From: a virus
IMG/VR virus record: IMGVR_UViG_3300048687_000113
Coordinates: 1 to 64,000 of that record
Strand: one strand, 5' to 3'
DNA length: 64,000 bases
Shown here: positions 1 through 64,000 of the stretch, one piece after another
Numbering within the stretch: position 1 is the stretch's first letter
Layout of the letters: every line of letters begins with the position of its first letter
Translations under genes and position numbers: made by a program
The notes under the pieces: model-generated
The model's input: the letters and a program-made list of their open reading frames with translations, nothing else
Databases searched by the model: none
Told to the model about the DNA's origin: nothing

Positions 1-128
1 CAGACGAAGAGGAGGACATCGACGAGCGATCTCTCGCGATGTTCCATTTCGTCACCCGCGCCGCCTGCTCCGCCGTCATCGCTCACCTCTTGGAATCCGG
101 CGACCTGGAAATCGGAGACGACTCATGA
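1..128 (+). CDS. 3' end of an unknown gene (partial)
   Basis: The window opens inside a reading frame that ends with TGA at 126-128. The visible 41 residues begin with an acidic run (DEEEDIDERS) and continue as a helical segment with one Cys. The stop overlaps the ATG of the next gene in an ATGA arrangement, which points to translational coupling in the same operon. Too little is visible to name a family. Confidence 0.65.
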   Translation, partial: DEEEDIDERSLAMFHFVTRAACSAVIAHLLESGDLEIGDDS

Positions 129-538
129 GCCAAGAATTCTGGTTGAAGAAGTTCAACGAGGCCCGGGGAGGCACACCCCCGCGCCCGCAGGCCGGCCTCA
201 CACCCGCCGGCACCCCGTGGTGGGCCCACCCCACCTACACGCGCCCCGAGACACCGCCGGCCGAGCCGGCGAGCGAACCGCAGCAGCTCCAGCGCGAGTA
301 CCAGACGGAGCGCGCCCAGTCCGCCAAGCACTCCGAGGTCTGCCCGTCCTGCTCCAGCGAGCACTACTGGCGGCCCACCCCCAACTCCCAGGCGACCTGC
401 TTCGACTGCGGCTGGCCCGTCCAGAACTCCACCCAGGGCGTGGCCATCGCCAACAACAGCAGCGCGCCGGCCCGCGTCTCGCTGCATCAGGCGAAGGGCT
501 CCGGCTACAACCCGACCACCATCATCGGCCACCTCTGA
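125..538 (+). CDS. Small zinc-ribbon-like phage protein
   Basis: 137 aa. The first 60 residues are Pro/Ala-rich and probably disordered. A compact C-terminal part carries C73-x2-C76 and C92-x2-C95, the spacing of a treble-clef or zinc-ribbon knuckle, followed by an Asn/Ser-rich tail. The ATG overlaps the upstream stop. Function is unknown. Its place just before the recombination genes suggests a nucleic-acid or structural accessory role, which is inference only. Confidence 0.7.
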   Translation: MSQEFWLKKFNEARGGTPPRPQAGLTPAGTPWWAHPTYTRPETPPAEPASEPQQLQREYQTERAQSAKHSEVCPSCSSEHYWRPTPNSQATCFDCGWPVQNSTQGVAIANNSSAPARVSLHQAKGSGYNPTTIIGHL

Positions 539-569
539 ACCCGTCCCAGGCTTCCTTCAAGGAGATTCC

Positions 570-785
570 ATGCCTGCCGTCCTCCGCCCCCTTCTGCTGC
601 TTCTCGCCATCTCTTTCAGCGCGGCCGGCCTCTACCTGATCGTCGCGGGAGAAAGCCACAGCAGTACACCCCGGACCCCTCCCCGGACTCCGGCCGCCAG
701 CATCGGCCCCGACGGCGCGAAACCGGCCTGGAGGCACGTCTGCCCCGGCGAGAATAACGATCCGAAATGGTGCGAGGACATCTAA
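570..785 (+). CDS. Small membrane-anchored or secreted protein
   Basis: 71 aa. Residues 4-26 are a continuous Leu/Ala-rich hydrophobic helix without an obvious signal peptidase site, so a single membrane anchor is likely. The rest is Pro/Thr-rich with two Cys near the C-terminus (VCPGENN and KWCEDI) that could form a disulfide outside the cell. A GGAG Shine-Dalgarno lies about 6 bases before the ATG. No family recognised. Confidence 0.6.
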   Translation: MPAVLRPLLLLLAISFSAAGLYLIVAGESHSSTPRTPPRTPAASIGPDGAKPAWRHVCPGENNDPKWCEDI

Positions 786-842
786 AAATAGGCCACCCGT
801 TTGGCCCTGTGCGGTATTTTTTGCATTCCATACGGTGCAGGA

Positions 843-1886
843 ATGCCGCTCAGTGATGAGACCCGCGCTCTCATGGCGCAGATCAACAAGAAGTACGGCT
901 CGGGATCGGTTGTTCTCGCATCGAAGATGCCGACCGTTCCGCGATTCACCTCCGGCTCGCTCTCCCTCGACGTAATGCTCGGGGGCGGGTGGCCCGGAAA
1001 TCAGTGGAACGAGATTCTGGGCGCCGAATCCTCCGGCAAGACAACCGTCGTCCACAAAACGATCGCCGCGAATCAGCAGCAGGACCCGAATTTCACCACT
1101 TTCTGGGTCGCCGCTGAGGGCTATGACCATGAATGGGCCGCCACGCTCGGCGTGGACGTGAGCCGCGTCATTGTCTTCGAGACGAACGCGATGGAAGACG
1201 CGTACGCGGAGATGATCAAGGCGGCCAATTCCCGCGCGGTGGACGCGATCGTGCTCGACTCCTACCCCGCGCTCGTCGCCGACGACGAGGACGCCAAGGA
1301 CATGGACGAGGCCACCATGGCGTCCGGGGCCCGCGTCACCGGCCGCTTCTTCCGCAAGGTCGGGGCCGCCACCCGCCGCTCTCTCGTCGAGCAGGAAAGG
1401 CCCGTCCTGTGCCTGATCGTGAATCAATTCCGCGATCAGATCGGGGCCTGGTCCCCCAACGGCACCACCCCGAAGACATCCCCCGGCGGCAAAGCCAAGA
1501 ACTACGCGTACTACACACGCGTCGAGGTGAGCCGGACCGAGTGGATAGACGAGAAACGGCCCGGCGGATCGGTCCGCGTCGGCCAGGTCATCAAGCTCAA
1601 GACCCTCAAATCCAAATCGGCCGCCCCGCAGCAAGTCGCCTCGCTCCGCTTCTATTTCGCCGATAGCTCGGCCGGCTTCCGTGCAGGCGAGTACGACACA
1701 GCATCCCAACTCGTCACACAGGGCGTCCTTCACGGCCTTATCCGCCTCGACGGCTCCTGGTACAAGTACGCCGATTACCAGTGGCACGGCGACAAGAAGA
1801 TGACGTCCGCGCTCCGCGAAGACCTCGACCTCCAAGAGCAGCTCACCAACGACGTGATGGCCGCCGTGGGTCGGGAGGCGGCCTGA
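843..1886 (+). CDS. RecA-like recombinase ATPase
   Basis: 347 aa from the ATG at 843; an in-frame TTG at 801 would add 14 residues. Walker A is GAESSGKT at about 60-67, Walker B is VDAIVLD at about 133-139, and a RecA-type VNQFRDQIG stretch lies near 185-195, where bacterial RecA has its conserved NQIR segment. RecA family members form ATP-dependent filaments on single-stranded DNA for strand exchange. Length is typical of RecA, but the sequence is divergent, as in phage-coded relatives. The next gene starts on its stop (ATGA), so it is coupled to a nuclease. Confidence 0.9.
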   Translation: MPLSDETRALMAQINKKYGSGSVVLASKMPTVPRFTSGSLSLDVMLGGGWPGNQWNEILGAESSGKTTVVHKTIAANQQQDPNFTTFWVAAEGYDHEWAATLGVDVSRVIVFETNAMEDAYAEMIKAANSRAVDAIVLDSYPALVADDEDAKDMDEATMASGARVTGRFFRKVGAATRRSLVEQERPVLCLIVNQFRDQIGAWSPNGTTPKTSPGGKAKNYAYYTRVEVSRTEWIDEKRPGGSVRVGQVIKLKTLKSKSAAPQQVASLRFYFADSSAGFRAGEYDTASQLVTQGVLHGLIRLDGSWYKYADYQWHGDKKMTSALREDLDLQEQLTNDVMAAVGREAA

Positions 1887-2200
1887 TGGACCGCCGCATC
1901 AAAGCCTCCCGCCGCCAGGAAAAGAAGCTCGCCAAGGACATCGGCGGCACCACTACCGCCCGCTCCGGCGCCGGATGGGCCGTCAAAAACGACGTCCGCA
2001 ACCAGGACTGGTCCATCGAATGCAAAACCACGGCCGCCGCCCGCTTCTCCCTGACCCACCGCGACCTCGTCAACGCCGAGACCAACGCGCTGCTGGATTT
2101 GCGGCAGATGGCCTTCGCGATCGAGATGCAGGGCCGCACCTGGGTCGTCGTCTCCAGGGAGACGTTCCTGCGCCTGATCGAGCGTGAGGAGGACACGTGA
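1886..2200 (+). CDS. PD-(D/E)XK endonuclease, resolvase-like
   Basis: 104 aa. After a basic N-terminal helix comes GTTTARSGAGW, then D36 or D41 and the E45-x-K47 pair (IECK), the usual catalytic spacing of the PD-(D/E)XK fold. Small phage proteins of this shape are often called Holliday-junction resolvase or VRR-NUC-like nucleases; which one applies cannot be told here. It is coupled to the RecA-like gene upstream and the WhiB gene downstream, so a role in DNA processing during recombination is inferred. Confidence 0.75.
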   Translation: MDRRIKASRRQEKKLAKDIGGTTTARSGAGWAVKNDVRNQDWSIECKTTAAARFSLTHRDLVNAETNALLDLRQMAFAIEMQGRTWVVVSRETFLRLIEREEDT

Positions 2201-2565
2201 TGGGGATTCGCGCCGTCGTCAACGCCCCCAACTGGTCCGAGACGCACCACCGGGGCGAGGCCAAATGCCGTGACACCTCACTCACCCCCACGCGGAACCG
2301 GGACGTGTTCTTCGAGGACGAATCCCTCGCCCTCGACATCTGCAACGGCACTTACGACGGCCAGGTGTGCCCCCGCCGCACCGAATGCCTGCGCGTGGCC
2401 ATGTTCAACCGGGAGAACTTCGGCGTCTGGGGCGGAATGACCGCTCAGGACCGCCTCGAAATGCGCATGCGCCACCCCCAGATGCCCGAGCGCTGGATCT
2501 GGCACGCCCCCGGACAAACCGAAAGCCCCAGCAACGAGGAGAACCAGTGGCCAGCCGCGTCGTAA
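2200..2565 (+). CDS. WhiB-family iron-sulfur regulator, divergent
   Basis: 121 aa from ATG 2200; GTG 2197 is an alternative start. Four Cys are present at 23, 48, 57 and 63, followed by the family hallmark GVWGG at 75-79. Known WhiB proteins bind a [4Fe-4S] cluster and the primary sigma factor. Canonical spacing is C-Xn-C-X2-C-X5-C. Here the middle pair is C48-X8-C57, with C57-X5-C63 conserved. WhiB genes are common in actinophages. It is coupled on both sides within the recombination operon. Confidence 0.88.
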   Translation: MGIRAVVNAPNWSETHHRGEAKCRDTSLTPTRNRDVFFEDESLALDICNGTYDGQVCPRRTECLRVAMFNRENFGVWGGMTAQDRLEMRMRHPQMPERWIWHAPGQTESPSNEENQWPAAS

Positions 2566-3458
2566 AAGCGGGCCCCGCGCTCACCCAGTACCTGAACGCT
2601 GCCAAGGCATCCGAACCGCTCTACGGCGACGTGCAAAAGCACGTCCTGGAAAAGGCACTGCGCCCCTCCGGCCGCCGCCAGGACGTCCTCCACCCCTCCG
2701 AGATGGTCAAGCCCGACTGGTGCCACCTCGCCGCGTTCCACCGCCTGCGCCTCGAAGCCGAGCCGGCCGAACGCTCACGCACCACCTTCACCCGCGAAAA
2801 CATTTTCCAGGAGGGCCACGAAACCCACCGCAAATGGCAGCGCTGGCTCACCGAAATGAACCGCCTCGCCGGCGACTGGAAGTGCTGGTACTGCGGCGAC
2901 GTCTTCTGGAACGACACCACACCGGCCGAATGCCACTCCTGCTCCGCGCCGCCGTCCTGCCTTGAGTACGCCGAAGTCCCCCTCAACGCAACGGCCTTGC
3001 GCATCGGCGGCAAGGCCGACGGCTACGCCCCCGACGACTGGGCTCTCATCGAAATCAAGACGCTCGGGCTCGGCTCCCTGCGCTACGAGCGCCCCGAATT
3101 CCTGGAGCGCCACATGGTCGAGACCGAGACCTTCGGAAATCTCCCGGACCTGACTCGCCTGTGGAAAGACTTCCGCCGCCCACTGCCCTCCGCCGTGCGC
3201 CAGACGCAGCTCTACATGTACCTGGCCAATCATTTCGAGGATCTGCCGGCCGAGCGCTGCGTCTTCTTCTACGACTTCAAGTCGACCCAGGAAACCAAGA
3301 GTTTCACGGTCACCTACGACGAAGCGTTCTCCGAGCCGCTCATCGAAGCCGCCACCGCGATCGTCGACTGCGTCAAAACCGACACCCCACCCCACTGCAA
3401 CATCAACGGCCGGGCGGGCTGTCCTGCGTGCCTGGAATTCAAGGAGCCGACGAAATGA
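2547..3458 (+). CDS. Cas4/RecB-like Fe-S exonuclease with zinc insert
   Basis: 303 aa from GTG 2547, preceded by ACGAGGAGA at good spacing. The nuclease core shows GGKADGY (D158) and LIEIKTL (E169-x-K171). A lone Cys59 plus a C-terminal C-x8-C-x2-C set matches the 4-Cys Fe-S arrangement of Cas4/AddB-type nucleases. Between helices a second Cys group (C113, C116, C129, C132, C138) forms a probable zinc knuckle not usual in Cas4. It likely acts on DNA ends alongside the RecA-like protein. It overlaps the WhiB gene by 19 bp and the next gene by ATGA. Confidence 0.82.
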   Translation: MASRVVKAGPALTQYLNAAKASEPLYGDVQKHVLEKALRPSGRRQDVLHPSEMVKPDWCHLAAFHRLRLEAEPAERSRTTFTRENIFQEGHETHRKWQRWLTEMNRLAGDWKCWYCGDVFWNDTTPAECHSCSAPPSCLEYAEVPLNATALRIGGKADGYAPDDWALIEIKTLGLGSLRYERPEFLERHMVETETFGNLPDLTRLWKDFRRPLPSAVRQTQLYMYLANHFEDLPAERCVFFYDFKSTQETKSFTVTYDEAFSEPLIEAATAIVDCVKTDTPPHCNINGRAGCPACLEFKEPTK

Positions 3459-3925
3459 GCGCATGGGACCACGTCACCGACGCCGTTGAGCGCCAGGGAT
3501 TCCCCCGTGAAGAGCAACCCGACGGGGTGCTCCCGGACTTCCCCACCGACATCACCGCCATGCAGAGCGAGGACATCAACCGGCTGTCCGCCGAGTACAT
3601 GGTGTGGCAGGAGTACGCCGCAGCCCGGGTCAGCGAGGCCCGCACCCGCGAGGACGAATGCGAAGACCGCCTCGACGAGCAGCTCGCCACCGCGACCGCC
3701 TCCGTCCAGGGCGAGAAGACCGTCGCCGGCCGCAAGGCCGCAGCCGCCGCACACCCCGACGTCCGTGACGCGAAGACCGAGCTGCGCAACGCCGTCGCCC
3801 TGCGCCGGCGCTACGAGGACATCGCCAAGAACATCGAGTGGCGGCGCACCCTGCTCTCCCGCGAGATCACCCGCCGCAAGGACACCCAGCCCCTCGACTC
3901 CCGCGACGCCCGCTGGAGGCCGTAA
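3455..3925 (+). CDS. Coiled-coil protein in the recombination operon
   Basis: 156 aa, dominated by charged helices from about residue 45 to 140 (repeated Glu/Arg/Ala patterns), likely a coiled coil. No catalytic motif is seen. It starts on the stop of the Cas4-like nuclease and ends directly against the RuvC-like gene, so it is probably an accessory of that machinery. Function unknown. Confidence 0.7.
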   Translation: MSAWDHVTDAVERQGFPREEQPDGVLPDFPTDITAMQSEDINRLSAEYMVWQEYAAARVSEARTREDECEDRLDEQLATATASVQGEKTVAGRKAAAAAHPDVRDAKTELRNAVALRRRYEDIAKNIEWRRTLLSREITRRKDTQPLDSRDARWRP

Positions 3926-4486
3926 ATGGCCCGCCAGTTCATCGGCATCGACCAGTCCTACTCGGGCTGCGCCATCGTCATCTATCGGCCCTGCGGCACC
4001 GACTGGAACGCACGCGAAACCGTCTTCGACTTCTCCCCCAAGCGCGTCGGCAACGGAATCCCCCGCCTCGTCCACGTCCAGCACACCTTGCGCGAGCACT
4101 TCGCCGCCATCGAACGCCTCGGCACCGTCTCCCACATCTGCTACGAGGGCTACTCCTACGGCTCGAAGTACCGGCGCGAGGAGATGGGAGAACTCGGCGC
4201 CGCGCTCAAGCTGGCCCTGGCCCACCAGTTCCCCATGCATGTCCAGCGGCGCATGCACGCCGTCGCCCCGCCCAGCGTCAAGAAATACGTGACCGGCTCC
4301 GGCCGCGCCGACAAGGACAAGATGCTTCTTGCCGTATTCAAGCGCTGGGAGCACGAAGCCTCCTGCCACGACGCCGCAGACGCCTACGTACTGGCGCGGA
4401 TCGCCGCCGCCCTGGCCAGCCCCGAACCACCCGAGCTGGCGTTCCAGAAGGAGGTGCTGGACACGATCCGCAAGGGCGAGGCATAA
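3926..4486 (+). CDS. RuvC-like Holliday junction resolvase
   Basis: 186 aa. The RNase H-fold acidic residues are visible: D9 in IGIDQSYSG, E74 in ICYEGYS, and D149/D152 in HDAADAY. The segment VKKYVTGSGRADK resembles the RuvC DNA-contact region VKKAVTG. RuvC resolves four-way junctions symmetrically. Phage versions act on replication or packaging intermediates. Last gene of the recombination set; followed by a hairpin terminator. Confidence 0.88.
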   Translation: MARQFIGIDQSYSGCAIVIYRPCGTDWNARETVFDFSPKRVGNGIPRLVHVQHTLREHFAAIERLGTVSHICYEGYSYGSKYRREEMGELGAALKLALAHQFPMHVQRRMHAVAPPSVKKYVTGSGRADKDKMLLAVFKRWEHEASCHDAADAYVLARIAAALASPEPPELAFQKEVLDTIRKGEA

Positions 4487-4508
4487 CAACCGGTAATTGA
4501 CTGCCCAT

Positions 4509-4542
4509 ACGCTCCCTGCATCAGTTCAAAAGCAGGGAGCGT
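4509..4542 (+). terminator. Intergenic hairpin after the resolvase
   Basis: Perfect 11-bp inverted repeat ACGCTCCCTGC / GCAGGGAGCGT with a 12-nt loop, between the RuvC-like and SpoVS-like genes. No U-run follows directly, so it may be a partial terminator or a processing stem that sets the level of the downstream gene. Confidence 0.6.
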
Positions 4543-4549
4543 AATTGCC

Positions 4550-4864
4550 GTGCAGAATCAGGACACGCCCTCGCGCGTGCGGGAATTCAGAGTGAAGTCC
4601 ACCACGCCTCCACCGGAACTCGGCTCCGCCATTGCCCACGCCATCAAGGCCGGCGACGAAATCAGCCTCAAGGCCGTGGGGGCAGGCGCCATCAACCAGG
4701 CCGTCAAGTCCATCCCGATCGCGCAGAGTTTCGTCAGCAGCTTCGGCGTCGAACTCACAGAGAAGATCACGTTCTTCCGCAGCACGACCCCGGAAGGCGA
4801 ACTCCTCGGTATCTCGATCCTTGTCAGGACCGAGAAATATCCGCTGGAAACTGCACGCCCCTAA
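4550..4864 (+). CDS. SpoVS-family (Alba-like) protein
   Basis: 104 aa. Residues about 12-95 align by eye with SpoVS: a VKSTTPPPELGSAIAHAI strand-helix, then the hallmark KAVGAGAINQAVKSI and AQSFVSSFGVEL. SpoVS proteins are small Alba-like nucleic-acid binding dimers. Bacillus SpoVS affects sporulation; phage copies have no assigned role. GTG start eight bases past the hairpin's right arm, so no room remains for a strong Shine-Dalgarno and the hairpin may influence translation. Confidence 0.8.
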   Translation: MQNQDTPSRVREFRVKSTTPPPELGSAIAHAIKAGDEISLKAVGAGAINQAVKSIPIAQSFVSSFGVELTEKITFFRSTTPEGELLGISILVRTEKYPLETARP

Positions 4865-4957
4865 ACTCCCCGGAGCAGGGCCACTCTCTACCGATTCGTA
4901 CAGCACTCGTGTTCAGCATCTCCCCACGGGCCCTACACGCGCCGCGCGGAGGAGAAC

Positions 4958-5335
4958 ATGAGCGAGAAGCACTGGACCCCGCCCAACAAGGGCAAGACGA
5001 ACATCGTCAGCGCCCTGAACACCGGCGAATTCCCCACCATGGCAGGCGAGTCGCACAACGTCCATTGGGCCCGCCCGACCAACGGCACCTCCCGGTCCCG
5101 CTCGGGCCTGGCCAAGAGCCAGGACCCCACGGTGAAGAACGCCGCACACCGCTCGCACCGCACCACCAGCGCGTCCGAGACGTACGGCCCGACCGGCGTC
5201 GTCACCGTCGCCCGCTCCTACCACGGCGCCGGCTGCCCCTGCTGCGCAACCACCAGCTCCCGCCGGGTGCGCTCCGCGTTCGGTGAGCAGGAGAACTTCC
5301 GCAGCGGCGGCTCGACCGGCTACAAGGCGGGCTGA
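4958..5335 (+). CDS. Small Ser/Arg-rich protein with CPCC motif
   Basis: 125 aa, basic and polar, with C93, C95 and C96 in GAGCPCCATTS. Strong GGAGGAGA before ATG 4958. It opens a run of very small tightly packed genes that lead into the tail and lysis genes, so a virion component is plausible. No family recognised. Confidence 0.65.
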   Translation: MSEKHWTPPNKGKTNIVSALNTGEFPTMAGESHNVHWARPTNGTSRSRSGLAKSQDPTVKNAAHRSHRTTSASETYGPTGVVTVARSYHGAGCPCCATTSSRRVRSAFGEQENFRSGGSTGYKAG

Positions 5336-5338
5336 GCC

Positions 5339-5623
5339 GTGCTGCCCCTGATCGCCGGCATAGCCGGCAGGGCCGCACTGTCGATGGGGGCCCGCGCAGC
5401 AGCCGGCACCGCCGCCCGCTCGGCCGTCACCTCGGCCGCAGAGAGCGGCGCCATCCGCGCCGGCACCGCCGCATCCGCCGGCCCGTCCTCGAAGGTGCTC
5501 TCGGCCATGCAGTTCGGCAACGCCGCCTCCAATGCCCTGCAAGGCAGCGGAAGCGACGGGGGCCCGGCAGCCGCGCCCTCCGCTCCGCCGCCTGCCGACG
5601 ACCTCGGGTGGGCGCGCTCATGA
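5339..5623 (+). CDS. Ala/Gly-rich small protein
   Basis: 94 aa, GTG start three bases after the previous stop. The N-terminal 60 residues are Ala/Gly-rich with GxxxG/A-like spacing and could insert in or lie along a membrane. The tail is Pro/Ala-rich. Low complexity makes homology unreliable; coding is supported by GC-frame bias and the packed gene order. Confidence 0.6.
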   Translation: MLPLIAGIAGRAALSMGARAAAGTAARSAVTSAAESGAIRAGTAASAGPSSKVLSAMQFGNAASNALQGSGSDGGPAAAPSAPPPADDLGWARS

Positions 5624-5826
5624 GCACTGGAGCCACCTCACCCAGCAGCCCGCGCACGGCCTCCCTGCCGCTGACCGGCTCGGCCGCCAACGGCTCCCTC
5701 GCCGTCGCCCCCGCCCGGCCGGACATGGACCAGCAGGCCGACACCGGGTTCGCCGCCAACACGGGCCTCGACCGCACATCCGCACTCAACGAGTTCTCCC
5801 ACGGAGCCCAGTCCACCTGGAGGTGA
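5620..5826 (+). CDS. Small Ser/Ala-rich protein
   Basis: 68 aa from the ATG at 5620, overlapping the upstream stop by four bases. Composition is Ser/Ala/Thr/Pro-rich with a short helical C-terminus ending QSTWR. It belongs to the same coupled run of small genes. Function unknown. Confidence 0.55.
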   Translation: MSTGATSPSSPRTASLPLTGSAANGSLAVAPARPDMDQQADTGFAANTGLDRTSALNEFSHGAQSTWR

Positions 5827-5827
5827 C

Positions 5828-6637
5828 ATGCCTGAGTTCTCTCAGCAGTTCCGCCAGCCGGCCTTCTACGGGTACGGCGACCAGGGCATGGCCAAGCACC
5901 GTGTTGTCCCCGACGTGCCCACGCCCCAGGCCCCCTCGCCCGCGCCCCGGGCGCAGGGCCAGCAAGCCTCCCTGTTCTCCGCCGAGGAGACCCGCAATCC
6001 GCAGGGCCCCGGCGCCCCGACGTTCAACGCGTCCCAGTTCCGCACCGCCCAGCACGCGCTTCCGGGCATGAGCAATCCCGCGATGCGCTCGCAGCGCGTC
6101 ACCCCGGCCGCAGCCCCGCAGGCACCCGAGACGACCGACCGTTCCGCCTCTGGGCCCCGATGGGTGCAGTCCCCGATCACCGGCCTGGGCCCCGCCCGCT
6201 CCTCCGTCCACGCGCCCGGCGCGGCCGGCCCGAGCCCCACCCGCTGGCACACCCCCGCGCAGGCCCCCAGCGACGAGCCCACCCGCGAGCCGCGCACGGT
6301 CACCATCAACGGGGCCGACTACCAGGCCGTGAGCGACCGCTTCGGTGCGCCGCCCGGCGCCAGGGGCACCACCGGCCGCCGGGCCTCGGACCCGTCACCC
6401 ACGCCCGCCCCGGACACCAGCGGGCCGCAGCATCCGCCGCAGCCCTCCCAGCCGCCCGCCACCGGACCCGCGCGCACCTCGCAGACGCCGGCCTGGGTCG
6501 GGCGCACCGCCCGCTACGGCGGTCTCGCCGTCGGCCTGGCGGCCGAGGCGTCCGAGTCGATGAACAAGGTCGCCACCGACCCGAAGCGGGCCGGCAATCC
6601 CAAGTTCCAGACGAGCGGAGGGTGGGCCAAGTCATGA
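5828..6637 (+). CDS. Pro/Ala/Thr-rich low-complexity protein
   Basis: 269 aa. Residues about 35-230 are Pro/Ala/Ser/Thr-rich and probably disordered. A short N-terminal aromatic patch (QFRQPAFYGYGDQG) and a C-terminal amphipathic segment (YGGLAVGLAAEASESMNK) may be the ordered ends. AGGTGAC precedes the ATG. Such proteins in phages are often virion linkers, but this is inference from position only. Confidence 0.65.
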   Translation: MPEFSQQFRQPAFYGYGDQGMAKHRVVPDVPTPQAPSPAPRAQGQQASLFSAEETRNPQGPGAPTFNASQFRTAQHALPGMSNPAMRSQRVTPAAAPQAPETTDRSASGPRWVQSPITGLGPARSSVHAPGAAGPSPTRWHTPAQAPSDEPTREPRTVTINGADYQAVSDRFGAPPGARGTTGRRASDPSPTPAPDTSGPQHPPQPSQPPATGPARTSQTPAWVGRTARYGGLAVGLAAEASESMNKVATDPKRAGNPKFQTSGGWAKS

Positions 6638-7206
6638 CCTACTCCAGCCGTGCCGGCGCCAACTCCAACCTGTCCTACAACCCGCCCTACCAGGGCGGCC
6701 CGGTTTCCGGCGGCACCACCTACACCGGCGGCAGCGGCGGCTACCTGATGACCGGGGCCCGCGACATCCTCGACGCCCGCCGTCTCATGGAGACCGGGCA
6801 CACCCCGAGCGCGGAGTACCCGGACGGATACCTCGGCACGATCGGCAGCAATACGCGGCGCCAGGACCGGCTCCTGGACCAGATCGGCAACCGCGCCACG
6901 CAGAAGTCCTACCAGCGTGGCGTGCACAAAGGGGAGCGCATCGACCCCGCCGATTACTACTGGACCGACGACGTCCACCCGAGCGCCGGGCTTGAGGCAC
7001 AGGCGCGCGGCGAGAAGTGGACGCAAGCCGGCTCGATGATCGGGTCGCCGCTCGTCAACGACGGCAAGAGCGAGACCCTCGTCGCCACCCAGGCCCGCTT
7101 CGCCACCGCGCAGCGCGTGTACACGCAGGAAGTCACGCCGCCGTTCACCGCCGTCAACGAGCAGCGTCGCGCCCAGTTGCAGCGTTTCCGCCCGGCGTGG
7201 AGGTGA
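6634..7206 (+). CDS. Unknown protein, Gly/Tyr-rich N-terminus
   Basis: 190 aa, ATGA-coupled to the previous gene. A Gly/Ser/Tyr-rich first 40 residues precede a more ordered helical part (about 50-185) with many Arg, Gln and Asp. No known motif. Its place in the small-gene run suggests a structural role. Confidence 0.68.
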   Translation: MTYSSRAGANSNLSYNPPYQGGPVSGGTTYTGGSGGYLMTGARDILDARRLMETGHTPSAEYPDGYLGTIGSNTRRQDRLLDQIGNRATQKSYQRGVHKGERIDPADYYWTDDVHPSAGLEAQARGEKWTQAGSMIGSPLVNDGKSETLVATQARFATAQRVYTQEVTPPFTAVNEQRRAQLQRFRPAWR

Positions 7207-7209
7207 GCT

Positions 7210-7503
7210 GTGCTTTCCCAGGACTCGATATACGCACGTCGGCCGTGGTCGTCGCTCCAGGAACAGCAGGTCACCAACTATTTGCGTGAGTGGACTGACC
7301 TGCCGCCGGACGCCGCTCGCCGTATCAAGCCGCCGGTGCCCAACATCGGCAGGCTGCCGCCTCGGTTCGGCTACCGCCAGCACACCCCGACCATCGACGA
7401 CATCGCCCGCCTGGACACCGTCTACCCCGGCTCCCGCGTCGACTACAGCCAGCGCCAGTCCGGGTATTCCGCGACCTCTTATCCCGCTCTGGGAGTGATC
7501 TGA
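7210..7503 (+). CDS. Unknown small protein
   Basis: 97 aa from GTG 7210, three bases after the previous stop. A helical N-terminal half (SLQEQQVTNYLREWTDLPPD) is followed by a Pro/Tyr/Arg-rich tail. No family recognised. Confidence 0.62.
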   Translation: MLSQDSIYARRPWSSLQEQQVTNYLREWTDLPPDAARRIKPPVPNIGRLPPRFGYRQHTPTIDDIARLDTVYPGSRVDYSQRQSGYSATSYPALGVI

Positions 7504-7504
7504 C

Positions 7505-7756
7505 ATGCCGAAGGCGACCAGCCTCTCCGACCGACGCCGGCACGGCCGTGGAGACAACTCCAGCCGTGTCGTCAGCAGCAAGGCCAACCTCCAGGACCAG
7601 CGCACCAAGGGCGCGTACGGGCCCAAGGCGCCCAGCGCGAACTCGGAGTTCTCCGCAGGCGTCAACGTCGGCCGCACCATGGGCGCCGGCGTGAAGTCCG
7701 GCTCCTCGAAGACACGTGCCGCACCGGCCGTCCGAAAGCTCGGGGAGAAGAAGTGA
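7505..7756 (+). CDS. Small basic protein
   Basis: 83 aa, rich in Lys, Arg, Ser and Gly, with an estimated strong positive charge and little predicted order. It lies one base after the previous stop and overlaps the next ATG. Could bind DNA or acidic virion parts; not known. Confidence 0.6.
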   Translation: MPKATSLSDRRRHGRGDNSSRVVSSKANLQDQRTKGAYGPKAPSANSEFSAGVNVGRTMGAGVKSGSSKTRAAPAVRKLGEKK

Positions 7757-7875
7757 TGCGACTGCCCCGGCTCAACCTCAACTGGCTGCGCCGCTCCACG
7801 GCCAAGGCACAGCCCGTCGTGAAGAAGGCGGCGAAGAAGGTGGCCGCGAAGAAGAAGGCAGGTGGGACGAAGTGA
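7756..7875 (+). CDS. 39-aa lysine/alanine-rich histone-H1-like peptide
   Basis: A 40-codon frame overlapping the upstream stop (TGATG) and the downstream GTG (GTGA). After a short Arg/Leu/Asn N-terminus it reads as KKAAKKVAAKKKAG, a repeat seen in bacterial H1-like tails. The double overlap supports real translation. A nucleoid or packaged-DNA binding peptide is a reasonable guess. Confidence 0.6.
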   Translation: MRLPRLNLNWLRRSTAKAQPVVKKAAKKVAAKKKAGGTK

Positions 7876-8123
7876 GCTACGCGAACCCGCGCTCCCTCAC
7901 CGGAGACCTCAACGAAGGCGTCACCGACGGCGCCTACAAGAAGGTCGTGACCGACCGGGGCGGCCAGGTCGAATCCACCACCTGGCACGCCCGCTCCGAC
8001 CTCAACGACTGCTGGTACGGCATCCACGAAGACCCGCTCAAGCACACCCCCGACGGCCGGCCCGTCACCACACCCAATTACGTGGGCACGCCGGCCCCCA
8101 CCGCGTTCGGCTACGGGATCTGA
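7872..8123 (+). CDS. Unknown small protein
   Basis: 83 aa from GTG 7872, sharing GTGA with the stop of the basic peptide. Polar, with aromatic clusters (WYGIHEDPLKHT) and one Cys. No recognisable domain. Confidence 0.62.
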   Translation: MSYANPRSLTGDLNEGVTDGAYKKVVTDRGGQVESTTWHARSDLNDCWYGIHEDPLKHTPDGRPVTTPNYVGTPAPTAFGYGI

Positions 8124-8124
8124 T

Positions 8125-8532
8125 GTGAAGCGAGACTGCGGCGCTTACTACTACTACCCCCCGGCCCTGACGAAGAAGTTGCTGGGCGTCGGCCTCAGCG
8201 TCTTCACGGCTGCCGCCGCCCTGCAAAAGGCGCTGGGCTCGACACCGTTCTCGGTCGTGGACGCCCCGAACGACAGTGCCGCGTACAGCATCGCTCTCGC
8301 CTACACCACGCTCGGAGTCGTTCTCGGAGTCGCCTCCACCGTCTACTCCCTCAAGACGTCGAGCCTGCGCCTGATGGGATATCTCGCCGCATACCTTCTG
8401 GCTTTCGCTTCAGTTTCGCTTTTCAATTCGCCGGCCACACTGTGGATGCAGATAGCCAACGTGACGGCTTTTATCGGAGTTTCCCTGGCGGCATTCTCCG
8501 CATGGCTGAGGCATCTGCGGGAGCGGCAATGA
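8125..8532 (+). CDS. Four-helix membrane protein
   Basis: 135 aa from GTG 8125. Four hydrophobic segments lie near residues 18-38, 55-75, 84-104 and 109-130, with a basic C-terminus LRHLRERQ. The N-terminus contains a YYYYPP stretch. It may be a holin-like or virion membrane protein, but a separate holin-like gene exists near 11.7 kb. Overlaps the next gene by ATGA. Confidence 0.7.
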   Translation: MKRDCGAYYYYPPALTKKLLGVGLSVFTAAAALQKALGSTPFSVVDAPNDSAAYSIALAYTTLGVVLGVASTVYSLKTSSLRLMGYLAAYLLAFASVSLFNSPATLWMQIANVTAFIGVSLAAFSAWLRHLRERQ

Positions 8533-8693
8533 CAATGAGCGACGTGGCGGCACAACTGCTGTCCATTCTGGTCAGCGCTTTTGGCCTCGTCATTTTCCGG
8601 CTGATCGCCAAGTACCTGCCCGAAGACCCCCCGCCGGTCCGCCGCGACACCGGCACGAACACAGCCGAGGAAGGCCCCCCTGATGGCGAATGA
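8529..8693 (+). CDS. Single-span membrane peptide
   Basis: 54 aa from ATG 8529. A hydrophobic helix at about residues 8-27 is followed by a polar acidic tail. The pair of small membrane genes directly upstream of the fibronectin-type gene resembles paired accessory lysis or tail-entry genes, without proof. Confidence 0.55.
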   Translation: MTMSDVAAQLLSILVSAFGLVIFRLIAKYLPEDPPPVRRDTGTNTAEEGPPDGE

Positions 8694-10488
8694 AAAGTGG
8701 AACCTGGAGACGAACTCGGCGCTGACCGCAGAGCCCGGCTCCCCGGTCGCACTCGTCGATGACCCGCGTACCGCCGAGGAGCGCGTCGCCGACCGGCCGG
8801 CCGACTACGGCGAGAGCATCGTTCCCCCGAAGCCCACCTGGTACAAGACGGCAGACGGCGAGGACACCGGCGCGGGCCGCGTCCAGCCCCGCGAGATCCA
8901 GGTCTACTGGCGCTCCAACATCGGCGAAATCAGTGCGCACGCGAAGATGCCGCCGCTCCCGCCGCTGCCCGACCAGGGCGGCTACAACCTCGGCTCGCGC
9001 GGCCTGGACCACATCTACATCGCCGGCCACCGCGTCACCGTCGTCGGCGAAGGCGATGTCATCGTGCCCGGCTCCGAGGGCGACGCCCTGATCACCGGCT
9101 ACTGGGACCGCACCAACGCCGTCCGCCCCCAGTGGGTGCGCATCACACCGGAGACCGAATACACGCTCACCGTCGCCGCGTACAACCACGACGACGTCTA
9201 CGGCCCCGAATCGGCCCCGCTGACCGTGACCACCCCGGCCGTCGGCTACGACCAGCAGCACACCACCCTGCCGCCCACAGCCCCCGACAACCTCCAGTTC
9301 GGCGCCCCGCTCCCGGTCATCACCTCGACGGCCGGCGGCCCCATCGTCCTCACCTGGGACAAGCAGCGAGACGTCACCCTGTACGAGGTCTACACGAACC
9401 CGACCCGCGAGACCGACGTGGCCATGGACCCCGACCGCATCGGGCTCGACGTGGGCGACGTGAAGGTGGGCGAGATCAACCAGCCCACCGGCACGAACCC
9501 GACCGTCACCTTCACTACCTCGAACTTCACCGTCCCCGAGCAGCGCCTGGCCCTCAAGGTCCGCTCCGTGCGCACCGACGCCAACGGCACGGCCTTCAGC
9601 CCCTTCTCCACGGTGCTGCGCAGCCAGCTTCCCCCGGCCACGGCCTCCCCCGGCAAGGCCGGCACGCCCACCCTCACGGAGTCCCCGGTCGTCGGCGGCC
9701 AGGTCAAGCTCACCCTCACCCCGCCGTCCATCGGCCCCGTCAACGGCGCCCCCAGCTATTACGCGGTCTACGACGGCAGCCGGCAGGTCGCCTCCGTCCA
9801 GGCCCCGCTCCCCGCCGCCCCGCACGTCACCCTCAACTACAAGGCCGGGCAGGCGTACAGCTTCACCGTCGTCGCAGCCAACTCGCTCGGCGTCGGCCCG
9901 GCCTCGACCGCGCTCACCGGCACCGTGCCCACGCCTGCCGCCCCCGCAGCGCCGACCGGCCTCGCCCTCAACGGCGCCGTCGCCACCACGAGCGTCCCGG
10001 TGAAGTGGAATGCGATCACGATGGACCCGCCGGTCACCCGGTACACGCTCTACCAGGGCACCACCAACAAGGGCACCGTCGACCACCCCAACACCAGCGG
10101 CACGGTCACCGGCTACACCGCCGGCCAGAACTTTTCGATCACCGTCACCGCCACCAACTCCGTCGGTGAATCCGCGAAGTCGACCGCGCTGACCGGCAAG
10201 ACGAACGCCGCCCCCGCCGCCCCCACGGCCGTCGCTGTCAACTCGGTGACCACCACCGGCATGAACGTCACGTGGACCACACCGGCCGGCGCCCAGCCCG
10301 CCGTGACCTCCTACAAGGTCTACGACGGCACCACCCTCAAGGCGACCATCCCGGCCGGCACCACCACCGCCGCGCTCACCGGCTACACGGCCTCCACCGC
10401 CTACTCCATCACCGTCGCCGCCGTGAACTCCGTCGGCGAGGGCCCCAAGTCGAGCCCGGCCGTGACCGGCACCACCCCCGCCGCCTAA
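8683..10488 (+). CDS. Fibronectin type III repeat virion protein
   Basis: 601 aa. After a unique N-terminal ~90 residues, about five fibronectin III-like beta-sandwich units follow, recognised by repeated strands such as VTSYKVYDGT, YSITVAAVNSVGEGP and YSFTVVAANSLGVGP. Spacing is roughly 95 residues. FnIII arrays are common in phage tail and fibre proteins, where they bind carbohydrate or support adhesion. Directly precedes lysis genes. The last two repeats are very similar, suggesting recent duplication. Confidence 0.82.
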   Translation: MANEKWNLETNSALTAEPGSPVALVDDPRTAEERVADRPADYGESIVPPKPTWYKTADGEDTGAGRVQPREIQVYWRSNIGEISAHAKMPPLPPLPDQGGYNLGSRGLDHIYIAGHRVTVVGEGDVIVPGSEGDALITGYWDRTNAVRPQWVRITPETEYTLTVAAYNHDDVYGPESAPLTVTTPAVGYDQQHTTLPPTAPDNLQFGAPLPVITSTAGGPIVLTWDKQRDVTLYEVYTNPTRETDVAMDPDRIGLDVGDVKVGEINQPTGTNPTVTFTTSNFTVPEQRLALKVRSVRTDANGTAFSPFSTVLRSQLPPATASPGKAGTPTLTESPVVGGQVKLTLTPPSIGPVNGAPSYYAVYDGSRQVASVQAPLPAAPHVTLNYKAGQAYSFTVVAANSLGVGPASTALTGTVPTPAAPAAPTGLALNGAVATTSVPVKWNAITMDPPVTRYTLYQGTTNKGTVDHPNTSGTVTGYTAGQNFSITVTATNSVGESAKSTALTGKTNAAPAAPTAVAVNSVTTTGMNVTWTTPAGAQPAVTSYKVYDGTTLKATIPAGTTTAALTGYTASTAYSITVAAVNSVGEGPKSSPAVTGTTPAA

Positions 10489-10502
10489 GGAGGTTCAAGA
10501 CA

Positions 10503-10808
10503 GTGCCCACCCCCACCCTCGGCCGCACCGTCCAATTCCGGGCCAGCGCCGACGACGCCGCACAGATCAACAAGCGCCGCAAGGACGCCGCCGAATCCCG
10601 CATCGCCAGCAAGGAGAACGGCGCCGTCGTCCACGTCGGCAACGAGGTCGCCGAAGGCCAGGTATTCCCGGCCGTCATGGTCCGCATATGGCAGGCCGGC
10701 TCCGTCAATCTCCAGGTCCACCTCGACGGCACCGACATCTTCTGGGCCACCAGCCGCTCCGAGGGCGACAACCCCGGACAGTGGACCTGGCCGGAGGTGG
10801 TGGGCTGA
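10503..10808 (+). CDS. Small beta-rich protein, probably virion-associated
   Basis: 101 aa from GTG 10503, with AAGGAGG ideally placed. An Arg/Lys/Asp-rich helical N-terminus is followed by alternating hydrophobic strands (PAVMVRIWQAGSVNLQVHLD) and a Trp-rich end. It sits between the FnIII protein and the endolysin and overlaps the endolysin start. Function unknown. Confidence 0.68.
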   Translation: MPTPTLGRTVQFRASADDAAQINKRRKDAAESRIASKENGAVVHVGNEVAEGQVFPAVMVRIWQAGSVNLQVHLDGTDIFWATSRSEGDNPGQWTWPEVVG

Positions 10809-11605
10809 TGTCCGACCCGCTCAGCCCCGCCGCCTTCCTCGCCGCCCTGCGCGCCGAGGGCCTGACCGTCGTCGAGGTCGGCTCCTGGCGCACCCACAAC
10901 CGCAACCACATCGGACCGTGGGGCGGCGTCAACGGCGTACTGATCCACCACACCGTCACCTCCGGCACCTCCCGCACCGTGGAGATATGCCGCAACGGCT
11001 ACAGCGGACTCCCCGGCCCGCTGTGCCACGGCGTCATCGCCAAGGACGGCACGGTCTACCTCGTGGGCTACGGCCGCGCCAACCACGCCGGCGGCGGCGA
11101 CGGCCATGTCCTGGACCAGGTCATCGCCGAGAGCTACAAGACCACCCCGTCCAAGCCAACGAAGACCGACGCCACCGGCATCGACGGCAACCCCCACTTC
11201 TACGGCTTCGAGTGCGAGAACCTCGGCAACGGCAACGACCCCTGGCCCGCCAAACAGGTCGAGGCCATCGTCCGCGCGAGCGCCGCCGTCTGCCGCGCCC
11301 ACGACTGGGGCGCCAAGTCGACCATCGGCCACCTCGAATGGCAGCTCGGCAAGGTCGACCCCAAGGGCTTCACCATGACCAGCCTGCGCACCCGCATCGC
11401 CGAGCGACTCAAGCACGCCGCGTCCTGGTCCCCCGGCGGCACCGCCACCTACACGGTCAAGAAGGGCGACACCCTCTCCTCCATCGCCAAGGCCAAGCTC
11501 GGCGACGCCAAGCGCTACAAGGAGATCGTCACCCTCAACAAGGCCAAGCTGCCCGACCCCAACAAGCTCAGCATCGGCCTGGTGCTCAAGCTCCCCCGAA
11601 AGTAG
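10808..11605 (+). CDS. Endolysin: N-acetylmuramoyl-L-alanine amidase + LysM
   Basis: 265 aa. Residues 20-200 form an Amidase_2/PGRP domain: GVLIHHTV supplies the first zinc His, ANHAGGG a conserved His, and GHLEW...GKVDPKG the last His with the K-x-D signature. Residues about 216-263 are a LysM cell-wall binding domain (YTVKKGDTLSSIAKAKLG). The enzyme cuts the bond between muramic acid and the stem peptide. No signal peptide, so release probably depends on the holin-like protein 36 bp downstream. Confidence 0.93.
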   Translation: MSDPLSPAAFLAALRAEGLTVVEVGSWRTHNRNHIGPWGGVNGVLIHHTVTSGTSRTVEICRNGYSGLPGPLCHGVIAKDGTVYLVGYGRANHAGGGDGHVLDQVIAESYKTTPSKPTKTDATGIDGNPHFYGFECENLGNGNDPWPAKQVEAIVRASAAVCRAHDWGAKSTIGHLEWQLGKVDPKGFTMTSLRTRIAERLKHAASWSPGGTATYTVKKGDTLSSIAKAKLGDAKRYKEIVTLNKAKLPDPNKLSIGLVLKLPRK

Positions 11606-11641
11606 GCGCGTTGAAGCGCTGGAAGCGAAAGGAGGCACGGC

Positions 11642-11947
11642 ATGACCTTCTACGACTGGGTCGTCTCCGTATGGCGCATGCTCGTCCCCGTCATCGTCGG
11701 ATGGGTCGTCACGCTCCTCGTACAGATCAACGTGACCGTGGATGAACAGGCCCTCTCGAACGCGCTCGTGGCGGGATTCACCCTCGTCTACTACGGGATC
11801 TTCCGGACGCTGGAAGCCCGCGTAAGCCCCGCATTCGGCTGGTTCCTGGGCCTGGCCCGGCCGCCGTCCTACCCGACCAAGCCGGACACCGCCCCCAGGG
11901 CCACTCCGACCAGCACCACCTCCCCGTACGGAACGCCGCCCGTATAG
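11642..11947 (+). CDS. Holin-like small membrane protein
   Basis: 101 aa. Two hydrophobic spans near residues 12-30 (MLVPVIVGWVVTLLV) and 44-62, then a Pro/Thr-rich cytoplasmic tail. A small two-span protein just after an endolysin is the usual holin setting. AAAGGAGG precedes the ATG. Sequence alone cannot show pore formation. Confidence 0.78.
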   Translation: MTFYDWVVSVWRMLVPVIVGWVVTLLVQINVTVDEQALSNALVAGFTLVYYGIFRTLEARVSPAFGWFLGLARPPSYPTKPDTAPRATPTSTTSPYGTPPV

Positions 11948-12041
11948 CGGATACCAGCCTCAATTTCCGAGGCTCTACGGTGACAGGCGCCGGAACGCCG
12001 AAGGGATCGCCGGGGACCTGTCCCCGTTGAAAGGACACCTC

Positions 12042-12761
12042 GTGTCCCGCCCGAAAATCCCCAACGTTTCCTGGCGCCAACTCCGCATCGCCGTCGCACT
12101 CTTCCTCGCCGGCCTCCTCACAGCCGCCATCCTCGCCCCCAAGGCAGACGCCAAGGACCACCACCCCACACACGACAACAAGGCCGCCCTCACCCCCGCG
12201 ATGACGCCACTGCGCGACATCCTGCGAAGCGACCACCTCCACCTCGTCACCGCCCTGGGCCTCCAGTCACAGGCACAGGCCAAGGCCCACCGCCAGGCAG
12301 CCGCCGAAGCCGCAGCCAAGCACCGGGCCGCCAAGGCAAAGGCCGCAGCCCAGCACCGCGCCCAGGAACAGGCCGCCGCCAAGCGCCGCGCCGCCCAGGC
12401 AGCCGAGCACCAGCGCAGCGCCCCCACCCGCAGCTCCCGCACACGGCACCGGGCAGCCCCGCAGAGCGCCACCGTCTCCGGCGCTCGCGCCTACGCCCAG
12501 TCCCGCATGTCCCCCGCCCAGTTCCAGTGCCTGAGCAGCCTCGTCAGCCGGGAAAGCGGATGGAACCACCGGGCCAGCAACCCGAGTTCGGGCGCCTACG
12601 GACTCTTCCAGGCCCTCCCCGGATCGAAGATGTCATCGGCCGGCAGCGACTGGCAGTCGAACCCCCTCACACAAATGCGGTGGGGGCTTTCTTATATCCA
12701 GGACCGCTACGGAAACCCCTGCGCCGCCTGGAATTTCTGGCAGGAAAATGGATGGTATTAG
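12042..12761 (+). CDS. Secreted lytic transglycosylase-like protein
   Basis: 239 aa from GTG 12042, with GAAAGGA upstream. A signal peptide (basic N-terminus, hydrophobic 15-32, likely cut after ADA) leads to a long Ala/Lys/Gln/His coil (about 70-140). The C-terminal SLT fold has the presumed catalytic Glu in SRESGWNH, then SGAYGLFQ and a paired-Cys end. Such enzymes cleave peptidoglycan glycan strands. It could aid lysis or act as a virion or host muralytic factor. Confidence 0.85.
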   Translation: MSRPKIPNVSWRQLRIAVALFLAGLLTAAILAPKADAKDHHPTHDNKAALTPAMTPLRDILRSDHLHLVTALGLQSQAQAKAHRQAAAEAAAKHRAAKAKAAAQHRAQEQAAAKRRAAQAAEHQRSAPTRSSRTRHRAAPQSATVSGARAYAQSRMSPAQFQCLSSLVSRESGWNHRASNPSSGAYGLFQALPGSKMSSAGSDWQSNPLTQMRWGLSYIQDRYGNPCAAWNFWQENGWY

Positions 12762-12770
12762 CGTCCAAGC

Positions 12771-13286
12771 ATGACGCAGATCCGCCTACTCCTCTGCAAG
12801 GACTGCCATTCCACCGAAGTGCTTCCGCACTACGAGGGTGACCCGCGCGGAGACACGGTCCTCGAATACGCCGTAGCCAAGCATCAGTATCCCAATGGGG
12901 AAAGGCATTTCGGCCGGCTCTATCCGGTCGACGGCGTGGACGAGGACCGCTGGCATTCCGACGCCGGCGCCCGCGACGAAATCCTGCGCCGCGTGTGGCA
13001 GGAAGAAGGCGCCACCGGAATGGAGCCCTGGGTCTACCAGGCCGTCGACACCCTCAAGGCCGACGCCATGCAGTGCTGGCGCTCCCGCCACCGGCCCGAG
13101 ACCTGCTCGGACTTCCACTCCGAAAAGAAGCTCCTCACCCCGCCCACAGCAGGCGACCGCAAGAGTGAGGGCCTGCCGAAGTGGGACAAGAACAACCCTG
13201 CCGGCCAGCGCTACCTCTGCGACTACTGCCCCATCCGCAGCGTCAACGAGCAGAAGGTACGCGCCAAGCTCGGCCTGTACGAATGA
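12771..13286 (+). CDS. Zinc-knuckle phage protein
   Basis: 171 aa. Cys pairs CKDC at 9-12 and CDYC near 150-153 suggest metal binding at both ends, bridged by a helical Trp-containing middle. The stop is overlapped by the HNH gene (ATGA). It resembles small Cys-rich actinophage proteins of unknown role. Confidence 0.65.
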   Translation: MTQIRLLLCKDCHSTEVLPHYEGDPRGDTVLEYAVAKHQYPNGERHFGRLYPVDGVDEDRWHSDAGARDEILRRVWQEEGATGMEPWVYQAVDTLKADAMQCWRSRHRPETCSDFHSEKKLLTPPTAGDRKSEGLPKWDKNNPAGQRYLCDYCPIRSVNEQKVRAKLGLYE

Positions 13287-13768
13287 GCCCCGACCGCCGG
13301 CCCGCCCCGGGCGGCTGGGAGCGCCGCTTCTTCGACAAGGTCGACAAAGGCACGGAATTCGACGACTGCCACATATGGCTCGGCGCACGCGACGACTACG
13401 GCTACGGAAAATTCCGGCTCCCCAACGGGCGCGTCAAGGGCAGCCACATCATCGCCTGGGAAATGGCCAACGAACGGACCGTGCCCCCGGGTTGGCACGT
13501 CGACCACCTGTGCCGAATACGGGCCTGCTGCAACCCCGACCACCTGGAGCCGGTTCCGGCGAGCGAAAACGTGGAACGCGGCGAATCTTTCTCCGCCAAA
13601 AACGCACGCAAAACGCACTGCCCCAAGGGCCACGAATACACCGAAGAAAACATCCGCTGGCACTCCGGCCGCCGCGAATGCGTCACCTGTATCCGCGCCC
13701 GCGACAAAGAACGCCGCCGCTCCCGCCGGCTGGAAAAAGAAGACCTCTACTCACACGAACTCGACTAG
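13283..13768 (+). CDS. HNH endonuclease
   Basis: 161 aa. The HNH core is WHVDHLCRIRACCNPDHLEP at about 71-90, with D74-H75 as metal/base residues, N84 and H87. A second C-terminal Cys/His knuckle (HCPKGHEY...CVTCIRA) follows. This HNH_3 type occurs in homing-type and stand-alone phage nucleases. It is coupled to the preceding gene, so it may be a resident mobile gene or a packaging-associated nuclease; I cannot separate these. Confidence 0.9.
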   Translation: MSPDRRPAPGGWERRFFDKVDKGTEFDDCHIWLGARDDYGYGKFRLPNGRVKGSHIIAWEMANERTVPPGWHVDHLCRIRACCNPDHLEPVPASENVERGESFSAKNARKTHCPKGHEYTEENIRWHSGRRECVTCIRARDKERRRSRRLEKEDLYSHELD

Positions 13769-13776
13769 GAGACCCC

Positions 13777-14061
13777 ATGCCCAACGAGTCCACGGCCGAC
13801 GGCCCTCTCCAGGTGCGCACCGCGTTCCTCGTCGTCCAGCATGAGAATGGCGAGTGGGAAGCCGTCGCCGACCTGGACAAGCCTGTCACGCCCGAACACC
13901 CCGCCTCGGTCATCGAGATGAAGTTCGGCGCTTCCGAGGTCGTCTCCGACATCGAGGCCAGCAAGTTGGCCGCGATCACCGCCCATCAGCTCATGGCGAT
14001 GACGGCGCAGATGCAGCAGGCCGCCCAGAACCAGAGCCTCGCCGACCGCCTCAAGATCTGA
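13777..14061 (+). CDS. Unknown small phage protein
   Basis: 94 aa with AGGAGA before the ATG. An N-terminal beta segment (RTAFLVVQHENGEWEAVADL) precedes a helical Met/Gln-rich C-terminus. The predicted 3' end overlaps the convergent gene by 11 bp. No family recognised, although the compact sequence is gene-like. Confidence 0.65.
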   Translation: MPNESTADGPLQVRTAFLVVQHENGEWEAVADLDKPVTPEHPASVIEMKFGASEVVSDIEASKLAAITAHQLMAMTAQMQQAAQNQSLADRLKI

Positions 14062-14545
14062 CCGGCAACGGCCGGCCCACATCGACCAGCTCTTCTGCCG
14101 TGAGGCCCTCGGCCAGGACGGGGCGGAGCTGGTCGATGTCGTAGGTCATCCCCGGCCCGTACGACGGCGCACCGCGCCCCGGCCCCAGCGGGATACCCAG
14201 GTAGGCAACGCCCGGCGTAGGCCACGTCGGGTCGACCACCGTCCCGTCGGCCGTCACACACCAGGCGTGCTGAAGAGGCAGCAAGTCCCCGTCGCCGAAG
14301 TCGCACACCGCGTACCCCTCGACATACGTCAACTCCTCGCGGACAGACGCCATCGCGAACGCATTCGCATAGCACTGCCGCTCGGGCAGACGCCGGTAGC
14401 GCCTGGATAGCGGGGCAGGGGTGAACAGCCTCCCGTGCACCAGCAGCAGCTCGTCGAGCGACCGGTACACCCACGCATCGCGATGACCCGCCGGCACCCG
14501 GCCAACGCGCTCCCGCAGCTCTCGAATTAGCAGGCTTTCCGCCAC
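14051..14545 (-). CDS. Putative papain-fold/NlpC-like Cys-His-Asp protein
   Basis: 164 aa from GTG 14545, chosen because GGAGGGA lies just upstream on the minus strand. A plausible triad is C58 (RQCYANAFA), H93 (LQHAWCV) and D105 (TVVDPTW), spaced as in transglutaminase or papain-like folds. It is antisense to its neighbours, a lone minus gene among plus genes, typical of a recently acquired morphon. Catalytic role is inferred, substrate unknown. Confidence 0.65.
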   Translation of the reverse strand: MAESLLIRELRERVGRVPAGHRDAWVYRSLDELLLVHGRLFTPAPLSRRYRRLPERQCYANAFAMASVREELTYVEGYAVCDFGDGDLLPLQHAWCVTADGTVVDPTWPTPGVAYLGIPLGPGRGAPSYGPGMTYDIDQLRPVLAEGLTAEELVDVGRPLPVRS

Positions 14546-14663
14546 CACAGTTCCCTCCACTTCGAACGCACCATAACGGCCCGCCCGAGACGCCACCATT
14601 AACGGCTCAAAATGCCCCATTCGTACGCTTCTTGGATTCATCCGGGCGTATGGAGCTGATCGC

Positions 14664-15128
14664 GTGCTAGCCGCCGTCATGGTCGTCGAGGGAGTCCTTC
14701 GCATCCCCGACAGCGAAGGCCACATCGACACCGGCTGGGGCCTCTACCAGTCCCTCGCCAGAAACTGCCGCCTCCACCTGCTCTCCCACACCTGGACCGA
14801 GCAGGACATCGCCCTCTGGCTCACCAAACGGCAGATCAGCGGCCACCAGTCCTACCTCCACGCCCCCGAGCCCGGACCCGCCGGCCGCCTCGACGCCCTC
14901 CACCGCGTCCGCGCCTGGCGCATCGGCGCCCTCGTCATCGAATCCGACCCCCAGTGCGCCCTCGCCGAACTGGACGCCGGCTGGAACACCGCCCTGATCA
15001 CCTCCGCCCACCAGGGCCCCCGACCGCCGGCCACCCAACCGCAGACGATCCGCCCCTGGGACGACCTCGCCCACGACATCGAGCGCCAGCACGAACTCCG
15101 CCTCACCCCGCACCCACCGGAGCACTGA
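14664..15128 (+). CDS. Possible HAD-like phosphatase/kinase relative, lacking the nucleophile Asp
   Basis: 154 aa from GTG 14664. The start (VMVVEGVLRIPD) resembles HAD motif I but with Glu where the nucleophilic Asp should be. LLSHTWTEQD resembles motif II, and ALVIESDPQCALAELDAG a motif IV/DD region with a substituted Asp. It may be a degenerate or non-catalytic HAD fold. Divergent from the upstream minus gene across a 118-bp gap that may carry both promoters. Confidence 0.5.
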   Translation: MLAAVMVVEGVLRIPDSEGHIDTGWGLYQSLARNCRLHLLSHTWTEQDIALWLTKRQISGHQSYLHAPEPGPAGRLDALHRVRAWRIGALVIESDPQCALAELDAGWNTALITSAHQGPRPPATQPQTIRPWDDLAHDIERQHELRLTPHPPEH

Positions 15129-15370
15129 TGATCGTCCCCGCCCACCTCGCGCCCCGCCGCTTCCGCCTCATCCGCACCGACGACGTTACCGGCGTCTCCG
15201 GGCCAGGCCACGTCGCCGACGGCGTCCAGTGGCCCGACGGCACCTGCGCCGTCCGCTGGCGCACCCAGATCGCCACCCACGCCCTCTACGACGCCCTCGA
15301 CCACGTCGAGCACATCCACGGCCACGACGGCGCAACCCACATCGAGTTCGTCGACCCGCGCCAGGACTGA
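15128..15370 (+). CDS. Unknown small protein, His-rich
   Basis: 80 aa, starting on the stop of the previous gene. The middle reads as a beta segment (CAVRWRTQIATHALYDAL) followed by a His cluster HVEHIHGHDG. Could bind metal. No family recognised. Confidence 0.6.
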   Translation: MIVPAHLAPRRFRLIRTDDVTGVSGPGHVADGVQWPDGTCAVRWRTQIATHALYDALDHVEHIHGHDGATHIEFVDPRQD

Positions 15371-15373
15371 CCC

Positions 15374-15562
15374 ATGGCCATGTCCCGCAAGCACTACCGC
15401 GCCCTGGCCCAAGTCCTGCGCCAGGCCCGCGAGTACTACCCCGACGACCAGACCTGCATCGACTTCGTCATGCGCGAACTGGCCGACGCCTGCGCCCGGG
15501 ACAACCGCTCGTTCCGCCGCCAGCAGTTCTACGACGCAGCCACCCCGGAGCCTTCGACATGA
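15374..15562 (+). CDS. Unknown small helical protein
   Basis: 62 aa, Arg/Ala-rich helices, with two Cys. Starts three bases after the upstream stop and overlaps the next ATG. No recognisable function. Confidence 0.58.
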   Translation: MAMSRKHYRALAQVLRQAREYYPDDQTCIDFVMRELADACARDNRSFRRQQFYDAATPEPST

Positions 15563-17058
15563 TCATGTACTTCGCGGGCGCGGAAATCCCCTCCCACCGC
15601 AACCTGCTCGCGGCCGAAGACGTCCCGCACGTCGGCATGAGCTACATGGGGCTCCGCCGCCGCGTGAAGTTCAGCAAGCCGTGGGCCATCGCCGAGCACT
15701 ACACCCCCCAGCAGTCAGTGTTCCTGGACAGTGGCTGCCACACACTCAACCGGCCCGGCGTCGAAGTCACCACCGGAGAAATCCAGGACATCGCCACCCA
15801 CTACGACGAATTCGTGGAGCAGAACCTGGACCGCGTCCAGGCGTACGTCGAATTCGACGCCCTGCCCATGGGCCGCGACTGGATTGAATCCCGCCGCCAG
15901 CACCTCGACCCCGAAAAAGCCATCGTCGTCTGGCACGAGGAATGGGGCCTCGACGTCCTCAAGCAGATGGCCGACCAGTGGCCCTACATCGCGGTGGGAC
16001 AGGGCACCTGCGGCGACCGCGACATCATCCCCACCCTGCGCTCCATCAGCCGCACTATCCGCCTGCACGGCATGGGCTTCAGCTCCCCGCCGCTCATGCT
16101 CTCCGCCGACTGGTACTCCGTCTCCTCCACCACCTGGCTCAGCGCCGCCCAGCACGGCGAGACCTTCATCTGGGCCGGCAACGAGATGAAGCGCTACCCC
16201 GCCCGCTACAAGGCTCAGGCCCGCAAACGCCACCGCACCCTCATCACCGGCAACGGTTTCGATATCGACCGCATCGAAGCCGACGACGCCACCGAGAACC
16301 TGCGCCTCTCCTTGTGGTCGTGGCGCCGCCAGATCGACCACATTTCCCAGCGCCAGGGCAACGGAGTAACTGACACCACCCCACCCCCCACACCCGGAAG
16401 CAGGGAAAGCAGTGCCCCCACAGTTACGGCGACCTCTCCAGGAGAGCAGCACGAGGGGGTAACTGAACCGCCTGCCACACGAGTGAAGAAACTCCTCCCC
16501 GGCATCGAAACCGAGGAGTTCACCCACCGCTACACCGACCCCGACAGCGGGGAACGCCAGACCCGAACCGAGCACCGCATCAACGCCGTCGACCCCGGCG
16601 TCCGCGTCTGCGACGGCTGCTTCCTGGCCCAAAAATGTCCCGAGTACCAGCCCGGGGAATCCTGCGCGTACGAAATGCCTGTGCGCGTGCGCACCAAGGA
16701 GCAATACATCGCGCTGCTCGACTCGATGATCAGCATGCAGGCCATGCGCGTTTTCTCGATGCGCATGTCAGAGGAGGTAGAAGGCGGGTACGCCGACCCG
16801 AATCTCTCTTCCGAGATGGACCGCCTCGCCAAGTACGTGAAGTTGAAAAGCGACATCGAAGAGGCCGGCTTCAGCTTCTCGATGAAGATGCAGACGAAGG
16901 ACAACGCAGAAGTCGGGCTCATCTCCCGCCTCTTCGGCCCCAAGTCGGATGGGCCCCCCGCGCTGTCCGACGCCGGGACAGTGTCATCCGAATCCGCCCT
17001 GGCCCAGATGGGCATCGTGGACGCGGAAGTCGTCGAGGAGCCCGAGCGAAGGGAGTAA
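15559..17058 (+). CDS. TGT/DpdA-like TIM-barrel protein fused to a Cys-rich C-terminal domain
   Basis: 499 aa. Residues 1-270 look like a barrel: MIMYFAGAEIPSHR, VFLDSGCHTL (D57), VEFDALPMG (D100), then IAVGQGT and LHGMGF. This resembles the queuine tRNA-ribosyltransferase-like proteins annotated in many actinophages, which are related to DpdA, the enzyme that swaps guanine for 7-deazaguanines in DNA. A Pro/Thr-rich linker (about 275-320) leads to a C-terminal domain with CDGCFLAQKCPEY...CAYE and a helical end. No other Dpd or queuosine genes are in the window. Base-exchange activity is inference. Confidence 0.65.
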   Translation: MIMYFAGAEIPSHRNLLAAEDVPHVGMSYMGLRRRVKFSKPWAIAEHYTPQQSVFLDSGCHTLNRPGVEVTTGEIQDIATHYDEFVEQNLDRVQAYVEFDALPMGRDWIESRRQHLDPEKAIVVWHEEWGLDVLKQMADQWPYIAVGQGTCGDRDIIPTLRSISRTIRLHGMGFSSPPLMLSADWYSVSSTTWLSAAQHGETFIWAGNEMKRYPARYKAQARKRHRTLITGNGFDIDRIEADDATENLRLSLWSWRRQIDHISQRQGNGVTDTTPPPTPGSRESSAPTVTATSPGEQHEGVTEPPATRVKKLLPGIETEEFTHRYTDPDSGERQTRTEHRINAVDPGVRVCDGCFLAQKCPEYQPGESCAYEMPVRVRTKEQYIALLDSMISMQAMRVFSMRMSEEVEGGYADPNLSSEMDRLAKYVKLKSDIEEAGFSFSMKMQTKDNAEVGLISRLFGPKSDGPPALSDAGTVSSESALAQMGIVDAEVVEEPERRE

Positions 17059-17095
17059 CCCCCTCCCCGAGCCCCACGACTGGAAACGCGTTCGT

Positions 17096-17392
17096 CTATG
17101 AAGTGGCGTGCACCCGGACGATCATCTGGGTAGTGAACTCGCACTCCACGCCCTCGCTGTCCACCGCGAGGAAATTCCCGACATCATCCGGCTCACTTGT
17201 CGCCACACATTCACGCTCTGCGATCGTGTCGAAGAGCCCGCCGACCGGAGCCACCAACCGCTCGCCCCTGCCAGCCCGGGATCTCCGCGCGTGCTCTTGC
17301 GCACAGGGCACGCACAGAGGGCCGCCGTCAGCCAGCCCGTCAGGACACCACAGACATGGCGGGTCCTTCAGGTGTAGCCGCTGCCCGCTCAC
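17096..17392 (-). CDS. Small zinc-ribbon protein, last gene of the minus array
   Basis: 98 aa from GTG 17392, which overlaps the upstream stop in GTGA. Two knuckles, CLWC and CVPC, in the first 35 residues are followed by a beta-rich part. A plus-strand frame over the same bases is weaker. It ends the minus-strand array, convergent with the TGT-like gene. Confidence 0.6.
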   Translation of the reverse strand: MSGQRLHLKDPPCLWCPDGLADGGPLCVPCAQEHARRSRAGRGERLVAPVGGLFDTIAERECVATSEPDDVGNFLAVDSEGVECEFTTQMIVRVHATS

Positions 17393-17634
17393 AGAAGCAC
17401 CTGGTCGACCGGCTTCAGGCCGACCAGATCCTGAATCTCCTGCTCCACCGGCTCACCGAGCTGAACCATCCCTTCGATCAGCTTGGAGAACGCCTCCTGG
17501 TCGACGTCGTGCAGCTCCCGCAGCGAGGCCGGCATCTCGCCCTCGCACACCTCCTCCAGCCTCACCCACGCCTCCGCGAGCTGCTTCTCGACCTCCTCCC
17601 TCGGCCGCACGGTGACCATCCGCTGCTCGCTCAT
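17389..17634 (-). CDS. Small acidic helical protein
   Basis: 81 aa, Glu-rich, two predicted helices (EEVEKQLAEAWVRLEEV and QEAFSKLIEGMVQL). Its ATG overlaps the upstream stop, and its own stop overlaps the next start, so three genes are coupled. No motif. Confidence 0.68.
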   Translation of the reverse strand: MSEQRMVTVRPREEVEKQLAEAWVRLEEVCEGEMPASLRELHDVDQEAFSKLIEGMVQLGEPVEQEIQDLVGLKPVDQVLL

Positions 17635-18335
17635 CCCTGCTCTCCATTCGTCCCGAGCCCGTTGCGCAGGATCTCCTCCAGCACGCCGAACCGCTCGAAA
17701 TCGACCTCCACGGTGACGCGCCCAATGACCCCCGCTCTCGGGTGCTCCTTGGCGTAGAAGCGGACGCCGGCCGCCACCCGATCCGGCACGTCCACCCGCT
17801 CGTGAAACCGCGTCAGCAGCTCGGCCAGCGCCGGGTAGTGCTTCGAGAACACAGCACGCTCCGCAGCCTCCTCGGCCGCGTACCTGGCCTGCCGTTCCTC
17901 TTCCTTCTTCTGCTGCTGGGCCGCCTTCGCGGCCTGCCGCGCCAACGCGTCGTCCTTGATCTTCTGGAGACGCTCCGGCGACACCACAAACTTGATCTTG
18001 CTCATGGCCGGGCCAACCTCGCGGTGCTCCGTGACACGGAACGTGCCGCGCTTCACCTCGCCCGCCACCCACACATCCGGCGGGTCCGTCACCTCGGCCG
18101 GCCACTCCAACAGCAGCCGCCGGCCCGCATGGGAAACCTCCAGCAGCGCCCCCGACTTGATTACCGCCCGGAGGTACTTCAGCGCGGCCGACTCGGAGAT
18201 GCCCAGCACCCGCGTCAATGCCCGGCTCTGTGCACCGATCGACAGCAGCACATTGTCGCCTGCCGCCTCCCCGCCCCGCACCGCAGCAATCACATCGGCA
18301 TGCCAGCCGGGCACGTTCTCTTGAACCATGGGCAT
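17631..18335 (-). CDS. Winged-helix DNA-binding protein with coiled coil
   Basis: 234 aa from ATG 18335, preceded by AGGGTGGTAG on the minus strand. Residues about 15-95 look like a winged helix-turn-helix (ALTRVLGISESAALKYLRAVIKSGAL then a wing). A charged coiled coil (about 110-160, ending KKEEERQARYAAEEAAERAV) and a beta-rich C-terminus follow. It could be a local regulator or a partition-type adaptor. Function unproven. Confidence 0.68.
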   Translation of the reverse strand: MPMVQENVPGWHADVIAAVRGGEAAGDNVLLSIGAQSRALTRVLGISESAALKYLRAVIKSGALLEVSHAGRRLLLEWPAEVTDPPDVWVAGEVKRGTFRVTEHREVGPAMSKIKFVVSPERLQKIKDDALARQAAKAAQQQKKEEERQARYAAEEAAERAVFSKHYPALAELLTRFHERVDVPDRVAAGVRFYAKEHPRAGVIGRVTVEVDFERFGVLEEILRNGLGTNGEQG

Positions 18336-18370
18336 CTGTCTACCACCCTGACTGGCCTCCTCGGGAGTTT

Positions 18371-18529
18371 TCACCGCCTCCGCCTCCTTCCCCGCGCGGG
18401 CTTCTCCCGCGACATCCACCATGCCGATAGGGCCAGCGAACAAACCGCCAGCACGACCGCCGTGAGCGCCGTCGAGAGCCTGCTCTGAAACAGGAATTCC
18501 AGGACTGCCAAAGCCCCTCCTCCAGACAT
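18371..18529 (-). CDS. Single-span membrane peptide
   Basis: 52 aa, with a hydrophobic helix at about 18-38 and a strongly basic tail (REKPARGRRRRR). No strong ribosome site precedes the ATG, so the call is tentative. It lies between two minus genes. Confidence 0.42.
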   Translation of the reverse strand: MSGGGALAVLEFLFQSRLSTALTAVVLAVCSLALSAWWMSREKPARGRRRRR

Positions 18530-18573
18530 GACGAAGCCCCCGCTCCGGCTGAAGCAGGGGCGAATCTCGTGAA

Positions 18574-18939
18574 CTAGTCCCTGGGGCACCCCTCGTGCGG
18601 CTCCAGGCACGCGTGAACCCCGAGATGCGTGATCCCACCCGGCTGACGCGCGCCCAGCGCGATCGCGGCGGCCAGCGCCGACAACACACCCGTGGGCTTC
18701 TGCCCCTCCTTCTGATGCTCGAAGACGTCAGCCTTGTGCGCGATCAAGTCCTCCGACTCCTCGGCCACCTGCCTCAGCCGCTCCTCGGACTCGCCGGCCA
18801 GATCTGCGCTCCAGAAGGGCACGAGCCCCAGCAGGCCCCAGCGCACGTTGTCCCAGAAGTCGTCGTTGTCGACCACAGGGTCAGGCACGCACGTCACGTA
18901 CACGCGCGCTGCCGCCGCTTTCGTCAATTCCTTGGCCAC
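18574..18939 (-). CDS. Unknown small protein
   Basis: 121 aa from GTG 18939, chosen for the AAGGAGG seven bases upstream. N-terminal Lys/Ala helix, then a Trp-containing acidic part and a helical SALAAAIALG stretch. It follows a strong terminator, so it probably has its own promoter. No family recognised. Confidence 0.65.
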   Translation of the reverse strand: MAKELTKAAAARVYVTCVPDPVVDNDDFWDNVRWGLLGLVPFWSADLAGESEERLRQVAEESEDLIAHKADVFEHQKEGQKPTGVLSALAAAIALGARQPGGITHLGVHACLEPHEGCPRD

Positions 18940-18972
18940 AGGCCCCTCCTTATTGATTCCGGGCATGCAAAA

Positions 18973-18998
18973 AGCCCCGGCCTCAAGAGACCGGGGCT
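18973..18998 (-). terminator. Rho-independent terminator
   Basis: AGCCCCGG / CCGGGGCT stem extended by CTC/GAG across a mismatch. Read on the minus strand it is followed by TTTTTGC. It ends the transcript of the gene at 19019-19651. Confidence 0.8.
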
Positions 18999-19018
18999 CG
19001 AATAAGTGGGGGTGAGGG

Positions 19019-19651
19019 CTACTCCCAGACGATGTGCGTCGGCGACTCGGGTGCGCTCCCGCCCTTGCATAGATACGTGCCGTACGTGTCCTTCACGCAC
19101 CGGCCTGACTCGTCGAACACCAAGCCATCACCGCACTGCCGGCACATCCCCGCCGATCCACCCGGCACACCGGGCGCCACCAGCGGGACGGGGAACATGC
19201 CAGCCATGTCCGCCTCATCCAACGGACGCCAGCCGTTGGAATAGAGACTGGCGGTCATCACGAGCAGGCGGGCGTCGTCGTACTCATCGGCTTCGATGCG
19301 AACCCCGCCAGCGTCGACCTCGACGACCGTGAAGCCCTCCGAGTAGCCGGCCTCGCCCAGCTCCCGAACACAGCGGCGCTCCAACTCCGTGCCGGCAGCC
19401 GTCAACGCCTCCGGCTGCTCGGCACCGACCACGTCTCGGCCGGCCCGAGTGATGAACGAATCGAGAGGGCCGTGCCGGTGCCCAGGCCCGATCCGGTGCC
19501 CGCAAGAGTCACGCCCGACCGCCAGGCCGGCGTCTCGCAGTGAGAGGGTCGTGGCCACCGGCGTCCCGCTCGGAAACCGGCCCAGCCGATCCGCCGCAGC
19601 GGCTTGCAAGGCCCGCAACTGCGCGGGCGAGACCTTCCGCGTTTTAGCCAC
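19019..19651 (-). CDS. Unknown protein with C-terminal zinc ribbon
   Basis: 210 aa from GTG 19651. The C-terminal 45 residues contain CRQCGDGLVF then a later Cys pair with CVKDTYGTYLC, a zinc-ribbon-like shape. The N-terminal half is Arg/Ala-rich and helical. Overlaps the upstream gene by eight bases. Function unknown. Confidence 0.7.
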   Translation of the reverse strand: MAKTRKVSPAQLRALQAAAADRLGRFPSGTPVATTLSLRDAGLAVGRDSCGHRIGPGHRHGPLDSFITRAGRDVVGAEQPEALTAAGTELERRCVRELGEAGYSEGFTVVEVDAGGVRIEADEYDDARLLVMTASLYSNGWRPLDEADMAGMFPVPLVAPGVPGGSAGMCRQCGDGLVFDESGRCVKDTYGTYLCKGGSAPESPTHIVWE

Positions 19652-19940
19652 GGCCTCCGGCCCCCTTCAGTGTCTCCAGGTACCGGTCAGCCATCTCGTA
19701 CGGCATCTCACCCGAGATAAGCCACATCGACTCCGGATCATGGTCCTGGACGTACGCCGCCGCCTCCGCCGGGTTCGGCCGGCTCGGCACCGACCACACC
19801 GCGAAGATGTCACCCGTCCAGGACCCAATCCGGTTCACCGCGTCCTCGACCTTCACGGCCACCTTTATCTCGTCGGTGACCACCAGCTCGTCCCCGCCGG
19901 ACTTCTGCGCCACCTTTGCCACGATGTGGTGGATGGTCAT
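19644..19940 (-). CDS. Unknown small protein
   Basis: 98 aa. Alternating strands in the first half (HHIVAKVAQK, LVVTDEIKVAVKV) and an acidic helical second half. Possibly an alpha/beta fold. Coupled to the 19.0-kb gene. Confidence 0.65.
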   Translation of the reverse strand: MTIHHIVAKVAQKSGGDELVVTDEIKVAVKVEDAVNRIGSWTGDIFAVWSVPSRPNPAEAAAYVQDHDPESMWLISGEMPYEMADRYLETLKGAGGRG

Positions 19941-20032
19941 GCTGTCCTCCCCTTCCTATCGCCAGCGTGTGCCGACTGCTCGGTCCCACATGCCTCCACC
20001 CCTCTGACTGAAGGCATGGAGTACTTCCAAAA

Positions 20033-20059
20033 GCCCCCGCTCCCGAAGGAATGAGGGGC
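20033..20059 (-). terminator. Probable terminator
   Basis: GCCCC / GGGGC with an inner TCC / GGA stem and a CGAA loop. On the minus strand it is followed by TTTT. It lies 18 bp past the stop of the gene at 20077. Confidence 0.5.
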
Positions 20060-20076
20060 CCGCCTCGACGGTTTAC

Positions 20077-20934
20077 TTACTCGCCGTGCTTCCAGCGACG
20101 GTCGAGGAGGTCTGCTTCCTCGTTCAGGACAGTCACCCGCGCGTTTCGGTTGAACTCATTCAGGTCGGTGCTCCGTCCAACTTCAGCAGCCCGTCGGCGG
20201 AGGTACTGCGCAATGAACTCGTCCCAGTCGGACTCCTCCTGAGCGGTCGCCGCCTCCCGCAGAGTGCGCTCCGCGTCAGCAGCCTCCCTCTCAAGCTGCA
20301 CACTCAGCGCGTCCGTGTCGGACTCGCAGTCGTTCTCGATCAGCTCGGCAACCCGGTCAGCCGCGTACCGCTTGTTGCCGATCTCTCGCGACGCCAGGCA
20401 CTCGCCGCCCGGCGGGTCGAGGGCCTCCTCCCCGAGCGGCAACAAGTCCTCCAGCCACCGCTTGGCCTGCCGAGTACCGCTGCGCTGAAGAATGGAACGC
20501 AGCGCCCGCACATCCTCCAGCCCCGCGTACAGGGTGAAATGCCCCTGGGCCGCGAAGTGGACCCTCATACCGTTGTCCCACTCGGTCAGCAGCGGAAGGA
20601 TCTGCGCCATCAGCTTCTCTGTCGGATTGGTGGTGCCCTGCGGGAGATAGTGCAGCTCGGTGTCCGTCTCCATCAGCGCGTCGAAGAACTCCCCAACCAG
20701 TACCGAACTGTGCGGCAGCACCTCCCGGCCGCGCAGCAGCACTTCGTGCACCAGCCCCGCCGAGATCTCAGCGACAAGAGCCTTGAAATCCGCCCGGCCC
20801 TCCCCCGTGTCCACGAACCACCGGTCGGGCTCGCGGCCGTCGCAGCACGAGATGATCGTCTCCTTCTCGCTGGCCACTTCCTGCGAGAAGACCGCCCCCA
20901 GGTACGCCGCCGTATAGCGCTTACTCACCCTCAT
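20077..20934 (-). CDS. Unknown protein, largely helical
   Basis: 285 aa. A mixed N-terminal domain with a Cys pair (IISCCDGRE) precedes long acidic helices (about 190-260) containing EREAADAERTLREAATAQEE, likely a coiled coil. Overlaps the upstream stop by 14 bp. No recognised family. Confidence 0.68.
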   Translation of the reverse strand: MRVSKRYTAAYLGAVFSQEVASEKETIISCCDGREPDRWFVDTGEGRADFKALVAEISAGLVHEVLLRGREVLPHSSVLVGEFFDALMETDTELHYLPQGTTNPTEKLMAQILPLLTEWDNGMRVHFAAQGHFTLYAGLEDVRALRSILQRSGTRQAKRWLEDLLPLGEEALDPPGGECLASREIGNKRYAADRVAELIENDCESDTDALSVQLEREAADAERTLREAATAQEESDWDEFIAQYLRRRAAEVGRSTDLNEFNRNARVTVLNEEADLLDRRWKHGE

Positions 20935-21388
20935 ACACCTCGTAATCGTGTTTTTCCTCGGTGCCGGCGAACGTCAGAAGCGTCAACGGCCTACCCCAGT
21001 GCTCCGCCAGCTCTGCCCGGAACCCCGGCCTGTACGCTGTCGCGGCCACAACCAGGTGGTCACCCTCCGGGCCCACCAGTTCCATGAACGGGCTGCCGTC
21101 CCCCGGCCCCAGTTCCTGCGGCATGACCACGAACGCCCAACGCGGTCGCGCCGTGACGTAGATGCGGTGCGCGTAGTTACCCACGCCCTCCTCGATCGTC
21201 TCGCGCTTCCCCAGACGGCGATGGACGTTTGCCAGCAGGCCCGCCCTCACCGCCATCAGCGGCGCTTCCCCCTCCATGAACCGGCTCGCGACATTCACGA
21301 AGGCGCCCATCGCGGCTTCATCACCCTGAAGGCTCCGCACGGCCTCTACTGACACCGGCACAAAGCCCGTGTACGGCTCACTCGCCAC
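20921..21388 (-). CDS. Unknown protein
   Basis: 155 aa from GTG 21388, with AGGAG seven bases upstream. Beta-strand-rich C-terminal half (WAFVVMPQELG, HLVVAATAYR, PLTLLTFAG). Overlaps both neighbours. No motif recognised. Confidence 0.67.
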   Translation of the reverse strand: MASEPYTGFVPVSVEAVRSLQGDEAAMGAFVNVASRFMEGEAPLMAVRAGLLANVHRRLGKRETIEEGVGNYAHRIYVTARPRWAFVVMPQELGPGDGSPFMELVGPEGDHLVVAATAYRPGFRAELAEHWGRPLTLLTFAGTEEKHDYEVYEGE

Positions 21389-22208
21389 TTCCCTGCTCCT
21401 CTTCTTCCTTTGAAGCGCTGGGGGCGTGGTACATCTGCGCCAGCTCATCGCCCGATGCGGCTGCCGCCTCCCGCTCCAGACGCTTTTTGACCTCGTCCAT
21501 CTCATCTGACCGACGCCAACTCGCGGTCTTGAAGTCGGTCAGAATCCACCACTCGGTGCCTTTGTCCTCATCCGGGCTGGGCGCTGACGCCAGCTCGAAC
21601 GCGTGCCCGTTGCCCTTCAAGAACGCGGTCGCAAGCATGACGTCCGCGTAGGTGACGCCTTCGCCGTCCAGCACGTACGCCATCTTCCAGTGGGAGTCGA
21701 CGTCGGCCATCGGACCGGGCTTGTCGGGGTCGTACGTCTCCAGCACGTTCTTGAAGTGCTCGAAGTCGAAACCGAACGACGTGCCCACCAGAAAGTTGAA
21801 GTCCCGCTCTGTGATCGTCATCGGAACGGTCACCGGCGGTGCCGGCTCCGGCATCGGAACAGCCGCCACCTCCGGTCGCACCGGCGCGGGTTCGCTCAGC
21901 GTGATCAGCGCCTTGCCCGCCAACGCCTCGTCCAGCGCCTCGGCGAACCCCTCCTCGAACTCCGGCGCGGACACGATCCAGTGCACCTGATCCGTCAGCC
22001 CGAACTCCGATGCCATACGCGGCACATCCGCGACCGTCATGGGGTGCCCGTAGTAGAACGCGACCACCACAGTCTTGTCGGGCGCCGCGTAAAGAAGCAC
22101 CTTCGCATGCGCATGATCCCGCCAGTGCAGGTCCAACTCGTCGTCAAGCAGCAGCTCCTCGAAGTCCGCGCGTGCCCCCCGCACAAAGTGCACCCTGGGC
22201 GTGATCAT
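21378..22208 (-). CDS. Unknown two-domain protein
   Basis: 276 aa from ATG 22208, preceded by AAGGAGGG. An N-terminal alpha/beta part (about 1-95) with KVLLYAAPDKTVVVAFYYG is joined by a Pro-rich linker (about 110-130) to a second helical domain ending in a run of Glu. First gene of a unit after a terminator. Function unknown. Confidence 0.7.
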   Translation of the reverse strand: MITPRVHFVRGARADFEELLLDDELDLHWRDHAHAKVLLYAAPDKTVVVAFYYGHPMTVADVPRMASEFGLTDQVHWIVSAPEFEEGFAEALDEALAGKALITLSEPAPVRPEVAAVPMPEPAPPVTVPMTITERDFNFLVGTSFGFDFEHFKNVLETYDPDKPGPMADVDSHWKMAYVLDGEGVTYADVMLATAFLKGNGHAFELASAPSPDEDKGTEWWILTDFKTASWRRSDEMDEVKKRLEREAAAASGDELAQMYHAPSASKEEEEQGSGE

Positions 22209-22264
22209 GAAAATCCCTCCTTGCCGCATGCGCTTCGCAAAGGCTAGGCGCCACCACTGACAAA

Positions 22265-22295
22265 GGCCCCCATCTCCCGCAGGAGACAGAGGCCC
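22265..22295 (-). terminator. Terminator
   Basis: TCTCC / GGAGA with a 4-nt loop inside a GGCC / GGCC outer stem, followed on the minus strand by TTTGT. It separates the 22312-22629 gene from the 22208 start. Confidence 0.65.
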
Positions 22296-22311
22296 ATTCA
22301 CCACGGCCGGC

Positions 22312-22629
22312 CTATCCGAACCGCGAGTCTTTGTCCTGCGCAACGTCGGCGCAGCCCTGCACCCAGTCGGCGCGCACGATCTCCTCGCCGCCGTACATCC
22401 GGGAGAGCTTGCCGTACAGGCCGTCGCACTCCGCTTCGATCTCGTCGCGGCTGCCGTGCAGGTAGATCGCCGCCCCGCCGAAGGCGTCCCTGTAGCCGAG
22501 CGTGTAGCTGCGCTTGTCGAGGCCGCCCGTGTCCGGCCCGCCGTGCGATGCGGCGAAGGCGATGCCTATGCCGGCGAGCACCACGCCCACGACGACACCG
22601 ATAACGATCTGCCGTAACTGCGCACTCAT
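22312..22629 (-). CDS. Membrane-anchored small protein
   Basis: 105 aa from ATG 22629, with GGAGGGG upstream. A single hydrophobic helix at 8-27 (IVIGVVVGVVLAGIGIAF) anchors an external polar domain with two Cys (AECDGLYG, VQGCADV). Typical of superinfection-type or envelope phage proteins, but without proof. Confidence 0.7.
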   Translation of the reverse strand: MSAQLRQIVIGVVVGVVLAGIGIAFAASHGGPDTGGLDKRSYTLGYRDAFGGAAIYLHGSRDEIEAECDGLYGKLSRMYGGEEIVRADWVQGCADVAQDKDSRFG

Positions 22630-22695
22630 TTCCCCTCCCATATAGGCATTTTCAGAAATAAATACGACAACCCATTTGGCCGCTGGCGTCAAAAA

Positions 22696-22750
22696 ATGCG
22701 CCCGGTGAAAGTCGATGGCATGCTCAGCCACCACCACTCACCGGGCGCAT
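22696..22750 (-). terminator. 13-bp stem terminator of the serine recombinase
   Basis: Perfect ATGCGCCCGGTGA / TCACCGGGCGCAT stem with a 29-nt loop. Read on the minus strand it is followed by six T. It lies 83 bp past the recombinase stop and is a strong intrinsic terminator, although the large loop is unusual. Confidence 0.75.
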
Positions 22751-22832
22751 CTACCCCACCAACCGAGGACGAATGCTGGGTCGCCTTCTGGGACATCATC
22801 GGCCGCATCGCACACCGTGTCTGGCTGGAGGA

Positions 22833-24554
22833 TCACCCCGCCAGCGACACCTCCGCCGAAGCCTCCGGACGCTTGCGCCGCCGATCAAAGTAACGCTCCG
22901 ACGCCGGGGCCCACTTCGGCACGACCCTGGCTACGCGTCCTGAGCCCACGCCACCCGGCCCGTCTTCGACACGAATATGGTCGACCACCTTCTTTGCCGC
23001 CATCTGCCGCTCCTCCACCGTGGCACGCTGCCACACAGCAGAGAGCCCCTGGAACTCCTCCGCCGGCGGCACCACGTGCGCGGAGACCTCGGCCTTTAGG
23101 CGCTTCACTTCGGCCTCAAGATCCGCGAGTTCGAAGTTCACCTTCTCCATGCGCACCTTGGCCTCTTCGATCGACGTCAAGCCTGCCTCGTACCCCTCGT
23201 TGATCCGGGCCTTCCGCTGCTTCAGCGCATTAATCAGCGCCTCGGTCTTCGGGATACTCGACTCTGCCTTCTTCACCTCGGCGGCACGCTCCATGCTCCC
23301 CTGTGCCAGGTGCTCGCCCTTCGCGCAGCCGAAGAGCCAGGCTTCGAAAGCCTTCCGGACCCGGTTCAGGTCCATGGAAGCCGTCTTTCCACTGGCGTGC
23401 TTCTCGCTCCGGTCGCACCGGAACAGCTTCAACACCGGGTACCGCGTGCCGTCGCTCTTCTTCGTGCCACCCCCGTTTACGACGGTCATGATCTCGAAGC
23501 AGACAGAACCGTCATGGCAGATCTGCCCGCACCGCGCCAATGACGAGAGGTCGTAAGACGGCTTGCGTGTACGCGTCTTGGGCGACGTCTGCTTCAGTCG
23601 CCGTTCTACGTACGCGTCCCACAGGTCCATCCCGATGAGCGCCTCGTGTGCGGCGTCCGCCCAGATGTCGTATTCCGCCGGGGAGGTGGACGAAGGTTTT
23701 CCGCCTTCGCTACGCGTCCTCAAGAGCCCTGCGGCGAACCCGGAATCCAGAACGGTCCTCCACTGGTTTTCACGCATGATGGCGCCACGGGCAGACCTCA
23801 GACCGTCACGGTAGGCGTCCTCCGCGATTCGCCAGAGGGTGGCACCTTCGGCCCACATTGTGTACGCCTTCACGTACCAGTCGGACCGGAAGACGCTGGG
23901 AGGCTCCTCGTAGGGGAAGTCCTTGTCCGGGATGAGGATTCCGCCGCACTTGTTGGCGCAGTAGTAGAACCTCTCCCCCGGCCTCTTCTCGCACCCGGGG
24001 CAGCGGACGTACCCAAATCGTGGAGTTCCGCTGTGCGGCAGCCCTTCGCGGAAGCGGCGGGCGTGGGCTGTCATCCAGCTCGCGCGGATGGTGTCGAGTT
24101 GGTATTCAGCGAGGCGCAGGAACTGGTCCCGCATGTACCGGCCGGCGGGTGTCGTTGCGTCAATGTCCTGTGTGGCGGAGAGGAGTTCGCCACCTGCACG
24201 GGTCAACTCGTTGATGTAGTGGAGCGATCCCACCAGCGTGCGGCCGAAACGGCTGTATTCCCAGACGACGACGGCGTCAGCTTCTTTGTTCTTTACGCGC
24301 TCGATGCATTCGGAGATGCGGCGCTTAGCGAAGTCCGCGCCGGAGAGGTCGAGATCCTGTACAGGCTCTCCGACTATTTCGATCCCCTTCATCGCGCAGT
24401 AGGCCCGGCAGATGAGGGCCTGTTCGTCGTGGCTTTTCATGTTCTCGCGGGCCGTGGATACCCGGACGTAGACGATCGCCCGTCGAACGACTCTGCCGTT
24501 CGCGAGCGTGAGCGCGGGGCCCTTGTGGGCGGGGACGAGTAGGTCACTGTTCAC
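22833..24554 (-). CDS. Large serine recombinase (integrase)
   Basis: 573 aa from GTG 24554, with TAGGAGC upstream. The catalytic domain shows YVRVSTARE (S33) and EYSRFGR. The recombinase domain carries RFGYVRCPGC and a zinc-ribbon segment with CANKCGG, and a long coiled coil spans about 430-500. Large serine integrases join attP and attB with a 2-bp crossover, and excision needs a separate directionality factor. No such factor was recognised nearby. GC and codon use match the neighbours. Confidence 0.95.
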   Translation of the reverse strand: MNSDLLVPAHKGPALTLANGRVVRRAIVYVRVSTARENMKSHDEQALICRAYCAMKGIEIVGEPVQDLDLSGADFAKRRISECIERVKNKEADAVVVWEYSRFGRTLVGSLHYINELTRAGGELLSATQDIDATTPAGRYMRDQFLRLAEYQLDTIRASWMTAHARRFREGLPHSGTPRFGYVRCPGCEKRPGERFYYCANKCGGILIPDKDFPYEEPPSVFRSDWYVKAYTMWAEGATLWRIAEDAYRDGLRSARGAIMRENQWRTVLDSGFAAGLLRTRSEGGKPSSTSPAEYDIWADAAHEALIGMDLWDAYVERRLKQTSPKTRTRKPSYDLSSLARCGQICHDGSVCFEIMTVVNGGGTKKSDGTRYPVLKLFRCDRSEKHASGKTASMDLNRVRKAFEAWLFGCAKGEHLAQGSMERAAEVKKAESSIPKTEALINALKQRKARINEGYEAGLTSIEEAKVRMEKVNFELADLEAEVKRLKAEVSAHVVPPAEEFQGLSAVWQRATVEERQMAAKKVVDHIRVEDGPGGVGSGRVARVVPKWAPASERYFDRRRKRPEASAEVSLAG

Positions 24555-24564
24555 CGGTGTGCTC

Positions 24565-25062
24565 CTAAGCGGCTAGCGCGACCGACGTGCGGCTAGCCCC
24601 CAGGTTCTGCCACCTGAGCAGGGCGTATGTACCGCTGCCCGAGTGGTATGTGTGAAGTATGGTCGGTGAACACAGGCTATACGAACCTGATACGAGGGCA
24701 CCATCCTCGACCTGACCTGCACTGATGCCGCTGCCGGTGTCCTCGAAGCGCGCCGGAACAGGCGGCCCGGCATGCGGAACGGCAGCCTCACGGGCCAGCT
24801 TCTCGTCGAGCAGCGGAAGGCCACAGGCGATGCGCAGGGCGTCCGCTTCGAGGTCTTCCTTGTCGCCCAGGAGCGTCTCCACGTAGGCGAGGAGCGCGGG
24901 CGTCATGGCGACGTAGGTGACGCCACTGGCGGGCTCTTGAAGCTCCTCTGGGACGGGGAGTCCTTGTTCGACGCGGGCAGCGCGCATGCGTTGCTGAAAC
25001 CGTTCTGCGGCTGGCTTGCGCTTGTCGTCACGCAGGGCCTTTTCGACCGGCGACAGCTCCAT
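24565..25062 (-). CDS. Unknown protein abutting the integrase
   Basis: 165 aa from ATG 25062. The first ~110 residues are charged helices (RKPAAERFQQRMRAARVEQG). The last ~50 residues turn Ser/Thr/Tyr-rich and look unlike the rest. They are read from the DNA between integrase and gene body, where an attachment site would be expected. The true stop may have been altered by integration history. Function unknown. Confidence 0.55.
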   Translation of the reverse strand: MELSPVEKALRDDKRKPAAERFQQRMRAARVEQGLPVPEELQEPASGVTYVAMTPALLAYVETLLGDKEDLEADALRIACGLPLLDEKLAREAAVPHAGPPVPARFEDTGSGISAGQVEDGALVSGSYSLCSPTILHTYHSGSGTYALLRWQNLGASRTSVALAA

Positions 25063-25160
25063 ATCCCCACCCCTGGTTGTGGCTGCTCCAAGGGGGTGAG
25101 CGTATACGGCTGCGGCCGTGTCCAGTCGGCCAACGGGGCAACTTCGTTGGGCTTGGACAT
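24903..25160 (-). CDS. Overlapping frame, possible short gene or frameshifted N-terminus
   Basis: 85 aa from ATG 25160, just past a terminator. The first ~35 residues (Pro/Thr/Glu/Gln-rich, with LADWTRPQPYTL) look protein-like. The rest overlaps the 25062 gene in another frame and looks random. It could be a short peptide, or the upstream part of the 24565-25062 gene separated by a frameshift. Confidence 0.3.
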   Translation of the reverse strand: MSKPNEVAPLADWTRPQPYTLTPLEQPQPGVGIWSCRRSKRPCVTTSASQPQNGFSNACALPASNKDSPSQRSFKSPPVASPTSP

Positions 25161-25165
25161 GGGAA

Positions 25166-25198
25166 ACCCCCGGCGGCTGGGTCCAGGCTGCCGGGGGT
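25166..25198 (-). terminator. Terminator
   Basis: ACCCCCGGC / GCCGGGGGT stem with a partly paired 15-nt loop. On the minus strand it ends in TTTCCC. It closes the transcript of the gene at 25220-25900. Confidence 0.7.
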
Positions 25199-25219
25199 GT
25201 TCAGGGGAGGGCGCGGGGT

Positions 25220-25900
25220 CTATGCCGCGCGGCGTTCGTTGGCCGTCTCCCGGTCCTTCTTGCTGGCCGCCGGCCAGTGCCTGCACTTGGTCTGGTGCGC
25301 ACGCCGGGCGTCCTCGCTGAGAAATCCGTAGCCGCCATTTTGGGCGCACACCGCGTGGTCGACGCAGAAGTGGGTGAACGTCTGGCCGTCTTGGAGTTCG
25401 AAGCCAATGTCCGGCCCGTCGTACGGTGTGCCGTCGTCTCGATTGTGCGATTTGCCGTGCTGCGTGCGGTTGCGCAGGTCGACGTAGTACGGGTCCGGGC
25501 TGCCGGCGCGGTGCTTTAGCGGGCAGATGACCTGAATTACATCGTCGCGCCAGGCTCCGCCCCTTACCCCCTTGCGTCGCTTGGGGGCGTTCTCGGGCTC
25601 CGGCGCCTGCTCGCTGGCGTTATCGGGGGCCAGTGCGAGTTGAGCATGGTCATTGCGGCGAGGGACGGGCTTTGTTTCGCGCGCCGAGCGCCGGAGTGCG
25701 TCTAGGACGTCCGGCTGGAGCCGTGGCAGAACGTCGTCGCGGCGGTGGTAGACCGTGTCGAAATACCAGCCGCACGGGTCGCACAGGTCGACTACCTTCC
25801 CGTCGCCAATTGAGCGTTCCTGCGTCGCCGGCACGCGGGGGGCCTCGGGGAGCGCTGCATGCCAGTCGCAGGTCGTGAGGTCAACGATCGCCTTTGCCAT
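25220..25900 (-). CDS. Unknown Cys/His-containing protein
   Basis: 226 aa, ATGA-coupled to the upstream gene. Motifs include CDPCGWYFD near residue 40, a His/Cys group FTHFCVDHAVCAQNGG, and a basic C-terminus. The pattern suggests metal binding and nucleic-acid contact. No family recognised. Confidence 0.68.
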   Translation of the reverse strand: MAKAIVDLTTCDWHAALPEAPRVPATQERSIGDGKVVDLCDPCGWYFDTVYHRRDDVLPRLQPDVLDALRRSARETKPVPRRNDHAQLALAPDNASEQAPEPENAPKRRKGVRGGAWRDDVIQVICPLKHRAGSPDPYYVDLRNRTQHGKSHNRDDGTPYDGPDIGFELQDGQTFTHFCVDHAVCAQNGGYGFLSEDARRAHQTKCRHWPAASKKDRETANERRAA

Positions 25901-26316
25901 CAGGCGGCGCCCCTGCGCGCCGACTTGCTCTTCGCGCTGCGCAGCGGGATGGGCGCTTCCCGGACTTCGTCCCACAGCGCGCCCAGGCTCAATTCGTGGC
26001 GGATGCTGATGCCTGTCTGCCGGACGCCGCGCGGGCTGGCGAGTGCCTCGTTGCGCTGGGTGTAGGCCCATTTCGTCCTGTCGACGGGGCCGCGACGCCC
26101 CATTGTCATCGTCGTGTGACGGAGCTGGTCGCAGCGCGCGCAGCGCTGGGTGATGTCGATGTAGACCGCGTTCTCCGGCTTGCGGACGCTGTGGTTGTTG
26201 GCGTTGAACCCATGCCAGTCGTAGGCGACCCACGCATGCTTGTCGGCGATGCATGCCTTGAGTTCGTCAGGGATCGACTCAACGTGGGCGTAGACCTCAG
26301 CGACGAAAGCTTCCAC
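25900..26316 (-). CDS. Unknown protein with Cys knuckle
   Basis: 138 aa from GTG 26316, preceded by AAGGAG seven bases away. Contains RCARCDQLRHT and a basic tail. The 26409-26424 palindrome lies 93 bp upstream, so this short operon is probably under that regulator. Confidence 0.67.
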   Translation of the reverse strand: MEAFVAEVYAHVESIPDELKACIADKHAWVAYDWHGFNANNHSVRKPENAVYIDITQRCARCDQLRHTTMTMGRRGPVDRTKWAYTQRNEALASPRGVRQTGISIRHELSLGALWDEVREAPIPLRSAKSKSARRGAA

Positions 26317-26408
26317 CGGTGACTCCTTGTGACGACCTAATTTCGTTCCGGTCAAGCTATCGGTCGAAACCAGTCGTTAGGAACGCTGCGGTGAGAAATG
26401 TTTATGCA

Positions 26409-26424
26409 CCACTCGAACGGGTGA
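26409..26424 (-). promoter_or_regulatory. Palindromic operator candidate, family 1
   Basis: On the minus strand TCACCCGTTCGAGTGG, matching the 16-bp consensus TCACYCRTTCGAGTGA at 15 of 16 positions. It is followed downstream by an A-rich TGCATAAACATTTC. Intergenic, upstream of the gene starting at 26316. Confidence 0.65.
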
Positions 26425-26446
26425 ACCCGATCGGTCGCGGGTAGCT

Positions 26447-26471
26447 GCCCGCAGCCGTGTAGGCTGCGGGC
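26447..26471 (-). terminator. GC-rich hairpin after the first Lsr2 gene
   Basis: Perfect 10-bp GCCCGCAGCC / GGCTGCGGGC with a 5-nt loop, 42 bp past the stop of the 26513 gene. No U-run, so possibly a weak terminator. Confidence 0.6.
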
Positions 26472-26512
26472 TTCACAAACCGTCCACGAATTGTCCTGGC
26501 CTTAAACACGTG

Positions 26513-27451
26513 TTACTTCGTCGACTCGTTGCGCACTTTGTAGGCGTACTCGCCGAGCTTGGTCAGACACCAACCGTCCCGTGTACCCGGTGCTGCCTGA
26601 ATCATTTCCAGGTTTTCGAGCCGGATATCGCTCGTCGCGAGCCCCGAGATGTTGCCGTCCTTGTTCCTGGTGCCGGCGGCCATGCGCCCCAGGACGGCCA
26701 GGTTGAAGGGCGTGAGCAGCTCGATGCGCTCCACGAGGCTCAACTGCTCGACCTTGTGCCCGCTGGCTGTCCGCCCCTTCCAGGCGCGGGAGTCCTCGAA
26801 TCCCTCGTCGAGGTTTGAGTGCTGGGTGTTCGGCACGTAGTGCTCGCGTGCCTCCTTCTCGGCCGGGTCCGCTTCCTCTTCGCCGGCCGGTTCCTGTGTG
26901 GGTGTGGCGTCCTCGGTGCGGGTGGCGCTCAGTGGACGTCGCGGCGCTTCCGCCGCCTTCTCCCGGGCGGCCTTGAGCGCCTCCTGCACGTCGCTCTGCG
27001 GCACCGCGAACTCCGGCGTCCCCGGGTCGAGCCTGCCTTCCTGCTCATTGAGCAGGGCGTCGAGGCGGCTGCGGTCACCGAACTTGTCGAAGCTCCTGTA
27101 GGCGTCCTTGATTTTCTTCGGGATTCGACCGCGCGGAGGCACGTCCAGGCCCTGCTGTCGGGCCCAGGCGCGGGTGGCCTTGGGGTCAATTCCTCCCTGG
27201 TGCCGGTTGAGGGTGGCGCCCCGGCCGGCGGGCTCGGTCATCGCCCTGGCGGGGCGCTTGCTCTGACGCTTGATCGCCCTGCCTGCCCGCATGAACTCCG
27301 CGAGCTGGGTGCGGAGTTTGGTGTAGTTGTGGTCGCTGAGGTCGATCTCGTACTCGTCGCCGTCGAGGGAGAAGGTGTGGGTGCCGGCGGCTTCGGTTTC
27401 GCCGGTGGGGTCGAGGTCGTCGGTGAGGATGATGGTGATCTGCTGGGACAT
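26513..27451 (-). CDS. Lsr2-like xenogeneic silencer with C-terminal extension
   Basis: 312 aa, nearly three times normal Lsr2 length. Residues 1-60 match the Lsr2 dimerisation domain (TIILTDDLDPTGETEA...HTFSLDGDEYEIDLS). Residues about 85-135 match its DNA-binding domain, with the key RGR at 107-109 that enters AT-rich minor grooves. An acidic linker leads to a C-terminal winged-helix-like part (about 225-312). Lsr2 silences foreign AT-rich DNA in actinobacteria, and actinophages carry versions. CAGGAG precedes the ATG. Confidence 0.9.
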   Translation of the reverse strand: MSQQITIILTDDLDPTGETEAAGTHTFSLDGDEYEIDLSDHNYTKLRTQLAEFMRAGRAIKRQSKRPARAMTEPAGRGATLNRHQGGIDPKATRAWARQQGLDVPPRGRIPKKIKDAYRSFDKFGDRSRLDALLNEQEGRLDPGTPEFAVPQSDVQEALKAAREKAAEAPRRPLSATRTEDATPTQEPAGEEEADPAEKEAREHYVPNTQHSNLDEGFEDSRAWKGRTASGHKVEQLSLVERIELLTPFNLAVLGRMAAGTRNKDGNISGLATSDIRLENLEMIQAAPGTRDGWCLTKLGEYAYKVRNESTK

Positions 27452-27480
27452 GGTGGGCTCCTGTTTCTGGGCATGAAAAA

Positions 27481-27502
27481 GACCCCGCCAGGAGGCGGGG
27501 TC
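27481..27502 (-). terminator. Strong terminator between the Lsr2 paralogues
   Basis: GACCCCGCC / GGCGGGGTC with AGGA (TCCT on minus) loop, followed on the minus strand by TTTTT. Separates the two Lsr2-like genes, so each likely has its own promoter. Confidence 0.85.
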
Positions 27503-27569
27503 ATGTGGCTTTCTGATGAAGGTTGCTTGAGAGGCCTGTAAGCGGGGCGGATACGGGTTCCGTGCAGGA

Positions 27570-28301
27570 TCAGGCGGACAACGCAGGCTGTCGCAGGCGC
27601 ACCCAGGCGTGCCCAACTTCCGTTACGTGGAAAGAATCGTCGGCCTGTTCGTAACTCATGACGCCACGTCGGACGAGGGCTTCGTAGCTCCGTCGTTCGG
27701 ACGTGTCTTGCGCTGTGGCGGTTCCGTCCTCGGCACATGCTTCTCGCAGGAGTCTTTCCTGAGGGGCAGACAACTTTCCAACCTTGCGTGCGCAGCTTTC
27801 ATGCCGGGCCTCAACCGTATGTACTGCCTTGTTAATTGGGACAACCCTTGCCGGTTCGACCGGAGGAAGGCTTGGGTCAACGTTGGCCTTTTCCAGCAAG
27901 AGGTCAAGCCGCGTGCGGTCATTGTGCCGGGTGTGGTCCAACCAGGCTTTCCGTGTTGCGAGCGGGATGCGGCCGAGCGGCTTGACCGGCAGATGGTGGC
28001 GAGCACACCAGGCCCGGATGCTGGCTGCCTCCTCGCGCTGCTGAGCCTGCGTCAGGGGCGGCGGCGTCGCGTCTGCGTCCACCGGCACTGTGGCGGCGGG
28101 GACTCCCTTGGCTGCGATGTTGTCCGGCGCGGCCGGCCGGCTTGCCGTCATGTACGGCTCCAGCAGCTCCCTGAATTTCGCCGCATTCTCGTTCGACAGT
28201 TCGATTTCGCGAGGCTTTCCGTCCAGCGCAAACGTCACGGTCTCGTCTGCTTCACCCCCGTCCAGATCATCGACAAGTCGAACCTTCACCCTCTGCGCCA
28301 T
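27570..28301 (-). CDS. Second Lsr2-like protein, degenerate RGR
   Basis: 243 aa. N-terminus (VKVRLVDDLDGGEADE...TFALDGKPREIELS) matches Lsr2 dimerisation. A Pro/Ala linker leads to a DNA-binding domain (EAASIRAWCARHHLPVKPLGRIP) in which the RGR triplet is PLGR, so the first Arg is missing. A C-terminal winged-helix-like end resembles that of the first paralogue. It may form heterodimers or act as a modulator. GGAGGAAG precedes the ATG. Confidence 0.87.
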   Translation of the reverse strand: MAQRVKVRLVDDLDGGEADETVTFALDGKPREIELSNENAAKFRELLEPYMTASRPAAPDNIAAKGVPAATVPVDADATPPPLTQAQQREEAASIRAWCARHHLPVKPLGRIPLATRKAWLDHTRHNDRTRLDLLLEKANVDPSLPPVEPARVVPINKAVHTVEARHESCARKVGKLSAPQERLLREACAEDGTATAQDTSERRSYEALVRRGVMSYEQADDSFHVTEVGHAWVRLRQPALSA

Positions 28302-28681
28302 GTCTCTTCCTCCAAGGCGAACGACTTTATGCCTAGGACGGAACTGTAGCCTCCAGAGGGCGGCGACCCCTTGGGATGAAGCGTTCTTGAGGTTTTTTAG
28401 CGCCCAGGCGTGTAAACGGATGACCTGGAGGTTTGGCTGCATATGCCAAGGCGCCGGGCGCACCTCTGGCACACGCTGGCGCATTTCCTGCTAAGCACTC
28501 GTCAAGGGCGTTGGCAAATACGCTGGCGTCACCCATTCGAGTGATGTTTCAACGGTTCCCTGATCGCCCCACGTGGGGTAAGGATGGCCGCTCCGCACGT
28601 CTGGCGCGAGGAATGTAAAGGCATAGCCCGGACAGTCTGTAGGGACCGTGGAGACTCCATGGCAGGAGCGCCGGCCGCTCC
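28302..28681. other. Intergenic control region upstream of the second Lsr2 gene
   Basis: 380 bp without a convincing gene. It holds the 28529-28544 palindrome and a T-rich stretch (GAGGTTTTTTAGCG near 28390). A minus frame at 28333-28536 starts inside the palindrome but looks unlike protein. Probably the promoter and leader of the Lsr2 gene. Confidence 0.6.
28529..28544 (+). promoter_or_regulatory. Palindromic operator candidate, family 1
   Basis: TCACCCATTCGAGTGA, a full match to the consensus and one change from the site at 51974. It is followed by TGTTTCAACGGTTCC, similar to the downstream sequence at 32820. It lies 228 bp upstream of the second Lsr2 start. Confidence 0.68.
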
Positions 28682-29587
28682 TCAGTGCTCGTCCGTCCGC
28701 TCGGCCAGGCGGGCTGCGGCAATCTGCCCGTCCTCGAAGTACTGCACCGCCGTGTGGATTTCGCCGTAGTCGATGACCCGCCCGGACACCTGCTCGGTCG
28801 GCGCCGTGACACCTTCGAGCAGCTCGCCGGCAGGGCTCGTCGGCAGCGTGATGCCGGGCTCGTCCGACTGCCACCAGACGATGCAGCCGTTTCCGTTGGT
28901 GGGCTGGTTGCTCCAGGCAAGAATCCAGCCCTTCTTCACGAACTCAGCCATCTTCGAGAACACCCAGCCCTCGACCGGGCGTCCATCGAAGTCCTGATCC
29001 TCGTCGTCGAGCAGCCCCATCTCGGCCCCCGCCGTCCGGGCCTCTGCGCGGATGTTGAGCAGATCCACCAGGCGCTCGGCGTACTCCTCACAGACCGGCA
29101 CATCTCCGCCCGGGAAGACCAGAGCCATCTCGTGAAGGTTCACCTGGAGGTGCGGAACGGCGGAGTCATGCAGGAGGTGCGCGACGAGGGTGTGTCCGCC
29201 GACCAGAGCCTCGTGCAGGTACTCCTCCTCGTGGTCGCCGACTGCGCGCCGGATGGAGTGATGCGTGTGCCCCCGGTGGCCTACCACCTCGCCGGGACGC
29301 TCCTCGACCAGCAGATCGCTCTCGATCGCGCCGAGGAACCGACCCTGGTCCAGGAGGCGGAAGCCGGCGTCTCCGGTAACGACCTCTTCGTCCTTGTCGG
29401 GCAGGCGCAGCGTGAAGGAGATGTCCCAGTCGGTGCCGTCCGCGTTGTCCTTCACCGACCAGCCCTCGGCCACGAGCCGGAACGAGGCGAAGTAGGCCAG
29501 GCGGCTCTCGATGAAAGCCTGGCGGTGCTCGGAAGGGTACGGCTCGCGGTTGCGGGCCATTTCCTGCTCGTGCTCTTCGTCCGTCAT
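28682..29587 (-). CDS. Unknown acidic protein
   Basis: 301 aa, acidic, with mixed alpha/beta regions. A His-rich middle (GHRGHTHHSIRR) and a Trp-rich segment (GCIVWWQSDEP) stand out but match no known active site. It lies directly downstream of the small 29591 gene and is probably cotranscribed with it. Confidence 0.7.
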   Translation of the reverse strand: MTDEEHEQEMARNREPYPSEHRQAFIESRLAYFASFRLVAEGWSVKDNADGTDWDISFTLRLPDKDEEVVTGDAGFRLLDQGRFLGAIESDLLVEERPGEVVGHRGHTHHSIRRAVGDHEEEYLHEALVGGHTLVAHLLHDSAVPHLQVNLHEMALVFPGGDVPVCEEYAERLVDLLNIRAEARTAGAEMGLLDDEDQDFDGRPVEGWVFSKMAEFVKKGWILAWSNQPTNGNGCIVWWQSDEPGITLPTSPAGELLEGVTAPTEQVSGRVIDYGEIHTAVQYFEDGQIAAARLAERTDEH

Positions 29588-29590
29588 TTT

Positions 29591-29911
29591 TCAGTCCTTC
29601 GCATCTCGTGCGGATTGGCGCTTATTCCAGGCATTGAGGACATTGCGCCCAAATTCGGTGAGGCCGGTGATAATCCACCCACCCTCACGCGTCTCCTCGT
29701 CGCCGGGCTCCACCCAGTCCACTGTCCAGAGGCCGGTGTCCTGCATCTTCCTGACGTCTTGCACGGCCCAGGCCCGCTGCCCGGGTGTCTGAAGCCGTCC
29801 GACAGGCGCGTTCTCCTTCACATAGGCCAGCCTTTCGGCACCGCTGGCATAGAGAGCGCGCACGTGTCCGTCCTCGTCGACGTACTTCAAGCTGTAGCGG
29901 CTTTCGGGCAT
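29591..29911 (-). CDS. Small protein with Lsr2-tail-like C-terminus
   Basis: 106 aa. The C-terminal 50 residues (LWTVDWVEPG...GGWIITGLTEFGRNVLNAW) resemble, by eye, the winged-helix-like ends of the two Lsr2 proteins (GWCLTKLGEYAYKV, SFHVTEVGHAWVRL). It could be a free-standing partner that shares that module. Confidence 0.65.
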   Translation of the reverse strand: MPESRYSLKYVDEDGHVRALYASGAERLAYVKENAPVGRLQTPGQRAWAVQDVRKMQDTGLWTVDWVEPGDEETREGGWIITGLTEFGRNVLNAWNKRQSARDAKD

Positions 29912-30131
29912 TTTCTACTTTCCTCAGGGATTAACCGATGACCCGGCCCGGCATGACGCACCGGGGGTACTTTCGGCTGCGATCCGCTCCAGCCCACCAC
30001 CCGGACCTGCGGGATGGGCTGGCGAAGAAGGCAGCAGATCGGCGCCGGCCAGCGCGTTGCTGCTGTGCCCGTGCTCAGGTCGTCACACGGGGAATTCTTC
30101 CATCGAGGTCTGACAGCGGGAGCGAGAGCGG

Positions 30132-30170
30132 CCCGACCCCCTTGACTCACGTGGAGCCTAGGGGGTCGGG
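30132..30170 (-). terminator. Terminator hairpin
   Basis: Perfect 11-bp CCCGACCCCCT / AGGGGGTCGGG with a 17-nt loop, 20 bp past the stop of the gene at 30190. No long U-run. Confidence 0.65.
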
Positions 30171-30189
30171 TCGTGGTCCAGGAGCGGTG

Positions 30190-30921
30190 CTACTCCACGC
30201 TCTTGGGCGCGCGTTTCCGACGGATGACGACTCCGCCGGCCGGCACCGTGCGGGGCGGTTCGACGGGAGTAGGCGACTTGTACGGCCGGTGCACCCGCTC
30301 GTCGGTCGTCTCCATGACTTCGGACTTGCAGGCGTCGAAGCCGACGTGCCAGAGCACATCGTTATCGCCCTTGAAGTCCAGGACGCCGTAGCCGCTCGGC
30401 TTGAACTGCTCCCCGGGCGTGAGCTTTTGGCACGCTTCCAGCAAGCTGCGGGCCTTGACCACGCCGGTCAGGTGAGTGGGCCGGTACACGATGACGTACT
30501 CGTGCTCCTCCAGGGTCTCCGGCTCCCCTTCCCCCTCGGCAGGCGCCGTGGTGTCCGCCGGGGACAGCGGCTTCACCTCTGGCGTCCTCATGAACTTGCG
30601 CAGCGCATCCGACCACGCCACCAGGGCGGCAGCACCTTCACGTACCTGCCGCTGCTGGTCCGCGTTGGCGATCATGCCCACGGTGATCCACTCGTCGGCT
30701 TCGCCCTCCGTGGTCTTCGTCTTGTACACCGCATCCGGCGGCGCCTCCTCGGCCTCCGCCTGCGCGCACACCCGCTCGACGAACTCGGGGCCGAGCACAC
30801 CTCCGAGAGCGTGGAAGGCCCAGACGTACGGGTGGCCGTGCCACTGTTCCGGAGCGGCCGGCAACGACATGGCGATGCCCTCGGGCGCCTCCAGCCGGGG
30901 CCTGTCATCGGTCACGGACAT
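30190..30921 (-). CDS. Unknown protein
   Basis: 243 aa from ATG 30921, overlapping the upstream stop (TGATG). Middle region is acidic and Pro-rich (about 120-140). The C-terminal part has alternating strands (HEYVIVYRPTHLTGVVKA, YGVLDFKGDNDVLWHVGF). No motif recognised. Confidence 0.68.
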   Translation of the reverse strand: MSVTDDRPRLEAPEGIAMSLPAAPEQWHGHPYVWAFHALGGVLGPEFVERVCAQAEAEEAPPDAVYKTKTTEGEADEWITVGMIANADQQRQVREGAAALVAWSDALRKFMRTPEVKPLSPADTTAPAEGEGEPETLEEHEYVIVYRPTHLTGVVKARSLLEACQKLTPGEQFKPSGYGVLDFKGDNDVLWHVGFDACKSEVMETTDERVHRPYKSPTPVEPPRTVPAGGVVIRRKRAPKSVE

Positions 30922-31187
30922 CACGTGCCCTCCAGGATGTTGTGCCGGGTGGTGGTCAGCTCGTGCACACGGTCGAGCACCGCGCCTTCGTCGGGCTTGC
31001 CGACCTCGACGAGCGTGATGCGGCGGCCGTCGTGGACCGCACCGAGGAACAGCGGTGCGAGGTCGGCTATGGCGTCCCGGTCCGTGACGATCTTGCCGAC
31101 GTAGAACCGGCCGTCGTCGATACCGGGAGTCGTCTCGTCGTCGCCGTCCTTCGGGTCGGCGTACACGTACAAGAAGCGGGCGCTCAT
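30921..31187 (-). CDS. Unknown small protein
   Basis: 88 aa, alpha/beta-like (RFLYVYADPKDGDDE, FYVGKIVTDRDAIADLAPLF). Coupled on both sides by ATGA-type overlaps. No family recognised. Confidence 0.68.
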   Translation of the reverse strand: MSARFLYVYADPKDGDDETTPGIDDGRFYVGKIVTDRDAIADLAPLFLGAVHDGRRITLVEVGKPDEGAVLDRVHELTTTRHNILEGT

Positions 31188-31657
31188 GAGGCTGTCACCG
31201 AAGCGGGCGCGGCGGTGTCGAAGCCGCCGAACACCAACTTCGCCATCTCGCTGAGCAGGTCGTCGTGAATGTGCTGCCCGAGGTCCATTTCGTGGCTGGC
31301 CTGTGCGTCGTCGTAGGCGCGCTGGTCCTTCGCGTCGCCGTCCTCGTTGAGCAGCTCGTCCCGCTGCTGCTCCCACTCGTCGTCGGTGTCGAGAGCGGAG
31401 GCCAGGGCGGGAAGAATCGGCTTGCCGGGGACCCGCTCGAAGCTGGTGGAGCCGACCGGATACCGGAGGAACTCGCTCTCACCGTGGCGGTAGAGGAATG
31501 CGATGCCGTCCTCGATCTTCACCAGGAGACCGGTGGCCCCCTTCGCGTTGGAGAAGACATTGATCATGGCGCCGGCGAGCGCCTGGCGCTCCTCCTTGCT
31601 CAGGTCCACCAGGCAGCCGCTCGTGGGCGGCAGCGTGCGCTCTTGAGTCTCGGACAT
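31184..31657 (-). CDS. Unknown protein, paralogue A of a pair
   Basis: 157 aa. Shares layout with the next gene upstream (31660-32118): a strand with TGLLVKIEDGIAFLY, an Arg/Pro segment KPILPALASALD, and an acidic helical tail with a DxxD/H spacing (HEMDLGQHIHDDLLSEM). The pair probably arose by duplication. AAGGAGAG precedes the ATG. Confidence 0.7.
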   Translation of the reverse strand: MSETQERTLPPTSGCLVDLSKEERQALAGAMINVFSNAKGATGLLVKIEDGIAFLYRHGESEFLRYPVGSTSFERVPGKPILPALASALDTDDEWEQQRDELLNEDGDAKDQRAYDDAQASHEMDLGQHIHDDLLSEMAKLVFGGFDTAAPASVTAS

Positions 31658-31659
31658 GG

Positions 31660-32118
31660 TTACTCTCCTTCGTAGTGCGGGTGCAGGTCGCACACCGGAA
31701 TGTCGTTCAGCTCCTGCATGAGGGCCTGGTGGATGTCGATCAGGCCCACTTCCCATTCGCCGCGCCGACGGTCCCAGTTGTCCTGGTCGCTGATCGGGGC
31801 CTCGCTGTCGCCGCCGCGCAGGGCCCGGTCGGTGTCCTGCCACTGCCGCTCGTAGGCCACCGCTGCGGCGAGCGCGGGCCGGGGCGTCTTGTCGAGGTGC
31901 CGTATGAAGGTCACGGCACTGATGCGGAAGCGCTCGGTACCGCGAAGTCGCGGCTGGTAGATCTCGGCGTACTTGCCGTCGACCCGGATCAGAAGTCCGG
32001 TGTAGCCGTATGTGCCTTGAAGCACCTGGATGTGGTGGCCGACGAACGCGGCCAGCTTCTTCGGTCCGATGCCGCGCATGTGGTCCAGGCGGGGCTTCTG
32101 GTCGACCACGGAGGCCAT
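31660..32118 (-). CDS. Unknown protein, paralogue B of a pair
   Basis: 152 aa. TGLLIRVDGKYAEIYQ and TPRPALAAAVAYERQWQDTD match the equivalent parts of the 31184 gene, as does the C-terminal helical end. An N-terminal GIGPKKLAAFVGHH resembles a helix-hairpin-helix, which would suggest DNA contact. Confidence 0.7.
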   Translation of the reverse strand: MASVVDQKPRLDHMRGIGPKKLAAFVGHHIQVLQGTYGYTGLLIRVDGKYAEIYQPRLRGTERFRISAVTFIRHLDKTPRPALAAAVAYERQWQDTDRALRGGDSEAPISDQDNWDRRRGEWEVGLIDIHQALMQELNDIPVCDLHPHYEGE

Positions 32119-32212
32119 GGGGTCACCTTCTATATCGAGGGATGATGCGATTACGTCCGGCAATGACCGCGCGCGCCCCCGAAGGGGCTCCACGGACGCG
32201 GCCGGGTCGGTG

Positions 32213-32710
32213 TCAGTGCGGGAGGTTGTTGTAGAAGTTGCGCAGGGCCTGCCACTTCTCGCGGGGCAGCTCACTGGCGCGGGCCGTGTACCACTCGCCG
32301 TGTGGTCCGCCAGGCATACAACCCAACCTGCGCTCGATGATCTTTCCGGCGTCCGTGAAGTGGATGAAGGCGCTGCCGTAGTGGTCCTGCTGGGTGCGGC
32401 GCGGCACGAGCAGACCGACGATGCGGGGCGCTCCTGCCCACCAGTTGCCGTGATAGGTAGCGACCATCCGGACGCGGGAGATGTTGCGCAGAGAACTGTT
32501 GCGCAGGAGCTTGCACTTGAACTCGTCCTGGGGCGTCTGCTGCGGGCGGCCGTTCTCCACGTGCGGGGCGCACTCACCGCACGGCTTGTCGGATTCATCG
32601 GCGCCGGGTGTCTCGTGGTCGACGCCGTCGGGGTACTCCTCCGGGTCGGCCTCGATGACGTACTCGCGGCACCTGGGGCACTTCAGGTTGCCCTCGTTGA
32701 CCATGACCAT
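32213..32710 (-). CDS. Zinc-ribbon protein
   Basis: 165 aa. N-terminal CPRC and a later CGEC form a probable ribbon (residues about 11-47). The rest is Arg/Trp-rich with strands (VRMVATYHGNWWAG, PRIVGLLVPRRT). First gene after an operator and leader hairpin, so likely the head of the operon running to 30190. Confidence 0.7.
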   Translation of the reverse strand: MVMVNEGNLKCPRCREYVIEADPEEYPDGVDHETPGADESDKPCGECAPHVENGRPQQTPQDEFKCKLLRNSSLRNISRVRMVATYHGNWWAGAPRIVGLLVPRRTQQDHYGSAFIHFTDAGKIIERRLGCMPGGPHGEWYTARASELPREKWQALRNFYNNLPH

Positions 32711-32745
32711 CTGACGTTCCTCTCGGGGGTGTTGGAGACGTGGAA

Positions 32746-32791
32746 GGGCCCGCTCGCCGACACGTCTGTGCCGTGACCAACGAGCGGGCCC
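32746..32791 (-). promoter_or_regulatory. Leader hairpin between operator and gene
   Basis: Perfect 11-bp GGGCCCGCTCG / CGAGCGGGCCC with a 24-nt loop. It lies downstream of the palindrome and upstream of the 32710 start, so it would be in the mRNA leader. Attenuator or terminator of a readthrough transcript; no U-run. Confidence 0.55.
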
Positions 32792-32801
32792 GAATTGAGA
32801 T

Positions 32802-32821
32802 CCTCACTCGTTCGAGTGAGG
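32802..32821. promoter_or_regulatory. Palindromic operator candidate, family 1 (best copy)
   Basis: CCTCACTCGTTCGAGTGAGG, a 9+2+9 palindrome with perfect arms. It lies 92 bp upstream of the 32710 start, nearly the same distance as the 26409 copy from its gene (93 bp). Confidence 0.72.
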
Positions 32822-32858
32822 CAATAACAGTTCCTTGGTAATGGGGCTGACATGAAAA

Positions 32859-32882
32859 AGCGGCCCCTTTGTGTGGGCCGCT
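32859..32882 (-). terminator. Terminator
   Basis: AGCGGCCC / GGGCCGCT with an 8-nt loop, followed on the minus strand by TTTTTC. Ends the transcript of the 32906 gene. Confidence 0.8.
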
Positions 32883-32905
32883 CGTGTTGTGGTGGCGTCC
32901 GGGCG

Positions 32906-33631
32906 TCAGTAGTGCTCGTAGTGGCTTCGGACCAGGAAGAGGAAGTCGACCGAGAGGGTGTTTCGGGCGGTTCCGAGAATCTCGCCGTTGGCGCGGTCGA
33001 TGATGATCTCGTAGCCCGGCTTGGCTGACGATGCCAACACAAAGCGGGTCCCGTCGCGTTCGGTGTAGACGCAGGGGGCGTCTTGCGGGCAGTTACAGAT
33101 CGGCACCACGTCCAGGAGCTGGATCTCGGCCGCCGTGGTGGGGACGAACGAGCGGTGCACGAGCATCTGGCGCAGCATCTCGTCACGCTCGTGCTGGTCG
33201 CCGGGGCGTTTACGGTCGGCGTCGTAGATGGCGCAGTTGACGGTGCGCTCTGAGTCGGGCTCGCCCTTGACCGCGAACGTGACGCGGTAGCGGGTGCGGC
33301 CGTCGCCGGGTTCCGGCTTTTCGTGCTCCGCTGGTGCGTCACTGTCAGCGGGGGCCTCCGGCTCTGCCTGATGCTCCTCGAAGTGAAAGGTGTAGGAGTA
33401 GGCGACCTTCTCGCGGTCGGCGTCCAGGAAGTGCAGGGTGTCGCCCTCGATGCGGACCGCCAGTGCTTTCGGCCAGTCGGTCCACCACACGCCGTCCTGT
33501 GAGCGGGTGGCCAGCTTCTTCGTCTGCACCTTCTCCACCGTGCGCTCACCGGAAAGGTGCGGGTGCACGTTGTTGGTCACGCTCACGCGCTGGCCGGTCT
33601 TGATACGTCGCTTGAATGCAGCGAGGCTCAT
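32906..33631 (-). CDS. Unknown protein with SH3-like N-terminus
   Basis: 241 aa. The N-terminal ~85 residues (GQRVSVTNNVHPHLSGERTVEKVQTK... LAVRIEGDTLHFL) alternate short strands, as in SH3-like barrels. An acidic Pro-rich linker (about 90-110) precedes a C-terminal domain with CNCPQDAPCVY. No function known. Confidence 0.7.
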   Translation of the reverse strand: MSLAAFKRRIKTGQRVSVTNNVHPHLSGERTVEKVQTKKLATRSQDGVWWTDWPKALAVRIEGDTLHFLDADREKVAYSYTFHFEEHQAEPEAPADSDAPAEHEKPEPGDGRTRYRVTFAVKGEPDSERTVNCAIYDADRKRPGDQHERDEMLRQMLVHRSFVPTTAAEIQLLDVVPICNCPQDAPCVYTERDGTRFVLASSAKPGYEIIIDRANGEILGTARNTLSVDFLFLVRSHYEHY

Positions 33632-33930
33632 TCCGATTCCTCCTCGATCTCTTTCAGTGATTCGGGCCCCTGGTGGGATTCGTTGGGGCCGGCAACGTCG
33701 GACCAGTGACCGTCCCAGCGCACGTGCAGCGGCCAGGGACACGCGGACGCGGCTCGGGGAAAGCCACACTTCGCGTGCCCGCACTCCCGGCCTGGACCGC
33801 CCTCGCCGACCTGCTGCTGCCACTTGTGCCGCTTGCACAGGCACACCACGACCGTGCCTATCCAGGTGCCCCAGTCGGTTTCGACGTGTGTGACGCGGGT
33901 GCCGGGGACGAGCCGAAGCGCGGTCTTCAC
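33628..33930 (-). CDS. Unknown small protein with Cys pattern
   Basis: 100 aa from GTG 33930, sharing GTGA with the upstream stop. SH3-like start (LRLVPGTRVTHVETDWGTWI) and Cys at VVCLCKRHKW and ECGHAKCGF, probably a metal site. Coupled to 32906. Confidence 0.67.
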   Translation of the reverse strand: MKTALRLVPGTRVTHVETDWGTWIGTVVVCLCKRHKWQQQVGEGGPGRECGHAKCGFPRAASACPWPLHVRWDGHWSDVAGPNESHQGPESLKEIEEESE

Positions 33931-34388
33931 GACTTGGTCGTGATCGTGAGGCTGTACGTGGTCTCTTCGGCCTCCAGGGTGCCGGAGCCTCCGGGGGCGC
34001 AGGCCACGCTCTCCGCGATGCCGGCATAGGCCGCGTCCTCGGTCTCCGCGCGGACCTCGACCGTCACGTGCACCCAGGAGTCCTTGGGTGCGTACCAGTC
34101 CTGGCACCGGTCGGTGATGCTGGGCGGCTCGAACCAGAACAGCGCCGACGCGGCGCCCTCCTTGGACTGGAACTCGGGCATGGCGATCTGCTGGCGGGCC
34201 GGGTCCGTGGTCCAGTCGGCAACCCAGCCGGCACCGGAGGTTTCGTAGACGTGGCCGAGGAGCTGGTCACTGGTCCAGTGCGCGACGCGGGCGTGCACGG
34301 CGTAGTGCTCCCGGCCCGGCTCGGTCTCCGTGAAGATGAAGTGGGGCTGGATGGAACCGCCGACGGGCGGCAGCGACTTGATGGGCAT
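33927..34388 (-). CDS. Unknown protein
   Basis: 153 aa, beta-rich (HYAVHARVAHWTSDQLLG, WVHVTVEVRAETEDAAY, TTYSLTITTKS). No Cys knuckle, unlike many neighbours. Part of the coupled array. Confidence 0.67.
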   Translation of the reverse strand: MPIKSLPPVGGSIQPHFIFTETEPGREHYAVHARVAHWTSDQLLGHVYETSGAGWVADWTTDPARQQIAMPEFQSKEGAASALFWFEPPSITDRCQDWYAPKDSWVHVTVEVRAETEDAAYAGIAESVACAPGGSGTLEAEETTYSLTITTKS

Positions 34389-34394
34389 GGGTGT

Positions 34395-34646
34395 CTACTC
34401 CGTTCTGCCGGTCTCGACCGGCTTGTTGTAGCGGTGGAGGAACTGGGCGGCCCAGGTGCGGGAGGCGAAGCCGGGAACGCCGCCTCCGCTGCCCGGGTGA
34501 TCGCCGGGGAATTCGGCGACCCAATGGCACACGCCGTCGGGGTCCTGCCACACGACGCCGTACTCCGTGCTCGGTTCAGTGCGGTCGATGACGCGGTCCC
34601 CGAGCGAGCCGGTGTTTCTCGTGAAGGCGAAGGGAAGCTCGGGCAC
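34395..34646 (-). CDS. Unknown small protein
   Basis: 83 aa from GTG 34646, two bases before the upstream stop region. Trp-rich with an Arg-helical end. No motif. Confidence 0.6.
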   Translation of the reverse strand: MPELPFAFTRNTGSLGDRVIDRTEPSTEYGVVWQDPDGVCHWVAEFPGDHPGSGGGVPGFASRTWAAQFLHRYNKPVETGRTE

Positions 34647-34648
34647 GG

Positions 34649-35704
34649 TTACTCCCCGCTCGGGTACTGACGGGAGGAGAACTGGACCGTGGCCAGGGCG
34701 CCCCACTCGTCGATGACGGCGGCGAGCAGGTCATCGAACTCGATGCCTTCCGCCACGGTGAGACGGCCCATCTCACTTCCCTCGGCCGAGTACAGAACTG
34801 CCTCGGTCGCCTCCCGGTGCCAGATCGCGAACGGCATGCTGCCGCTGTCGTTGACTCGGTGGACGAAGTGGAAGACGAGCTGGCGGAAGTCCTCGCGGTA
34901 TGCCAGGTCGATGAGTGCCGGAATCCAGCACTCGTGCTCGCGGAAGTCGGCGACGCGGGCAAGTCGCTTGCAGTCCACGCACCGGAACAGGAATGCGCCG
35001 TGCGGGTTGTTGTTGTATCCGCGTCCGGTGTTGGCGAGCCGGTGTCCGGACTCGCGAAGGAACCGGTTGCGTGTCGGAATCTGCGCCTCGTGGTCGGGCT
35101 TGTCGGCGGCCCGGTAGGTGGCCAGGATCTGATGCAGCCCGTCCGCGCCGAAGAGCCGCTCCATTAGGCTCCAGACCGGTGCTCTCTCCCCGTCACGGTC
35201 GAGGTCGGCGAGGACCGTCGACCACACCTTCCATTCGAGGAGCTTGTCGCCCGTGAGCGGGTAGTGCGGGTGGTCGTCGGGCTTGTTGACCCCGGCCGCC
35301 AGGTCGTCGCCCACATGCAGCCTGATGACGGTCTGCCGGTCGACGTCGTTGAGTGCGAACAGCTCGACCTCGAAGAGCTGCTTCACCACGCGCCGGCCGG
35401 TTTCCTCGTCATCCACGTGCGTGGCCCCGGCGTACCGGCCGAGGTGCAGGATCTGGTGGGTGCGGCGGATCTCGTTGAGGACGTCGATCATGGAGTAGCC
35501 CCCGGTTTCAGAGTCGTGCACTTCCGCGCAGAGTTCGCAGATGTACCCGCCCGGCACCCGGTACTTCCGGGTGTTGGGAACGGGGCCGTGACCGTTGCCG
35601 AATGCGCTCGGGCATTCGGCGTTGGCACAGTAGAAATGGCTCTGCGCTTCGGGCTCGGGGCCGCCGTCCGGCCACTCAGGACCGACGTAGACGCTGCGCG
35701 TCAT
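34649..35704 (-). CDS. Unknown protein with two zinc ribbons
   Basis: 351 aa. First ribbon near residues 25-65 (YCANAECPSAF and YICELCAEVH), second near 240-265 (FRCVDCKRLAR, HECWIP). In between are helices with a DRDGERAP loop. Two ribbons suggest nucleic-acid binding. Coupled by ATGA to the 35701 gene. Confidence 0.72.
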   Translation of the reverse strand: MTRSVYVGPEWPDGGPEPEAQSHFYCANAECPSAFGNGHGPVPNTRKYRVPGGYICELCAEVHDSETGGYSMIDVLNEIRRTHQILHLGRYAGATHVDDEETGRRVVKQLFEVELFALNDVDRQTVIRLHVGDDLAAGVNKPDDHPHYPLTGDKLLEWKVWSTVLADLDRDGERAPVWSLMERLFGADGLHQILATYRAADKPDHEAQIPTRNRFLRESGHRLANTGRGYNNNPHGAFLFRCVDCKRLARVADFREHECWIPALIDLAYREDFRQLVFHFVHRVNDSGSMPFAIWHREATEAVLYSAEGSEMGRLTVAEGIEFDDLLAAVIDEWGALATVQFSSRQYPSGE

Positions 35705-36318
35705 GCCGTCTCTCCGGCGAGCCAGTAGGTGTTGTAGCCGTACTCGAACCGGACCGGGCCGCTTGCCTCCCGGACCAGCTCGACCGCGCCGTGCCGGTCG
35801 ACGGTGATGCCACGGGTCAGATGCTGCTTGGCGCCCATCTCGGTGCTGCGCAGGAAGTGCAGCAAGTAGTACTTCGCCTGGTGGAACGGGAGCGGGGTGG
35901 TGTGGCTGCCGACAGGTGCACGGTGGCCGGCGTCGCTCTCCTGCCAGCCGGCCGCGAGCTTCGGGGCGCCGGCCACTTCGGGCCCGGCCCAGTGCCGGTC
36001 GATCGCTTCGCCCACGCGCTGCTCGAAGATCCGGTCCCACACGTACGTCTCGTAGGACATCTCCACGTACTTCTTCAGCGCTTCGTCGGCGTTGTCCGTG
36101 CCCTTGGGCCCCTCGAACCGCGTGCCGTGAGCCCACTCGCCGTCGCGGAATCCGTCGTCCACGGTCTTGCCGTTGTACATGCGCCCGACGTACCAGTTGT
36201 CGACGCCGTCTCGGCCCTCCCGGACTCCCAGGAACTGGCCGTAGAAGCGGTCGTCGTAGTGCTTTTGCCGGGCCTGATGGACGATCTCCCAGCCTTCTAC
36301 TCCGACCTTCTCGTTCAT
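35701..36318 (-). CDS. Unknown protein
   Basis: 205 aa, many Trp, Tyr and charged residues (KHYDDRFYGQFLG, DNWYVGRMYNG), predicted alpha/beta. No catalytic motif. Coupled on both ends. Confidence 0.68.
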   Translation of the reverse strand: MNEKVGVEGWEIVHQARQKHYDDRFYGQFLGVREGRDGVDNWYVGRMYNGKTVDDGFRDGEWAHGTRFEGPKGTDNADEALKKYVEMSYETYVWDRIFEQRVGEAIDRHWAGPEVAGAPKLAAGWQESDAGHRAPVGSHTTPLPFHQAKYYLLHFLRSTEMGAKQHLTRGITVDRHGAVELVREASGPVRFEYGYNTYWLAGETA

Positions 36319-36881
36319 GCCTCCTCCTTACTGACCGACTGGTCGGTCTGCTGACGTGGTGTGTATGGCTTCAACTCGTGCAGAGGCAGCCGCTTGGGGT
36401 TGCAGGGCGTGCCGCTCGGCGCGTAGTCGGTGCGCCGGCAGATTGCGTAGCCGGTGAGCGAGCCTTCCTCGGAGTAGCCATCGGAGTCCGCCTCCAGGCT
36501 CTCCACCCGGTAGGGCCGGCTGCGGAAACTGACCACCGTGCCGACCAGGGCTCTGAACTCGGAGGCCCACAGGTCCGTGGCCACCCACCGCAGAGGGAAA
36601 TCGATGATCTGCTCGGGATGGCTGTAGCCCCCGATCGCGTCCGGCGGTCCGACCCGGTTGATCACTGAGTCGATGACTCGGTACGAGGAATTGCGGGGGT
36701 TTTTGCTGGTCAGTTGAATCTCCAGCATTTCCGCCTGGCCCGCGCGGATTTCTGCTGCGTCCTTGGGCTCCAGGTCATCGATCGGCATCCGGCCGTCGGT
36801 GTAGGCCCCGGTCGGCTTGCCCTGCTTGATGATGCGCAGCCCTAGCAACTCCGGCCGCTCCGGCAGGCGTTCGCGCCTCAT
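36315..36881 (-). CDS. Unknown protein with possible SH3-like fold
   Basis: 188 aa. Central region with WVATDLWASEFRALVGTVVSFRSRPYRVESLE recalls SH3-like barrels found in neighbouring genes. N- and C-termini are basic and polar. Coupled by ATGA. Confidence 0.67.
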   Translation of the reverse strand: MRRERLPERPELLGLRIIKQGKPTGAYTDGRMPIDDLEPKDAAEIRAGQAEMLEIQLTSKNPRNSSYRVIDSVINRVGPPDAIGGYSHPEQIIDFPLRWVATDLWASEFRALVGTVVSFRSRPYRVESLEADSDGYSEEGSLTGYAICRRTDYAPSGTPCNPKRLPLHELKPYTPRQQTDQSVSKEEA

Positions 36882-37696
36882 GCGGCCACCGCCTGCTGCT
36901 GCGCGGCCTTCCACTGCTCGTACAGGGCGGCGGCGGGGGCGGGTACGAGCCAGGCGAACAGGTCGGCCCACTCCCGGTAGATCTCGCCCTCCGACTTCTG
37001 GTAGTACGAGTCGCTGGCCGGGTCGACGATCAGTTCCGGATTTGCGGTCAGCTTCTCGACCGTGTCCTGGCACATGCGCTCGGTGCACACGACCTCGTAG
37101 CCGAGGCGGGCCATCTGGTCGGAGCCGTCGCCGAAGCACTCGTCGCACACGCGCACGCGCTGCCCGCTGACCTTGTGGACGAGCATCACCCTGGCGCCCT
37201 TGTACGTGTAGCTGGCGCAGCGCAGGCAGTAGAAGTAGCCCTCCTTGTTCAGCGCGCCCCTGTGGACGTCCGACCACTCCCGGAAGACCTCGAAGTCGTC
37301 GTGGATAGCGGTGACTTCAGAGATCTTGGCCCGGTAGGCGTTCCAGTGCTCCAGCTCGATGTACGCGAAGGCAGGTCGGGTTGGCGTCCCCCGGTACCTT
37401 CCGCCGTTGGTCTTCTGGAAGTGGTCGATGCGCCCGTAGTGGTGCTCCAGGCGCCCGTCCTTCTGCTCGACCACGACGCGCACCATGTCGCCGACCCCGA
37501 ACGGCCGGCGGTGCGTGTCGACGGCCTGGCGCCACTTCTCCTCGCCGGCGGCCTCGAACCCGAATCCGGGCCCCAGGTCGTAAAAAGCGTCACGCATGAT
37601 CCCGGCGAGGTTGTACGCGTTGGGGTTTCGCCCCTCCTTTTCCAGCGTCGCGATAACCACCGCTCGCACAGCACGCTTGCTTCCGTATCCGTTCAT
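36878..37696 (-). CDS. Zinc-ribbon protein heading a coupled unit
   Basis: 272 aa from ATG 37696, with GGGAGGGG upstream. An SH3-like segment (GVGDMVRVVVEQKDGRLEHHYG) is followed by a ribbon formed by YFYCLRCASYTYKG and VRVCDECFG. It heads at least eight overlapping genes down to 32906, so the 37697-37844 gap should contain their promoter. Confidence 0.72.
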   Translation of the reverse strand: MNGYGSKRAVRAVVIATLEKEGRNPNAYNLAGIMRDAFYDLGPGFGFEAAGEEKWRQAVDTHRRPFGVGDMVRVVVEQKDGRLEHHYGRIDHFQKTNGGRYRGTPTRPAFAYIELEHWNAYRAKISEVTAIHDDFEVFREWSDVHRGALNKEGYFYCLRCASYTYKGARVMLVHKVSGQRVRVCDECFGDGSDQMARLGYEVVCTERMCQDTVEKLTANPELIVDPASDSYYQKSEGEIYREWADLFAWLVPAPAAALYEQWKAAQQQAVAA

Positions 37697-37844
37697 GTTT
37701 CCCCTCCCTGATCCGCAATGAATGACGTGAGCGCCCAGCACGGGAATTTGTACCCGCCGATTACCGACTGGGGGAGAGCAGTAATCGCAATCATTTGACC
37801 GGGCCTGTTTCAACTAGCTTTGCCGTACTACTCCAGGCCGACGC

Positions 37845-38393
37845 TCACCACGCCTCACCGCCCTTGATGGCGTCGAGCTGGGCGGCGGCCAGGCCCGCAG
37901 ATTCACGACTCGGACCGAACCACTTCGCCCCCTGGTCCCACCGGCACACCCAGAACTGGCGCCAGCCCCGGTAGGCGAGCAGCCGGTACACCCTGCCGTC
38001 GTCGGCCGTGTACGTCTCCAGTGCACGGCTGTTGACGTAGTACTCGCGGTCGGGCGTGACGCCGGGCTTGTGGTCGTGGAAGCCGAACGGCGCGTTCGTG
38101 ATCCACGTGCCCTCGTGCGGCGGCTCGTCCTGTAGCCGGATCTCCCGCACCGCGTAGATGCGGTCGCTGGCCGTGGCGAAGCGCTGCTCGCCGTTGCTGA
38201 GCCGGAAGGCGTAGCGCGTGCCGCCGTATATGGAGGCCGAGCTGCTCGGGAGGATCGAGACGTCCCAGATGGGGATGAGTTCCCGGCCGGGCTCCATGTC
38301 GACGACCTCGCGCGGCACCCGCATGCCGGGCTTGATCTCGGCGGGGTGTACGGGCTCGATGAGTTCGGTCATGCCTCGAAGAGACCACTGCAT
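37845..38393 (-). CDS. Unknown protein
   Basis: 182 aa from ATG 38393; an ATG at 38372 is an alternative. Beta-rich with repeated short strands (MRVPREVVDMEPGREL, RVYRLLAYRGWRQFWV). Two bases between its start and the upstream stop. Confidence 0.67.
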   Translation of the reverse strand: MQWSLRGMTELIEPVHPAEIKPGMRVPREVVDMEPGRELIPIWDVSILPSSSASIYGGTRYAFRLSNGEQRFATASDRIYAVREIRLQDEPPHEGTWITNAPFGFHDHKPGVTPDREYYVNSRALETYTADDGRVYRLLAYRGWRQFWVCRWDQGAKWFGPSRESAGLAAAQLDAIKGGEAW

Positions 38394-38395
38394 GA

Positions 38396-38731
38396 TCAGC
38401 TCTCCCTGTTCTGTTCGATCGGCTCGGTTGCTGCGGCATCCGCGCGGGTCAGCGGGACGCCCATGCGCGCGGCTTCCTGCTCGGCCACGACCACCCCGGC
38501 GGCAAACTTGCCGCCCTGCCACGTGCGCGGGTTTAGGCGGTCCAGGAGCGTGTGCAGGTCGCCGGATGCCTCGGTCAGCGCGAAAGGCCAGGTGTACCCA
38601 ATGCCGATCACCTGTTCGCGCTCGATCACCAGCACGTCGCCGTCACGGATCTCGTCCCGGCACTGGACCGCGCCGTACGCCTCACCGGTGCTGTAGAAGG
38701 TCCACACCTGCGGCACACGCGTGTCGCTCAT
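38396..38731 (-). CDS. Unknown small protein
   Basis: 111 aa from ATG 38731, TGATG overlap. SH3-like (GDVLVIEREQVIGIGYTWPFAL) followed by a helical tail. No motif. Confidence 0.67.
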   Translation of the reverse strand: MSDTRVPQVWTFYSTGEAYGAVQCRDEIRDGDVLVIEREQVIGIGYTWPFALTEASGDLHTLLDRLNPRTWQGGKFAAGVVVAEQEAARMGVPLTRADAAATEPIEQNRES

Positions 38732-39303
38732 CACTCAGCCCCCAACTTCCGGAACTTGCCCGTGCACTTCGGGCAGAGCAGGTCCCCGTCCCCGTCCTGG
38801 TCCAGTTCGTAGAGCCGGATGTACGGCCCCTGCGGGCCGTCGCCCTCGACGCAGAACTGCCACCTGTAGGTGTCTGCGGTCTCGTACAGGTGGCCCCCGT
38901 CGCACTCGATCCACGCGGAGCTGAAGCCCAGGAAGTCCTCCGGCTCCGGGGCCGTGATCTTGAAGAACTCCGGGTGCTCGACCCTGCGGGGCCCGCTCGT
39001 CGCGACGTAATGGTCCTCGCCGAGCTGGAACACCGTGTAGTGGAAGTCCTCGTCCAGCCACGAAACGGTGTTCTGAGTGTTCTCGGTCTTCAGAGCGCCC
39101 CAGTGGGGCCCTTCGACCGGTACGCCGCGCCGCTCCAGCCAGGACAGGAACTGCATCGGCCCGTACGGGAACTTGCCGTGGACCTCGTACCACTTCTCGA
39201 AAAGCTCATCGAGCCGCACACACGGCTCGGTCTTGTCGTCCATCCACGCCTCGGTTTCGCCGATCACGGCTTCCGAGTCGATAAATTTCAGGTCGATTCC
39301 CAT
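38731..39303 (-). CDS. Unknown protein with C-terminal Cys pair
   Basis: 190 aa. Acidic and aromatic, ending with LLCPKCTGKFRKLG, a half-ribbon. Middle shows alternating strands. Member of the coupled array. Confidence 0.68.
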   Translation of the reverse strand: MGIDLKFIDSEAVIGETEAWMDDKTEPCVRLDELFEKWYEVHGKFPYGPMQFLSWLERRGVPVEGPHWGALKTENTQNTVSWLDEDFHYTVFQLGEDHYVATSGPRRVEHPEFFKITAPEPEDFLGFSSAWIECDGGHLYETADTYRWQFCVEGDGPQGPYIRLYELDQDGDGDLLCPKCTGKFRKLGAE

Positions 39304-39305
39304 GG

Positions 39306-40169
39306 TTACGCACCGTCCAATTCCTGGAATCCGATGCGGCCGTGGCAGGCCGCGCAGTCGCACGTCCACACGTCGTGCAGTTCCTCGGGCTTAAAGACCC
39401 CCGTCGGCGACCAGGGCGCCGAGTCCGTCTGCCAGTCCCAACGGACCTTGACCATGTCCGCGCCGCTGGTGCCGATCACGTACGCCTCGAACGTGAACGG
39501 CGACCGCGCACGTGTCAGGCCACCGGGCCGATCCGGCACCGCGTAGAACGGGCGTGCCCTGACGAGCAGACCGGCGTTGGCCAGCGTTTCTGCTGCGTCC
39601 TTGGCGTGGGTCACCGGCGGACCGATCGGGCGCTCTTCGCTGCTGAACGCCACGTACTTCGTGTACGTCGGGCCCTCGTCGGGGTGGGCGAAGGTTTCGG
39701 CCGGCACTTCGGCCGGCGCCGCCTCGGCCGGCTCGCCCTTCTCAGCCTCAGGATCGGGCTCGCCCTCGGGCTCGTCGTCCTCCGGATCGTCCTCGGGCTC
39801 CGGCTCGGGCAGCACTTCGACGTCGACCGACACCCACTTGAGTCCGCCAGCCGTGAAGCTCTCGGTCTCGCCGGGCTTCATCTCGTCGACGCGCTTCTCG
39901 ACCCACTCGCGCACCGACTCCATGTGGTGGTGGCGGCAGTCCCCGTACGCACGGCACCGCAGCGAAACCGGGTCGAGGACACACCCGCCCTCGCCGAAGT
40001 CCTCCATGCCGGAGAACGTGAGCTTCGGGTGGGCCTCCAGCAGAGACGTGATGGAATTCGCGACCGAGTCCGGCCACTCGAATTCCTCGGTCTCCCCCTC
40101 CAATAGATCCTGGCTCGTCTTGCCGCGAACGGTGCGCTGCTGGCGCCATTCCGTCGTTACACGGATCAT
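39306..40169 (-). CDS. Unknown protein with long Glu/Asp/Pro linker
   Basis: 287 aa. An N-terminal domain with a Cys pair (LRCRAYGDCRHHH) is joined by an acidic Pro-rich linker (about 118-155, many Glu, Asp, Pro) to a C-terminal SH3-like domain ending WTCDCAACHGRIG. Charge distribution is extreme. No function known. Confidence 0.7.
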   Translation of the reverse strand: MIRVTTEWRQQRTVRGKTSQDLLEGETEEFEWPDSVANSITSLLEAHPKLTFSGMEDFGEGGCVLDPVSLRCRAYGDCRHHHMESVREWVEKRVDEMKPGETESFTAGGLKWVSVDVEVLPEPEPEDDPEDDEPEGEPDPEAEKGEPAEAAPAEVPAETFAHPDEGPTYTKYVAFSSEERPIGPPVTHAKDAAETLANAGLLVRARPFYAVPDRPGGLTRARSPFTFEAYVIGTSGADMVKVRWDWQTDSAPWSPTGVFKPEELHDVWTCDCAACHGRIGFQELDGA

Positions 40170-40526
40170 TCATTCCCCCTCGGAATCGCGGCAGTACTCG
40201 CACGGCTTGTGGTGCAAGTTCTCGCAGTCCTCGTCATCCTTGGCGTGCTGGTCGATCAGCCACTGCACGTTCTCCTCGTAGTAGCCGAACTCCCGAGCCA
40301 GGGCCGCTACCGCTTCCACCTCCTCACAGGTCAAGAAGCAGTCGTAGTCGCCGGGAAGAGACCACAACACCTCGTCGCACTTCTTGAGGAAATTGCCCGC
40401 CAGTTCAGCTCGGACCTTGATCCTGCTGGCCGCTTGCCGACGGCGGTACGCCTTAACTTTTCGCGCTTGCCGCACTTGCCCCCTCCAGGGATTGAGCCAT
40501 TCGATTGACGGGATAACAGTTCTCAT
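40170..40526 (-). CDS. Unknown small protein with Cys motifs
   Basis: 118 aa. Arg/Lys-rich N-terminal 35 residues, then CFLTCEEVE and a C-terminal KPCEYCRDSEGE. Basic half may bind nucleic acid. Starts one base from the next stop region. Confidence 0.66.
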   Translation of the reverse strand: MRTVIPSIEWLNPWRGQVRQARKVKAYRRRQAASRIKVRAELAGNFLKKCDEVLWSLPGDYDCFLTCEEVEAVAALAREFGYYEENVQWLIDQHAKDDEDCENLHHKPCEYCRDSEGE

Positions 40527-40531
40527 TTGCG

Positions 40532-40586
40532 CAGCGAAAAGGGAGCCGACCGGTGCAACACGCGCGCACCGAGGCTCCCTTTTCGC
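40532..40586 (-). terminator. 15-bp stem terminator with nested hairpin
   Basis: AGCGAAAAGGGAGCC / GGCTCCCTTTTCGCT with a 25-nt loop that itself pairs GGTGC / GCACC. Ends the transcript of the 40596 gene. Confidence 0.75.
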
Positions 40587-40595
40587 TCGGTTGAT

Positions 40596-41642
40596 TCAGT
40601 TGTCGTACCGGTAATGGCTCACGTCGGCGTACTTGTCCTGGACCCGCTTTACGAGTCGGTCCCAGGTCTCGTCCCACTGCCCGCGAACGTCCTCCGGAAC
40701 GTCGTCGTACCGGAGAACACGGCCGGGCCAGATCTTGACCCACTTCTTGTGTCCGTCGTCGGCGGCACCGTGGCCGGGCTCGTCGATGTACAGATCCACG
40801 ACCTCGTCGCCGTCGTTGTCGGTTCTCATCGGCCATGACACGACCGCCGGTATCAGCTCCCGACAGATATCGATCACGATGCGCTCGTCGGCCTTCAGCT
40901 CCAACGGCTCACCACTGGCACGCGATGAACGCGTGGACTCCCACCAGTTCTCGAACTCCCATGCGCGGTGATCCTGCGGGTACTTGGAGCGGAACGCTTC
41001 GGTGTACCGGTCGACCTTCGCCGCCCAGGTCTTGCGCTCCGCATCGGTGAGTTCCCGTGTGGGATTCGGTGGGTAATTCCACTGGCCCGCTTCTCCGGGC
41101 CGACCCACGCGCGGCGTGCGGTACTTGTGGTTGTACTCCCGGACCGTCATGCCCTCCGGGTAGTCGTTCATCTGGCTACCGGGTGCGGCGTAGCCCCGGA
41201 ACGCTCCGATGGCGTGGCGGAATGCCTCGGCGCTCATGAGGTCGATGTCCGCGCGCTTGTCGGCGAGCTTCTGCTGGATCTCGGGGTCCTGGCCCAGGTG
41301 TTCACGGGCCAGATCACGGATCGTGTTCATGCGCGGCACGTCGAAGGTCCGCTCGACCACCTGCACTTGGCCGCTGTAGAGAATCCAGGCGACCGGTGTC
41401 CCGTCGACCGTGACCGTGCACCGGAGCGCCGTGGGAATCACCGGCGAGCGTCCCCAGCTCATGTAGTCCAGGGTCCGAGCGTCAGCCGCCGCCACGTGCG
41501 GCGCATACTCCTCATCAGTGAGCAGGCCACGCGGGTGCTCGCAGGTGAGCACGGCCTGGTGCTTGAGCGTGAACCCCTTCACCTTGTGGTGGGTATTGAG
41601 TGTGCGAAGCGCGGCCACCGTCGCGCCGATATCGAGCTGCAT
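40596..41642 (-). CDS. Unknown 348-aa protein
   Basis: 348 aa, one of the largest in the array. The middle (about 180-260) is helical and Arg/Trp-rich (TEAFRSKYPQDHRAWEFENWW). The C-terminal ~90 residues are strand-rich and acidic (DGDEVVDLYIDEPG). GGGGGG precedes the ATG. No recognised domain. Confidence 0.7.
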   Translation of the reverse strand: MQLDIGATVAALRTLNTHHKVKGFTLKHQAVLTCEHPRGLLTDEEYAPHVAAADARTLDYMSWGRSPVIPTALRCTVTVDGTPVAWILYSGQVQVVERTFDVPRMNTIRDLAREHLGQDPEIQQKLADKRADIDLMSAEAFRHAIGAFRGYAAPGSQMNDYPEGMTVREYNHKYRTPRVGRPGEAGQWNYPPNPTRELTDAERKTWAAKVDRYTEAFRSKYPQDHRAWEFENWWESTRSSRASGEPLELKADERIVIDICRELIPAVVSWPMRTDNDGDEVVDLYIDEPGHGAADDGHKKWVKIWPGRVLRYDDVPEDVRGQWDETWDRLVKRVQDKYADVSHYRYDN

Positions 41643-41785
41643 AAAGCCCCCCATTGTGTGTGCCGAGTTGCTGCGGCATCCGGGCCGACCCCACGGCCGG
41701 CCGGAGCGCAGACAGGCGTGCAGCGGGTCGCGCACAGCCACGGCCGGCCTGGGTACCGAACGGCACCGAGGCCCGCTGAAGCTGT

Positions 41786-42169
41786 CTACGCGTCCACCGG
41801 CCGCTCGTCGTCGATCGGCCGCTCGCTGTCGATCAGGTCCTGGATCTCGTCGAGCCGGAAGCCGAGGTGTCGGTTCGAGCGGTCGAGTGCGCCGGGGGCA
41901 CGGTGGTTGGCCAGCTCGTCGACCATGCGCCGCATCACTCCGGCCTGCTGGGCGAGGTCATCGGCGAGCGCGAGCAGCTTGCTGCTCATGTCCAGCCGGT
42001 CAAGGGACTCGCGGAGGAACGCGAGCGCATTGACGTCGATAGCGCCGGAGTTGGCGAACGCGTAGGCCAGGCTCTCGACTTCGCTCTGCACGAGCGTGAT
42101 CTCACGGCCGACCGGACCTTCGAGCCGGGTAAGGGCCTGGTGCTCGGACTGGAATGGGACGATGGTCAT
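41786..42169 (-). CDS. Helical acidic protein
   Basis: 127 aa, mainly helices with Leu heptads (residues about 25-90, SEVESLAYAFANSG, LRESLDRLDMSSKLLALAD), likely a coiled coil. Overlaps the upstream stop by ATGA. Confidence 0.67.
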   Translation of the reverse strand: MTIVPFQSEHQALTRLEGPVGREITLVQSEVESLAYAFANSGAIDVNALAFLRESLDRLDMSSKLLALADDLAQQAGVMRRMVDELANHRAPGALDRSNRHLGFRLDEIQDLIDSERPIDDERPVDA

Positions 42170-42504
42170 GCGGACACCTCTTTCTGGATCTCGTTGGGAA
42201 CGAACCCCGGGCGGGCCGCTAGGCCCTCGTACATGGGGTCGAACCATTGCGGGTGAAGCAGGTTGGGCCAGAATTCGACCCCGTCGATGGTTTCGATCCG
42301 CGTGATCGCGAGCGGGTGTTCCTGAGCACGCGTGCACCGGAAATGCGCCCCCTGCCGGGGCGTGGTGTCGGTGTAGTCCTCGCGCAGACAGGCGAACTCC
42401 CTGCTGAACTCCAGGAAGTTGACCCATTGGGCCGCTACCGTGGCGTCACTGTCACCGAACTGCGTCGTGACACCCGGGACGTACCGGAATTGTGCGGCGC
42501 TCAT
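42166..42504 (-). CDS. Unknown protein
   Basis: 112 aa with aromatic-rich strands (WVNFLEFSREFACLR, EFWPNLLHPQWFDPM). GGAGG precedes the ATG. No family recognised. Confidence 0.66.
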   Translation of the reverse strand: MSAAQFRYVPGVTTQFGDSDATVAAQWVNFLEFSREFACLREDYTDTTPRQGAHFRCTRAQEHPLAITRIETIDGVEFWPNLLHPQWFDPMYEGLAARPGFVPNEIQKEVSA

Positions 42505-42526
42505 ACCGCGACCTCCTGTCGATTGG

Positions 42527-43003
42527 TTAGCGGACGTACATGGGCTCGGAGTCCCGTCCGTACATGCTGGACTTCCGGTTCGTGGCGTCGAATGCGCGGT
42601 AACGCCGGTTCACGCGCTCGACGCGCGACTGGGGGCCGAACCGCTGCCGGGGCTTGACCCCGTTCCACAGCGCCTTGCGCTCGATACGGTGGCGTCGGTG
42701 GGCAGGTATTTCCGGGGCGAGGATCTTGAAGTGCGTCCGCCGGGCACGCAGCCTTTTCGCGTTCAGCGGGGGCCGCTTCATCGAGCGCATTTCGTCTGCA
42801 ACGTCCATGCGACTGAGGCGCCGATTACTGGCGATGACCATGCGCCCGATCACGTACGCGGTATCGGTCATCCCCGACCGCTGTGCGCGCAGGTTCGCGA
42901 ACCGGCTCTCAACGAACAACCCATGCCCGTAATGCACGTGGTGCGTGGAGTCGAGATTCAGAGAGCGCCGAGCCGCAGCTCGGCGCAGATTTTCGTGCTG
43001 CAT
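42527..43003 (-). CDS. Very basic protein
   Basis: 158 aa, extremely Arg-rich (RRAAARRSL, RRHRIERKALW, RVERVNRRYRAF). High positive charge suggests RNA or DNA binding. Similar Arg-rich composition is shared with the next two genes, unlike the acidic genes further along the array. Confidence 0.65.
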   Translation of the reverse strand: MQHENLRRAAARRSLNLDSTHHVHYGHGLFVESRFANLRAQRSGMTDTAYVIGRMVIASNRRLSRMDVADEMRSMKRPPLNAKRLRARRTHFKILAPEIPAHRRHRIERKALWNGVKPRQRFGPQSRVERVNRRYRAFDATNRKSSMYGRDSEPMYVR

Positions 43004-43063
43004 AGTGCCTCCCGGCGTTGTTGCGGCATCCCGGACGATTCCCGGGATGTTCCTCGCGCTGGA

Positions 43064-43432
43064 TCAGCAGGGCTGTTCCTCCACGCGCATGTCGCATGCG
43101 CGGCACGTTCGGCTGTCGGTGCAGCACTCCGTGAGGTCCGTGTTGGCTCCGGCCACGTGCATCTCGTATCGAGTGGCGATTCCCGCCCGGTACAGGACGA
43201 CCTCAGCCGCCTTTTTGGCTATGGATTCCGTGCGCGCCCACACGTCCACGGTGTGCACGATGACCCCGTCCGCATTCCGGCATTCCACGGTCATGCGGGT
43301 CTGGACGTTGACGTGATGGCCGTTCATGAGCCAGCAACCGCACGGGCGTTGAGAAAGCCCGTGCGTCAGCTCCTTCGTACGGAGTTCCACGACCGCATCG
43401 ATAGCCGTAAGCGGTCCAGTGGTGATGGTCAT
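43064..43432 (-). CDS. Cys-rich small protein
   Basis: 122 aa with ten Cys, including PCGCW and the C-terminal group ECCTDSRTCRACDMR. Probably binds zinc or Fe-S. The middle is strand-rich. Function unknown. Confidence 0.66.
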   Translation of the reverse strand: MTITTGPLTAIDAVVELRTKELTHGLSQRPCGCWLMNGHHVNVQTRMTVECRNADGVIVHTVDVWARTESIAKKAAEVVLYRAGIATRYEMHVAGANTDLTECCTDSRTCRACDMRVEEQPC

Positions 43433-43456
43433 GGGCTTACCTTTCGGGCATGGAAA

Positions 43457-43499
43457 AGGGCCGCACCCCGTGACGATTTCCCGTCCGGAATGCGGCCCT
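43457..43499 (-). terminator. Terminator
   Basis: AGGGCCGCA / TGCGGCCCT with a 25-nt loop, followed on the minus strand by TTTTCC. Ends the transcript of the 43517 gene. Confidence 0.75.
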
Positions 43500-43516
43500 G
43501 CTGTGTGGTGGTGTGG

Positions 43517-44041
43517 TTACGCGGGAGTGGTCGAGTAGCGGACCGACGCACCGTGCTTGCGCGCGAATACGTCGAGTCTGGCGCCGTCGCGCGTCATCGA
43601 GCCGACGTGTTCCCACATGCGCGGCGCGGCTCCCCACGTTATGTACTTGACGCAGTCCCGCACGTCCTGCGGCAGCTCAGCAGCCTTGATAGATGTGTAG
43701 ACGCGCGTGCGCAGGTTCGGCACGTGCGGCGCCTTGACCGGCTTCGGCGGCGTCTCCGGCTTACCCATAGCGGCTTCCCACAGAGTCTTGGGAGTCGGGG
43801 CCGGGCACCGAGTTTCAAGCGGCGTGAGCGGCAGGATCTTGGGGGAAGGCTTCGCCGCAAACGTGGCGGACACCGTGGCGTGCGTGCGCGCGAGATTCTC
43901 TACTGCCTTCACACTCAGCGCGGCGTGCGTGCCCGTGGCGCCCATTTCAGCGCCACGCATGTGGTCGAGAAATGCCAGATCCTTCCGGCGCTTGTCTGCG
44001 ACGCGTGCGCGCTTACGGGCGCGATTGGTAGAACGGCTCAT
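43517..44041 (-). CDS. Basic protein
   Basis: 174 aa, basic N-terminus (NRARKRARVADKRRKD) then Pro-rich linkers. No known domain. Coupled by ATGA to the first gene of the array. Confidence 0.65.
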   Translation of the reverse strand: MSRSTNRARKRARVADKRRKDLAFLDHMRGAEMGATGTHAALSVKAVENLARTHATVSATFAAKPSPKILPLTPLETRCPAPTPKTLWEAAMGKPETPPKPVKAPHVPNLRTRVYTSIKAAELPQDVRDCVKYITWGAAPRMWEHVGSMTRDGARLDVFARKHGASVRYSTTPA

Positions 44042-44541
44042 GATCCTTTGTTCTCCTTTTCCAGGGTGCGGACGATTCGGCGCAGATCCCGAGCGATGTT
44101 GCCGTACGTGTCGCGCGCTATACCCTTAGCGGAGCGCTGCATTTTCAGCGCGTAGTCACGTGCCGCGCGCATTTCACTGATCACGCGCGTGTCGTAATAC
44201 GGGCAGGCAGCGTCAACGCGTACGAGGAACGCGTAGCCGTTGTTGTCCCCGTGACCCATGCCGCGCGCAAAAGACCCGGGCACATAGGTGGGAGAGTTCC
44301 CCAGTTCCTTGGGCGCGTCCGAAAGGACGTGACGCTTAGGCGTGCGGAGGTTCTTACCCGTGTGCCGCTTGTGGGGCGCGTTTACCTTTGCGCTCGTACG
44401 GTCCCCACGGAGATTGATCTTGCCCTTGTAGTTCACCGGGTAGTTACGCGCTTTGTGACTGTTCGTGTTCGGCGCCATTCGCGCCTGAGAAACCGGCGGA
44501 CCGAAAGCAACCGTTCCGGCCCCGTAGTGACTACCGCTCAT
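44038..44541 (-). CDS. Basic protein, first gene of the minus array
   Basis: 167 aa from ATG 44541, with AAGGGGG upstream. Lys/Arg/Asn/His-rich first 90 residues, a helical C-terminus (MQRSAKGIARDTYGNIARDLRRI). Starts immediately beside the structured-RNA region, so a divergent promoter pair is expected at 44542-44600. Might bind that RNA; speculative. Confidence 0.67.
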   Translation of the reverse strand: MSGSHYGAGTVAFGPPVSQARMAPNTNSHKARNYPVNYKGKINLRGDRTSAKVNAPHKRHTGKNLRTPKRHVLSDAPKELGNSPTYVPGSFARGMGHGDNNGYAFLVRVDAACPYYDTRVISEMRAARDYALKMQRSAKGIARDTYGNIARDLRRIVRTLEKENKGS

Positions 44542-44587
44542 GTGTGCCACCCCCTTACGTGTGTGTGCTGTCAGGTTCGTACGCGCG

Positions 44588-45553
44588 CTAGGTCTTGCAC
44601 CTAGACAGATCACCCGAGAATTTCCGAGCGTCAGAGCTATATTCGCGCGTCCCCATTTCCGTTTAGGTTTGTGTTCGCTTAGGCAACCACCCATGACCCT
44701 GTATCCACATAGACCATTGGGGGAGGAAATCTCGGCACGTGTGGCACTCCCCTTTCCACAGGGGGCGCCTACGCGGTAGCGGTTCATTTCGAGAGGATTC
44801 CTAGCGCCACTGCCCCAACGTTCAGAACAGTGTTTTAACGGACATTGAGGCCAACCCCACCTAGGAGGTTCCCGCCCCGTACCCAACCACCGCTTACCGG
44901 CTTACTCACCCTCACGGGCTTTCCTCGGCAGTTCAGCTGTCGTTCCGTGCTACTGGTCCCCTTGCCGATGCACGTTTCCGCGCACGGCCGAAGATTCCGT
45001 TGCAATGTCTCGTGACTTCGAAAGTTCATGGGCGCGAAAAACCGCGCGGTGAAGTCACCGGAGAGACACTGCGTCCCTACACAACTACCTCTCGTGCCAG
45101 GAAATCGCCGCTCAGTTCCCAACCCCTGCCAAGGGGCTTAACCGCTAGGTGGCCCGATCGCTTCACAGCGTCGAAACTGACCTAGCAGCCGTCCAGAGGT
45201 GACGCGTCCGTAAAGGTAGGCACTGGCGTGCGCGGACTGACGTCACGATGGGACGGGAAACTGGCAACCAAGACCGTAGAGGCTTAAATGAGGCTCTCTC
45301 CCCTGTGCGAGCAAGAGAGGGCTTTAGCCACGGTCACGCGTGGCGAGGAAATGAAACGCCACGTGTGCCAGGAATACCGGGATAGGACCGGCGTCACACC
45401 CGCTAGACGCACGGGTGCCATAGGGCACGGCGAGGGAATTCCCCTCGCTCTGATCACCCCCCTTTCGCGCCCCCCGCCCGCCGGATTGGCGAGCTGCGGT
45501 GGGGACAGACACGTTTCTACGGCATCACGAGGGTGTTGTGATGCCCTATTTTG
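44588..45553 (+). ncRNA. Candidate large structured noncoding RNA
   Basis: No believable gene, yet at least nine stable stems: 44588/44599 (6 bp), 44926/44937, 45012-19/45051-58 with nested 45032/45043, 45123/45132, 45144-50/45180-86 with nested stem, 45293-45300/45315-22, 45336-45/45357-66 (10 bp), 45397/45412, 45430/45442. A final GGCATCAC/GTGATGCC stem (45521/45538) is followed by CTATTTTGT. Three stems contain G.U pairs that work on the plus strand but would be A-C mismatches on the minus strand. Boundaries are approximate. Large ornate phage RNAs such as GOLLD and ROOL are the closest known idea; identity is not shown. Confidence 0.6.
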
Positions 45554-46500
45554 TAATCACTCAACTGCGTTCCGTGGTAACACCAGGTCAGAGGTGGCGC
45601 CAGAGGGCTAAAGAATCTTGAAAATAGGGGGGACATCTCAGCATGCGGACGATCAAGCTGTCGCGATTGCCCGGGTGAATCTGGACAAGCTACGCGTTGT
45701 CGCCTAGTTCCTTACGAATACCCCTGTGTCCGTATTCAGGAGGGCAAAATTTCATGATCGCTCCCCATGGGGCGTCAAGCCCCTAGAGGTGCCGAAAACA
45801 GCCCCTGACCTGCGAAAACACAATTTTTCCGCGATCATGGAAAACGGCCGTTCGGAGGGGCCGCCCGCGCCGACGTGGGTACCAAAACGGCACAACCGGG
45901 ACAAAAAAATCCCGCGCCCCTGTACGCCTCCCTACGGCGCTCCCCTCCCTTGGGGGCCCGACGGTCCGACCGTGGCGTTTCAGGCCGGTACAGGGCCGCT
46001 GACAGGGGCTCTTGCCACTGCCCGCGCGCCGACGGGGGGTGCGTAAGGGGGCGCCCGTGGCTCTGTATGCCTCTGTCGTGGCCTAACTCGGCGTCGGGGT
46101 CCCCTTGCCTCCCCACGGGGTCCGACGCGTCAGGACGGCGCTCAGCGACTCGCGCCTACCTGTGGGTAAGGAATTGCCCGCTTGTGATTTAAGCGGAGGT
46201 CGGCATCCGTTTAATTCACAAGGGGGCAGGATCTTTCCGTGGGGTAAGGTGACGGCGCCTCATATGGATTACCTGAATCCATATTCAAAAACTGACGGCG
46301 CGTCATGAGGACTGGCACGCTCCACATGACAGGGCGTCAGGAAATACGGGCTAATCCGACACGCCCCGGAAAATGCACGGGCGCGAAAATTCGGGGGTTC
46401 TCATGCGGTGTGCCCCCACTTGCGGCAGTACGACAGGGTATGAGGTAGAGGATCACGACACGCCCGCGCTTGCCCGGCTATGAGGTAGCAACTCCCCTAT
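45554..46500. other. Noncoding region with scattered inverted repeats
   Basis: About 950 bp without a credible gene. It contains an inverted repeat CATGATCGC (45753) / GCGATCATG (45831), a CTTGTGATTTAA (46181) / TTAATTCACAAG (46211) hairpin, and a perfect ATATGGATT / AATCCATAT hairpin at 46262-46284. TATGAGGTAG occurs twice (46440, 46480). Possible origin, promoter or RNA region. Confidence 0.5.
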
Positions 46501-46760
46501 GCCGGTGAAATGGCTAATGCCAGGGGTGCGGCTTAGGTCCGCATACGTGCATTTTAGGCAGTACCTCACACTCGCCCCGTTACCTGTTGATACGTGCAGA
46601 CATGAGGCGGATAGGCATTATGCCGGTATTTGCAATGCAAAGCGGAGCGCAGGTTCCGCTAGCATTGCGGTACGCGCTGGTAACGTCACGATGCGCTCAA
46701 CATTACGCAAGGTAGCTGGAACTACCGTGCGTAACATGGGGCATAGGGCATGTTACCGGG
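46501..46760 (+). ncRNA. Second structured element with mutually exclusive hairpins
   Basis: Stem GCAATGC/GCATTGC (46632/46662) encloses AGCGGA/TCCGCT (46641/46655). TTACGCA-x-GGTAG / CTACC-x-TGCGTAA (46703-46734) is a 12-bp stem that shares bases 46731-46734 with a second stem, GTAACATG / CATGTTAC (46731-46756). Only one can form at a time, as in attenuators or riboswitch-like elements. Strand not determined. Confidence 0.45.
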
Positions 46761-47281
46761 AGTACGGGGCGCATGGGTGCCTTTCGGGGCAGACCCGGGG
46801 GTACGTGATTTCCAGCCCTATAAGCCTCACGAGTGCCGCAACCCCTCGAAACCGGACAAATAGGTGACGAATCCCTGCAAACCCGGACCCCCCACCATTA
46901 AACGCCCAAAATGGACAATTGGGTGCCTGGGCCTCCACACGCTTCTCAGCGGTAGGCCGGCGGGCAGTGTCCTCGCTGCCGGCAGTGGCCGGACGCCAAT
47001 ATTCCGTTTTATTGCGGGTGGCCGAGGGCTCAGGGAACCGCCCGGGGCCCTCGGCCCGGATTCGGACCCACCAGGTGCCGAACTCCAGGCCACGAAGGTA
47101 TCAAACGGCATACAGGGGCTGTCTGTTGCTCGTCCCGCGAATTGGGTGCGGGGCCGCCGGAGTCTCAACGTCACGCGATGGTCTGCCGTAAGGGTCACCC
47201 CTCGTGGACGCCCACCAGACGCGCGCCAGAGCAGCGGACGCGGCCCCGCAGGACGAGGATAGCGATCGGCCTGCGGAGCTT
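46761..47281. other. Intergenic region without a supported gene
   Basis: About 520 bp. Long frames on both strands exist only because of high GC and lack ribosome sites. A CCGAGGGC / GCCCTCGG stem near 47029-47064 may terminate the minus gene at 47282. Confidence 0.5.
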
Positions 47282-47608
47282 CTACGGCGCCGGCAGCACA
47301 TCCGTTTCGACGTTCTCGACGAGCCGCACGATGTCGGCCGGCCGGATCGGGCGTTTCTCGCCAGTGGCTTCCCAGCGAGTGCGCGGGCCGTGGAGGACCA
47401 GGAGCGGGGACATCTCCTCGCCGTCGTCGTACACCGGGAACTCCCGCTTGCGCACATCGCCCAGGGCAAGTGACAGGGCGTATGCCGTGATGGTGGACAG
47501 CGGGAGGCCGTTCGGTCCTCTTACGGGCTCGTGCCGCCGACCGGCCCACCGGCAGATGGCGTCGGCTTCGGCCTGCGTGACGCGCTTAAGTGTGAGATCC
47601 GGGCTCAT
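47282..47608 (-). CDS. Unknown small protein
   Basis: 108 aa, ATG 47608. Helical N-terminus with a Cys (ADAICRWAGRR), then strands around LPLSTITAYALSLALG and a C-terminal RPADIVRLVENVETDVL. No family recognised. Isolated minus gene. Confidence 0.65.
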   Translation of the reverse strand: MSPDLTLKRVTQAEADAICRWAGRRHEPVRGPNGLPLSTITAYALSLALGDVRKREFPVYDDGEEMSPLLVLHGPRTRWEATGEKRPIRPADIVRLVENVETDVLPAP

Positions 47609-47806
47609 GCCTCAACGGTAGGCCGGAGAGGCGCCGTTCAAGTGCGGTTCGTTCGACCCCAGCTCGACCGCAGAAAGGCCGGCGACCCTCGACGGGGGTG
47701 GCAAGGGCCGCCGGTGTGTGAGGGCCGGCCGCCCAGCCCCGAAGGGCCCCCACGAGCAGCCGACAGCTCCGACGGTACAGCGTCACGAGTGGGTCAGGAT
47801 GGCCGT

Positions 47807-48079
47807 ATGAACTCAGAACCCGGCCCCAAGCCCGAGGGCCTGCTGCTCTCCCCGAGCGACGCCGCCATGCTCGCCTGGTTCGTTATCGACGACGTCGAGC
47901 GGCTCACGATCGAGGAGGCCGCCGGCAAGCTGGGCGTGAGCCCTGAGACGGCTCGGGTGATCATTTCCAGGGCAAAATCGAAGCTGCGCCGCTACGCGGG
48001 CACGCACTGGCCGCTCCCGGCGGGTGACCCCACAGAGGTGGTCGGGGATTTCTCGACCGATGCGGGGCCTACGCCTTAA
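47807..48079 (+). CDS. Sigma-70 region 4-like helix-turn-helix protein
   Basis: 90 aa. Residues about 33-65 (LTIEEAAGKLGVSPETARVIISRAKSKLRR) read as a sigma region 4 helix-turn-helix. No region 2 is present, so it is not a full sigma factor. It could be a small activator, or a degenerate sigma. It overlaps the convergent gene by four bases. Confidence 0.72.
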   Translation: MNSEPGPKPEGLLLSPSDAAMLAWFVIDDVERLTIEEAAGKLGVSPETARVIISRAKSKLRRYAGTHWPLPAGDPTEVVGDFSTDAGPTP

Positions 48080-48264
48080 GCCTTCTTGTTCTTCGCCCTG
48101 GCGGCCTCAAGCTTGGCGGCGCAGACGTTGCACAGCGGGCTGGACGGCCGGCCGGCGGCTCCGTACTTCGGCGCCATGTTTTCGCACCGGGCGCTCGCGC
48201 AGGGGCCGGCGCCCTCGCTGGGGCGGACATAGAGGACGACCGGGTCGGGGGCAGGGGTGCTCAA
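48076..48264 (-). CDS. Small Cys-containing protein
   Basis: 62 aa from a TTG at 48264 (start uncertain). Two Cys groups (GPCASARCENM and PLCNVCAAK) suggest a zinc knuckle. Basic tail. Convergent with the sigma-like gene. Confidence 0.5.
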   Translation of the reverse strand: MSTPAPDPVVLYVRPSEGAGPCASARCENMAPKYGAAGRPSSPLCNVCAAKLEAARAKNKKA

Positions 48265-48377
48265 GGCGGTGCTTCCTGTTCAGTTCGGGATTCAACAGGA
48301 AGGGTACGTCGGCCGGCGCCTTAGCCGGCGAAGCCCAGCTCGGTGTCCGTGCCGCGAGCAGCGCCCACGCCGACCAG

Positions 48378-48547
48378 CAGCTCCAAGAAAGCACCGAGGA
48401 GCTACAGCCGGCGTGGGCCTCCACACAGCTCCAAGAAAGCAGCGAGGAGCTGCTGCCGGTGGTGACCGCCATGGGTAGCTCCAGGTTCCAGTCAAGGAGC
48501 TAGCGGTCCCGCCGACGGAACCTCCAAGGATCAGCCGAGGAGGTTCC
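48378..48547. repeat. Array of four hairpins with 13-nt loops
   Basis: Four inverted repeats in 170 bp. Arms/loops: CAGCTCC-13-GGAGCTA (48378-48404), CAGCTCC-13-GGAGCTG (48426-48452), TAGCTCC-13-GGAGCTA (48476-48502), GGAACCTCC-13-GGAGGTTCC (48517-48547). Loop length is exactly 13 each time, and the first two loops differ by one base. Unit spacing is 48, 50 and 43 bp. Intergenic. Confidence 0.8.
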
Positions 48548-48557
48548 GCTGGGGAGG

Positions 48558-48944
48558 TTAGCGCGTGCCCTCTGCTGCGGGCAGGGCCGGTGTCTGGGCG
48601 ACGCGGCCCTTGCGGACGCGGCGGCGGTGCCGGCGCTCGGCTCGACGGTTTTCCTTCGGGTTCCATCCGAGAGGGTGGTGCCACGGCTTGCGGACGTTCA
48701 CGCACTCGTCCGGGGCGTAGTAGCGCGGGTCGTCGGGCCGGGTGCGGGGACGTCGTGTGAGGCAGAGGCGGCAGGCGCTGAGGTTCTGGTCGTCGAGGTG
48801 GGTGCGGGCCCTGTCGAAGAAGTGGGCCAGGATCTCCGCGTCCCGCTGGGCCTGCTGTTCGGGGGTGAGCGGGGGGTGGGCGGCTCGGTATGCCTCGCCC
48901 CAGCGGGTGAGTAACTCGCCGACGGTGATGGTGTGTTGGCTCAT
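48558..48944 (-). CDS. Unknown basic protein with Cys knuckle
   Basis: 128 aa, ATG 48944. Helical N-terminus, then CRLCLTRRPR with a later Cys, and a very basic end (RRAERRHRRRVRKGR). Its start codon lies seven bases from a 36-bp palindrome, so its promoter is probably controlled by it. Confidence 0.66.
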   Translation of the reverse strand: MSQHTITVGELLTRWGEAYRAAHPPLTPEQQAQRDAEILAHFFDRARTHLDDQNLSACRLCLTRRPRTRPDDPRYYAPDECVNVRKPWHHPLGWNPKENRRAERRHRRRVRKGRVAQTPALPAAEGTR

Positions 48945-48950
48945 GGCGGC

Positions 48951-48986
48951 AATGTAGTGCGCACGCAGTTGCGTACGCACTACATT
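48951..48986. promoter_or_regulatory. 36-bp palindromic operator, family 2
   Basis: AATGTAGTGCG and CGCACTACATT arms frame a core of TGCGYACGCA-type half-sites separated by two bases. Only two arm positions are mismatched. It lies immediately upstream of the 48944 start and would block its promoter or 5' end. Confidence 0.72.
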
Positions 48987-49011
48987 GCGTTGAAGTTGGC
49001 CTGTTGCGGGT

Positions 49012-49338
49012 TCAGGCGGAGCGTTGGGAGCTGGCGCGGAGCTGGGCGACGACCAGCTCGTGGGCGGCTTCGGCCTCGATGACGGTGCAGGGGTGATGGC
49101 CGGCCCACTCGTCTCGCCAGCGGTTGTTGCGGCAGACGCCGGTGTGGAACATGCTGCCGGCGCCTACCACGCCGGAGTCGATTCCTTCCCACATGGTGCG
49201 CACGAGGAGGTCGTCGACTTCGGTCTCGGCCACCAGGCGGTACTCGATGTCGGCGAAGAGAACGGCCCACTCCATCACGGCCAGGGGCCGGCCCTCCTTG
49301 TCACGGTGGCAGATTCGGTCGGTGGTCTGCTCGTGCAC
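49012..49338 (-). CDS. Unknown small protein
   Basis: 108 aa from GTG 49338, with AGGAGGAG upstream. Acidic and helical (AETEVDDLLVRTMWEGID) with one Cys and two His motifs (FHTGVCRNN, GHHPCTVIE). A much longer in-frame ORF back to 49938 is an artefact of the CRISPR repeats. Confidence 0.65.
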   Translation of the reverse strand: MHEQTTDRICHRDKEGRPLAVMEWAVLFADIEYRLVAETEVDDLLVRTMWEGIDSGVVGAGSMFHTGVCRNNRWRDEWAGHHPCTVIEAEAAHELVVAQLRASSQRSA

Positions 49339-49471
49339 TGCTCCTCCTGGCTGGGATTTTGCGTCGCGTCGCCTGCCGGGGCGCAGGCTCCGCCGGCCCC
49401 ATGTTGGGTGAAGTGCCTGCCCGTTGTCAGTCGTGCGTGCCATAGTGGTTGAGCCGTCGGGAAGTTGGGCG

Positions 49472-49850
49472 GTCTCCCCGCGCGAGCGGGGGTGTACCGG
49501 TTGAAAGGCACGGCCGCGCTGTTGCCTGGATACTTTCCCCGCCGACGCGGGGGTGGTCCTTCTTTGTGTTTGATTGCAGGTAGGGATCTTGATTTGACCC
49601 CGCGCATGCGGGGATGGCTCGATTTCTAAGGGCATAGCACGATGTTCCCCGCGCAAGCGGGGATGGCCCCGCAGTTGAGAGAGCCAGTACTTGCTCCCCG
49701 CACACGCGGGGATGGTCCTGTAGTCAAGAGGGCTGGTATTTGCTCCCCGCGCACGCGGGGATGCTCCGCTTCGGCGGAGGTGGATCGAAACGGCATCTCG
49801 TGAGAGGTCCCTGAAGATCTCAGAAAACCGCTCCGCACACGCGGAGGTAC
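49472..49850 (-). CRISPR. Degenerate type I-E-like CRISPR array
   Basis: Six recognisable repeats with CCCCG cores at 49476, 49537, 49598, 49647, 49696 and 49745, plus a decayed copy near 49830. Units read GCTCCCCGCGCACGCGGGGA followed by TGGTCC, the actinobacterial I-E pattern. Period is 61 bp for the first three (28-bp repeat, 33-bp spacer) and 49 bp for the rest. No cas gene is in the window. Orientation is uncertain. Confidence 0.8.
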
Positions 49851-49924
49851 GCGGAAGGCTCGTCTCCTGGGGAGGCGGGCCTTTCGTCTTGCCTGGGATG
49901 TCGGGGGTGTTGGGGATGCGCGGT

Positions 49925-49970
49925 TTGGCATATGCCAACTCGTGACTGTGCGTACGCAGTTGCGTGCGCA
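49925..49970. promoter_or_regulatory. Two adjacent palindromes: TTGGCATATGCCAA and a family 2 site
   Basis: TTGGCATATGCCAA (49925-49938) is a perfect 14-bp palindrome. Ten bases later (49949-49970) is a family 2 core of TGCGTACGCA and TGCGTGCGCA separated by GT. They lie about 125-165 bp upstream of the 50092 start. Confidence 0.6.
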
Positions 49971-50091
49971 GCCACTACCTTCGTGATACGCGCCACATCG
50001 GCCCGGGGAGCGGTCCCGGCCAACGGGTGCGCGGCGCGGGGACGGTCTGCCGGAGTGCGGGCAGGTCGTGACGTTCGGCAGGAGGTTCCCG

Positions 50092-50517
50092 ATGGGTTCG
50101 GTAGACCAGCTCCACAGGATGCTCGGTGAGGTCAACCGGTTGGAGGGTTACGACCCGAGAGCGCCGAAGCTGCCGGCGGTGCCTGCGCACTGCCGCCGGC
50201 ACGGGACACCCTACTCGCCGCAGGACACCATCAACGGGCTGTTGTGCTGCGCCTCGTGCCTGGCGGAGTCGGATCTGAAGCGGTACGAGGAGTCGAAGCA
50301 TGAGCGAGACGGTGATGAGCTGGGAGGCGGCGCGGAGGCTGCTGAAGCGGGACCCGGAGGCGGTGGTGTCGAGCCTGTCGTGGGCGCAGCCGGGCAAATG
50401 CATTTTCAGAGCCAAGGCGTTCGTGGTGGTGCCGGCGGCGGCGATCACCAAGGAGGAGCCGGTGGGCGCGATGCCGATCAGCGAGCAGGAGAGCATTCCG
50501 GCGCTGTGGTTCCGTGA
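50092..50517 (+). CDS. Small Cys-containing protein, reading frame uncertain at 3' end
   Basis: 141 aa from ATG 50092, with AGGAGG upstream. The first ~70 residues (HRMLGEVNRLEGYD...GLLCCASCLAESDLKRYE) look real, with a CCxxC knuckle. The rest is Gly/Ala-rich and overlaps the 50300 gene by 218 bp, so a true stop near 50300 lost by a small indel is possible. Confidence 0.5.
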   Translation: MGSVDQLHRMLGEVNRLEGYDPRAPKLPAVPAHCRRHGTPYSPQDTINGLLCCASCLAESDLKRYEESKHERDGDELGGGAEAAEAGPGGGGVEPVVGAAGQMHFQSQGVRGGAGGGDHQGGAGGRDADQRAGEHSGAVVP

Positions 50518-50608
50518 CCAGGCGGGGCGGGTGGGCCCGTATGCCGGTTCGGCGTTCGGGGATGAGCGTGATGACTGGGTGGTGGGGCCGTCGGTCGGCG
50601 ATTCCTGA
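50300..50608 (+). CDS. Unknown small protein
   Basis: 102 aa. Helical N-terminus (SWEAARRLLKRDPEAV), then strands (CIFRAKAFVVVPAAAI, PALWFRDQAGRVG). Followed by a strong terminator. Codon bias favours this frame over the overlapping one. Confidence 0.66.
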   Translation: MSETVMSWEAARRLLKRDPEAVVSSLSWAQPGKCIFRAKAFVVVPAAAITKEEPVGAMPISEQESIPALWFRDQAGRVGPYAGSAFGDERDDWVVGPSVGDS

Positions 50609-50640
50609 CGCGGTGCGGGCCGCAGCCTCTTTTGTGCTGG

Positions 50641-50684
50641 CCCCGCAGGTGTGTCGTCCTCCCCCGGCCGGCACGCCTGCGGGG
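50641..50684 (+). terminator. Intrinsic terminator
   Basis: CCCCGCAGG / CCTGCGGGG with a 26-nt loop, followed by TCTTTTTGT. Ends the 50300-50608 transcript. Confidence 0.85.
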
Positions 50685-50746
50685 TCTTTTTGTGTCTTTT
50701 TTCGCGGTGGGACGATTGCGGTCAAATGCCTTGTAAGGAGACCGGT

Positions 50747-51640
50747 ATGGCCGTGACGAGTTCCGCGACGTTGTCCGCTGGTGAAGTGCCGGCCGAGGTT
50801 TCGGTGGAGGTTGTTTCCGATACGAGCGTTCGGGTCTCCTGGACGAGTGCGGAGGACCCGCTGGGCTTTGTCGTGGCGTGGTCGGTCGCCGGCGCGGAAG
50901 CCTGGACGGAGCGGCAGGTGTCGGGGGGCGCGCGGAGCCTGGTGGCGACGGGGCTGCGGCCGGGGACGGGGTACGTGTTCCGGGTGCAGTCCGAGTCGGT
51001 CTGGAGTACGGAGGCCGGCGCGGAGACGACGGGCTCGACGCTCGGGGCGCCCACGCTGCTCGTGGGCGACATCCTGGACCGCAACGCGAGTGTGAGTGTG
51101 CTGTCCCCATTCCTGGTGAGCCAGGCGCGTGTCGTCGAGGCGCAGGTGCGGGACACCCGGACGGACAGTCCCTGGTATTCCGTCTCGGATGTGCCGTGGA
51201 ATCTGGCGGCGGTGGGTCTGTATGAGACGGGGTTCGGGCTGAAGGGGCTGTCGACGGGAACCACGTATGCGGTGCGGGCCCGGGTCACGGCCGGCGAGGT
51301 GGTGTCGGAGTGGTCGCCGGAGACGCGGTTCACGACGACTGGGACCAGGAGTGGGAAGCCGAGCCTGTCGGTGGTGGCGGACTCGGCGACGTACAGCTCG
51401 GTGAAGCTGACGTGGGGGACGTCGCTGAAGGCGACGGTGCGGATTCACCGGTGGGTCAGGTCGACGTCGCCGGGCTCTCCGTTCCTGTCGCAGCAGGTCG
51501 GGTATTCCACGGACCTGGCGGGGACATTCACGGACTCGGGTCTGTCCCAGGGGACGGACTATTGGTACACGGTCGAGTGGGTGCGGGATTCGCGGACGAT
51601 CAGTGTTTCGAATCCTGTTGCTGTACGAACGCGGGGCTAG
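50747..51640 (+). CDS. Fibronectin type III protein
   Basis: 297 aa from ATG 50747, with TAAGGAG upstream. Three FnIII-like units: about 10-90 (VSVEVVSDTSVRVSWTSAED... YVFRVQSES), 95-195, and 200-297 (SSVKLTWGTSLKATVRIH...). No signal peptide. Differs from the 8683 protein in composition (Ser/Thr/Val-rich). Probably a virion or adhesion accessory. Confidence 0.78.
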   Translation: MAVTSSATLSAGEVPAEVSVEVVSDTSVRVSWTSAEDPLGFVVAWSVAGAEAWTERQVSGGARSLVATGLRPGTGYVFRVQSESVWSTEAGAETTGSTLGAPTLLVGDILDRNASVSVLSPFLVSQARVVEAQVRDTRTDSPWYSVSDVPWNLAAVGLYETGFGLKGLSTGTTYAVRARVTAGEVVSEWSPETRFTTTGTRSGKPSLSVVADSATYSSVKLTWGTSLKATVRIHRWVRSTSPGSPFLSQQVGYSTDLAGTFTDSGLSQGTDYWYTVEWVRDSRTISVSNPVAVRTRG

Positions 51641-52206
51641 GGGAGGCTGGTTCGGGGCGGGTGCCGCACTGTTATTCAGGTGATGGGGATAACGGACGCG
51701 AAGCGCCTGGACTTTCACCTCGCGGATAAGGCATGTGCCCGCGTAGAAACTGTGCTGTATTCGTGAAGAAATACGGCAGACGACAGTTGCCGGTGATACC
51801 TGGTGGGGCGTATGAGTGTTCGCCAGCAATCACGAACCCAGGCCATACCCCTTACCGGGGGTGACCGTACTGCCGAGTAGTCTCGCTATTCGGGACACCA
51901 TCTCCGGCATTTCGGATGCATTCACCGAGCGGCATATGCCGAGCACGCATCCACCCGGAGCACAAGGCCGCCGTCACTCATTCGAGTGACAGGCCAACAA
52001 TTTTTCAATTCCGCCGTGACTGACCCCGGGGCGTGTGGGTTGATAGTTCTGCGGTGGACACGGCGGGCCCCCGAGCCTCTTCCATTTGCTCTCGGGGGCT
52101 TGCTGTCCGCCAAGGCCGGTCCGGCACAGAGGCCGCGCAGCAAACCCCCCCTGCCTGCGCCTGCCTCTGTGCCGGGCCCTTCCGTTTTGAAGGGAGAGAA
52201 ACTGTC
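51641..52206 (+). promoter_or_regulatory. Control region with operator and two leader hairpins
   Basis: 566 bp without a gene. It contains the family 1 operator (51973-51990), GCCCCCGAG/CTCGGGGGC (52067/52091), and a perfect 13-bp CCGGCACAGAGGC/GCCTCTGTGCCGG (52121/52163) with a 29-nt loop. Both hairpins would be in the leader of the 52207 gene and may attenuate it. Confidence 0.6.
51973..51990 (+). promoter_or_regulatory. Palindromic operator candidate, family 1
   Basis: GTCACTCATTCGAGTGAC, arms GTCACTC/GAGTGAC with centre ATTC. Followed by CAGGCCAACAATTTTTC, similar in layout to the sequence after the other copies. About 217 bp upstream of the 52207 start. Confidence 0.7.
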
Positions 52207-52647
52207 GTGTCAGTTAGCGAGTTGGTCTCCGCCCCTACGGGTCCTTCACGGCTTTCTTTCGCATTCGGCCTGGACGGCAGGCCGGCTTCACGCCACGAAG
52301 CCGCTCATCTGCTCGCCGATATCGAGCACAGGACCCTGCATAAGACGGACCTCAGGCTGGCGACGGGCGATTGGGTCACCGTCCGCACGGTCTGCCTGGT
52401 CTTCGACCCGGACTTGCAGGCCGGCGAGCTGGTCTCTGCCGATTACCGGCCGCGTGTGTGGGGCACCGCCCTCTACACGCCGGCCCCGGAGAATGCGCTT
52501 CTGGAGGTGCTGTGCGGCTACGACGACGCGGACCAGGCCGTCGAGGAACACAAGCAGGCCCTGGCGATGGTCGCGGTGGGAGCCAACAGCCCTGGCAGGG
52601 AACCGAATTGGGCTGCTGGGCTGTCGTGGACGGGGCCGGGCCAGTGA
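52207..52647 (+). CDS. Unknown protein, first of a three-gene set
   Basis: 146 aa from GTG 52207, with AGGGAGAG upstream. Mixed alpha/beta (LRLATGDWVTVRTVCLVFDPDLQ) with no known motif. Its stop shares GTGA with the next gene. Confidence 0.68.
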   Translation: MSVSELVSAPTGPSRLSFAFGLDGRPASRHEAAHLLADIEHRTLHKTDLRLATGDWVTVRTVCLVFDPDLQAGELVSADYRPRVWGTALYTPAPENALLEVLCGYDDADQAVEEHKQALAMVAVGANSPGREPNWAAGLSWTGPGQ

Positions 52648-52910
52648 CGCTGCCCACGCTGTTCGTGCCGCATGTGCCGGACGGCGACCAGGGCCTGGTC
52701 CTGCGAGTCAACGGTGTTGCGCCGGAACCGTGCGGGCGTCGCTGGTACGTCCTGACGATGGAGGGCGTCGCCTACCGCTTGCCCCGGGCGCTGTGGCCGT
52801 GGGCCATGGAGCTGGACGCGCAGATGCGCCGGCGCGAGCGGCGGATGCCGGCCTCGTTTGCTTTCCGCCGTACTGGCGAGACGCTCTCCGCCGAGTCGAT
52901 CTCGGCGTGA
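52644..52910 (+). CDS. Unknown small protein, paralogue of the next gene
   Basis: 88 aa from GTG 52644. The segment VAYRLPRALWPWAMELDAQM matches the pattern of GTWRLPREFLPWALEVDRRA in the 52927 gene, so both carry the same short module. Function unknown. Confidence 0.66.
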   Translation: MTLPTLFVPHVPDGDQGLVLRVNGVAPEPCGRRWYVLTMEGVAYRLPRALWPWAMELDAQMRRRERRMPASFAFRRTGETLSAESISA

Positions 52911-52926
52911 GACGAGAGGAGATGGG

Positions 52927-53259
52927 ATGCAGACGCCTTTCACCGGCGCCAACCTTCAACGGCTGCTCGCCGAGGTGCGCGCCGCGCGGGAGTTCCGCAT
53001 CGACGAGGGCTACACGCGCCGACGAACGGAGCTGAAGGCGGTGTGGGCCGACGAGGCGACCGGCCTGGTGTGGATCGAGGCACACAACGGCACCTGGCGC
53101 CTGCCACGGGAGTTCCTGCCGTGGGCCCTGGAGGTCGACAGACGCGCGTATGCGGTCCTCGGGCACGGCGAGGTGTTCCCGTGCGGTGCGGTTTTCGAGC
53201 GAATACACAATGGCTCTTGGGAAGTGGAGATTTTCCCCGATGTACTCGCTGTTCGATGA
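52927..53259 (+). CDS. Unknown small protein, paralogue of the previous gene
   Basis: 110 aa, with GAGGAGATG upstream of ATG 52927. Charged helical N-terminus, then the shared WRLPREFLPWALEVD module and a strand-rich C-terminus. Ends before a bidirectional terminator. Confidence 0.68.
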   Translation: MQTPFTGANLQRLLAEVRAAREFRIDEGYTRRRTELKAVWADEATGLVWIEAHNGTWRLPREFLPWALEVDRRAYAVLGHGEVFPCGAVFERIHNGSWEVEIFPDVLAVR

Positions 53260-53263
53260 CGCA

Positions 53264-53301
53264 AGAATGCCGCACTCCAGGCACCCGGAGTGCGGCATTC
53301 T
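53264..53301. terminator. Bidirectional terminator
   Basis: Perfect 15-bp AGAATGCCGCACTCC / GGAGTGCGGCATTCT with an 8-nt loop, between convergent genes. The right arm ends at the first base of the minus gene's stop. Confidence 0.82.
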
Positions 53302-53546
53302 CATGCATGGACTTCCTCAATCCGCCAGCCAGTGTGGCACGTTGCGCGATCGGGGCCATCCGCCGTTCGAGGGAGGGCGCTGTCGATGTCCGCCGGCTGG
53401 TTGCTCCAGCGCCAGCGCGCCCCGTCCCACACGACGAGCTGGCCGTGGGACGGGCACACGCAGCACTGCCCCGGCTGGGTCTCGGGGTCCACGGCGAACA
53501 CGGCCAGGGCCTCGACGATGCAGCGGCATGCCGTCAGGCCGCTCAT
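53301..53546 (-). CDS. Unknown small Cys-rich protein
   Basis: 81 aa from ATG 53546, sharing ATGA with the upstream stop. Contains LTACRCIVE and QCCVCPSHG. Polar with several Trp. Convergent with the 52927 gene. Confidence 0.6.
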   Translation of the reverse strand: MSGLTACRCIVEALAVFAVDPETQPGQCCVCPSHGQLVVWDGARWRWSNQPADIDSALPRTADGPDRATCHTGWRIEEVHA

Positions 53547-53896
53547 GCGGCCGGTTTCCCGTCGCAGGTCGCCTTCGTCCAGTGCCAGTAGCCGCACGGG
53601 CACAGCCGCATGCCGTGGGCGTCGTCCTGGAGCTGGTAGACGCACCGCACGCTCTCGCCGGCCGGCCACGGCGGACGGTGGTAGACGGCCCAGGCGCGAA
53701 GCGAGGCGCCGCAGCAGCGCATCCACCCCCCGCCCTTGGTCTGCGGGGGCGTGAAGGCGTCCGGGTCGGCGTCGAAGACCGCCTGAGCGGGATAGAAGTC
53801 GTGGCAGTCCCCGCAGTACCCGTACTCCATTTGGGTGGGGCTCAATTCATTGTTGCACTCGGGGCAAACGGCCCCGGTCTCGTGCCGTGAATCCAT
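53543..53896 (-). CDS. Zinc-ribbon protein
   Basis: 117 aa from ATG 53896 (no clear ribosome site; a start at 53929 would be leaderless). Motifs CPECNNE, YCGDCHDFY, MRCCGAS and LCPCGYWHW give up to four Cys pairs. Divergent from the 53910 gene, with 13 bp between starts. Confidence 0.6.
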   Translation of the reverse strand: MDSRHETGAVCPECNNELSPTQMEYGYCGDCHDFYPAQAVFDADPDAFTPPQTKGGGWMRCCGASLRAWAVYHRPPWPAGESVRCVYQLQDDAHGMRLCPCGYWHWTKATCDGKPAA

Positions 53897-53909
53897 AGGG
53901 GGGACAGTA

Positions 53910-54410
53910 ATGGCTACGATGCCGATCATGCCGGAAGCAGTGAGTGTCGGAACTGACTGGCGTCTCCTCGGGTGCGCCTATGTTCAGTTCTTCGTCACCA
54001 AGGACAGGACCAACCAACGGCTCCTGGAATCACATCCCTTCGACCTCTCGGCGAGTGTCGGCCGACTGGCTTATGCCATCAGTGAGGAGGTGTTCTTCCC
54101 GAAAGTGTTCGGGGTCGAGACCGACAGTTCCTACCGTGCCGTCGAAAGCCTGCGCCACCACGATCCCGCCTTCGGTGCCGCGTGGCTGCGCCGGGCGCGT
54201 TACCGACGCCAGGGCTTGGGCCTTACCCTCGCACCAAAGCGCAGGTCACGGCACGTTGCGGCCGATATTGCCCGCATGCTGTGCGCCTCCTGGGCGCACG
54301 CCCACGACCCGCAGCAGCATGCGTTCCAGGTCTGCGACATCGTGCCGGTGATGCTCGATGAAATCCGCTCGGGGCTACGCCATTCGAGTGAGTACCCAAC
54401 AGATCCGTAA
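53910..54410 (+). CDS. Unknown protein
   Basis: 166 aa from ATG 53910, with GGGGGGA upstream. Alpha-helical, Arg/His-rich second half (RRARYRRQGLGLTL...HVAADIARMLC). The last codons run through a family 1 half-site at 54381. Confidence 0.66.
   Translation: MATMPIMPEAVSVGTDWRLLGCAYVQFFVTKDRTNQRLLESHPFDLSASVGRLAYAISEEVFFPKVFGVETDSSYRAVESLRHHDPAFGAAWLRRARYRRQGLGLTLAPKRRSRHVAADIARMLCASWAHAHDPQQHAFQVCDIVPVMLDEIRSGLRHSSEYPTDP
54381..54391 (+). promoter_or_regulatory. Half-site of the family 1 operator
   Basis: CATTCGAGTGA, matching the right half of the consensus, inside the end of the 53910 gene and 196 bp upstream of the 54587 start. The left half is not conserved. Confidence 0.4.
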
Positions 54411-54507
54411 CCGATCAGGAGGCCACGCGTTTATGGGTTTGTACGGTGTCTATCTGGGCGCCCGGCCTGCCCTCGTCGGCCGGTGTGCATCCCGGATACC
54501 TGTGCAC

Positions 54508-54551
54508 GGGAGTCCCCTGGTGCCGCATCCACACAGGGGGCTCCCTTTTTT
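54508..54551 (+). terminator. Strong terminator or attenuator
   Basis: GGGAG-t-CCCCTG / CAGGGG-g-CTCCC, followed by TTTTTT. It lies just upstream of the 54587 gene and downstream of the half-site, so it may attenuate that gene or end the previous one. Confidence 0.82.
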
Positions 54552-54586
54552 GCCTGCTTTGACGCCGAACAAGCGAAGGGAGTGCC

Positions 54587-54835
54587 ATGACTGAGAAAAT
54601 GCAAGTGCTCCAAGCACTGTCCCGTACAGCAGACGCCAATATGTGGGACATCTCCGAGTCTCTCGCCGTTCTGCCGGGCCGCGTCTTCGCCGCGCTCCAG
54701 GCGCTCATCCGGGAGGGGATGGTCACCAGTGACCGGCCGGCCGACGACCTCCGGTACGCGCTCACCGATGCCGGCCGCGACACCGTTGTCTCCTGGGAGC
54801 CGGCCCTGCGGCGCGAGGAGGCAAGCCGTGCCTGA
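54587..54835 (+). CDS. Small winged-helix-like protein
   Basis: 82 aa, GAAGGGAG upstream. Residues about 15-70 (DISESLAVLPGRVFAALQALIREGMVTSD then a wing ALTDAGRDTV) look like a MarR/PadR-size winged helix. Possible local regulator. Confidence 0.68.
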   Translation: MTEKMQVLQALSRTADANMWDISESLAVLPGRVFAALQALIREGMVTSDRPADDLRYALTDAGRDTVVSWEPALRREEASRA

Positions 54836-55250
54836 TGAACCCACCCTCGACCTGCGACCCGACCGGGCCGCCGAACTTCTTCAGAGCCTGATGGAAGTGC
54901 TCTACCTCTCCACGGCCTGCGCGCTGGGGCACCACTCCATGTGCCGGGGCGTGGAACCCTTCCGGGGCCTCGTGTGCTGCTGCCTCGACTGCGAGCACAC
55001 CGACGTCCACAGCACCGGGCCGACCTCGGCCGGCGTCCCCCTGCTGCACAAAGTACTCGCGGAGGAAGAGCGGCTCGACAGCCACAGCTACCTCGACGGC
55101 GACGATCTCGGGGTGCGCACCGACCTCGTCGAGGCCCTGGAGAAAGACCTCGAAGAGGCCGACCCACACACGAGCCCCGAGAAGCGCCGGCTGCTGGCCG
55201 TGCAGCTCGGAGTCACCGCGTGCCTCATCTTCGCCCCCAGGGGCCTTTGA
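54828..55250 (+). CDS. Unknown protein with Cys cluster
   Basis: 140 aa from GTG 54828, overlapping by eight bases. Cys-rich early part (STACALGHHSMCRG and LVCCCLDCEH) may bind metal; the rest is acidic helices. No recognised family. Confidence 0.66.
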   Translation: MPDEPTLDLRPDRAAELLQSLMEVLYLSTACALGHHSMCRGVEPFRGLVCCCLDCEHTDVHSTGPTSAGVPLLHKVLAEEERLDSHSYLDGDDLGVRTDLVEALEKDLEEADPHTSPEKRRLLAVQLGVTACLIFAPRGL

Positions 55251-55397
55251 CACTCAGGGCTCCGCCGTTCGGGCGAGACAGAAACAGTTCCACAACTGCC
55301 GTGATTCCCCGGGAAATGCGCTTCGGAAGTGAGGCGCAGTCCTTTCACCCGTGCGGCCGTCCGTGTCGCCGGCAACAGTTGCTGGCTGCTCGTGACC

Positions 55398-55736
55398 ATG
55401 GGCGTCATGCACAGCGAGCTGGAATCCGGACTGACCGTGTACCGCGAGCGCGCCTATCTGCTGGGCGGCTATGTAGCCATGTTCGGCGGTGTGTTCTCCC
55501 ACACCGACCAACAGGCCCCCGACTACCCGGTCCTGTACGTCGAGACCCCGAAGGGCCAGGTCTCCTGGCACATCCACCCCGACGACCTGGATTGCTTCGA
55601 CGGGCTGAACATCCCCAGCATTGACGCCTACCCGTGGGACGGCCACTCCACGGAGGAGAAGTACTTGCGCGTCCAGGCGCTCAATCTACTGATCCCGAAA
55701 ATGACCTACGCACGCCCCCGTTACGGAAACCCGTAA
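55398..55736 (+). CDS. Unknown small protein
   Basis: 112 aa from ATG 55398 (55407 is an alternative). Aromatic and His-rich (VSWHIHPDDLDCFDG, IDAYPWDGHSTEEKY). No motif. Followed by a hairpin terminator. Confidence 0.63.
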   Translation: MGVMHSELESGLTVYRERAYLLGGYVAMFGGVFSHTDQQAPDYPVLYVETPKGQVSWHIHPDDLDCFDGLNIPSIDAYPWDGHSTEEKYLRVQALNLLIPKMTYARPRYGNP

Positions 55737-55746
55737 CCCCCGAGCT

Positions 55747-55791
55747 GAGGCCCGCGTTCTGAGACATTCCCCGAGCCAGGACGCGGGCCTC
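55747..55791 (+). terminator. 14-bp stem terminator
   Basis: GAGGCCCGCGTTCT / AGGACGCGGGCCTC with one G.U pair and a 17-nt loop, after the 55398 gene. Confidence 0.72.
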
Positions 55792-55868
55792 ACCCCAGCC
55801 ACGATTACCACGCACAATTTTGCGGCGGCCACCGTGGATTACACCCCACCCGAAACGAGGTGACCGTC

Positions 55869-56171
55869 ATGCCGCTCGTCAGGCGCCCCAATCCGTCGTG
55901 GCAGGCGTTCCAGGAGGTGCTCCCCGGCACCCCCACCGGCGGCCCTCGAAGCCAGCTCGCGGCCGGCTGGCCCACCGAGCTGCCCGACCCCCGGGCCGGC
56001 GCCACCCCCGCCCTCGAAGCCGCGTCCCTGCCGCGCCCCACCGCACAGCCCGGCACCACCCCGGTACGCGGCCGGCCCACCCGCTCCCAGCTCGGCCTCG
56101 GCGCCTCCCCCACCGGAGCGCCGGCCACCACCAACGGCCGCTCCAGCATCTTCTCCGCGCCCACCTACTGA
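55869..56171 (+). CDS. Pro/Ala/Thr-rich small protein
   Basis: 100 aa from ATG 55869, with GAGGTGA upstream. Low complexity, similar in style to the small proteins at 5.3-6.6 kb, ending NGRSSIFSAPTY. Function unknown. Confidence 0.55.
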   Translation: MPLVRRPNPSWQAFQEVLPGTPTGGPRSQLAAGWPTELPDPRAGATPALEAASLPRPTAQPGTTPVRGRPTRSQLGLGASPTGAPATTNGRSSIFSAPTY

Positions 56172-56185
56172 CCCCGGAGGTCCCC

Positions 56186-56251
56186 ATGTCCGCTGTGCTC
56201 GATGCCCTCGTATCCGTGTGCGCTCACGTCGGCGTACTCGTCGGCCTGTAG
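56186..56251 (+). CDS. 21-aa hydrophobic peptide
   Basis: A short frame with CCGGAGG seven bases before ATG. It encodes a hydrophobic peptide (SAVLDALVSVCAHVGVLVGL). Possibly a leader or small membrane peptide. Translation unproven. Confidence 0.35.
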   Translation: MSAVLDALVSVCAHVGVLVGL

Positions 56252-56301
56252 CCGCGCCGAAGCCGTCCGCCGGCGGGAAGGCGAAGTCCCGCAAGCGGTC
56301 A

Positions 56302-56351
56302 TGAGAACGGCCCGCTCCCCTTGATCACGTCAGGGGAGCGGGCCGTTCTCA
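56302..56351. terminator. 19-bp perfect stem bidirectional terminator
   Basis: TGAGAACGGCCCGCTCCCC paired with its exact complement, 12-nt loop. It lies between the plus peptide and the convergent DUF397-like gene. Confidence 0.85.
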
Positions 56352-56369
56352 GTCGGCTAGTTCAGATAC

Positions 56370-56615
56370 TCACTTCTTGGGGGTCAGGCCCTGCTGTCCG
56401 GCCTTCACACCTCCGCAGAAGGCCGTGTACTCGCCATCCGTCAGCCAGATCTTCTGGTCCTGGTTGATCGAGTGGCGCAGCACCCAGCCGCCATCGAGCT
56501 GTGCGACCTCCAGGCAGTCACCCGAGCCGCCACCACCGGAGAGTTCCGACTTGGTCCACTTGATTCCCGTGAGGTCCTGCGCCTGGAGGGCCTGGAGGGC
56601 TTGTTCCTTAGTCAC
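56370..56615 (-). CDS. DUF397-family protein
   Basis: 81 aa from GTG 56615, overlapping the regulator stop by eight bases. The DUF397 pattern is clear: GIKWTKSELSGGGG, DCLEVAQLDGG, WVLRHS, then FCGGVKAG. In Streptomyces such proteins sit beside DUF5753 regulators and act with them. Confidence 0.88.
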   Translation of the reverse strand: MTKEQALQALQAQDLTGIKWTKSELSGGGGSGDCLEVAQLDGGWVLRHSINQDQKIWLTDGEYTAFCGGVKAGQQGLTPKK

Positions 56616-57486
56616 GCGACAACTCTTTTCTGACTGCACGAATTTGCTCCAACGATTCCAACGGTGAGAGAGACAACTCCTTGGATGATTCGAGGAGTCC
56701 TCGGATGCCCCGAACCTCCTTGGCTCTCTTCTCGAAGGACATCCCCGTCACGCCGTCGAACGCCGCGATCGGGCTCTCGCTTGCTCCACTGAACTCGAAC
56801 AAGTGAAAGAAGTAGGTCAGCGTCGCTTCCGCGCTGAAGGGGATGATGCGGACCTTCACGCCTCTGTCTGTGATGTCCGCGATTAGCGAGTCAAGCTGCT
56901 CCAGCATGGACGTCCTGCCGCCCACCTGTTGCAGCAGGGCCCCCTCTCCGATGATCGCTTCCACGGCAGGCGGCGTGCTCTTGTCGAACACGCGGCGCCG
57001 GTTCTTTCGCAGCTCGACGGATCGCTCAACCATCACGGTACTGAGCGAATCCTTGGAGAGGTGACTGGTGACCGCCCGACCGTAGTTGGGGGTCTGGAGG
57101 AGGCCGGGGATCAGGTTGCCGGCGCACGTGGTGATCGTCCGTGCCGCGTCCTCGTAGGCCACGAACGTGATGAGCGACTCCGGGAAATCCTCGTCGAACT
57201 CGGTCCACCAGGCGCTGGCGATCGACATGCCTTCGCGGCGCATCGTGGTCAGCGTGACGCGCGTCTCCGTGTCGAGCTGGAGGCACTTCACTATCGCCTT
57301 CCACTCGGCGTCGGTGGGCCACGTTTCGCCCCGTTCCATCCGGGAGTAGCGGTGGTAGCTCCTCTGTCCCATCGCCTGCGCGACGTGAAGCTGCTTCACT
57401 GTGCCGCCTGGTGCGGCGATGCGCGCCCTCTTCAGCTCGTCGCCGAACCGCTTCCTCGCGAACATCGCTGCTGTGTTGACGGCCAT
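56608..57486 (-). CDS. XRE-family regulator with DUF5753-type C-terminus
   Basis: 292 aa from ATG 57486, with GGGAGGGG upstream. N-terminal helix-turn-helix (about 10-70: VAQAMGQRSYHRYSRMERGE), then the DUF5753-like domain with SLITFVAYEDAARTI, LIPGLLQTPNY and VRIIPFSAEAT. Pairs with the DUF397-like gene. Streptomyces use many such pairs in development and mobile elements. A family 2 palindrome lies 96 bp upstream. Confidence 0.9.
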   Translation of the reverse strand: MAVNTAAMFARKRFGDELKRARIAAPGGTVKQLHVAQAMGQRSYHRYSRMERGETWPTDAEWKAIVKCLQLDTETRVTLTTMRREGMSIASAWWTEFDEDFPESLITFVAYEDAARTITTCAGNLIPGLLQTPNYGRAVTSHLSKDSLSTVMVERSVELRKNRRRVFDKSTPPAVEAIIGEGALLQQVGGRTSMLEQLDSLIADITDRGVKVRIIPFSAEATLTYFFHLFEFSGASESPIAAFDGVTGMSFEKRAKEVRGIRGLLESSKELSLSPLESLEQIRAVRKELSRD

Positions 57487-57581
57487 CTCCACCCCTCCCT
57501 GAGCCCTGTCGGCGGTTGAGGGCAGCGTAACGCGGGGGCGCCCAATCACGGCACGTCCGAGGGGAATTCTGGCGATGGGGT

Positions 57582-57603
57582 TGCGTACGCAGTTACGTAC
57601 GCA
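57582..57603. promoter_or_regulatory. Family 2 palindromic operator candidate
   Basis: TGCGTACGCA and TACGTACGCA half-sites around GT. In the divergent gap between the DUF5753 regulator and the RsbW-like gene. Same motif as at 48958 and 49949. Confidence 0.68.
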
Positions 57604-57691
57604 CCAGACTCGTCGTCACGCACCGGACGATCCACGTCGCGGTGTGTGACGAAGCTATGCGGCTGGCCGCAGCCGCGTGCCGGAGGCTGCC

Positions 57692-58096
57692 ATGCCCACA
57701 TTAGGGCAACTGCAAGGGCCGACATCCGTGTGCAGAACTTTCACCACAGCTCCGAACACCGTTGAAATGGCGCGGAGTTGGGCCTGGAAGCGATGCGCTG
57801 AGTTCGGCGTCTCTGAAGAACTAGTGGACACCTACAAGCTCCTCATCAGCGAGACCGCCACGAACGCGGTCACGCACAGCGGTGGCGAGGAGTACACCGT
57901 AGTGGTCTGTCCGGATGGCTGGATCGAAGTCTGGGACGACAGTCCGAAGTTGCCCAGGCAGAAACCGCATGACCTGGACTCACTGGGAGGCCGGGGCCTG
58001 GAGCTGCTGGAGCTTTTGGCCCCTGGTTACCTGGTAGTTGAGGACGCCAAGCGCGGCGGGAAGTGCGTGCGCTTCCTTCCGAAAGAGATCGCGTGA
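57692..58096 (+). CDS. RsbW-like anti-sigma factor/ATPase
   Basis: 134 aa from ATG 57692, with GGAGG upstream. GHKL ATPase motifs are visible: N-box LISETATNAV (E54, N58), G1 EVWDDS (D82/D83), and GGRGLELL as G2. Such small kinases in Streptomyces control partner sigma or other proteins. No obvious sigma partner is adjacent. Confidence 0.9.
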   Translation: MPTLGQLQGPTSVCRTFTTAPNTVEMARSWAWKRCAEFGVSEELVDTYKLLISETATNAVTHSGGEEYTVVVCPDGWIEVWDDSPKLPRQKPHDLDSLGGRGLELLELLAPGYLVVEDAKRGGKCVRFLPKEIA

Positions 58097-58581
58097 GCGT
58101 TCGCCTGACCGTCTTGGACGAGCGGACGCTGGACGGCGACCTGACCCCGGACCTTCCGGTTCGGCTGCACCTTCTGGGCCACTACTTGGCGCCGGTGGAC
58201 GGTGTCGAGGTCGCGGAGATCGAGGTCCGCCTGAACCCTGCGACCCTCACCGATCTCGTGGCCCAGGCGCGGGCGGCCCAGATGGATCTCGCACGACGTG
58301 CGCGCCGCGATGCGGACACGGTGGCCTTTGCCGCCCAAGTCGCTTTCGGCTCACGAACGTTGGCCCGCAACGACCCAGCCGTGCTTCAACGCGTCCATGA
58401 CGCGCTACAGGCCATACCGCACCAGGACTTGCCGGTACGGGGCGGCCCCCGGCCGGCGAGATCGCGAACGGGGAACCCACCGGGGGGTGCCGATCGCGAG
58501 TACGGCAGGGAGACACCGCGAACCTCCGAGCCGTACAAGCCGCCCTTGCCGCGCCGCCAGCTCGGCAAGGGCGGCCCATAA
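58093..58581 (+). CDS. Unknown protein with disordered C-terminus
   Basis: 162 aa from GTG 58093, sharing GTGA with the ATPase stop. N-terminal strands (VRLTVLDERTLDGD), a helical middle and a Pro/Arg/Gly-rich tail (about 115-162). Probably coregulated with the ATPase. Confidence 0.66.
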   Translation: MSVRLTVLDERTLDGDLTPDLPVRLHLLGHYLAPVDGVEVAEIEVRLNPATLTDLVAQARAAQMDLARRARRDADTVAFAAQVAFGSRTLARNDPAVLQRVHDALQAIPHQDLPVRGGPRPARSRTGNPPGGADREYGRETPRTSEPYKPPLPRRQLGKGGP

Positions 58582-58670
58582 CTGCGGCGGAGGGGACAAG
58601 GCGCGACAGGAGCGCCTCGGGCCGGCTGTCCGGGAGTGCGCCCCGGCCAGTCCCCCTCCGCCGCTCTGAC

Positions 58671-58708
58671 GGGCCCGGCCGGTGCACTGCGCCGTACCGG
58701 CCGGGCCC
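58671..58708 (+). terminator. 13-bp stem terminator
   Basis: Perfect GGGCCCGGCCGGT / ACCGGCCGGGCCC with a 12-nt loop between the 58093 and 58732 genes. Confidence 0.72.
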
Positions 58709-58731
58709 TCCCATCGAGGAGACCTACCGCA

Positions 58732-58932
58732 ATGAGCAAGCTGACCGGCAGTTGCGTCACCGACATCTGCGCCCTGGCCAGCATTTTCGTCGTGACGATA
58801 TTCGTCGGCCTCTTCTCGATGATGCGCGCGGTAACGCGACACCCGTCGTGGTGTCCCTGCCACGCCGAGAACGACGAACTCGACTATCTGGAACCCGACT
58901 TCGGGGCTCCCTCCAAGCGCACCGCTCCGTAA
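58732..58932 (+). CDS. Single-span membrane protein
   Basis: 66 aa. Residues 8-30 are hydrophobic (ALASIFVVTIFVGLFSMM), then a polar Cys-containing tail (WCPCHAEND). GAGGAGA upstream. Function unknown. Confidence 0.6.
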   Translation: MSKLTGSCVTDICALASIFVVTIFVGLFSMMRAVTRHPSWCPCHAENDELDYLEPDFGAPSKRTAP

Positions 58933-58989
58933 GGGCGGTGCTGCACAGCCCGCAGCCGGCCTTCACTGGGTCCGCTGCGGAAGCGTTGC

Positions 58990-59035
58990 GATGGCGGGGC
59001 CGGTGCCAAACTCCCCGCGTCCCGGCCCCGCCATC
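58990..59035 (+). terminator. 14-bp stem terminator
   Basis: Perfect GATGGCGGGGCCGG / CCGGCCCCGCCATC with an 18-nt loop, after the 58732 gene. Confidence 0.72.
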
Positions 59036-59148
59036 TCAACGGGAACGTCACTTCGGACAGAGGAGCTCCCCGTGAGACATTCCCTTGAGTTACCGGGGCG
59101 GGCGGCAGCCTGCTGCCGCCGTATAGCGGTGCCATTGGTGCGTGCGTC

Positions 59149-59775
59149 GTGAGCGGATTCTTTTTGACGGTCGACGGTCCCAAGGGCGTCGGCAAGAGCG
59201 CTGTCGTCGACGAGGTCGCCGACCTCATCGAGGCGTCGGACGGGCAGGCCCTGGTCACGTCGGAACCGTCGAAGACCCCTCTGGGCAATCTGCTGCGCGT
59301 CAGCACCGAACGGTACCGGGGCTACAGCTTCGCGCACCTGATGGCCGGCGACCGGCTCGACCACGTCGGCACCACGGTCCTGCCGGCCGTCCAAGCCGGC
59401 ATCACGGTCGTCTGCGACCGGTACGTGGCCTCCTCCCTGGTGTCCCAGCGCCTCGACGGGATGCTCCTGGAGGAGACCTGGAACATCAATCAGCCGCTTC
59501 TTCTCCCGTCCCTCTCCGTCGTCCTCACGGGCACGGCGGAGGTCATCGCGGAGCGGCTGACCAAACGCGGCTACCGGTCCGCTCGCTACGCGCTGACGGA
59601 CGGCTCTACAGCCCGGGAAATCCACTTCTTCGCTGAGGCCGCCCACTTCATGCGCTGCCAGGGAGTCCACGTCGTCACGATCGACTGCACCGAGCTGACC
59701 GTGTCACAGGTCGCCGCGCATATCGTCCAGGAAATTGACTCCATGCAAATGGCCGAAGGACTCACGCGGTCCTGA
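59149..59775 (+). CDS. tmk: Thymidylate kinase-like protein
   Basis: 208 aa from GTG 59149. P-loop DGPKGVGKSA (about 9-18), a GDRLDHV segment (67-73), and the catalytic CDRYVASS (D90-R91-Y92) match dTMP kinases, which phosphorylate dTMP to dTDP. Phages and plasmids carry such genes to supply nucleotides. The C-terminal part is typical in length. Similar kinases of other specificity cannot be excluded. Confidence 0.88.
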   Translation: MSGFFLTVDGPKGVGKSAVVDEVADLIEASDGQALVTSEPSKTPLGNLLRVSTERYRGYSFAHLMAGDRLDHVGTTVLPAVQAGITVVCDRYVASSLVSQRLDGMLLEETWNINQPLLLPSLSVVLTGTAEVIAERLTKRGYRSARYALTDGSTAREIHFFAEAAHFMRCQGVHVVTIDCTELTVSQVAAHIVQEIDSMQMAEGLTRS

Positions 59776-59807
59776 GCGGCCTGCCCTGTTGCAGGCCCCG
59801 GCCGCTG

Positions 59808-61085
59808 CTATGCGCGGTTCCGGAGCCGCTCGGCGAGGGCCTGGGCGTCGGAGGTGTCGCCGACGAGCGGCAGGCGGGCGGTGATGTTGCTCAGGCCGTC
59901 GTCGATGCGGACGGACTGCACGCCGTCGGCGCAGTCGAGGAATTCGTTCCAGGTGGCCAGCGCGGTCTCGATGTTGCCGCGCTTGAGCTGGACCTGGCCC
60001 AGATCGGCCAGCACGATCGCGCGTGTGCGTTTGCGGTCCAGGCCGTGGATGTCGAGGGCGAGGTGCAGGTGGTCTTCGGCGGCGGCGAGGTCACCGAGGC
60101 GCGCGTGGATCATGCCGGACTCGTGGGCCCACCGGCCGGGGCTGTAGTGCGAGGCCCAGGACTGTCCGGGCCGGGCGGGGGCACGCTCGATCGCCTGCTG
60201 GGAGCCGGCCAGCATTTTCGCCGCCGTCGCCCCGTCGCCGTCGGCAGCCGCCGCGCGGGCGAAGGTGTTGCGGTAGTACGCGAGTGCTTTGAAATTGTCC
60301 AGGCGCCGGCCGCGCTGCTCGCATGCTTCCGCGATCCGCACCGCCACCGGGATGTGCCCCAGGTCGATGGCCTGGTCCGCCAGGCCGCGCAGTGCGGTGG
60401 CGGCCAGCTCGTTCTCGCCGGCTTCGGCTGCCAGCCGGTACGAGTACAGGTGGTACTTCTGGCACAGTCCGTCCAGGCCTTCGTCGCGGGCCATCCATCC
60501 GATGAGCTGGACCAGTTCGGAGGTTGCGGCGAACAGGTCGCGCCCGACCGGGTCGGTGAAGCGGCCGTTGAGCCAGCGCTGGACGTCGACCGTGAGGTAG
60601 CGGACGGCGAGGTGTCGGGCGTGCCCTCCGCCGAGTTCGGAGGCCGCGTCGCCCAGGGTCGTGGTCATGGTGCGCACGGCGGCGACTTCGCCCCTGCCGA
60701 CCGCCACGGGGCCGGGGTTGCTCACGCGGCGGGTGACGGCGCCGGCATCGGGCAGGTCGAGGGCCGCCAGGCCGACTGCGGCCGAGGCGGTCACAAGGAA
60801 CTGCCTTCGGTCCACGTCGCTGCCTCCCAGTCGCATCACTGCGGTCACGGTATCGACGAACTCAGGCTTATTGTCGCCGGATAAATCGATACCCAAGACA
60901 CGCTCGATGAAGGGCAGCCACTCCGTGGGAATCCGGGTACCCGCTTCCCACCGGTAGACCTGCTGCCGGCCGACGAGACCGGTTCGGCCCCAGCGCATCA
61001 GCGACAGCTCGCCGGCGAGCTTGGCCTGACTGCAATGGGGCGTACGGGCGGTGCGTGCCGCGCGGATGCGCTCTGCGATCGTCAT
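59808..61085 (-). CDS. XRE regulator with TPR-like C-terminus
   Basis: 425 aa from ATG 61085. N-terminal helix-turn-helix (about 15-65, VGRQQVYRWEAGTRIP), a hydrophobic Ala-rich segment after DRRQFLVTASAAVG, then repeated helices of TPR type (LGDLAAAEDHLHLALD, LGQVQLKRGNIETALATW). Typical Streptomyces regulator. Direct repeats in its upstream gap may be its binding sites. Confidence 0.85.
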   Translation of the reverse strand: MTIAERIRAARTARTPHCSQAKLAGELSLMRWGRTGLVGRQQVYRWEAGTRIPTEWLPFIERVLGIDLSGDNKPEFVDTVTAVMRLGGSDVDRRQFLVTASAAVGLAALDLPDAGAVTRRVSNPGPVAVGRGEVAAVRTMTTTLGDAASELGGGHARHLAVRYLTVDVQRWLNGRFTDPVGRDLFAATSELVQLIGWMARDEGLDGLCQKYHLYSYRLAAEAGENELAATALRGLADQAIDLGHIPVAVRIAEACEQRGRRLDNFKALAYYRNTFARAAAADGDGATAAKMLAGSQQAIERAPARPGQSWASHYSPGRWAHESGMIHARLGDLAAAEDHLHLALDIHGLDRKRTRAIVLADLGQVQLKRGNIETALATWNEFLDCADGVQSVRIDDGLSNITARLPLVGDTSDAQALAERLRNRA

Positions 61086-61114
61086 GTCGGGCCGTTCTCG
61101 GTCCTGGTTCACAA

Positions 61115-61147
61115 CTGGCAGACATCTGGCAGACATTCTGGCAGCTT
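61115..61147. repeat. Three tandem CTGGCAG direct repeats
   Basis: CTGGCAGACAT, CTGGCAGACATT and CTGGCAGCTT with an 11-12 bp period, close to one helical turn. They lie in the divergent gap between the XRE-TPR regulator and the 61217 gene. Likely operator. Confidence 0.68.
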
Positions 61148-61216
61148 CCCGCAGGGCAGGACAGCGCGTTCACTCAGGAACGACAGCACGCAACACCCCG
61201 TCTCCTGGAGGAAGTT

Positions 61217-61804
61217 GTGACTCTCACCCTGACCCGCCCCACCCCCGAGTCGGTCGCCGAACGCGCTCGGACCATCCACGGCGACTGGCTCGCCGACCCC
61301 GAGATGGCTGCCGTCCTCGACGGGTGCGCGAAGTACTCGTCCGACTGGGACGACTTCTACGGCGGCCCCCTGATCAGCAACTACAGCGTGGCCCAGGACG
61401 CCGGGAACTTGCTGGCCGACGCGGTGAAGGTCATGGCCATCAAGTCGGCCGTGTACGAGGTGACCGGTGACGAACTCGCCTCCGAGCTGCCCGTGCCGGT
61501 CCCGGTCGACGTCACCTGCCACGCGCTGTGCGCGCAGATCACCGCCCTGTCGCGAATCCAGACCCGCACCGGGCACCTGTTCGTGCACTCCACCGTCAAC
61601 GAGCACGTCAACGACACCCCGTGGACCAGCGGCGACTACACGCACCAGGCGTACCGGCAGGCGTTCGGGCCGGTCGACGAGCGGTACTGGTTCGACGCTT
61701 CCGAGGCCGAGCGGCGCCGGAAGATCCTCGACGCCAAGTACGCCACGATCGGCATCACCGACCGAGGAATGACCAGCGCGATTTCCTTCGCGCCGGCTTC
61801 GTAG
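61217..61804 (+). CDS. Unknown protein
   Basis: 195 aa from GTG 61217, with TGGAGGA upstream. Acidic helical N-terminus, then DVTCHALCAQITALSR and an aromatic C-terminus. No recognised family. Divergent from the XRE-TPR regulator, which probably controls it. Confidence 0.68.
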   Translation: MTLTLTRPTPESVAERARTIHGDWLADPEMAAVLDGCAKYSSDWDDFYGGPLISNYSVAQDAGNLLADAVKVMAIKSAVYEVTGDELASELPVPVPVDVTCHALCAQITALSRIQTRTGHLFVHSTVNEHVNDTPWTSGDYTHQAYRQAFGPVDERYWFDASEAERRRKILDAKYATIGITDRGMTSAISFAPAS

Positions 61805-62069
61805 CCTCCACGGTCTCCTGAGGGGACTCCGGCACGGACTCGGGTGCTTTCCGGTCCGGCTCCAGCCCGATCTTGTGCGGGTGGACGCATGCCGGGGTCC
61901 CCTCCGCCGTATAGCGGTACCCGTCGGCCTCGTTGAACTTCGTGTCGCGGTTGGGCCGTTCGTAGATGACGAACGCTTCGCGTGGCAGCCGCTTGGACGG
62001 GCAGATCCCGCACACCGGCCGTGCCGGATCGTCTTCGTCAGGGTCGATGTAGGGCTTCGGAGAGTCCAT
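61755..62069 (-). CDS. Small Cys-containing protein
   Basis: 104 aa from ATG 62069. Contains PVCGICPSKRL and a later CVHPH, a likely zinc knuckle, then a basic tail. Its 3' end overlaps the convergent 61217 gene by 50 bp. Confidence 0.6.
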   Translation of the reverse strand: MDSPKPYIDPDEDDPARPVCGICPSKRLPREAFVIYERPNRDTKFNEADGYRYTAEGTPACVHPHKIGLEPDRKAPESVPESPQETVEATKPARRKSRWSFLGR

Positions 62070-62164
62070 AGCGCCGCACCATATCGACACTCAGGGCACG
62101 CTCAGGCGGAACTTGGCCAGCTTTCACCCGGCCCGGCTGCCGCCGGTCCTGCGGGCACATGTGT

Positions 62165-62221
62165 GTGGGGCGCGGTGGCGCCTCCGTCGGCAAACGGAAT
62201 GCAGGCAACACCGCGCCCCAC
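62165..62221. terminator. 13-bp stem hairpin with 31-nt loop
   Basis: GTGGGGCGCGGTG / CACCGCGCCCCAC perfect stem; inner CCGT/ACGG pairing. It follows the stop of the minus gene at 62347 by 126 bp. Terminator or other structure. Confidence 0.6.
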
Positions 62222-62346
62222 GTTAGAGCCAGGCGCCCACCACTATCAGGGGTGCTCCGTGGCGGTTTCACGGTAGAGGGCGCTGCCGGTCCGGGGCCAG
62301 CGCCGCAGGGGTTTTGGGACGGTGCCGCATCAATGGGGCGCGGGCT

Positions 62347-62565
62347 TCACGGGGCGAGGCGTTCGCGTACGGCCTGGAGGGTGGCCAGCGCCATGTCCCA
62401 CTCGCCGAGGTCGTCGTCGAGGTGCTCGCCGGGGTTCTCGGCCACGCGCATGCCGTATGCCCAGACGCTGACGGCGTACTCGCGGGCCGCGTCGGGTGCC
62501 ATCTTGGCGATCCGCCGGCGGGCGTCGTTCAGGTACGGGTTGGGGGATTCTCGTCGGGTGAACAC
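62347..62565 (-). CDS. Unknown small helical protein
   Basis: 72 aa from GTG 62565. Helical, acidic end (GEHLDDDLGEWDMALATLQ). Overlaps the upstream gene by 37 bp. A longer ORF to 62865 is not protein-like. Confidence 0.6.
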   Translation of the reverse strand: MFTRRESPNPYLNDARRRIAKMAPDAAREYAVSVWAYGMRVAENPGEHLDDDLGEWDMALATLQAVRERLAP

Positions 62566-62834
62566 GCGGGCGTCTCCGGGGCGGTGCGGCGGTAGTTGGG
62601 CAGGAGCTGGCCGTCGGAGCCCAGGAGGGACGCTGGGCGGGCTCCCAGTGCCTGTGTGAGGGCCTGGTGCTCGTCGGGGGCGCGGGAGGTCCAGCGGCCG
62701 ATGACGAGGCCGAGGGTGCCGATCCTGAAGACCGTGGCGGGATCGGCCCGGCGGAAGGGCGGGCTGGTCTCCTGGAAGTAGGTGCGGTAGCGCCAGGGCC
62801 AGGTGCGTTGGCATCGAGTCGTTGTGATCAGCAT
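62529..62834 (-). CDS. Unknown small protein
   Basis: 101 aa from ATG 62834, TAATG overlap with the KTSC gene. Basic and aromatic N-terminus (RCQRTWPWRYRTYFQE), strands (FRIGTLGLVIGRWTS). No family recognised. Confidence 0.62.
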   Translation of the reverse strand: MLITTTRCQRTWPWRYRTYFQETSPPFRRADPATVFRIGTLGLVIGRWTSRAPDEHQALTQALGARPASLLGSDGQLLPNYRRTAPETPACSPDENPPTRT

Positions 62835-63370
62835 TACCAGGTCGCCGGTGTGTAGGGCTTTCCATTGAGGGTGGAATTGACGTAGCGGCCCGGCGACCAG
62901 TTGTCGCGGAACTTCGCCCACTCCTGCGGGGTGACGTTGTAGTACTCGTAGCCGACCCCGTCCGCGTACTGCTCCGGCCCGGTGCGCTGTCCCCGGAAAC
63001 GTACGAACAGCGTCTGGGACTCGGAGTCGTAGCCGGCCGCGAGGGTGCGCGGGCGCGGCGGGTAGCTCGTGTTGGTGGGGCGGGTGGTCAGGAGCTGCTC
63101 GTCGTCCCACAGCCAGTGCGCCCGGCGCAGCGCTTCGCGCCGCTCGGGGCTGAGGTTCTGGGAAGCCTCGTCGATCGCGGTGTTGATCTGATCGCGGGGG
63201 TAGGCCGGCTGGGTGTTGATCTGCCGGGCCCGGTTCGCGATCGGCGGCTCGACGCCGGCGCCGAAGTCCCGCTGCTCCGTTATGGTCCGGTACGGAGTTG
63301 TTCCGGCCTGGCCGCGATTCTGTGCGGCGCGGGGGTTCCGGTTTCCGATTCGCCTTCGCCTGGGCGGCAT
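62834..63370 (-). CDS. KTSC-domain protein
   Basis: 178 aa. An Arg-rich N-terminal 90 residues precede a KTSC-like domain at about 113-178: strand ESQTLFVRFRGQ, then YEYYNVTPQEWAKFRDNW and VNSTLNGKPY. KTSC domains occur near DNA-binding proteins in phages and bacteria and are proposed to bind nucleic acid. Lies next to the tyrosine recombinase. Confidence 0.75.
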   Translation of the reverse strand: MPPRRRRIGNRNPRAAQNRGQAGTTPYRTITEQRDFGAGVEPPIANRARQINTQPAYPRDQINTAIDEASQNLSPERREALRRAHWLWDDEQLLTTRPTNTSYPPRPRTLAAGYDSESQTLFVRFRGQRTGPEQYADGVGYEYYNVTPQEWAKFRDNWSPGRYVNSTLNGKPYTPATW

Positions 63371-63373
63371 GAG

Positions 63374-63420
63374 AAAACCCTCCTCTGCTCGGTATCAAGA
63401 CCGTAGGCAGGGAGGGTTTT
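63374..63420 (-). terminator. Terminator of the tyrosine recombinase
   Basis: AAAACCCTCC / GGAGGGTTTT with an inner TGC/GCA pairing. On the minus strand it ends TTTTCTC. Between the recombinase stop and the KTSC start. Confidence 0.75.
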
Positions 63421-63435
63421 TGCGCGATATTCGCG

Positions 63436-64000
63436 TTACGGCGCCTGCGTCTTCCAGTCGACGCCGTAAGGATTGCGGTGGGAGCCGGCCGGGAGACGGT
63501 CGGCGTTGCGGTAGCCGAGGGTGACGTCCAGGTCGTGGTGGTCGTAGTACGTCATGACGCGGTCGATGGACGGCTGGTTGGGGTCGACCAGGGACAGCGT
63601 GATCGAGGTCGCGCGGCCGTCGTGCGGCGAGATGTTGAAACCGCAGCGCTCGCCGGCCTGTTTGACCATGCGCCACAGCCCGGATGAGTCGAGACGCGTG
63701 TGCTCCAGCTCGCCCGTCTCCTTGTTCCGGGTGCGCCGGAGGGTGGACATGACGAGGGGGCCGCTGGTGCGCCCGTCGATCAACGCGTCGATCAGCGGGT
63801 TCAGCGGCTCGGGGATGTCGATGTCCTGCCAGCGGGCCTTCCCCTTGCGGCGCAGGTGCAGCATCCGGCCGCGCGGGACCCGGTAGAAGTTCTCGACGTC
63901 GATGCGCTCGACCTCCTCGCAGCGCACGCCGGGCCCGAAGAAGAAGGCGGTCGCGACGGCTGCCCGGATGGATTCCTCGCGGGCCGCTGCGACGACGTCG
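63436..64000 (-). CDS. Tyrosine recombinase/integrase C-terminal part (partial)
   Basis: 188 visible codons; the start lies beyond the right edge. Catalytic-type residues in order: Arg in GPGVRCEEV, Lys in RRKGKARWQDI, H-x-x-R in SPHDGRATSI, a later HHD, and the nucleophile Tyr in LGYRNADR. These match lambda-integrase-type recombinases. It could mediate integration or plasmid resolution. A second recombinase besides the serine one. Confidence 0.88.
   Translation of the reverse strand, partial: DVVAAAREESIRAAVATAFFFGPGVRCEEVERIDVENFYRVPRGRMLHLRRKGKARWQDIDIPEPLNPLIDALIDGRTSGPLVMSTLRRTRNKETGELEHTRLDSSGLWRMVKQAGERCGFNISPHDGRATSITLSLVDPNQPSIDRVMTYYDHHDLDVTLGYRNADRLPAGSHRNPYGVDWKTQAP

Follow-up and report, generated by a model that had tools for sequence, protein, structure and literature searches.

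Ler, a relative of H-NS in which VGR takes the place of the Q/RGR motif, inserts only one arginine and relieves H-NS silencing (PMC4466236). The prophage-encoded protein CgpS silences its own prophage, and an N-terminal fragment of CgpS induces prophage CGP3 (described in PMC7074111). Rok of Bacillus consists of an oligomerization domain and a winged helix (PMC7074111). A survey of actinophage Lsr2 reports second lsr2 copies of cluster J mycobacteriophages as Ku-Lsr2 fusions (PMC8612146). Phage-encoded Lsr2 is common.

Here we describe two adjacent genes, A and B, which offer material for testing the roles of such proteins. They lie in the first 64,000 bases of a 109,243-bp IMG/VR virus record (bases 1-64000, hereafter the window), and their products are apparently an undescribed variant of a known gene silencer. 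The two proteins resemble Lsr2/LsrL, the Lsr2-like proteins of actinophages (PF11774 plus PF23359; PHROG 1223) and CgpS in the dimerization domain, in the RGR domain of A and in their phage or prophage origin, but differ from all of these in being encoded by adjacent paralogues, in their length (243-312 aa), in the predicted winged helix added to each and in the LGR motif of B. Ler is the closest precedent for this LGR, but it is not homologous to Lsr2, and the B orthologues of two related phages (G001 and G095, see below) keep RGR. The resemblance to Rok lies in how the proteins might work; no sequence relation was found, and here the winged helix stands behind a separate AT-hook-like domain. 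Phages with Ku-Lsr2 likewise have two Lsr2-domain genes each and an Lsr2 domain fused to another domain. However, in that survey Ku-Lsr2 keeps only the DNA-binding end of Lsr2 (PMC8612146), whereas both genes described here retain the dimerization domain and have a C-terminal domain added. A search of open-licence papers returned no Lsr2 with a winged helix, and no long or tandem Lsr2 was found among the best matches listed for annotated phages and plasmids, which covered the ~120-residue core only. Three Lsr2 hits that had looked long (L007, L008 and L009) were on inspection ordinary ORFs (about 112-119 aa).

The source phage

The record represents a Streptomyces-type phage of ~109 kb that is, judging from its gene content, a temperate-looking myophage. 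It encodes a tail sheath, tail tube, baseplate J, gp25, portal, terminase and major head protein, together with DNA polymerase A, a DnaB-like helicase and a large serine integrase. Its proteins matched those of a second IMG/VR phage (G001, locus L010, 108,057 bp) in one circular order, and the same order matched a prophage in the Streptomyces chromosome G095 (about 3,297.6-3,406.8 kb). Because its two ends join inside this shared order, the record is a nearly complete, circularly permuted sequence. A fourth relative is a Streptomyces prophage in G865. The relative at L010 was found in IMG/VR by alignment of A and B together and not by single-protein queries; IMG/VR scans with A or B singly found no relatives.

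The integrase gene (22833..24554, minus strand) marks the attachment-site end of the prophage map and the right end of the G095 prophage, at the ends of which no convincing shared att core was found. A candidate classical phage repressor, an HTH plus DUF5753 protein conserved in G001 and G095, is encoded at 56608-57549 on the minus strand (PF19054, E 5e-40). The 109 kb record also carries an Ant/KilAC antirepressor and a queuine tRNA-ribosyltransferase-like gene. The G865 prophage is present twice (L158, G865:C1:4612001-4630000; L159, 4722001-4740000), with a distance of 109,671 bp between the copies. These agree with 100% identity over 9,898 bp surrounding the Lsr2 pair, and the head gene also occurs twice, with that same distance between its copies. 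Either two prophages lie in tandem here or the duplication arose in the assembly.

Two adjacent genes encode long Lsr2-like proteins

Genes B (27570..28301) and A (26513..27451) both lie on the minus strand, in the transcription order B then A, with a gap of 118 bp between them; each has orthologues at loci L010, L119 and L158. PF11774, with a cut-off of 29.6 bits, matched the Lsr2 dimerization domain at the start of both proteins: residues 1-59 of A (27275..27451; 66 bits, E 2e-18) and residues 1-56 of B (28134..28301; 81 bits, E 5e-23), the latter containing an unusual strand, FALDGKPREIEL. Canonical Lsr2 in the Streptomyces loci that we fetched has about 105-113 aa. An earlier note on this DNA had described tandem Lsr2-like proteins two to three times longer than normal Lsr2, and both points held, with lengths of 312 aa for A and 243 aa for B versus about 110 aa.

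The Lsr2 DNA-binding domain of A (residues 89-120; 27092..27187) matched PF23359 with 45.8 bits (E 4e-12; cut-off 26.9) and contains the RGR motif at residues 107-109 (27125-27133). The corresponding domain of B (residues 88-122; 27936..28040) gave a weak match of 12.6 bits (E 0.09), below that cut-off, and has LGR in place of RGR at residues 109-111 (27969..27977). PHROG 1223, 'nucleoid associated Lsr2-like', matched both proteins over about residues 1-120, extending in B over residues 1-122. Over their first ~176 residues, A and B share 34% identity; this region includes, after the DNA-binding domain, a stretch (DRxRLDxLL) that is absent from ordinary Lsr2. The profile matches place A in the Lsr2 family, to which B belongs through its dimerization domain.

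The C-terminal domains are predicted to fold

AlphaFold2 predicted a winged helix at residues 163-237 of B (27591..27815), with the element order H-H-H-E-E-H and a pLDDT of about 95 from a shallow alignment. In A, the C-terminal domain (residues 196-312; 26516..26866) is conserved in nine phage proteins, and its winged-helix-like core (residues 239-311) was modelled with the same order of elements at a moderate pLDDT of about 70-88, also from a shallow alignment. The linkers of both proteins were of low confidence, and the dimerization domains were modelled poorly despite their strong sequence match. The models thus agree, confidently for B and moderately for A, with the proposal that each protein ends in a winged-helix-like domain; in the structure prediction suggested as a check, the C-terminal regions of both proteins folded and were not disordered.

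A Foldseek search with the B domain returned 2jtv (TMt 0.73) and MarR-family regulators at E-values of 0.03 and higher. The predicted fold is like that of MarR winged helices and of RPA3401 (2jtv), but B is without the MarR dimerization helices. There was no sequence match to the MarR family, and no Pfam or NCBIfam model matched the C-terminal domain of A or B. For A, the topology fits, and winged-helix matches in the fold search were weak. No convincing PDB sequence relative was found for either domain, and homology between the two was undetectable (hhalign probability 10%). The A-type profile also hit ribosomal protein uL29 (E 7e-4), which was judged to be chance, because the hit spanned ~50 positions and the fold search gave nothing alike.

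The A-type domain is basic in 8 of the 9 proteins (pI 8.1-9.9). The B domain is near neutral (pI 5.8-8.0), and so it may bind protein instead of DNA. Upstream of B lies a small conserved gene (29591-29911, minus strand; 44-60% identical in relatives), and the end of its product (GWIITGLTEFGRNVLNAW) resembles the wing and last helix of the A domain.

The tandem is conserved in four phages

The B-then-A pair is kept in all four colinear ~109 kb phages (window, G001, G095 and G865), two of them integrated in Streptomyces chromosomes, and it occupies the same gene block near the attachment-site end in each. Full-length identities between orthologues are 44-54% for A and 37-62% for B; many structural proteins are 70-93% identical. 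Retention of the tandem by four phages that have diverged to 37-62% amino-acid identity places the pair beyond chance. The integrases of G865 and the window share just 28% identity, so the integrase has been exchanged and the pair retained.

In a tree of the Lsr2 core, the A and B orthologues of the window, G001 and G095 formed separate groups, A with support of 97/97 and B, on long branches, with 88/83. Among the four phages, the A tree joined G095 with G865 (86/87) and the B tree joined the window with G865 (93/98), a disagreement that implies different histories or independent change of the two genes. The G095 prophage contains a further Lsr2-domain ORF of about 119 aa (G095:C1:3324634-3324810), which brings its Lsr2-type genes to three. 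Immediately downstream of A, conserved genes (window 25220-26254, minus strand; L010:7622-8344) encode a protein with Cys/His pairs (TTCDWHAALPE ... VDLCDPC) and without a Pfam match; a similar small Cys-rich ORF follows an Lsr2 fusion in L121 (8801-9046).

The minor-groove motif varies in both proteins

The motifs of A and B are RGR/LGR in the window, RGR/RGR in G001, RGV/RGR in G095 and RGV/LGR in G865. The other Lsr2 DNA-binding domains fetched (about 86, four of these read by eye) carry RGR. The LGR that the earlier note had reported in the second protein is confirmed, and its presence in a second phage, G865, indicates that it is not a sequencing error. It accompanies KPREIEL in the dimerization strand; in a survey of this strand, Y or F precedes EI in 81 of 82 Lsr2 proteins, and D precedes L in 81. 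On this comparison of sequences, LGR is a stable allele paired with a rare dimerization-strand change. In contrast, the suggestion of one normal and one altered silencer is not supported as a rule, since every possible combination occurs among the four phages and the tree of A conflicts with that of B. A weaker rule, that at least one partner always keeps RGR, was ruled out by the RGV plus LGR of G865.

These motif changes, in either copy and in both copies of G865, together with the fast divergence of A and B (37-62% identity) relative to structural proteins (about 80-90% for many of them), could be taken to mean that the pair is a decaying duplicate, one protein losing DNA binding since the other suffices. 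This is very unlikely. All eight A and B genes have intact frames and conserved C-terminal domains, genes neighbouring the pair in its block diverge equally fast, and LGR and RGV each recur in two diverged phages, LGR with its specific change in the dimerization strand.

A hydrophobic residue followed by GR in place of Q/RGR, as in Ler, is found in B of the window and of G865, while B of G001 and of G095 has RGR. The resemblance of LGR to the VGR of Ler (PMC4466236) and the altered motifs of both G865 proteins would suit anti-silencers: A and/or B would join host Lsr2 via the shared dimerization domain and poison the host filaments, which would release the incoming phage genome from host silencing, in the mode of Ler, H-NST or the N-terminal CgpS fragment. 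The host genomes do have their own Lsr2 genes. However, RGR is intact in both G001 proteins and in A of the window, and long conserved C-terminal domains would be superfluous for a mere poison. We regard an anti-silencing role as possible but doubtful.

A hairpin separates B from A

Between the two genes, 30 nt before the start codon of A, lies a terminator-like hairpin with a 9 bp stem and a T run (27481..27502, minus strand). A like hairpin with a T run is present ~30 nt before A in all four phages (L010, L119 and L158 were read by eye), and it is kept although the surrounding genes are only 40-60% identical. The record contains few hairpins that combine a stem this long with a T-rich tail. 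A separate promoter of A would have little space between the hairpin and the gene, which makes partial termination the simplest guess; the hairpin, a candidate attenuator, probably sets the B:A ratio in this way. The region upstream of B is non-coding for ~300-400 bp in the window and L010, and a scan for consensus promoters found none.

This conserved intergenic element points to tuned expression, which would not be expected of plain nucleoid proteins that compact or protect phage DNA, during replication or as a prophage, with C-termini that only add affinity and no specific regulation. Such a role appears improbable to us. It would accord with the wide distribution of Lsr2-like proteins in lytic and temperate actinophages and with the position of the pair within an extended run of genes without known function and with no recognised repressor adjoining. 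Yet a short Lsr2 would suffice for it, and the retention of two different winged helices through deep divergence suggests a specific role.

Proposed function of the pair

The reading that we favour, giving it about even chances, is that the pair acts as a targeted silencer and modulator of prophage transcription, anchored by its winged helices, in which the B protein of the window would be a weakened partner akin to Ler. It draws on the Lsr2 domains, the conservation of the tandem in all four phages near the attachment-site end, the winged-helix predictions, the basic character of the A-type domain and its reuse in L101 and L118 (see below). Rok offers a precedent for the design, and CgpS one for a prophage silenced by its own product (PMC7074111). 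The dimerization domains would build DNA-bridging filaments, the AT-hook-like domains would bind AT-rich DNA broadly, and the winged helices would serve to anchor the filament at chosen phage operators or to nucleate it there; A and B would thereby act on prophage promoters as targeted silencers and modulators. The B proteins of the window and G865, with LGR and an altered dimerization strand, would be expected to show weaker minor-groove binding and to rely on the winged helix. Such a B could provide Ler-like tuning or counter-silencing towards A, and perhaps towards host Lsr2, with the B:A ratio probably set by the hairpin. Modulation of this kind is plausible in view of the precedents of Ler and the N-terminal CgpS fragment. 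The free variation of motif combinations among phages argues against a strict division of labour between the two proteins, and the presence of a candidate DUF5753 repressor and an antirepressor means that the pair need not be the lysogeny switch.

The A-type C-terminal domain recurs in other architectures

Of 394 Streptomyces genomes, 4 carried the A-type domain, as did 3 of the 396 in a Streptomycetaceae sample, with one genome common to both sets. Outside Streptomycetaceae, none of the 395 genomes in a class sample gave a hit, in a search that capped the candidates scored in each genome. Two A-type C-terminal queries had no match in 50,697 phage records, and one query had none in plasmids. 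The cases whose surroundings were read (that is, all but G1053) lie among phage genes, and smaller Streptomyces prophages also carry the domain.

Three architectures were seen: the tandem long pair of the ~109 kb phages; a single Lsr2 with the dimerization domain, the RGR domain and the C-terminal domain (G029, G150 and G1053); and an ordinary Lsr2 followed by a protein with the dimerization and C-terminal domains and without the Lsr2 DNA-binding domain (L101 and L118). In the L101 and L118 fusions, only an Arg-rich linker stands in place of the Lsr2 DNA-binding domain. Such a fusion beside an ordinary Lsr2 is expected if the A-type domain substitutes as the DNA-binding part, and we favour the reading that the putative winged helix is able to stand in for that domain. 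A dominant-negative partner, the layout that anti-silencing would predict, fits too; but the ordinary Lsr2 beside the fusion is also phage-encoded, so that the likely partner of the fusion is the phage's own protein.

More tentatively, these proteins may belong to a modular class of Lsr2-based regulators that combine a dimerization domain with a sequence-specific winged helix, sometimes replacing the AT-hook-like domain, and whose paired paralogues would form mixed filaments with a composition that switches prophage genes between silenced and active. The pair, the Ler-like motif change and the relatives without an AT-hook-like domain form a natural series in which the targeting and relief of Lsr2 filaments can be studied. 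Should the winged helices confer sequence specificity, the proteins would be silencers with an address, and possibly useful parts for controlling silent Streptomyces gene clusters.

The converse of the L101 and L118 proteins was also seen: a phage protein of about 145 aa (L099:2099-2536) has a C-terminal Lsr2 DNA-binding domain (GTRGRIPRRV) and is without the dimerization domain.

Follow-up and report, generated by a model that had tools for sequence, protein, structure and literature searches.

A 64,000-nucleotide stretch of viral DNA (the window) carries, between about 44570 and 45640, a conserved structured RNA of ~1 kb that would be read from the minus strand, directly upstream of a ~20-kb gene array on the same strand. 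Both the structure and its strand are well supported. We tentatively favor, at slightly less than an even chance, the reading that this RNA is a giant minus-strand 5′ leader that would act in cis to antiterminate transcription of the gene array in the manner of an rRNA operon. Positions 1-64,000 of a 109,243-base IMG/VR virus record (IMGVR_UViG_3300048687_000113) make up the window, which encodes RecA, Lsr2, a serine integrase and a queuine tRNA-ribosyltransferase, with a terminase, portal, major head protein, tail sheath and DNA polymerase encoded beyond the window in the same record. Terminase identity is 55% to the Streptomyces phages BRock, GiJojo, pSt2308, LuckySocke and Alone3, and 49-87% to 19 IMG/VR contigs. 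The virus is a temperate, Streptomyces-type relative of the Borockvirus group (BRock) with a serine integrase, and its host is most likely Streptomyces or a near genus.

The region 44588-45553, described beforehand as free of any credible gene, contains only short open reading frames; four of the five that we checked gain stop codons in the homologous phage sequence G001 and all five are broken by frame-disrupting indels relative to it, and on these grounds a coding reading was dropped. Folded as a single sequence, the plus strand reaches -381.8 kcal/mol (z -4.46, with 0 of 20 dinucleotide shuffles as good) and the minus strand reaches a lower absolute energy of -421.4 (z -3.78 against shuffles). 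Since both strands beat their shuffles, single-sequence stability cannot decide the strand.

To assign the strand we used the sole homologue, found in a 108-kb record among 19 relatives searched (G001, IMGVR_UViG_2934748790_000001). It is 73-75% identical to the window at the nucleotide level from the first array gene to ~45507 and matches in patches further up. Neighboring proteins with a match in G001 are mostly 30-58% identical, and on this comparison of 75% nucleotide identity with protein identities the RNA stretch ranks among the best-conserved parts of the surrounding area. We folded the window–G001 alignment with RNAalifold and compared it with column shuffles in which both conservation class and local composition are preserved, a test that replaced a strand-neutral, naive stem count with no discriminating power. 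For these two sequences the whole-alignment z-score is -12.0 on the minus strand and -3.3 on the plus strand, and the energy difference E(minus)-E(plus) is -70.1 kcal/mol compared to -24.8 +/- 8.3 in shuffles, favoring the minus strand by 45 kcal/mol over the shuffle expectation. Minus-strand alignment windows across 44884-45738 score between -2.7 and -6.1, with the core at 44884-45629, whereas plus-strand windows over this core mostly score 0 to -2.3, with the exception of a hairpin at 45521-45545 (-5.2), and flanking coding windows score between +1.2 and -2.1. A fold predicted from one sequence and read on the other likewise keeps its pairs better on the minus strand: the G001 fold, with a span limit of 300, has 21 broken pairs where 50.9 +/- 6.2 are expected, and its 15 double changes compare with 4.8.

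These comparisons give good support to conserved folding on the minus strand, which is also the strand of the array. An RNA on this strand reads into the minus-strand array, stopping no more than ~50 nt short of the first start codon, and would therefore be a leader, or lie within one, and not the divergent transcript proposed in the preliminary description. The structured non-coding RNA of that description is supported, but its plus-strand placement is contradicted by the conserved folding, and its limits of 44588-45553 are too narrow for a conserved unit that extends over ~44570-45640 in the alignment and its windows. It had also taken three stems with a G.U pair as possible on the plus strand only; compared with G001, none of them holds as proof of strand. 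Stem 44926/44937 lies within a stretch unconserved in G001, the plus-strand G.U of stem 45336/45357 becomes G-A there, and stem 45293/45315 is present in both sequences and can be drawn on either strand.

The minus-strand consensus of 44570-45640 comprises 35 helices with a total of 234 pairs, which form in the window as well as in G001 apart from one gapped cell, with a 5′ end near 45640 and a 3′ end toward 44570. Compensatory double changes occur at 22 pairs, compared to 11.0 in shuffles and 0-3 when pairing partners are slid; the model was built on the same two sequences that are counted, such that its 100% pairing holds by construction and the fair evidence comes from the shuffles and the one-sequence test. 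The plus-strand consensus has only 120 pairs formed in both sequences and 13 double changes. In the minus-strand model, long-range helix 2 joins a 5′ arm at 45580-45599 to a 3′ arm at 44684-44704 through 17 pairs and encloses ~0.9 kb; its duplex energy is beaten by 2 of 1000 shuffles in the window and is marginal in G001 (107 of 1000). Within the enclosed body, helices 13-19 form a multi-branch domain (45107-45268, local z -4.3 to -4.7) and helices 21-24 form a coaxial stem (45002-45072, local z -4.5 to -6.1) that includes two C-G to U-A double changes. Toward the 3′ end, helix 35 is a conserved hairpin, CTAGGT-gcaag-ACCTAG (44588-44604), 47 nt before the start codon of the first array gene. 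The hairpin GGCATCAC/GTGATGCC at 45521-45545 is listed in the minus-strand model with its strand undecided: it is terminator-like on the plus strand, where a T-rich tail is found, its stem is largely rebuilt in G001 by four double changes, and it scores -5.2 on the plus strand and -5.4 on the minus strand. This equal score on both strands means that the hairpin, although real, does not prove the plus-strand 3′ end for which it had been put forward.

To our knowledge, only a small number of large structured RNAs come from phages, and the function of none of them is settled. Rfam searches at curated gathering thresholds returned no family match in the window, and covariance models of GOLLD, ROOL, OLE, HEARO and the other Rfam giants had no match at E up to 10 in the window or G001. 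GOLLD RNAs are phage- or prophage-encoded, longer than 800 nt and elaborately folded (PMC12286853). Members of GOLLD also lie close to tRNA genes and assemble into homo-oligomeric nanocages. The window RNA is likewise a large phage RNA with an elaborate fold, but differs from GOLLD in lacking a match to the GOLLD model, which represents the universally conserved 3′ region, in lacking a tRNA island, and in lying directly upstream of an operon. ROOL, also a large and elaborately folded phage or prophage RNA, differs from it in the same two respects of model match and tRNA island. No tRNA gene was detected by ARAGORN and Rfam in the window or by Rfam in the remainder of the record. Together with the operon-head position, these results do not support GOLLD and ROOL, the closest precedents named beforehand, as relatives; the accompanying idea of a new class may hold, with only two members known.

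Further members were sought by a DNA search of phages and plasmids, 18-20-mer scans of viral contigs, a protein-based locus search, and covariance models R1 and R2 run over the 19 relatives and BRock, and across all of these G001 was the only homologue of the RNA. One candidate from the 18-20-mer scan (L030) was rejected as a chance match. DNA searches of 394 Streptomyces, 396 Streptomycetaceae and 329 plus 375 other genomes, draws that partly overlap, found no homologue of the RNA. Against the leader of another relative, G006, models R1 and R2 scored at noise level; short patches and an upstream hairpin nevertheless look shared between G006 and the window. This hairpin, ACGCACGGTAG/CTACC..GCGT at 46688-46740 on the minus strand, has an altered stem in G006 (ACGCACAGTAAT/ATTACCGTGCGT; L069 ~2700-2730, minus), which suggests that the structured leader extends upstream.

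The array downstream of the RNA spans 26513..44541 on the minus strand and consists mostly of small genes of unknown function, called from codon-position GC and family searches. Its first gene (44038..44541, minus) encodes a basic protein of 167 amino acids (pI 10.45) that is 69% identical in G001 and is the best-conserved protein near the RNA; searches returned no family and no PDB relative for it, and its AlphaFold model has pLDDT values mostly below 50. A terminator-like hairpin with a T run follows the second gene (43452-43498, minus), and a scan of the array placed further terminator-like sites at 32858-32883 and 27481-27502, with a total of 16 that is only slightly above the 12.2 in shuffles. 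Three minus-strand copies of the motif GAAC(T/C)GTT...TCA(C/A)TCGAA also occur in the array (40500-40522, 32811-32833 and 28536-28558). One copy lies a short distance beyond a terminator-like hairpin, and the three may be phage-specific promoters or operators.

We found no consensus promoter for the leader. Upstream of the RNA, an element, GTTTAATGGTGGGGGGTC, lies on the minus strand at 46886-46903, ~2.3 kb before the first gene; it is exact in G001 and recurs with 2-4 mismatches in G006, G015, G016, G018, G008, G010, G011, G021 and BRock. In the form TTTAA(T/A)GGTGGGGGGTC, the element is found in non-coding regions of ~10 relatives, with BRock copies (positions 25 and 112327) inside its direct terminal repeat of 221 nt, and may mark a genome end or a promoter. 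Farther along, the plus strand at 47531-48079 encodes a protein with a weak match to sigma region 4. The region 49600-49770 holds four CCCCGCGCACGCGGGGATGG-type repeats at a spacing of 46-49 nt; we take these to resemble actinobacterial type I-E CRISPR repeats, with spacers that are short and partly similar to one another.

The minus strand of the RNA carries a hairpin, GAGGAAAGCCCGTGAGGGTGAGTA (44903-44926), identical to the segment directly before boxA in Streptomyces rrn leaders. Read in the minus sense, the hairpin agrees with rrn leaders at 24 of 24 letters in some genomes and at 85% over ~50 nt. Searched with the RNA, 394 Streptomyces genomes yielded one kind of matching site, present in 12 of them and often in more than one copy, and in the inspected genomes of those 12 the site is just upstream of the 16S gene. 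Judged from sequence, this hairpin is the only recognizable RNA signal here, and it is in the minus sense. In Streptomyces rrn leaders, a promoter-proximal hairpin and boxA serve Nus-dependent antitermination. The window RNA is similar in carrying the identical sense-orientation hairpin, in heading a long transcription unit, in having untranslated structured RNA after the hairpin, and in having phage relatives with an exact boxA. It differs in that the pre-boxA hairpin is present without boxA (TTCCTTGAGAACTCAACAG; no site within 4 mismatches anywhere in the window), that it is followed by ~1 kb of structure peculiar to the phage and by genes for proteins, not rRNA, and that the hairpin is absent from G001. 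Identity to G001 falls to 60% at 44801-44991, and the rRNA-like hairpin is thus located where the RNA is variable.

Non-coding leaders with an rRNA-type hairpin are also present in five relatives, G008, G010, G011, G017 and G021 (an S. diastatochromogenes prophage), with boxA TTCCTTGAGAACTCAACAG after the hairpin exact in all but G008, where it has 2 mismatches. The leader can be seen running into a gene array in G011 and G021, and the records of G008, G010 and G017 end inside it. These three records (G008 at its start, G010 at its end, G017 at its start) stop ~320 nt past the boxA of the leader, as they would at a common genome or attachment end. Downstream of boxA the relatives share a conserved structured stretch on the array strand, with compensatory pairs in a five-sequence alignment. 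These boxA-type leaders resemble the window RNA in equivalent placement, a related upstream element, the rRNA-type hairpin and array-strand structure, and differ from it in their exact or near-exact boxA and in a structured part that does not align with that of the window. A covariance model of the boxA-type leader (R3) scored the window RNA at noise level, such that position and signals are common to both but common descent of the structured parts is not established, and the two may be unrelated. BRock has boxA alone, with 2 mismatches, at position 5472, and the Likaviruses Lannister, Hydra and Phettuccine carry both the rRNA-type hairpin and boxA; in Lannister, the one inspected, the pair is unannotated and precedes, by 120 nt, an operon that runs leftward at the end of the genome (L204 642-708).

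The arrays of two of these relatives contain predicted ribozymes, which distinguishes them from the array in the window, where no known ribozyme was found. In G011 (L076, IMGVR_UViG_2744054895_000001), two pistol and seven type-II hammerhead ribozymes are predicted within 8280-14135, downstream of the boxA leader; they all share the strand of the array, and almost every gene is followed by one. Hammerheads are also present in G018, in the Nonomuraea genome G020 and in G021.

In our preferred reading of the window RNA as an antiterminating leader, transcription would start on the minus strand at ~45.6-46.9 kb, and the nascent leader would fold and modify the elongating host RNA polymerase, acting either with the help of Nus factors or, like HK022 put RNA, by virtue of its own fold. 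The polymerase would then read through the untranslated kilobase and the terminators in the ~20-kb array, and the 0.9-kb body might be excised via the long-range helix. The terminator-like sites inside the array make antitermination plausible. HK022 put RNA is a short, leader-proximal lambdoid element of two hairpins (~70 nt), and the window RNA is more than 10 times longer. As the leader of a phage early operon, put RNA by itself suppresses pausing and termination (PMC9378689) and so gives the window RNA a functional precedent. Several observations weigh against antitermination: ~1 kb of conserved structure far exceeds the needs of known antitermination signals, the window lacks boxA, the hairpin is unconserved in G001, and R3 scores at noise level.

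The excess of structure over a short signal, extending through the whole kilobase, is also what gives weight to the main rival, a free-standing, trans-acting giant RNA on the minus strand that is closed by the long-range helix and cut from the leader. The 17-pair helix closing ~0.9 kb fits this reading, as do conservation above that of most neighboring genes and the adjacent basic protein, the best conserved nearby, which might bind this RNA. It has no Rfam relative, the duplex energy of its closing helix is only marginal in G001, and both the lack of a terminator ahead of the first gene and the conserved hairpin 47 nt before the start codon are better suited to a continuous leader; we consider it unlikely on balance. 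A cis leader and an excised RNA are compatible, as a kilobase left untranslated in a Streptomyces host would itself need protection from Rho.

The remaining readings are much less probable. A DNA-level element, in which the inverted repeats act as DNA at a replication origin or a packaging or terminal site, would agree with the recurrence of the nearby GTTTAATGGTGGGGGGTC in the direct terminal repeat of BRock, but that element lies 1.2 kb away on the upstream side of the core, Tandem Repeats Finder reported no array in the stretch, and hairpins acting as DNA would not be expected to show conserved folding that differs between strands; we regard this as improbable. The plus-strand reading first described, a non-coding RNA with its 3′ end at the 45521-45545 hairpin, is about equally improbable: the 45 kcal/mol preference for the minus strand, the plus-strand windows over the core at mostly 0 to -2.3, the loss of two of the three diagnostic G.U pairs in G001 and the array-strand structure of the relatives' leaders all count against it, despite a plus-strand fold that beats shuffles and a terminator-like hairpin with a T-rich tail and a stem kept by double changes. 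Least probable of all is a role of the RNA in priming or controlling replication of the prophage. Mycobacteriophages with RNA-based origins are known and set a precedent for long non-coding RNAs in prophages of actinophages (PMC7157519), but those systems adjoin parABS in phages with extrachromosomal replication; this virus instead encodes a serine integrase, and the proteins searched, a subset of the genes, included no partition protein.

We found no published description, in open-licence papers, of rRNA-type boxA leaders in these phages or of the leader in the window. As a giant structured phage RNA without a family, the window RNA is new; leader RNAs and large phage RNAs each have precedents. 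It is possible, though doubtful, that the window RNA represents a new ~1-kb phage RNA class that partly uses host rRNA-leader signals and heads a 20-kb operon, with a version in related phages in which the antiterminated transcript is cut by self-cleaving ribozymes between nearly every gene, giving rRNA-operon-like expression of accessory genes. The analysis shows that one homologue can be enough to settle which strand encodes a giant RNA, and the genomic context suggests a job for this one in processive transcription of a long, partly untranslated operon. If this is true, actinophages copy rRNA leader signals, and relatives add arrays of self-cleaving ribozymes that cut the transcript.
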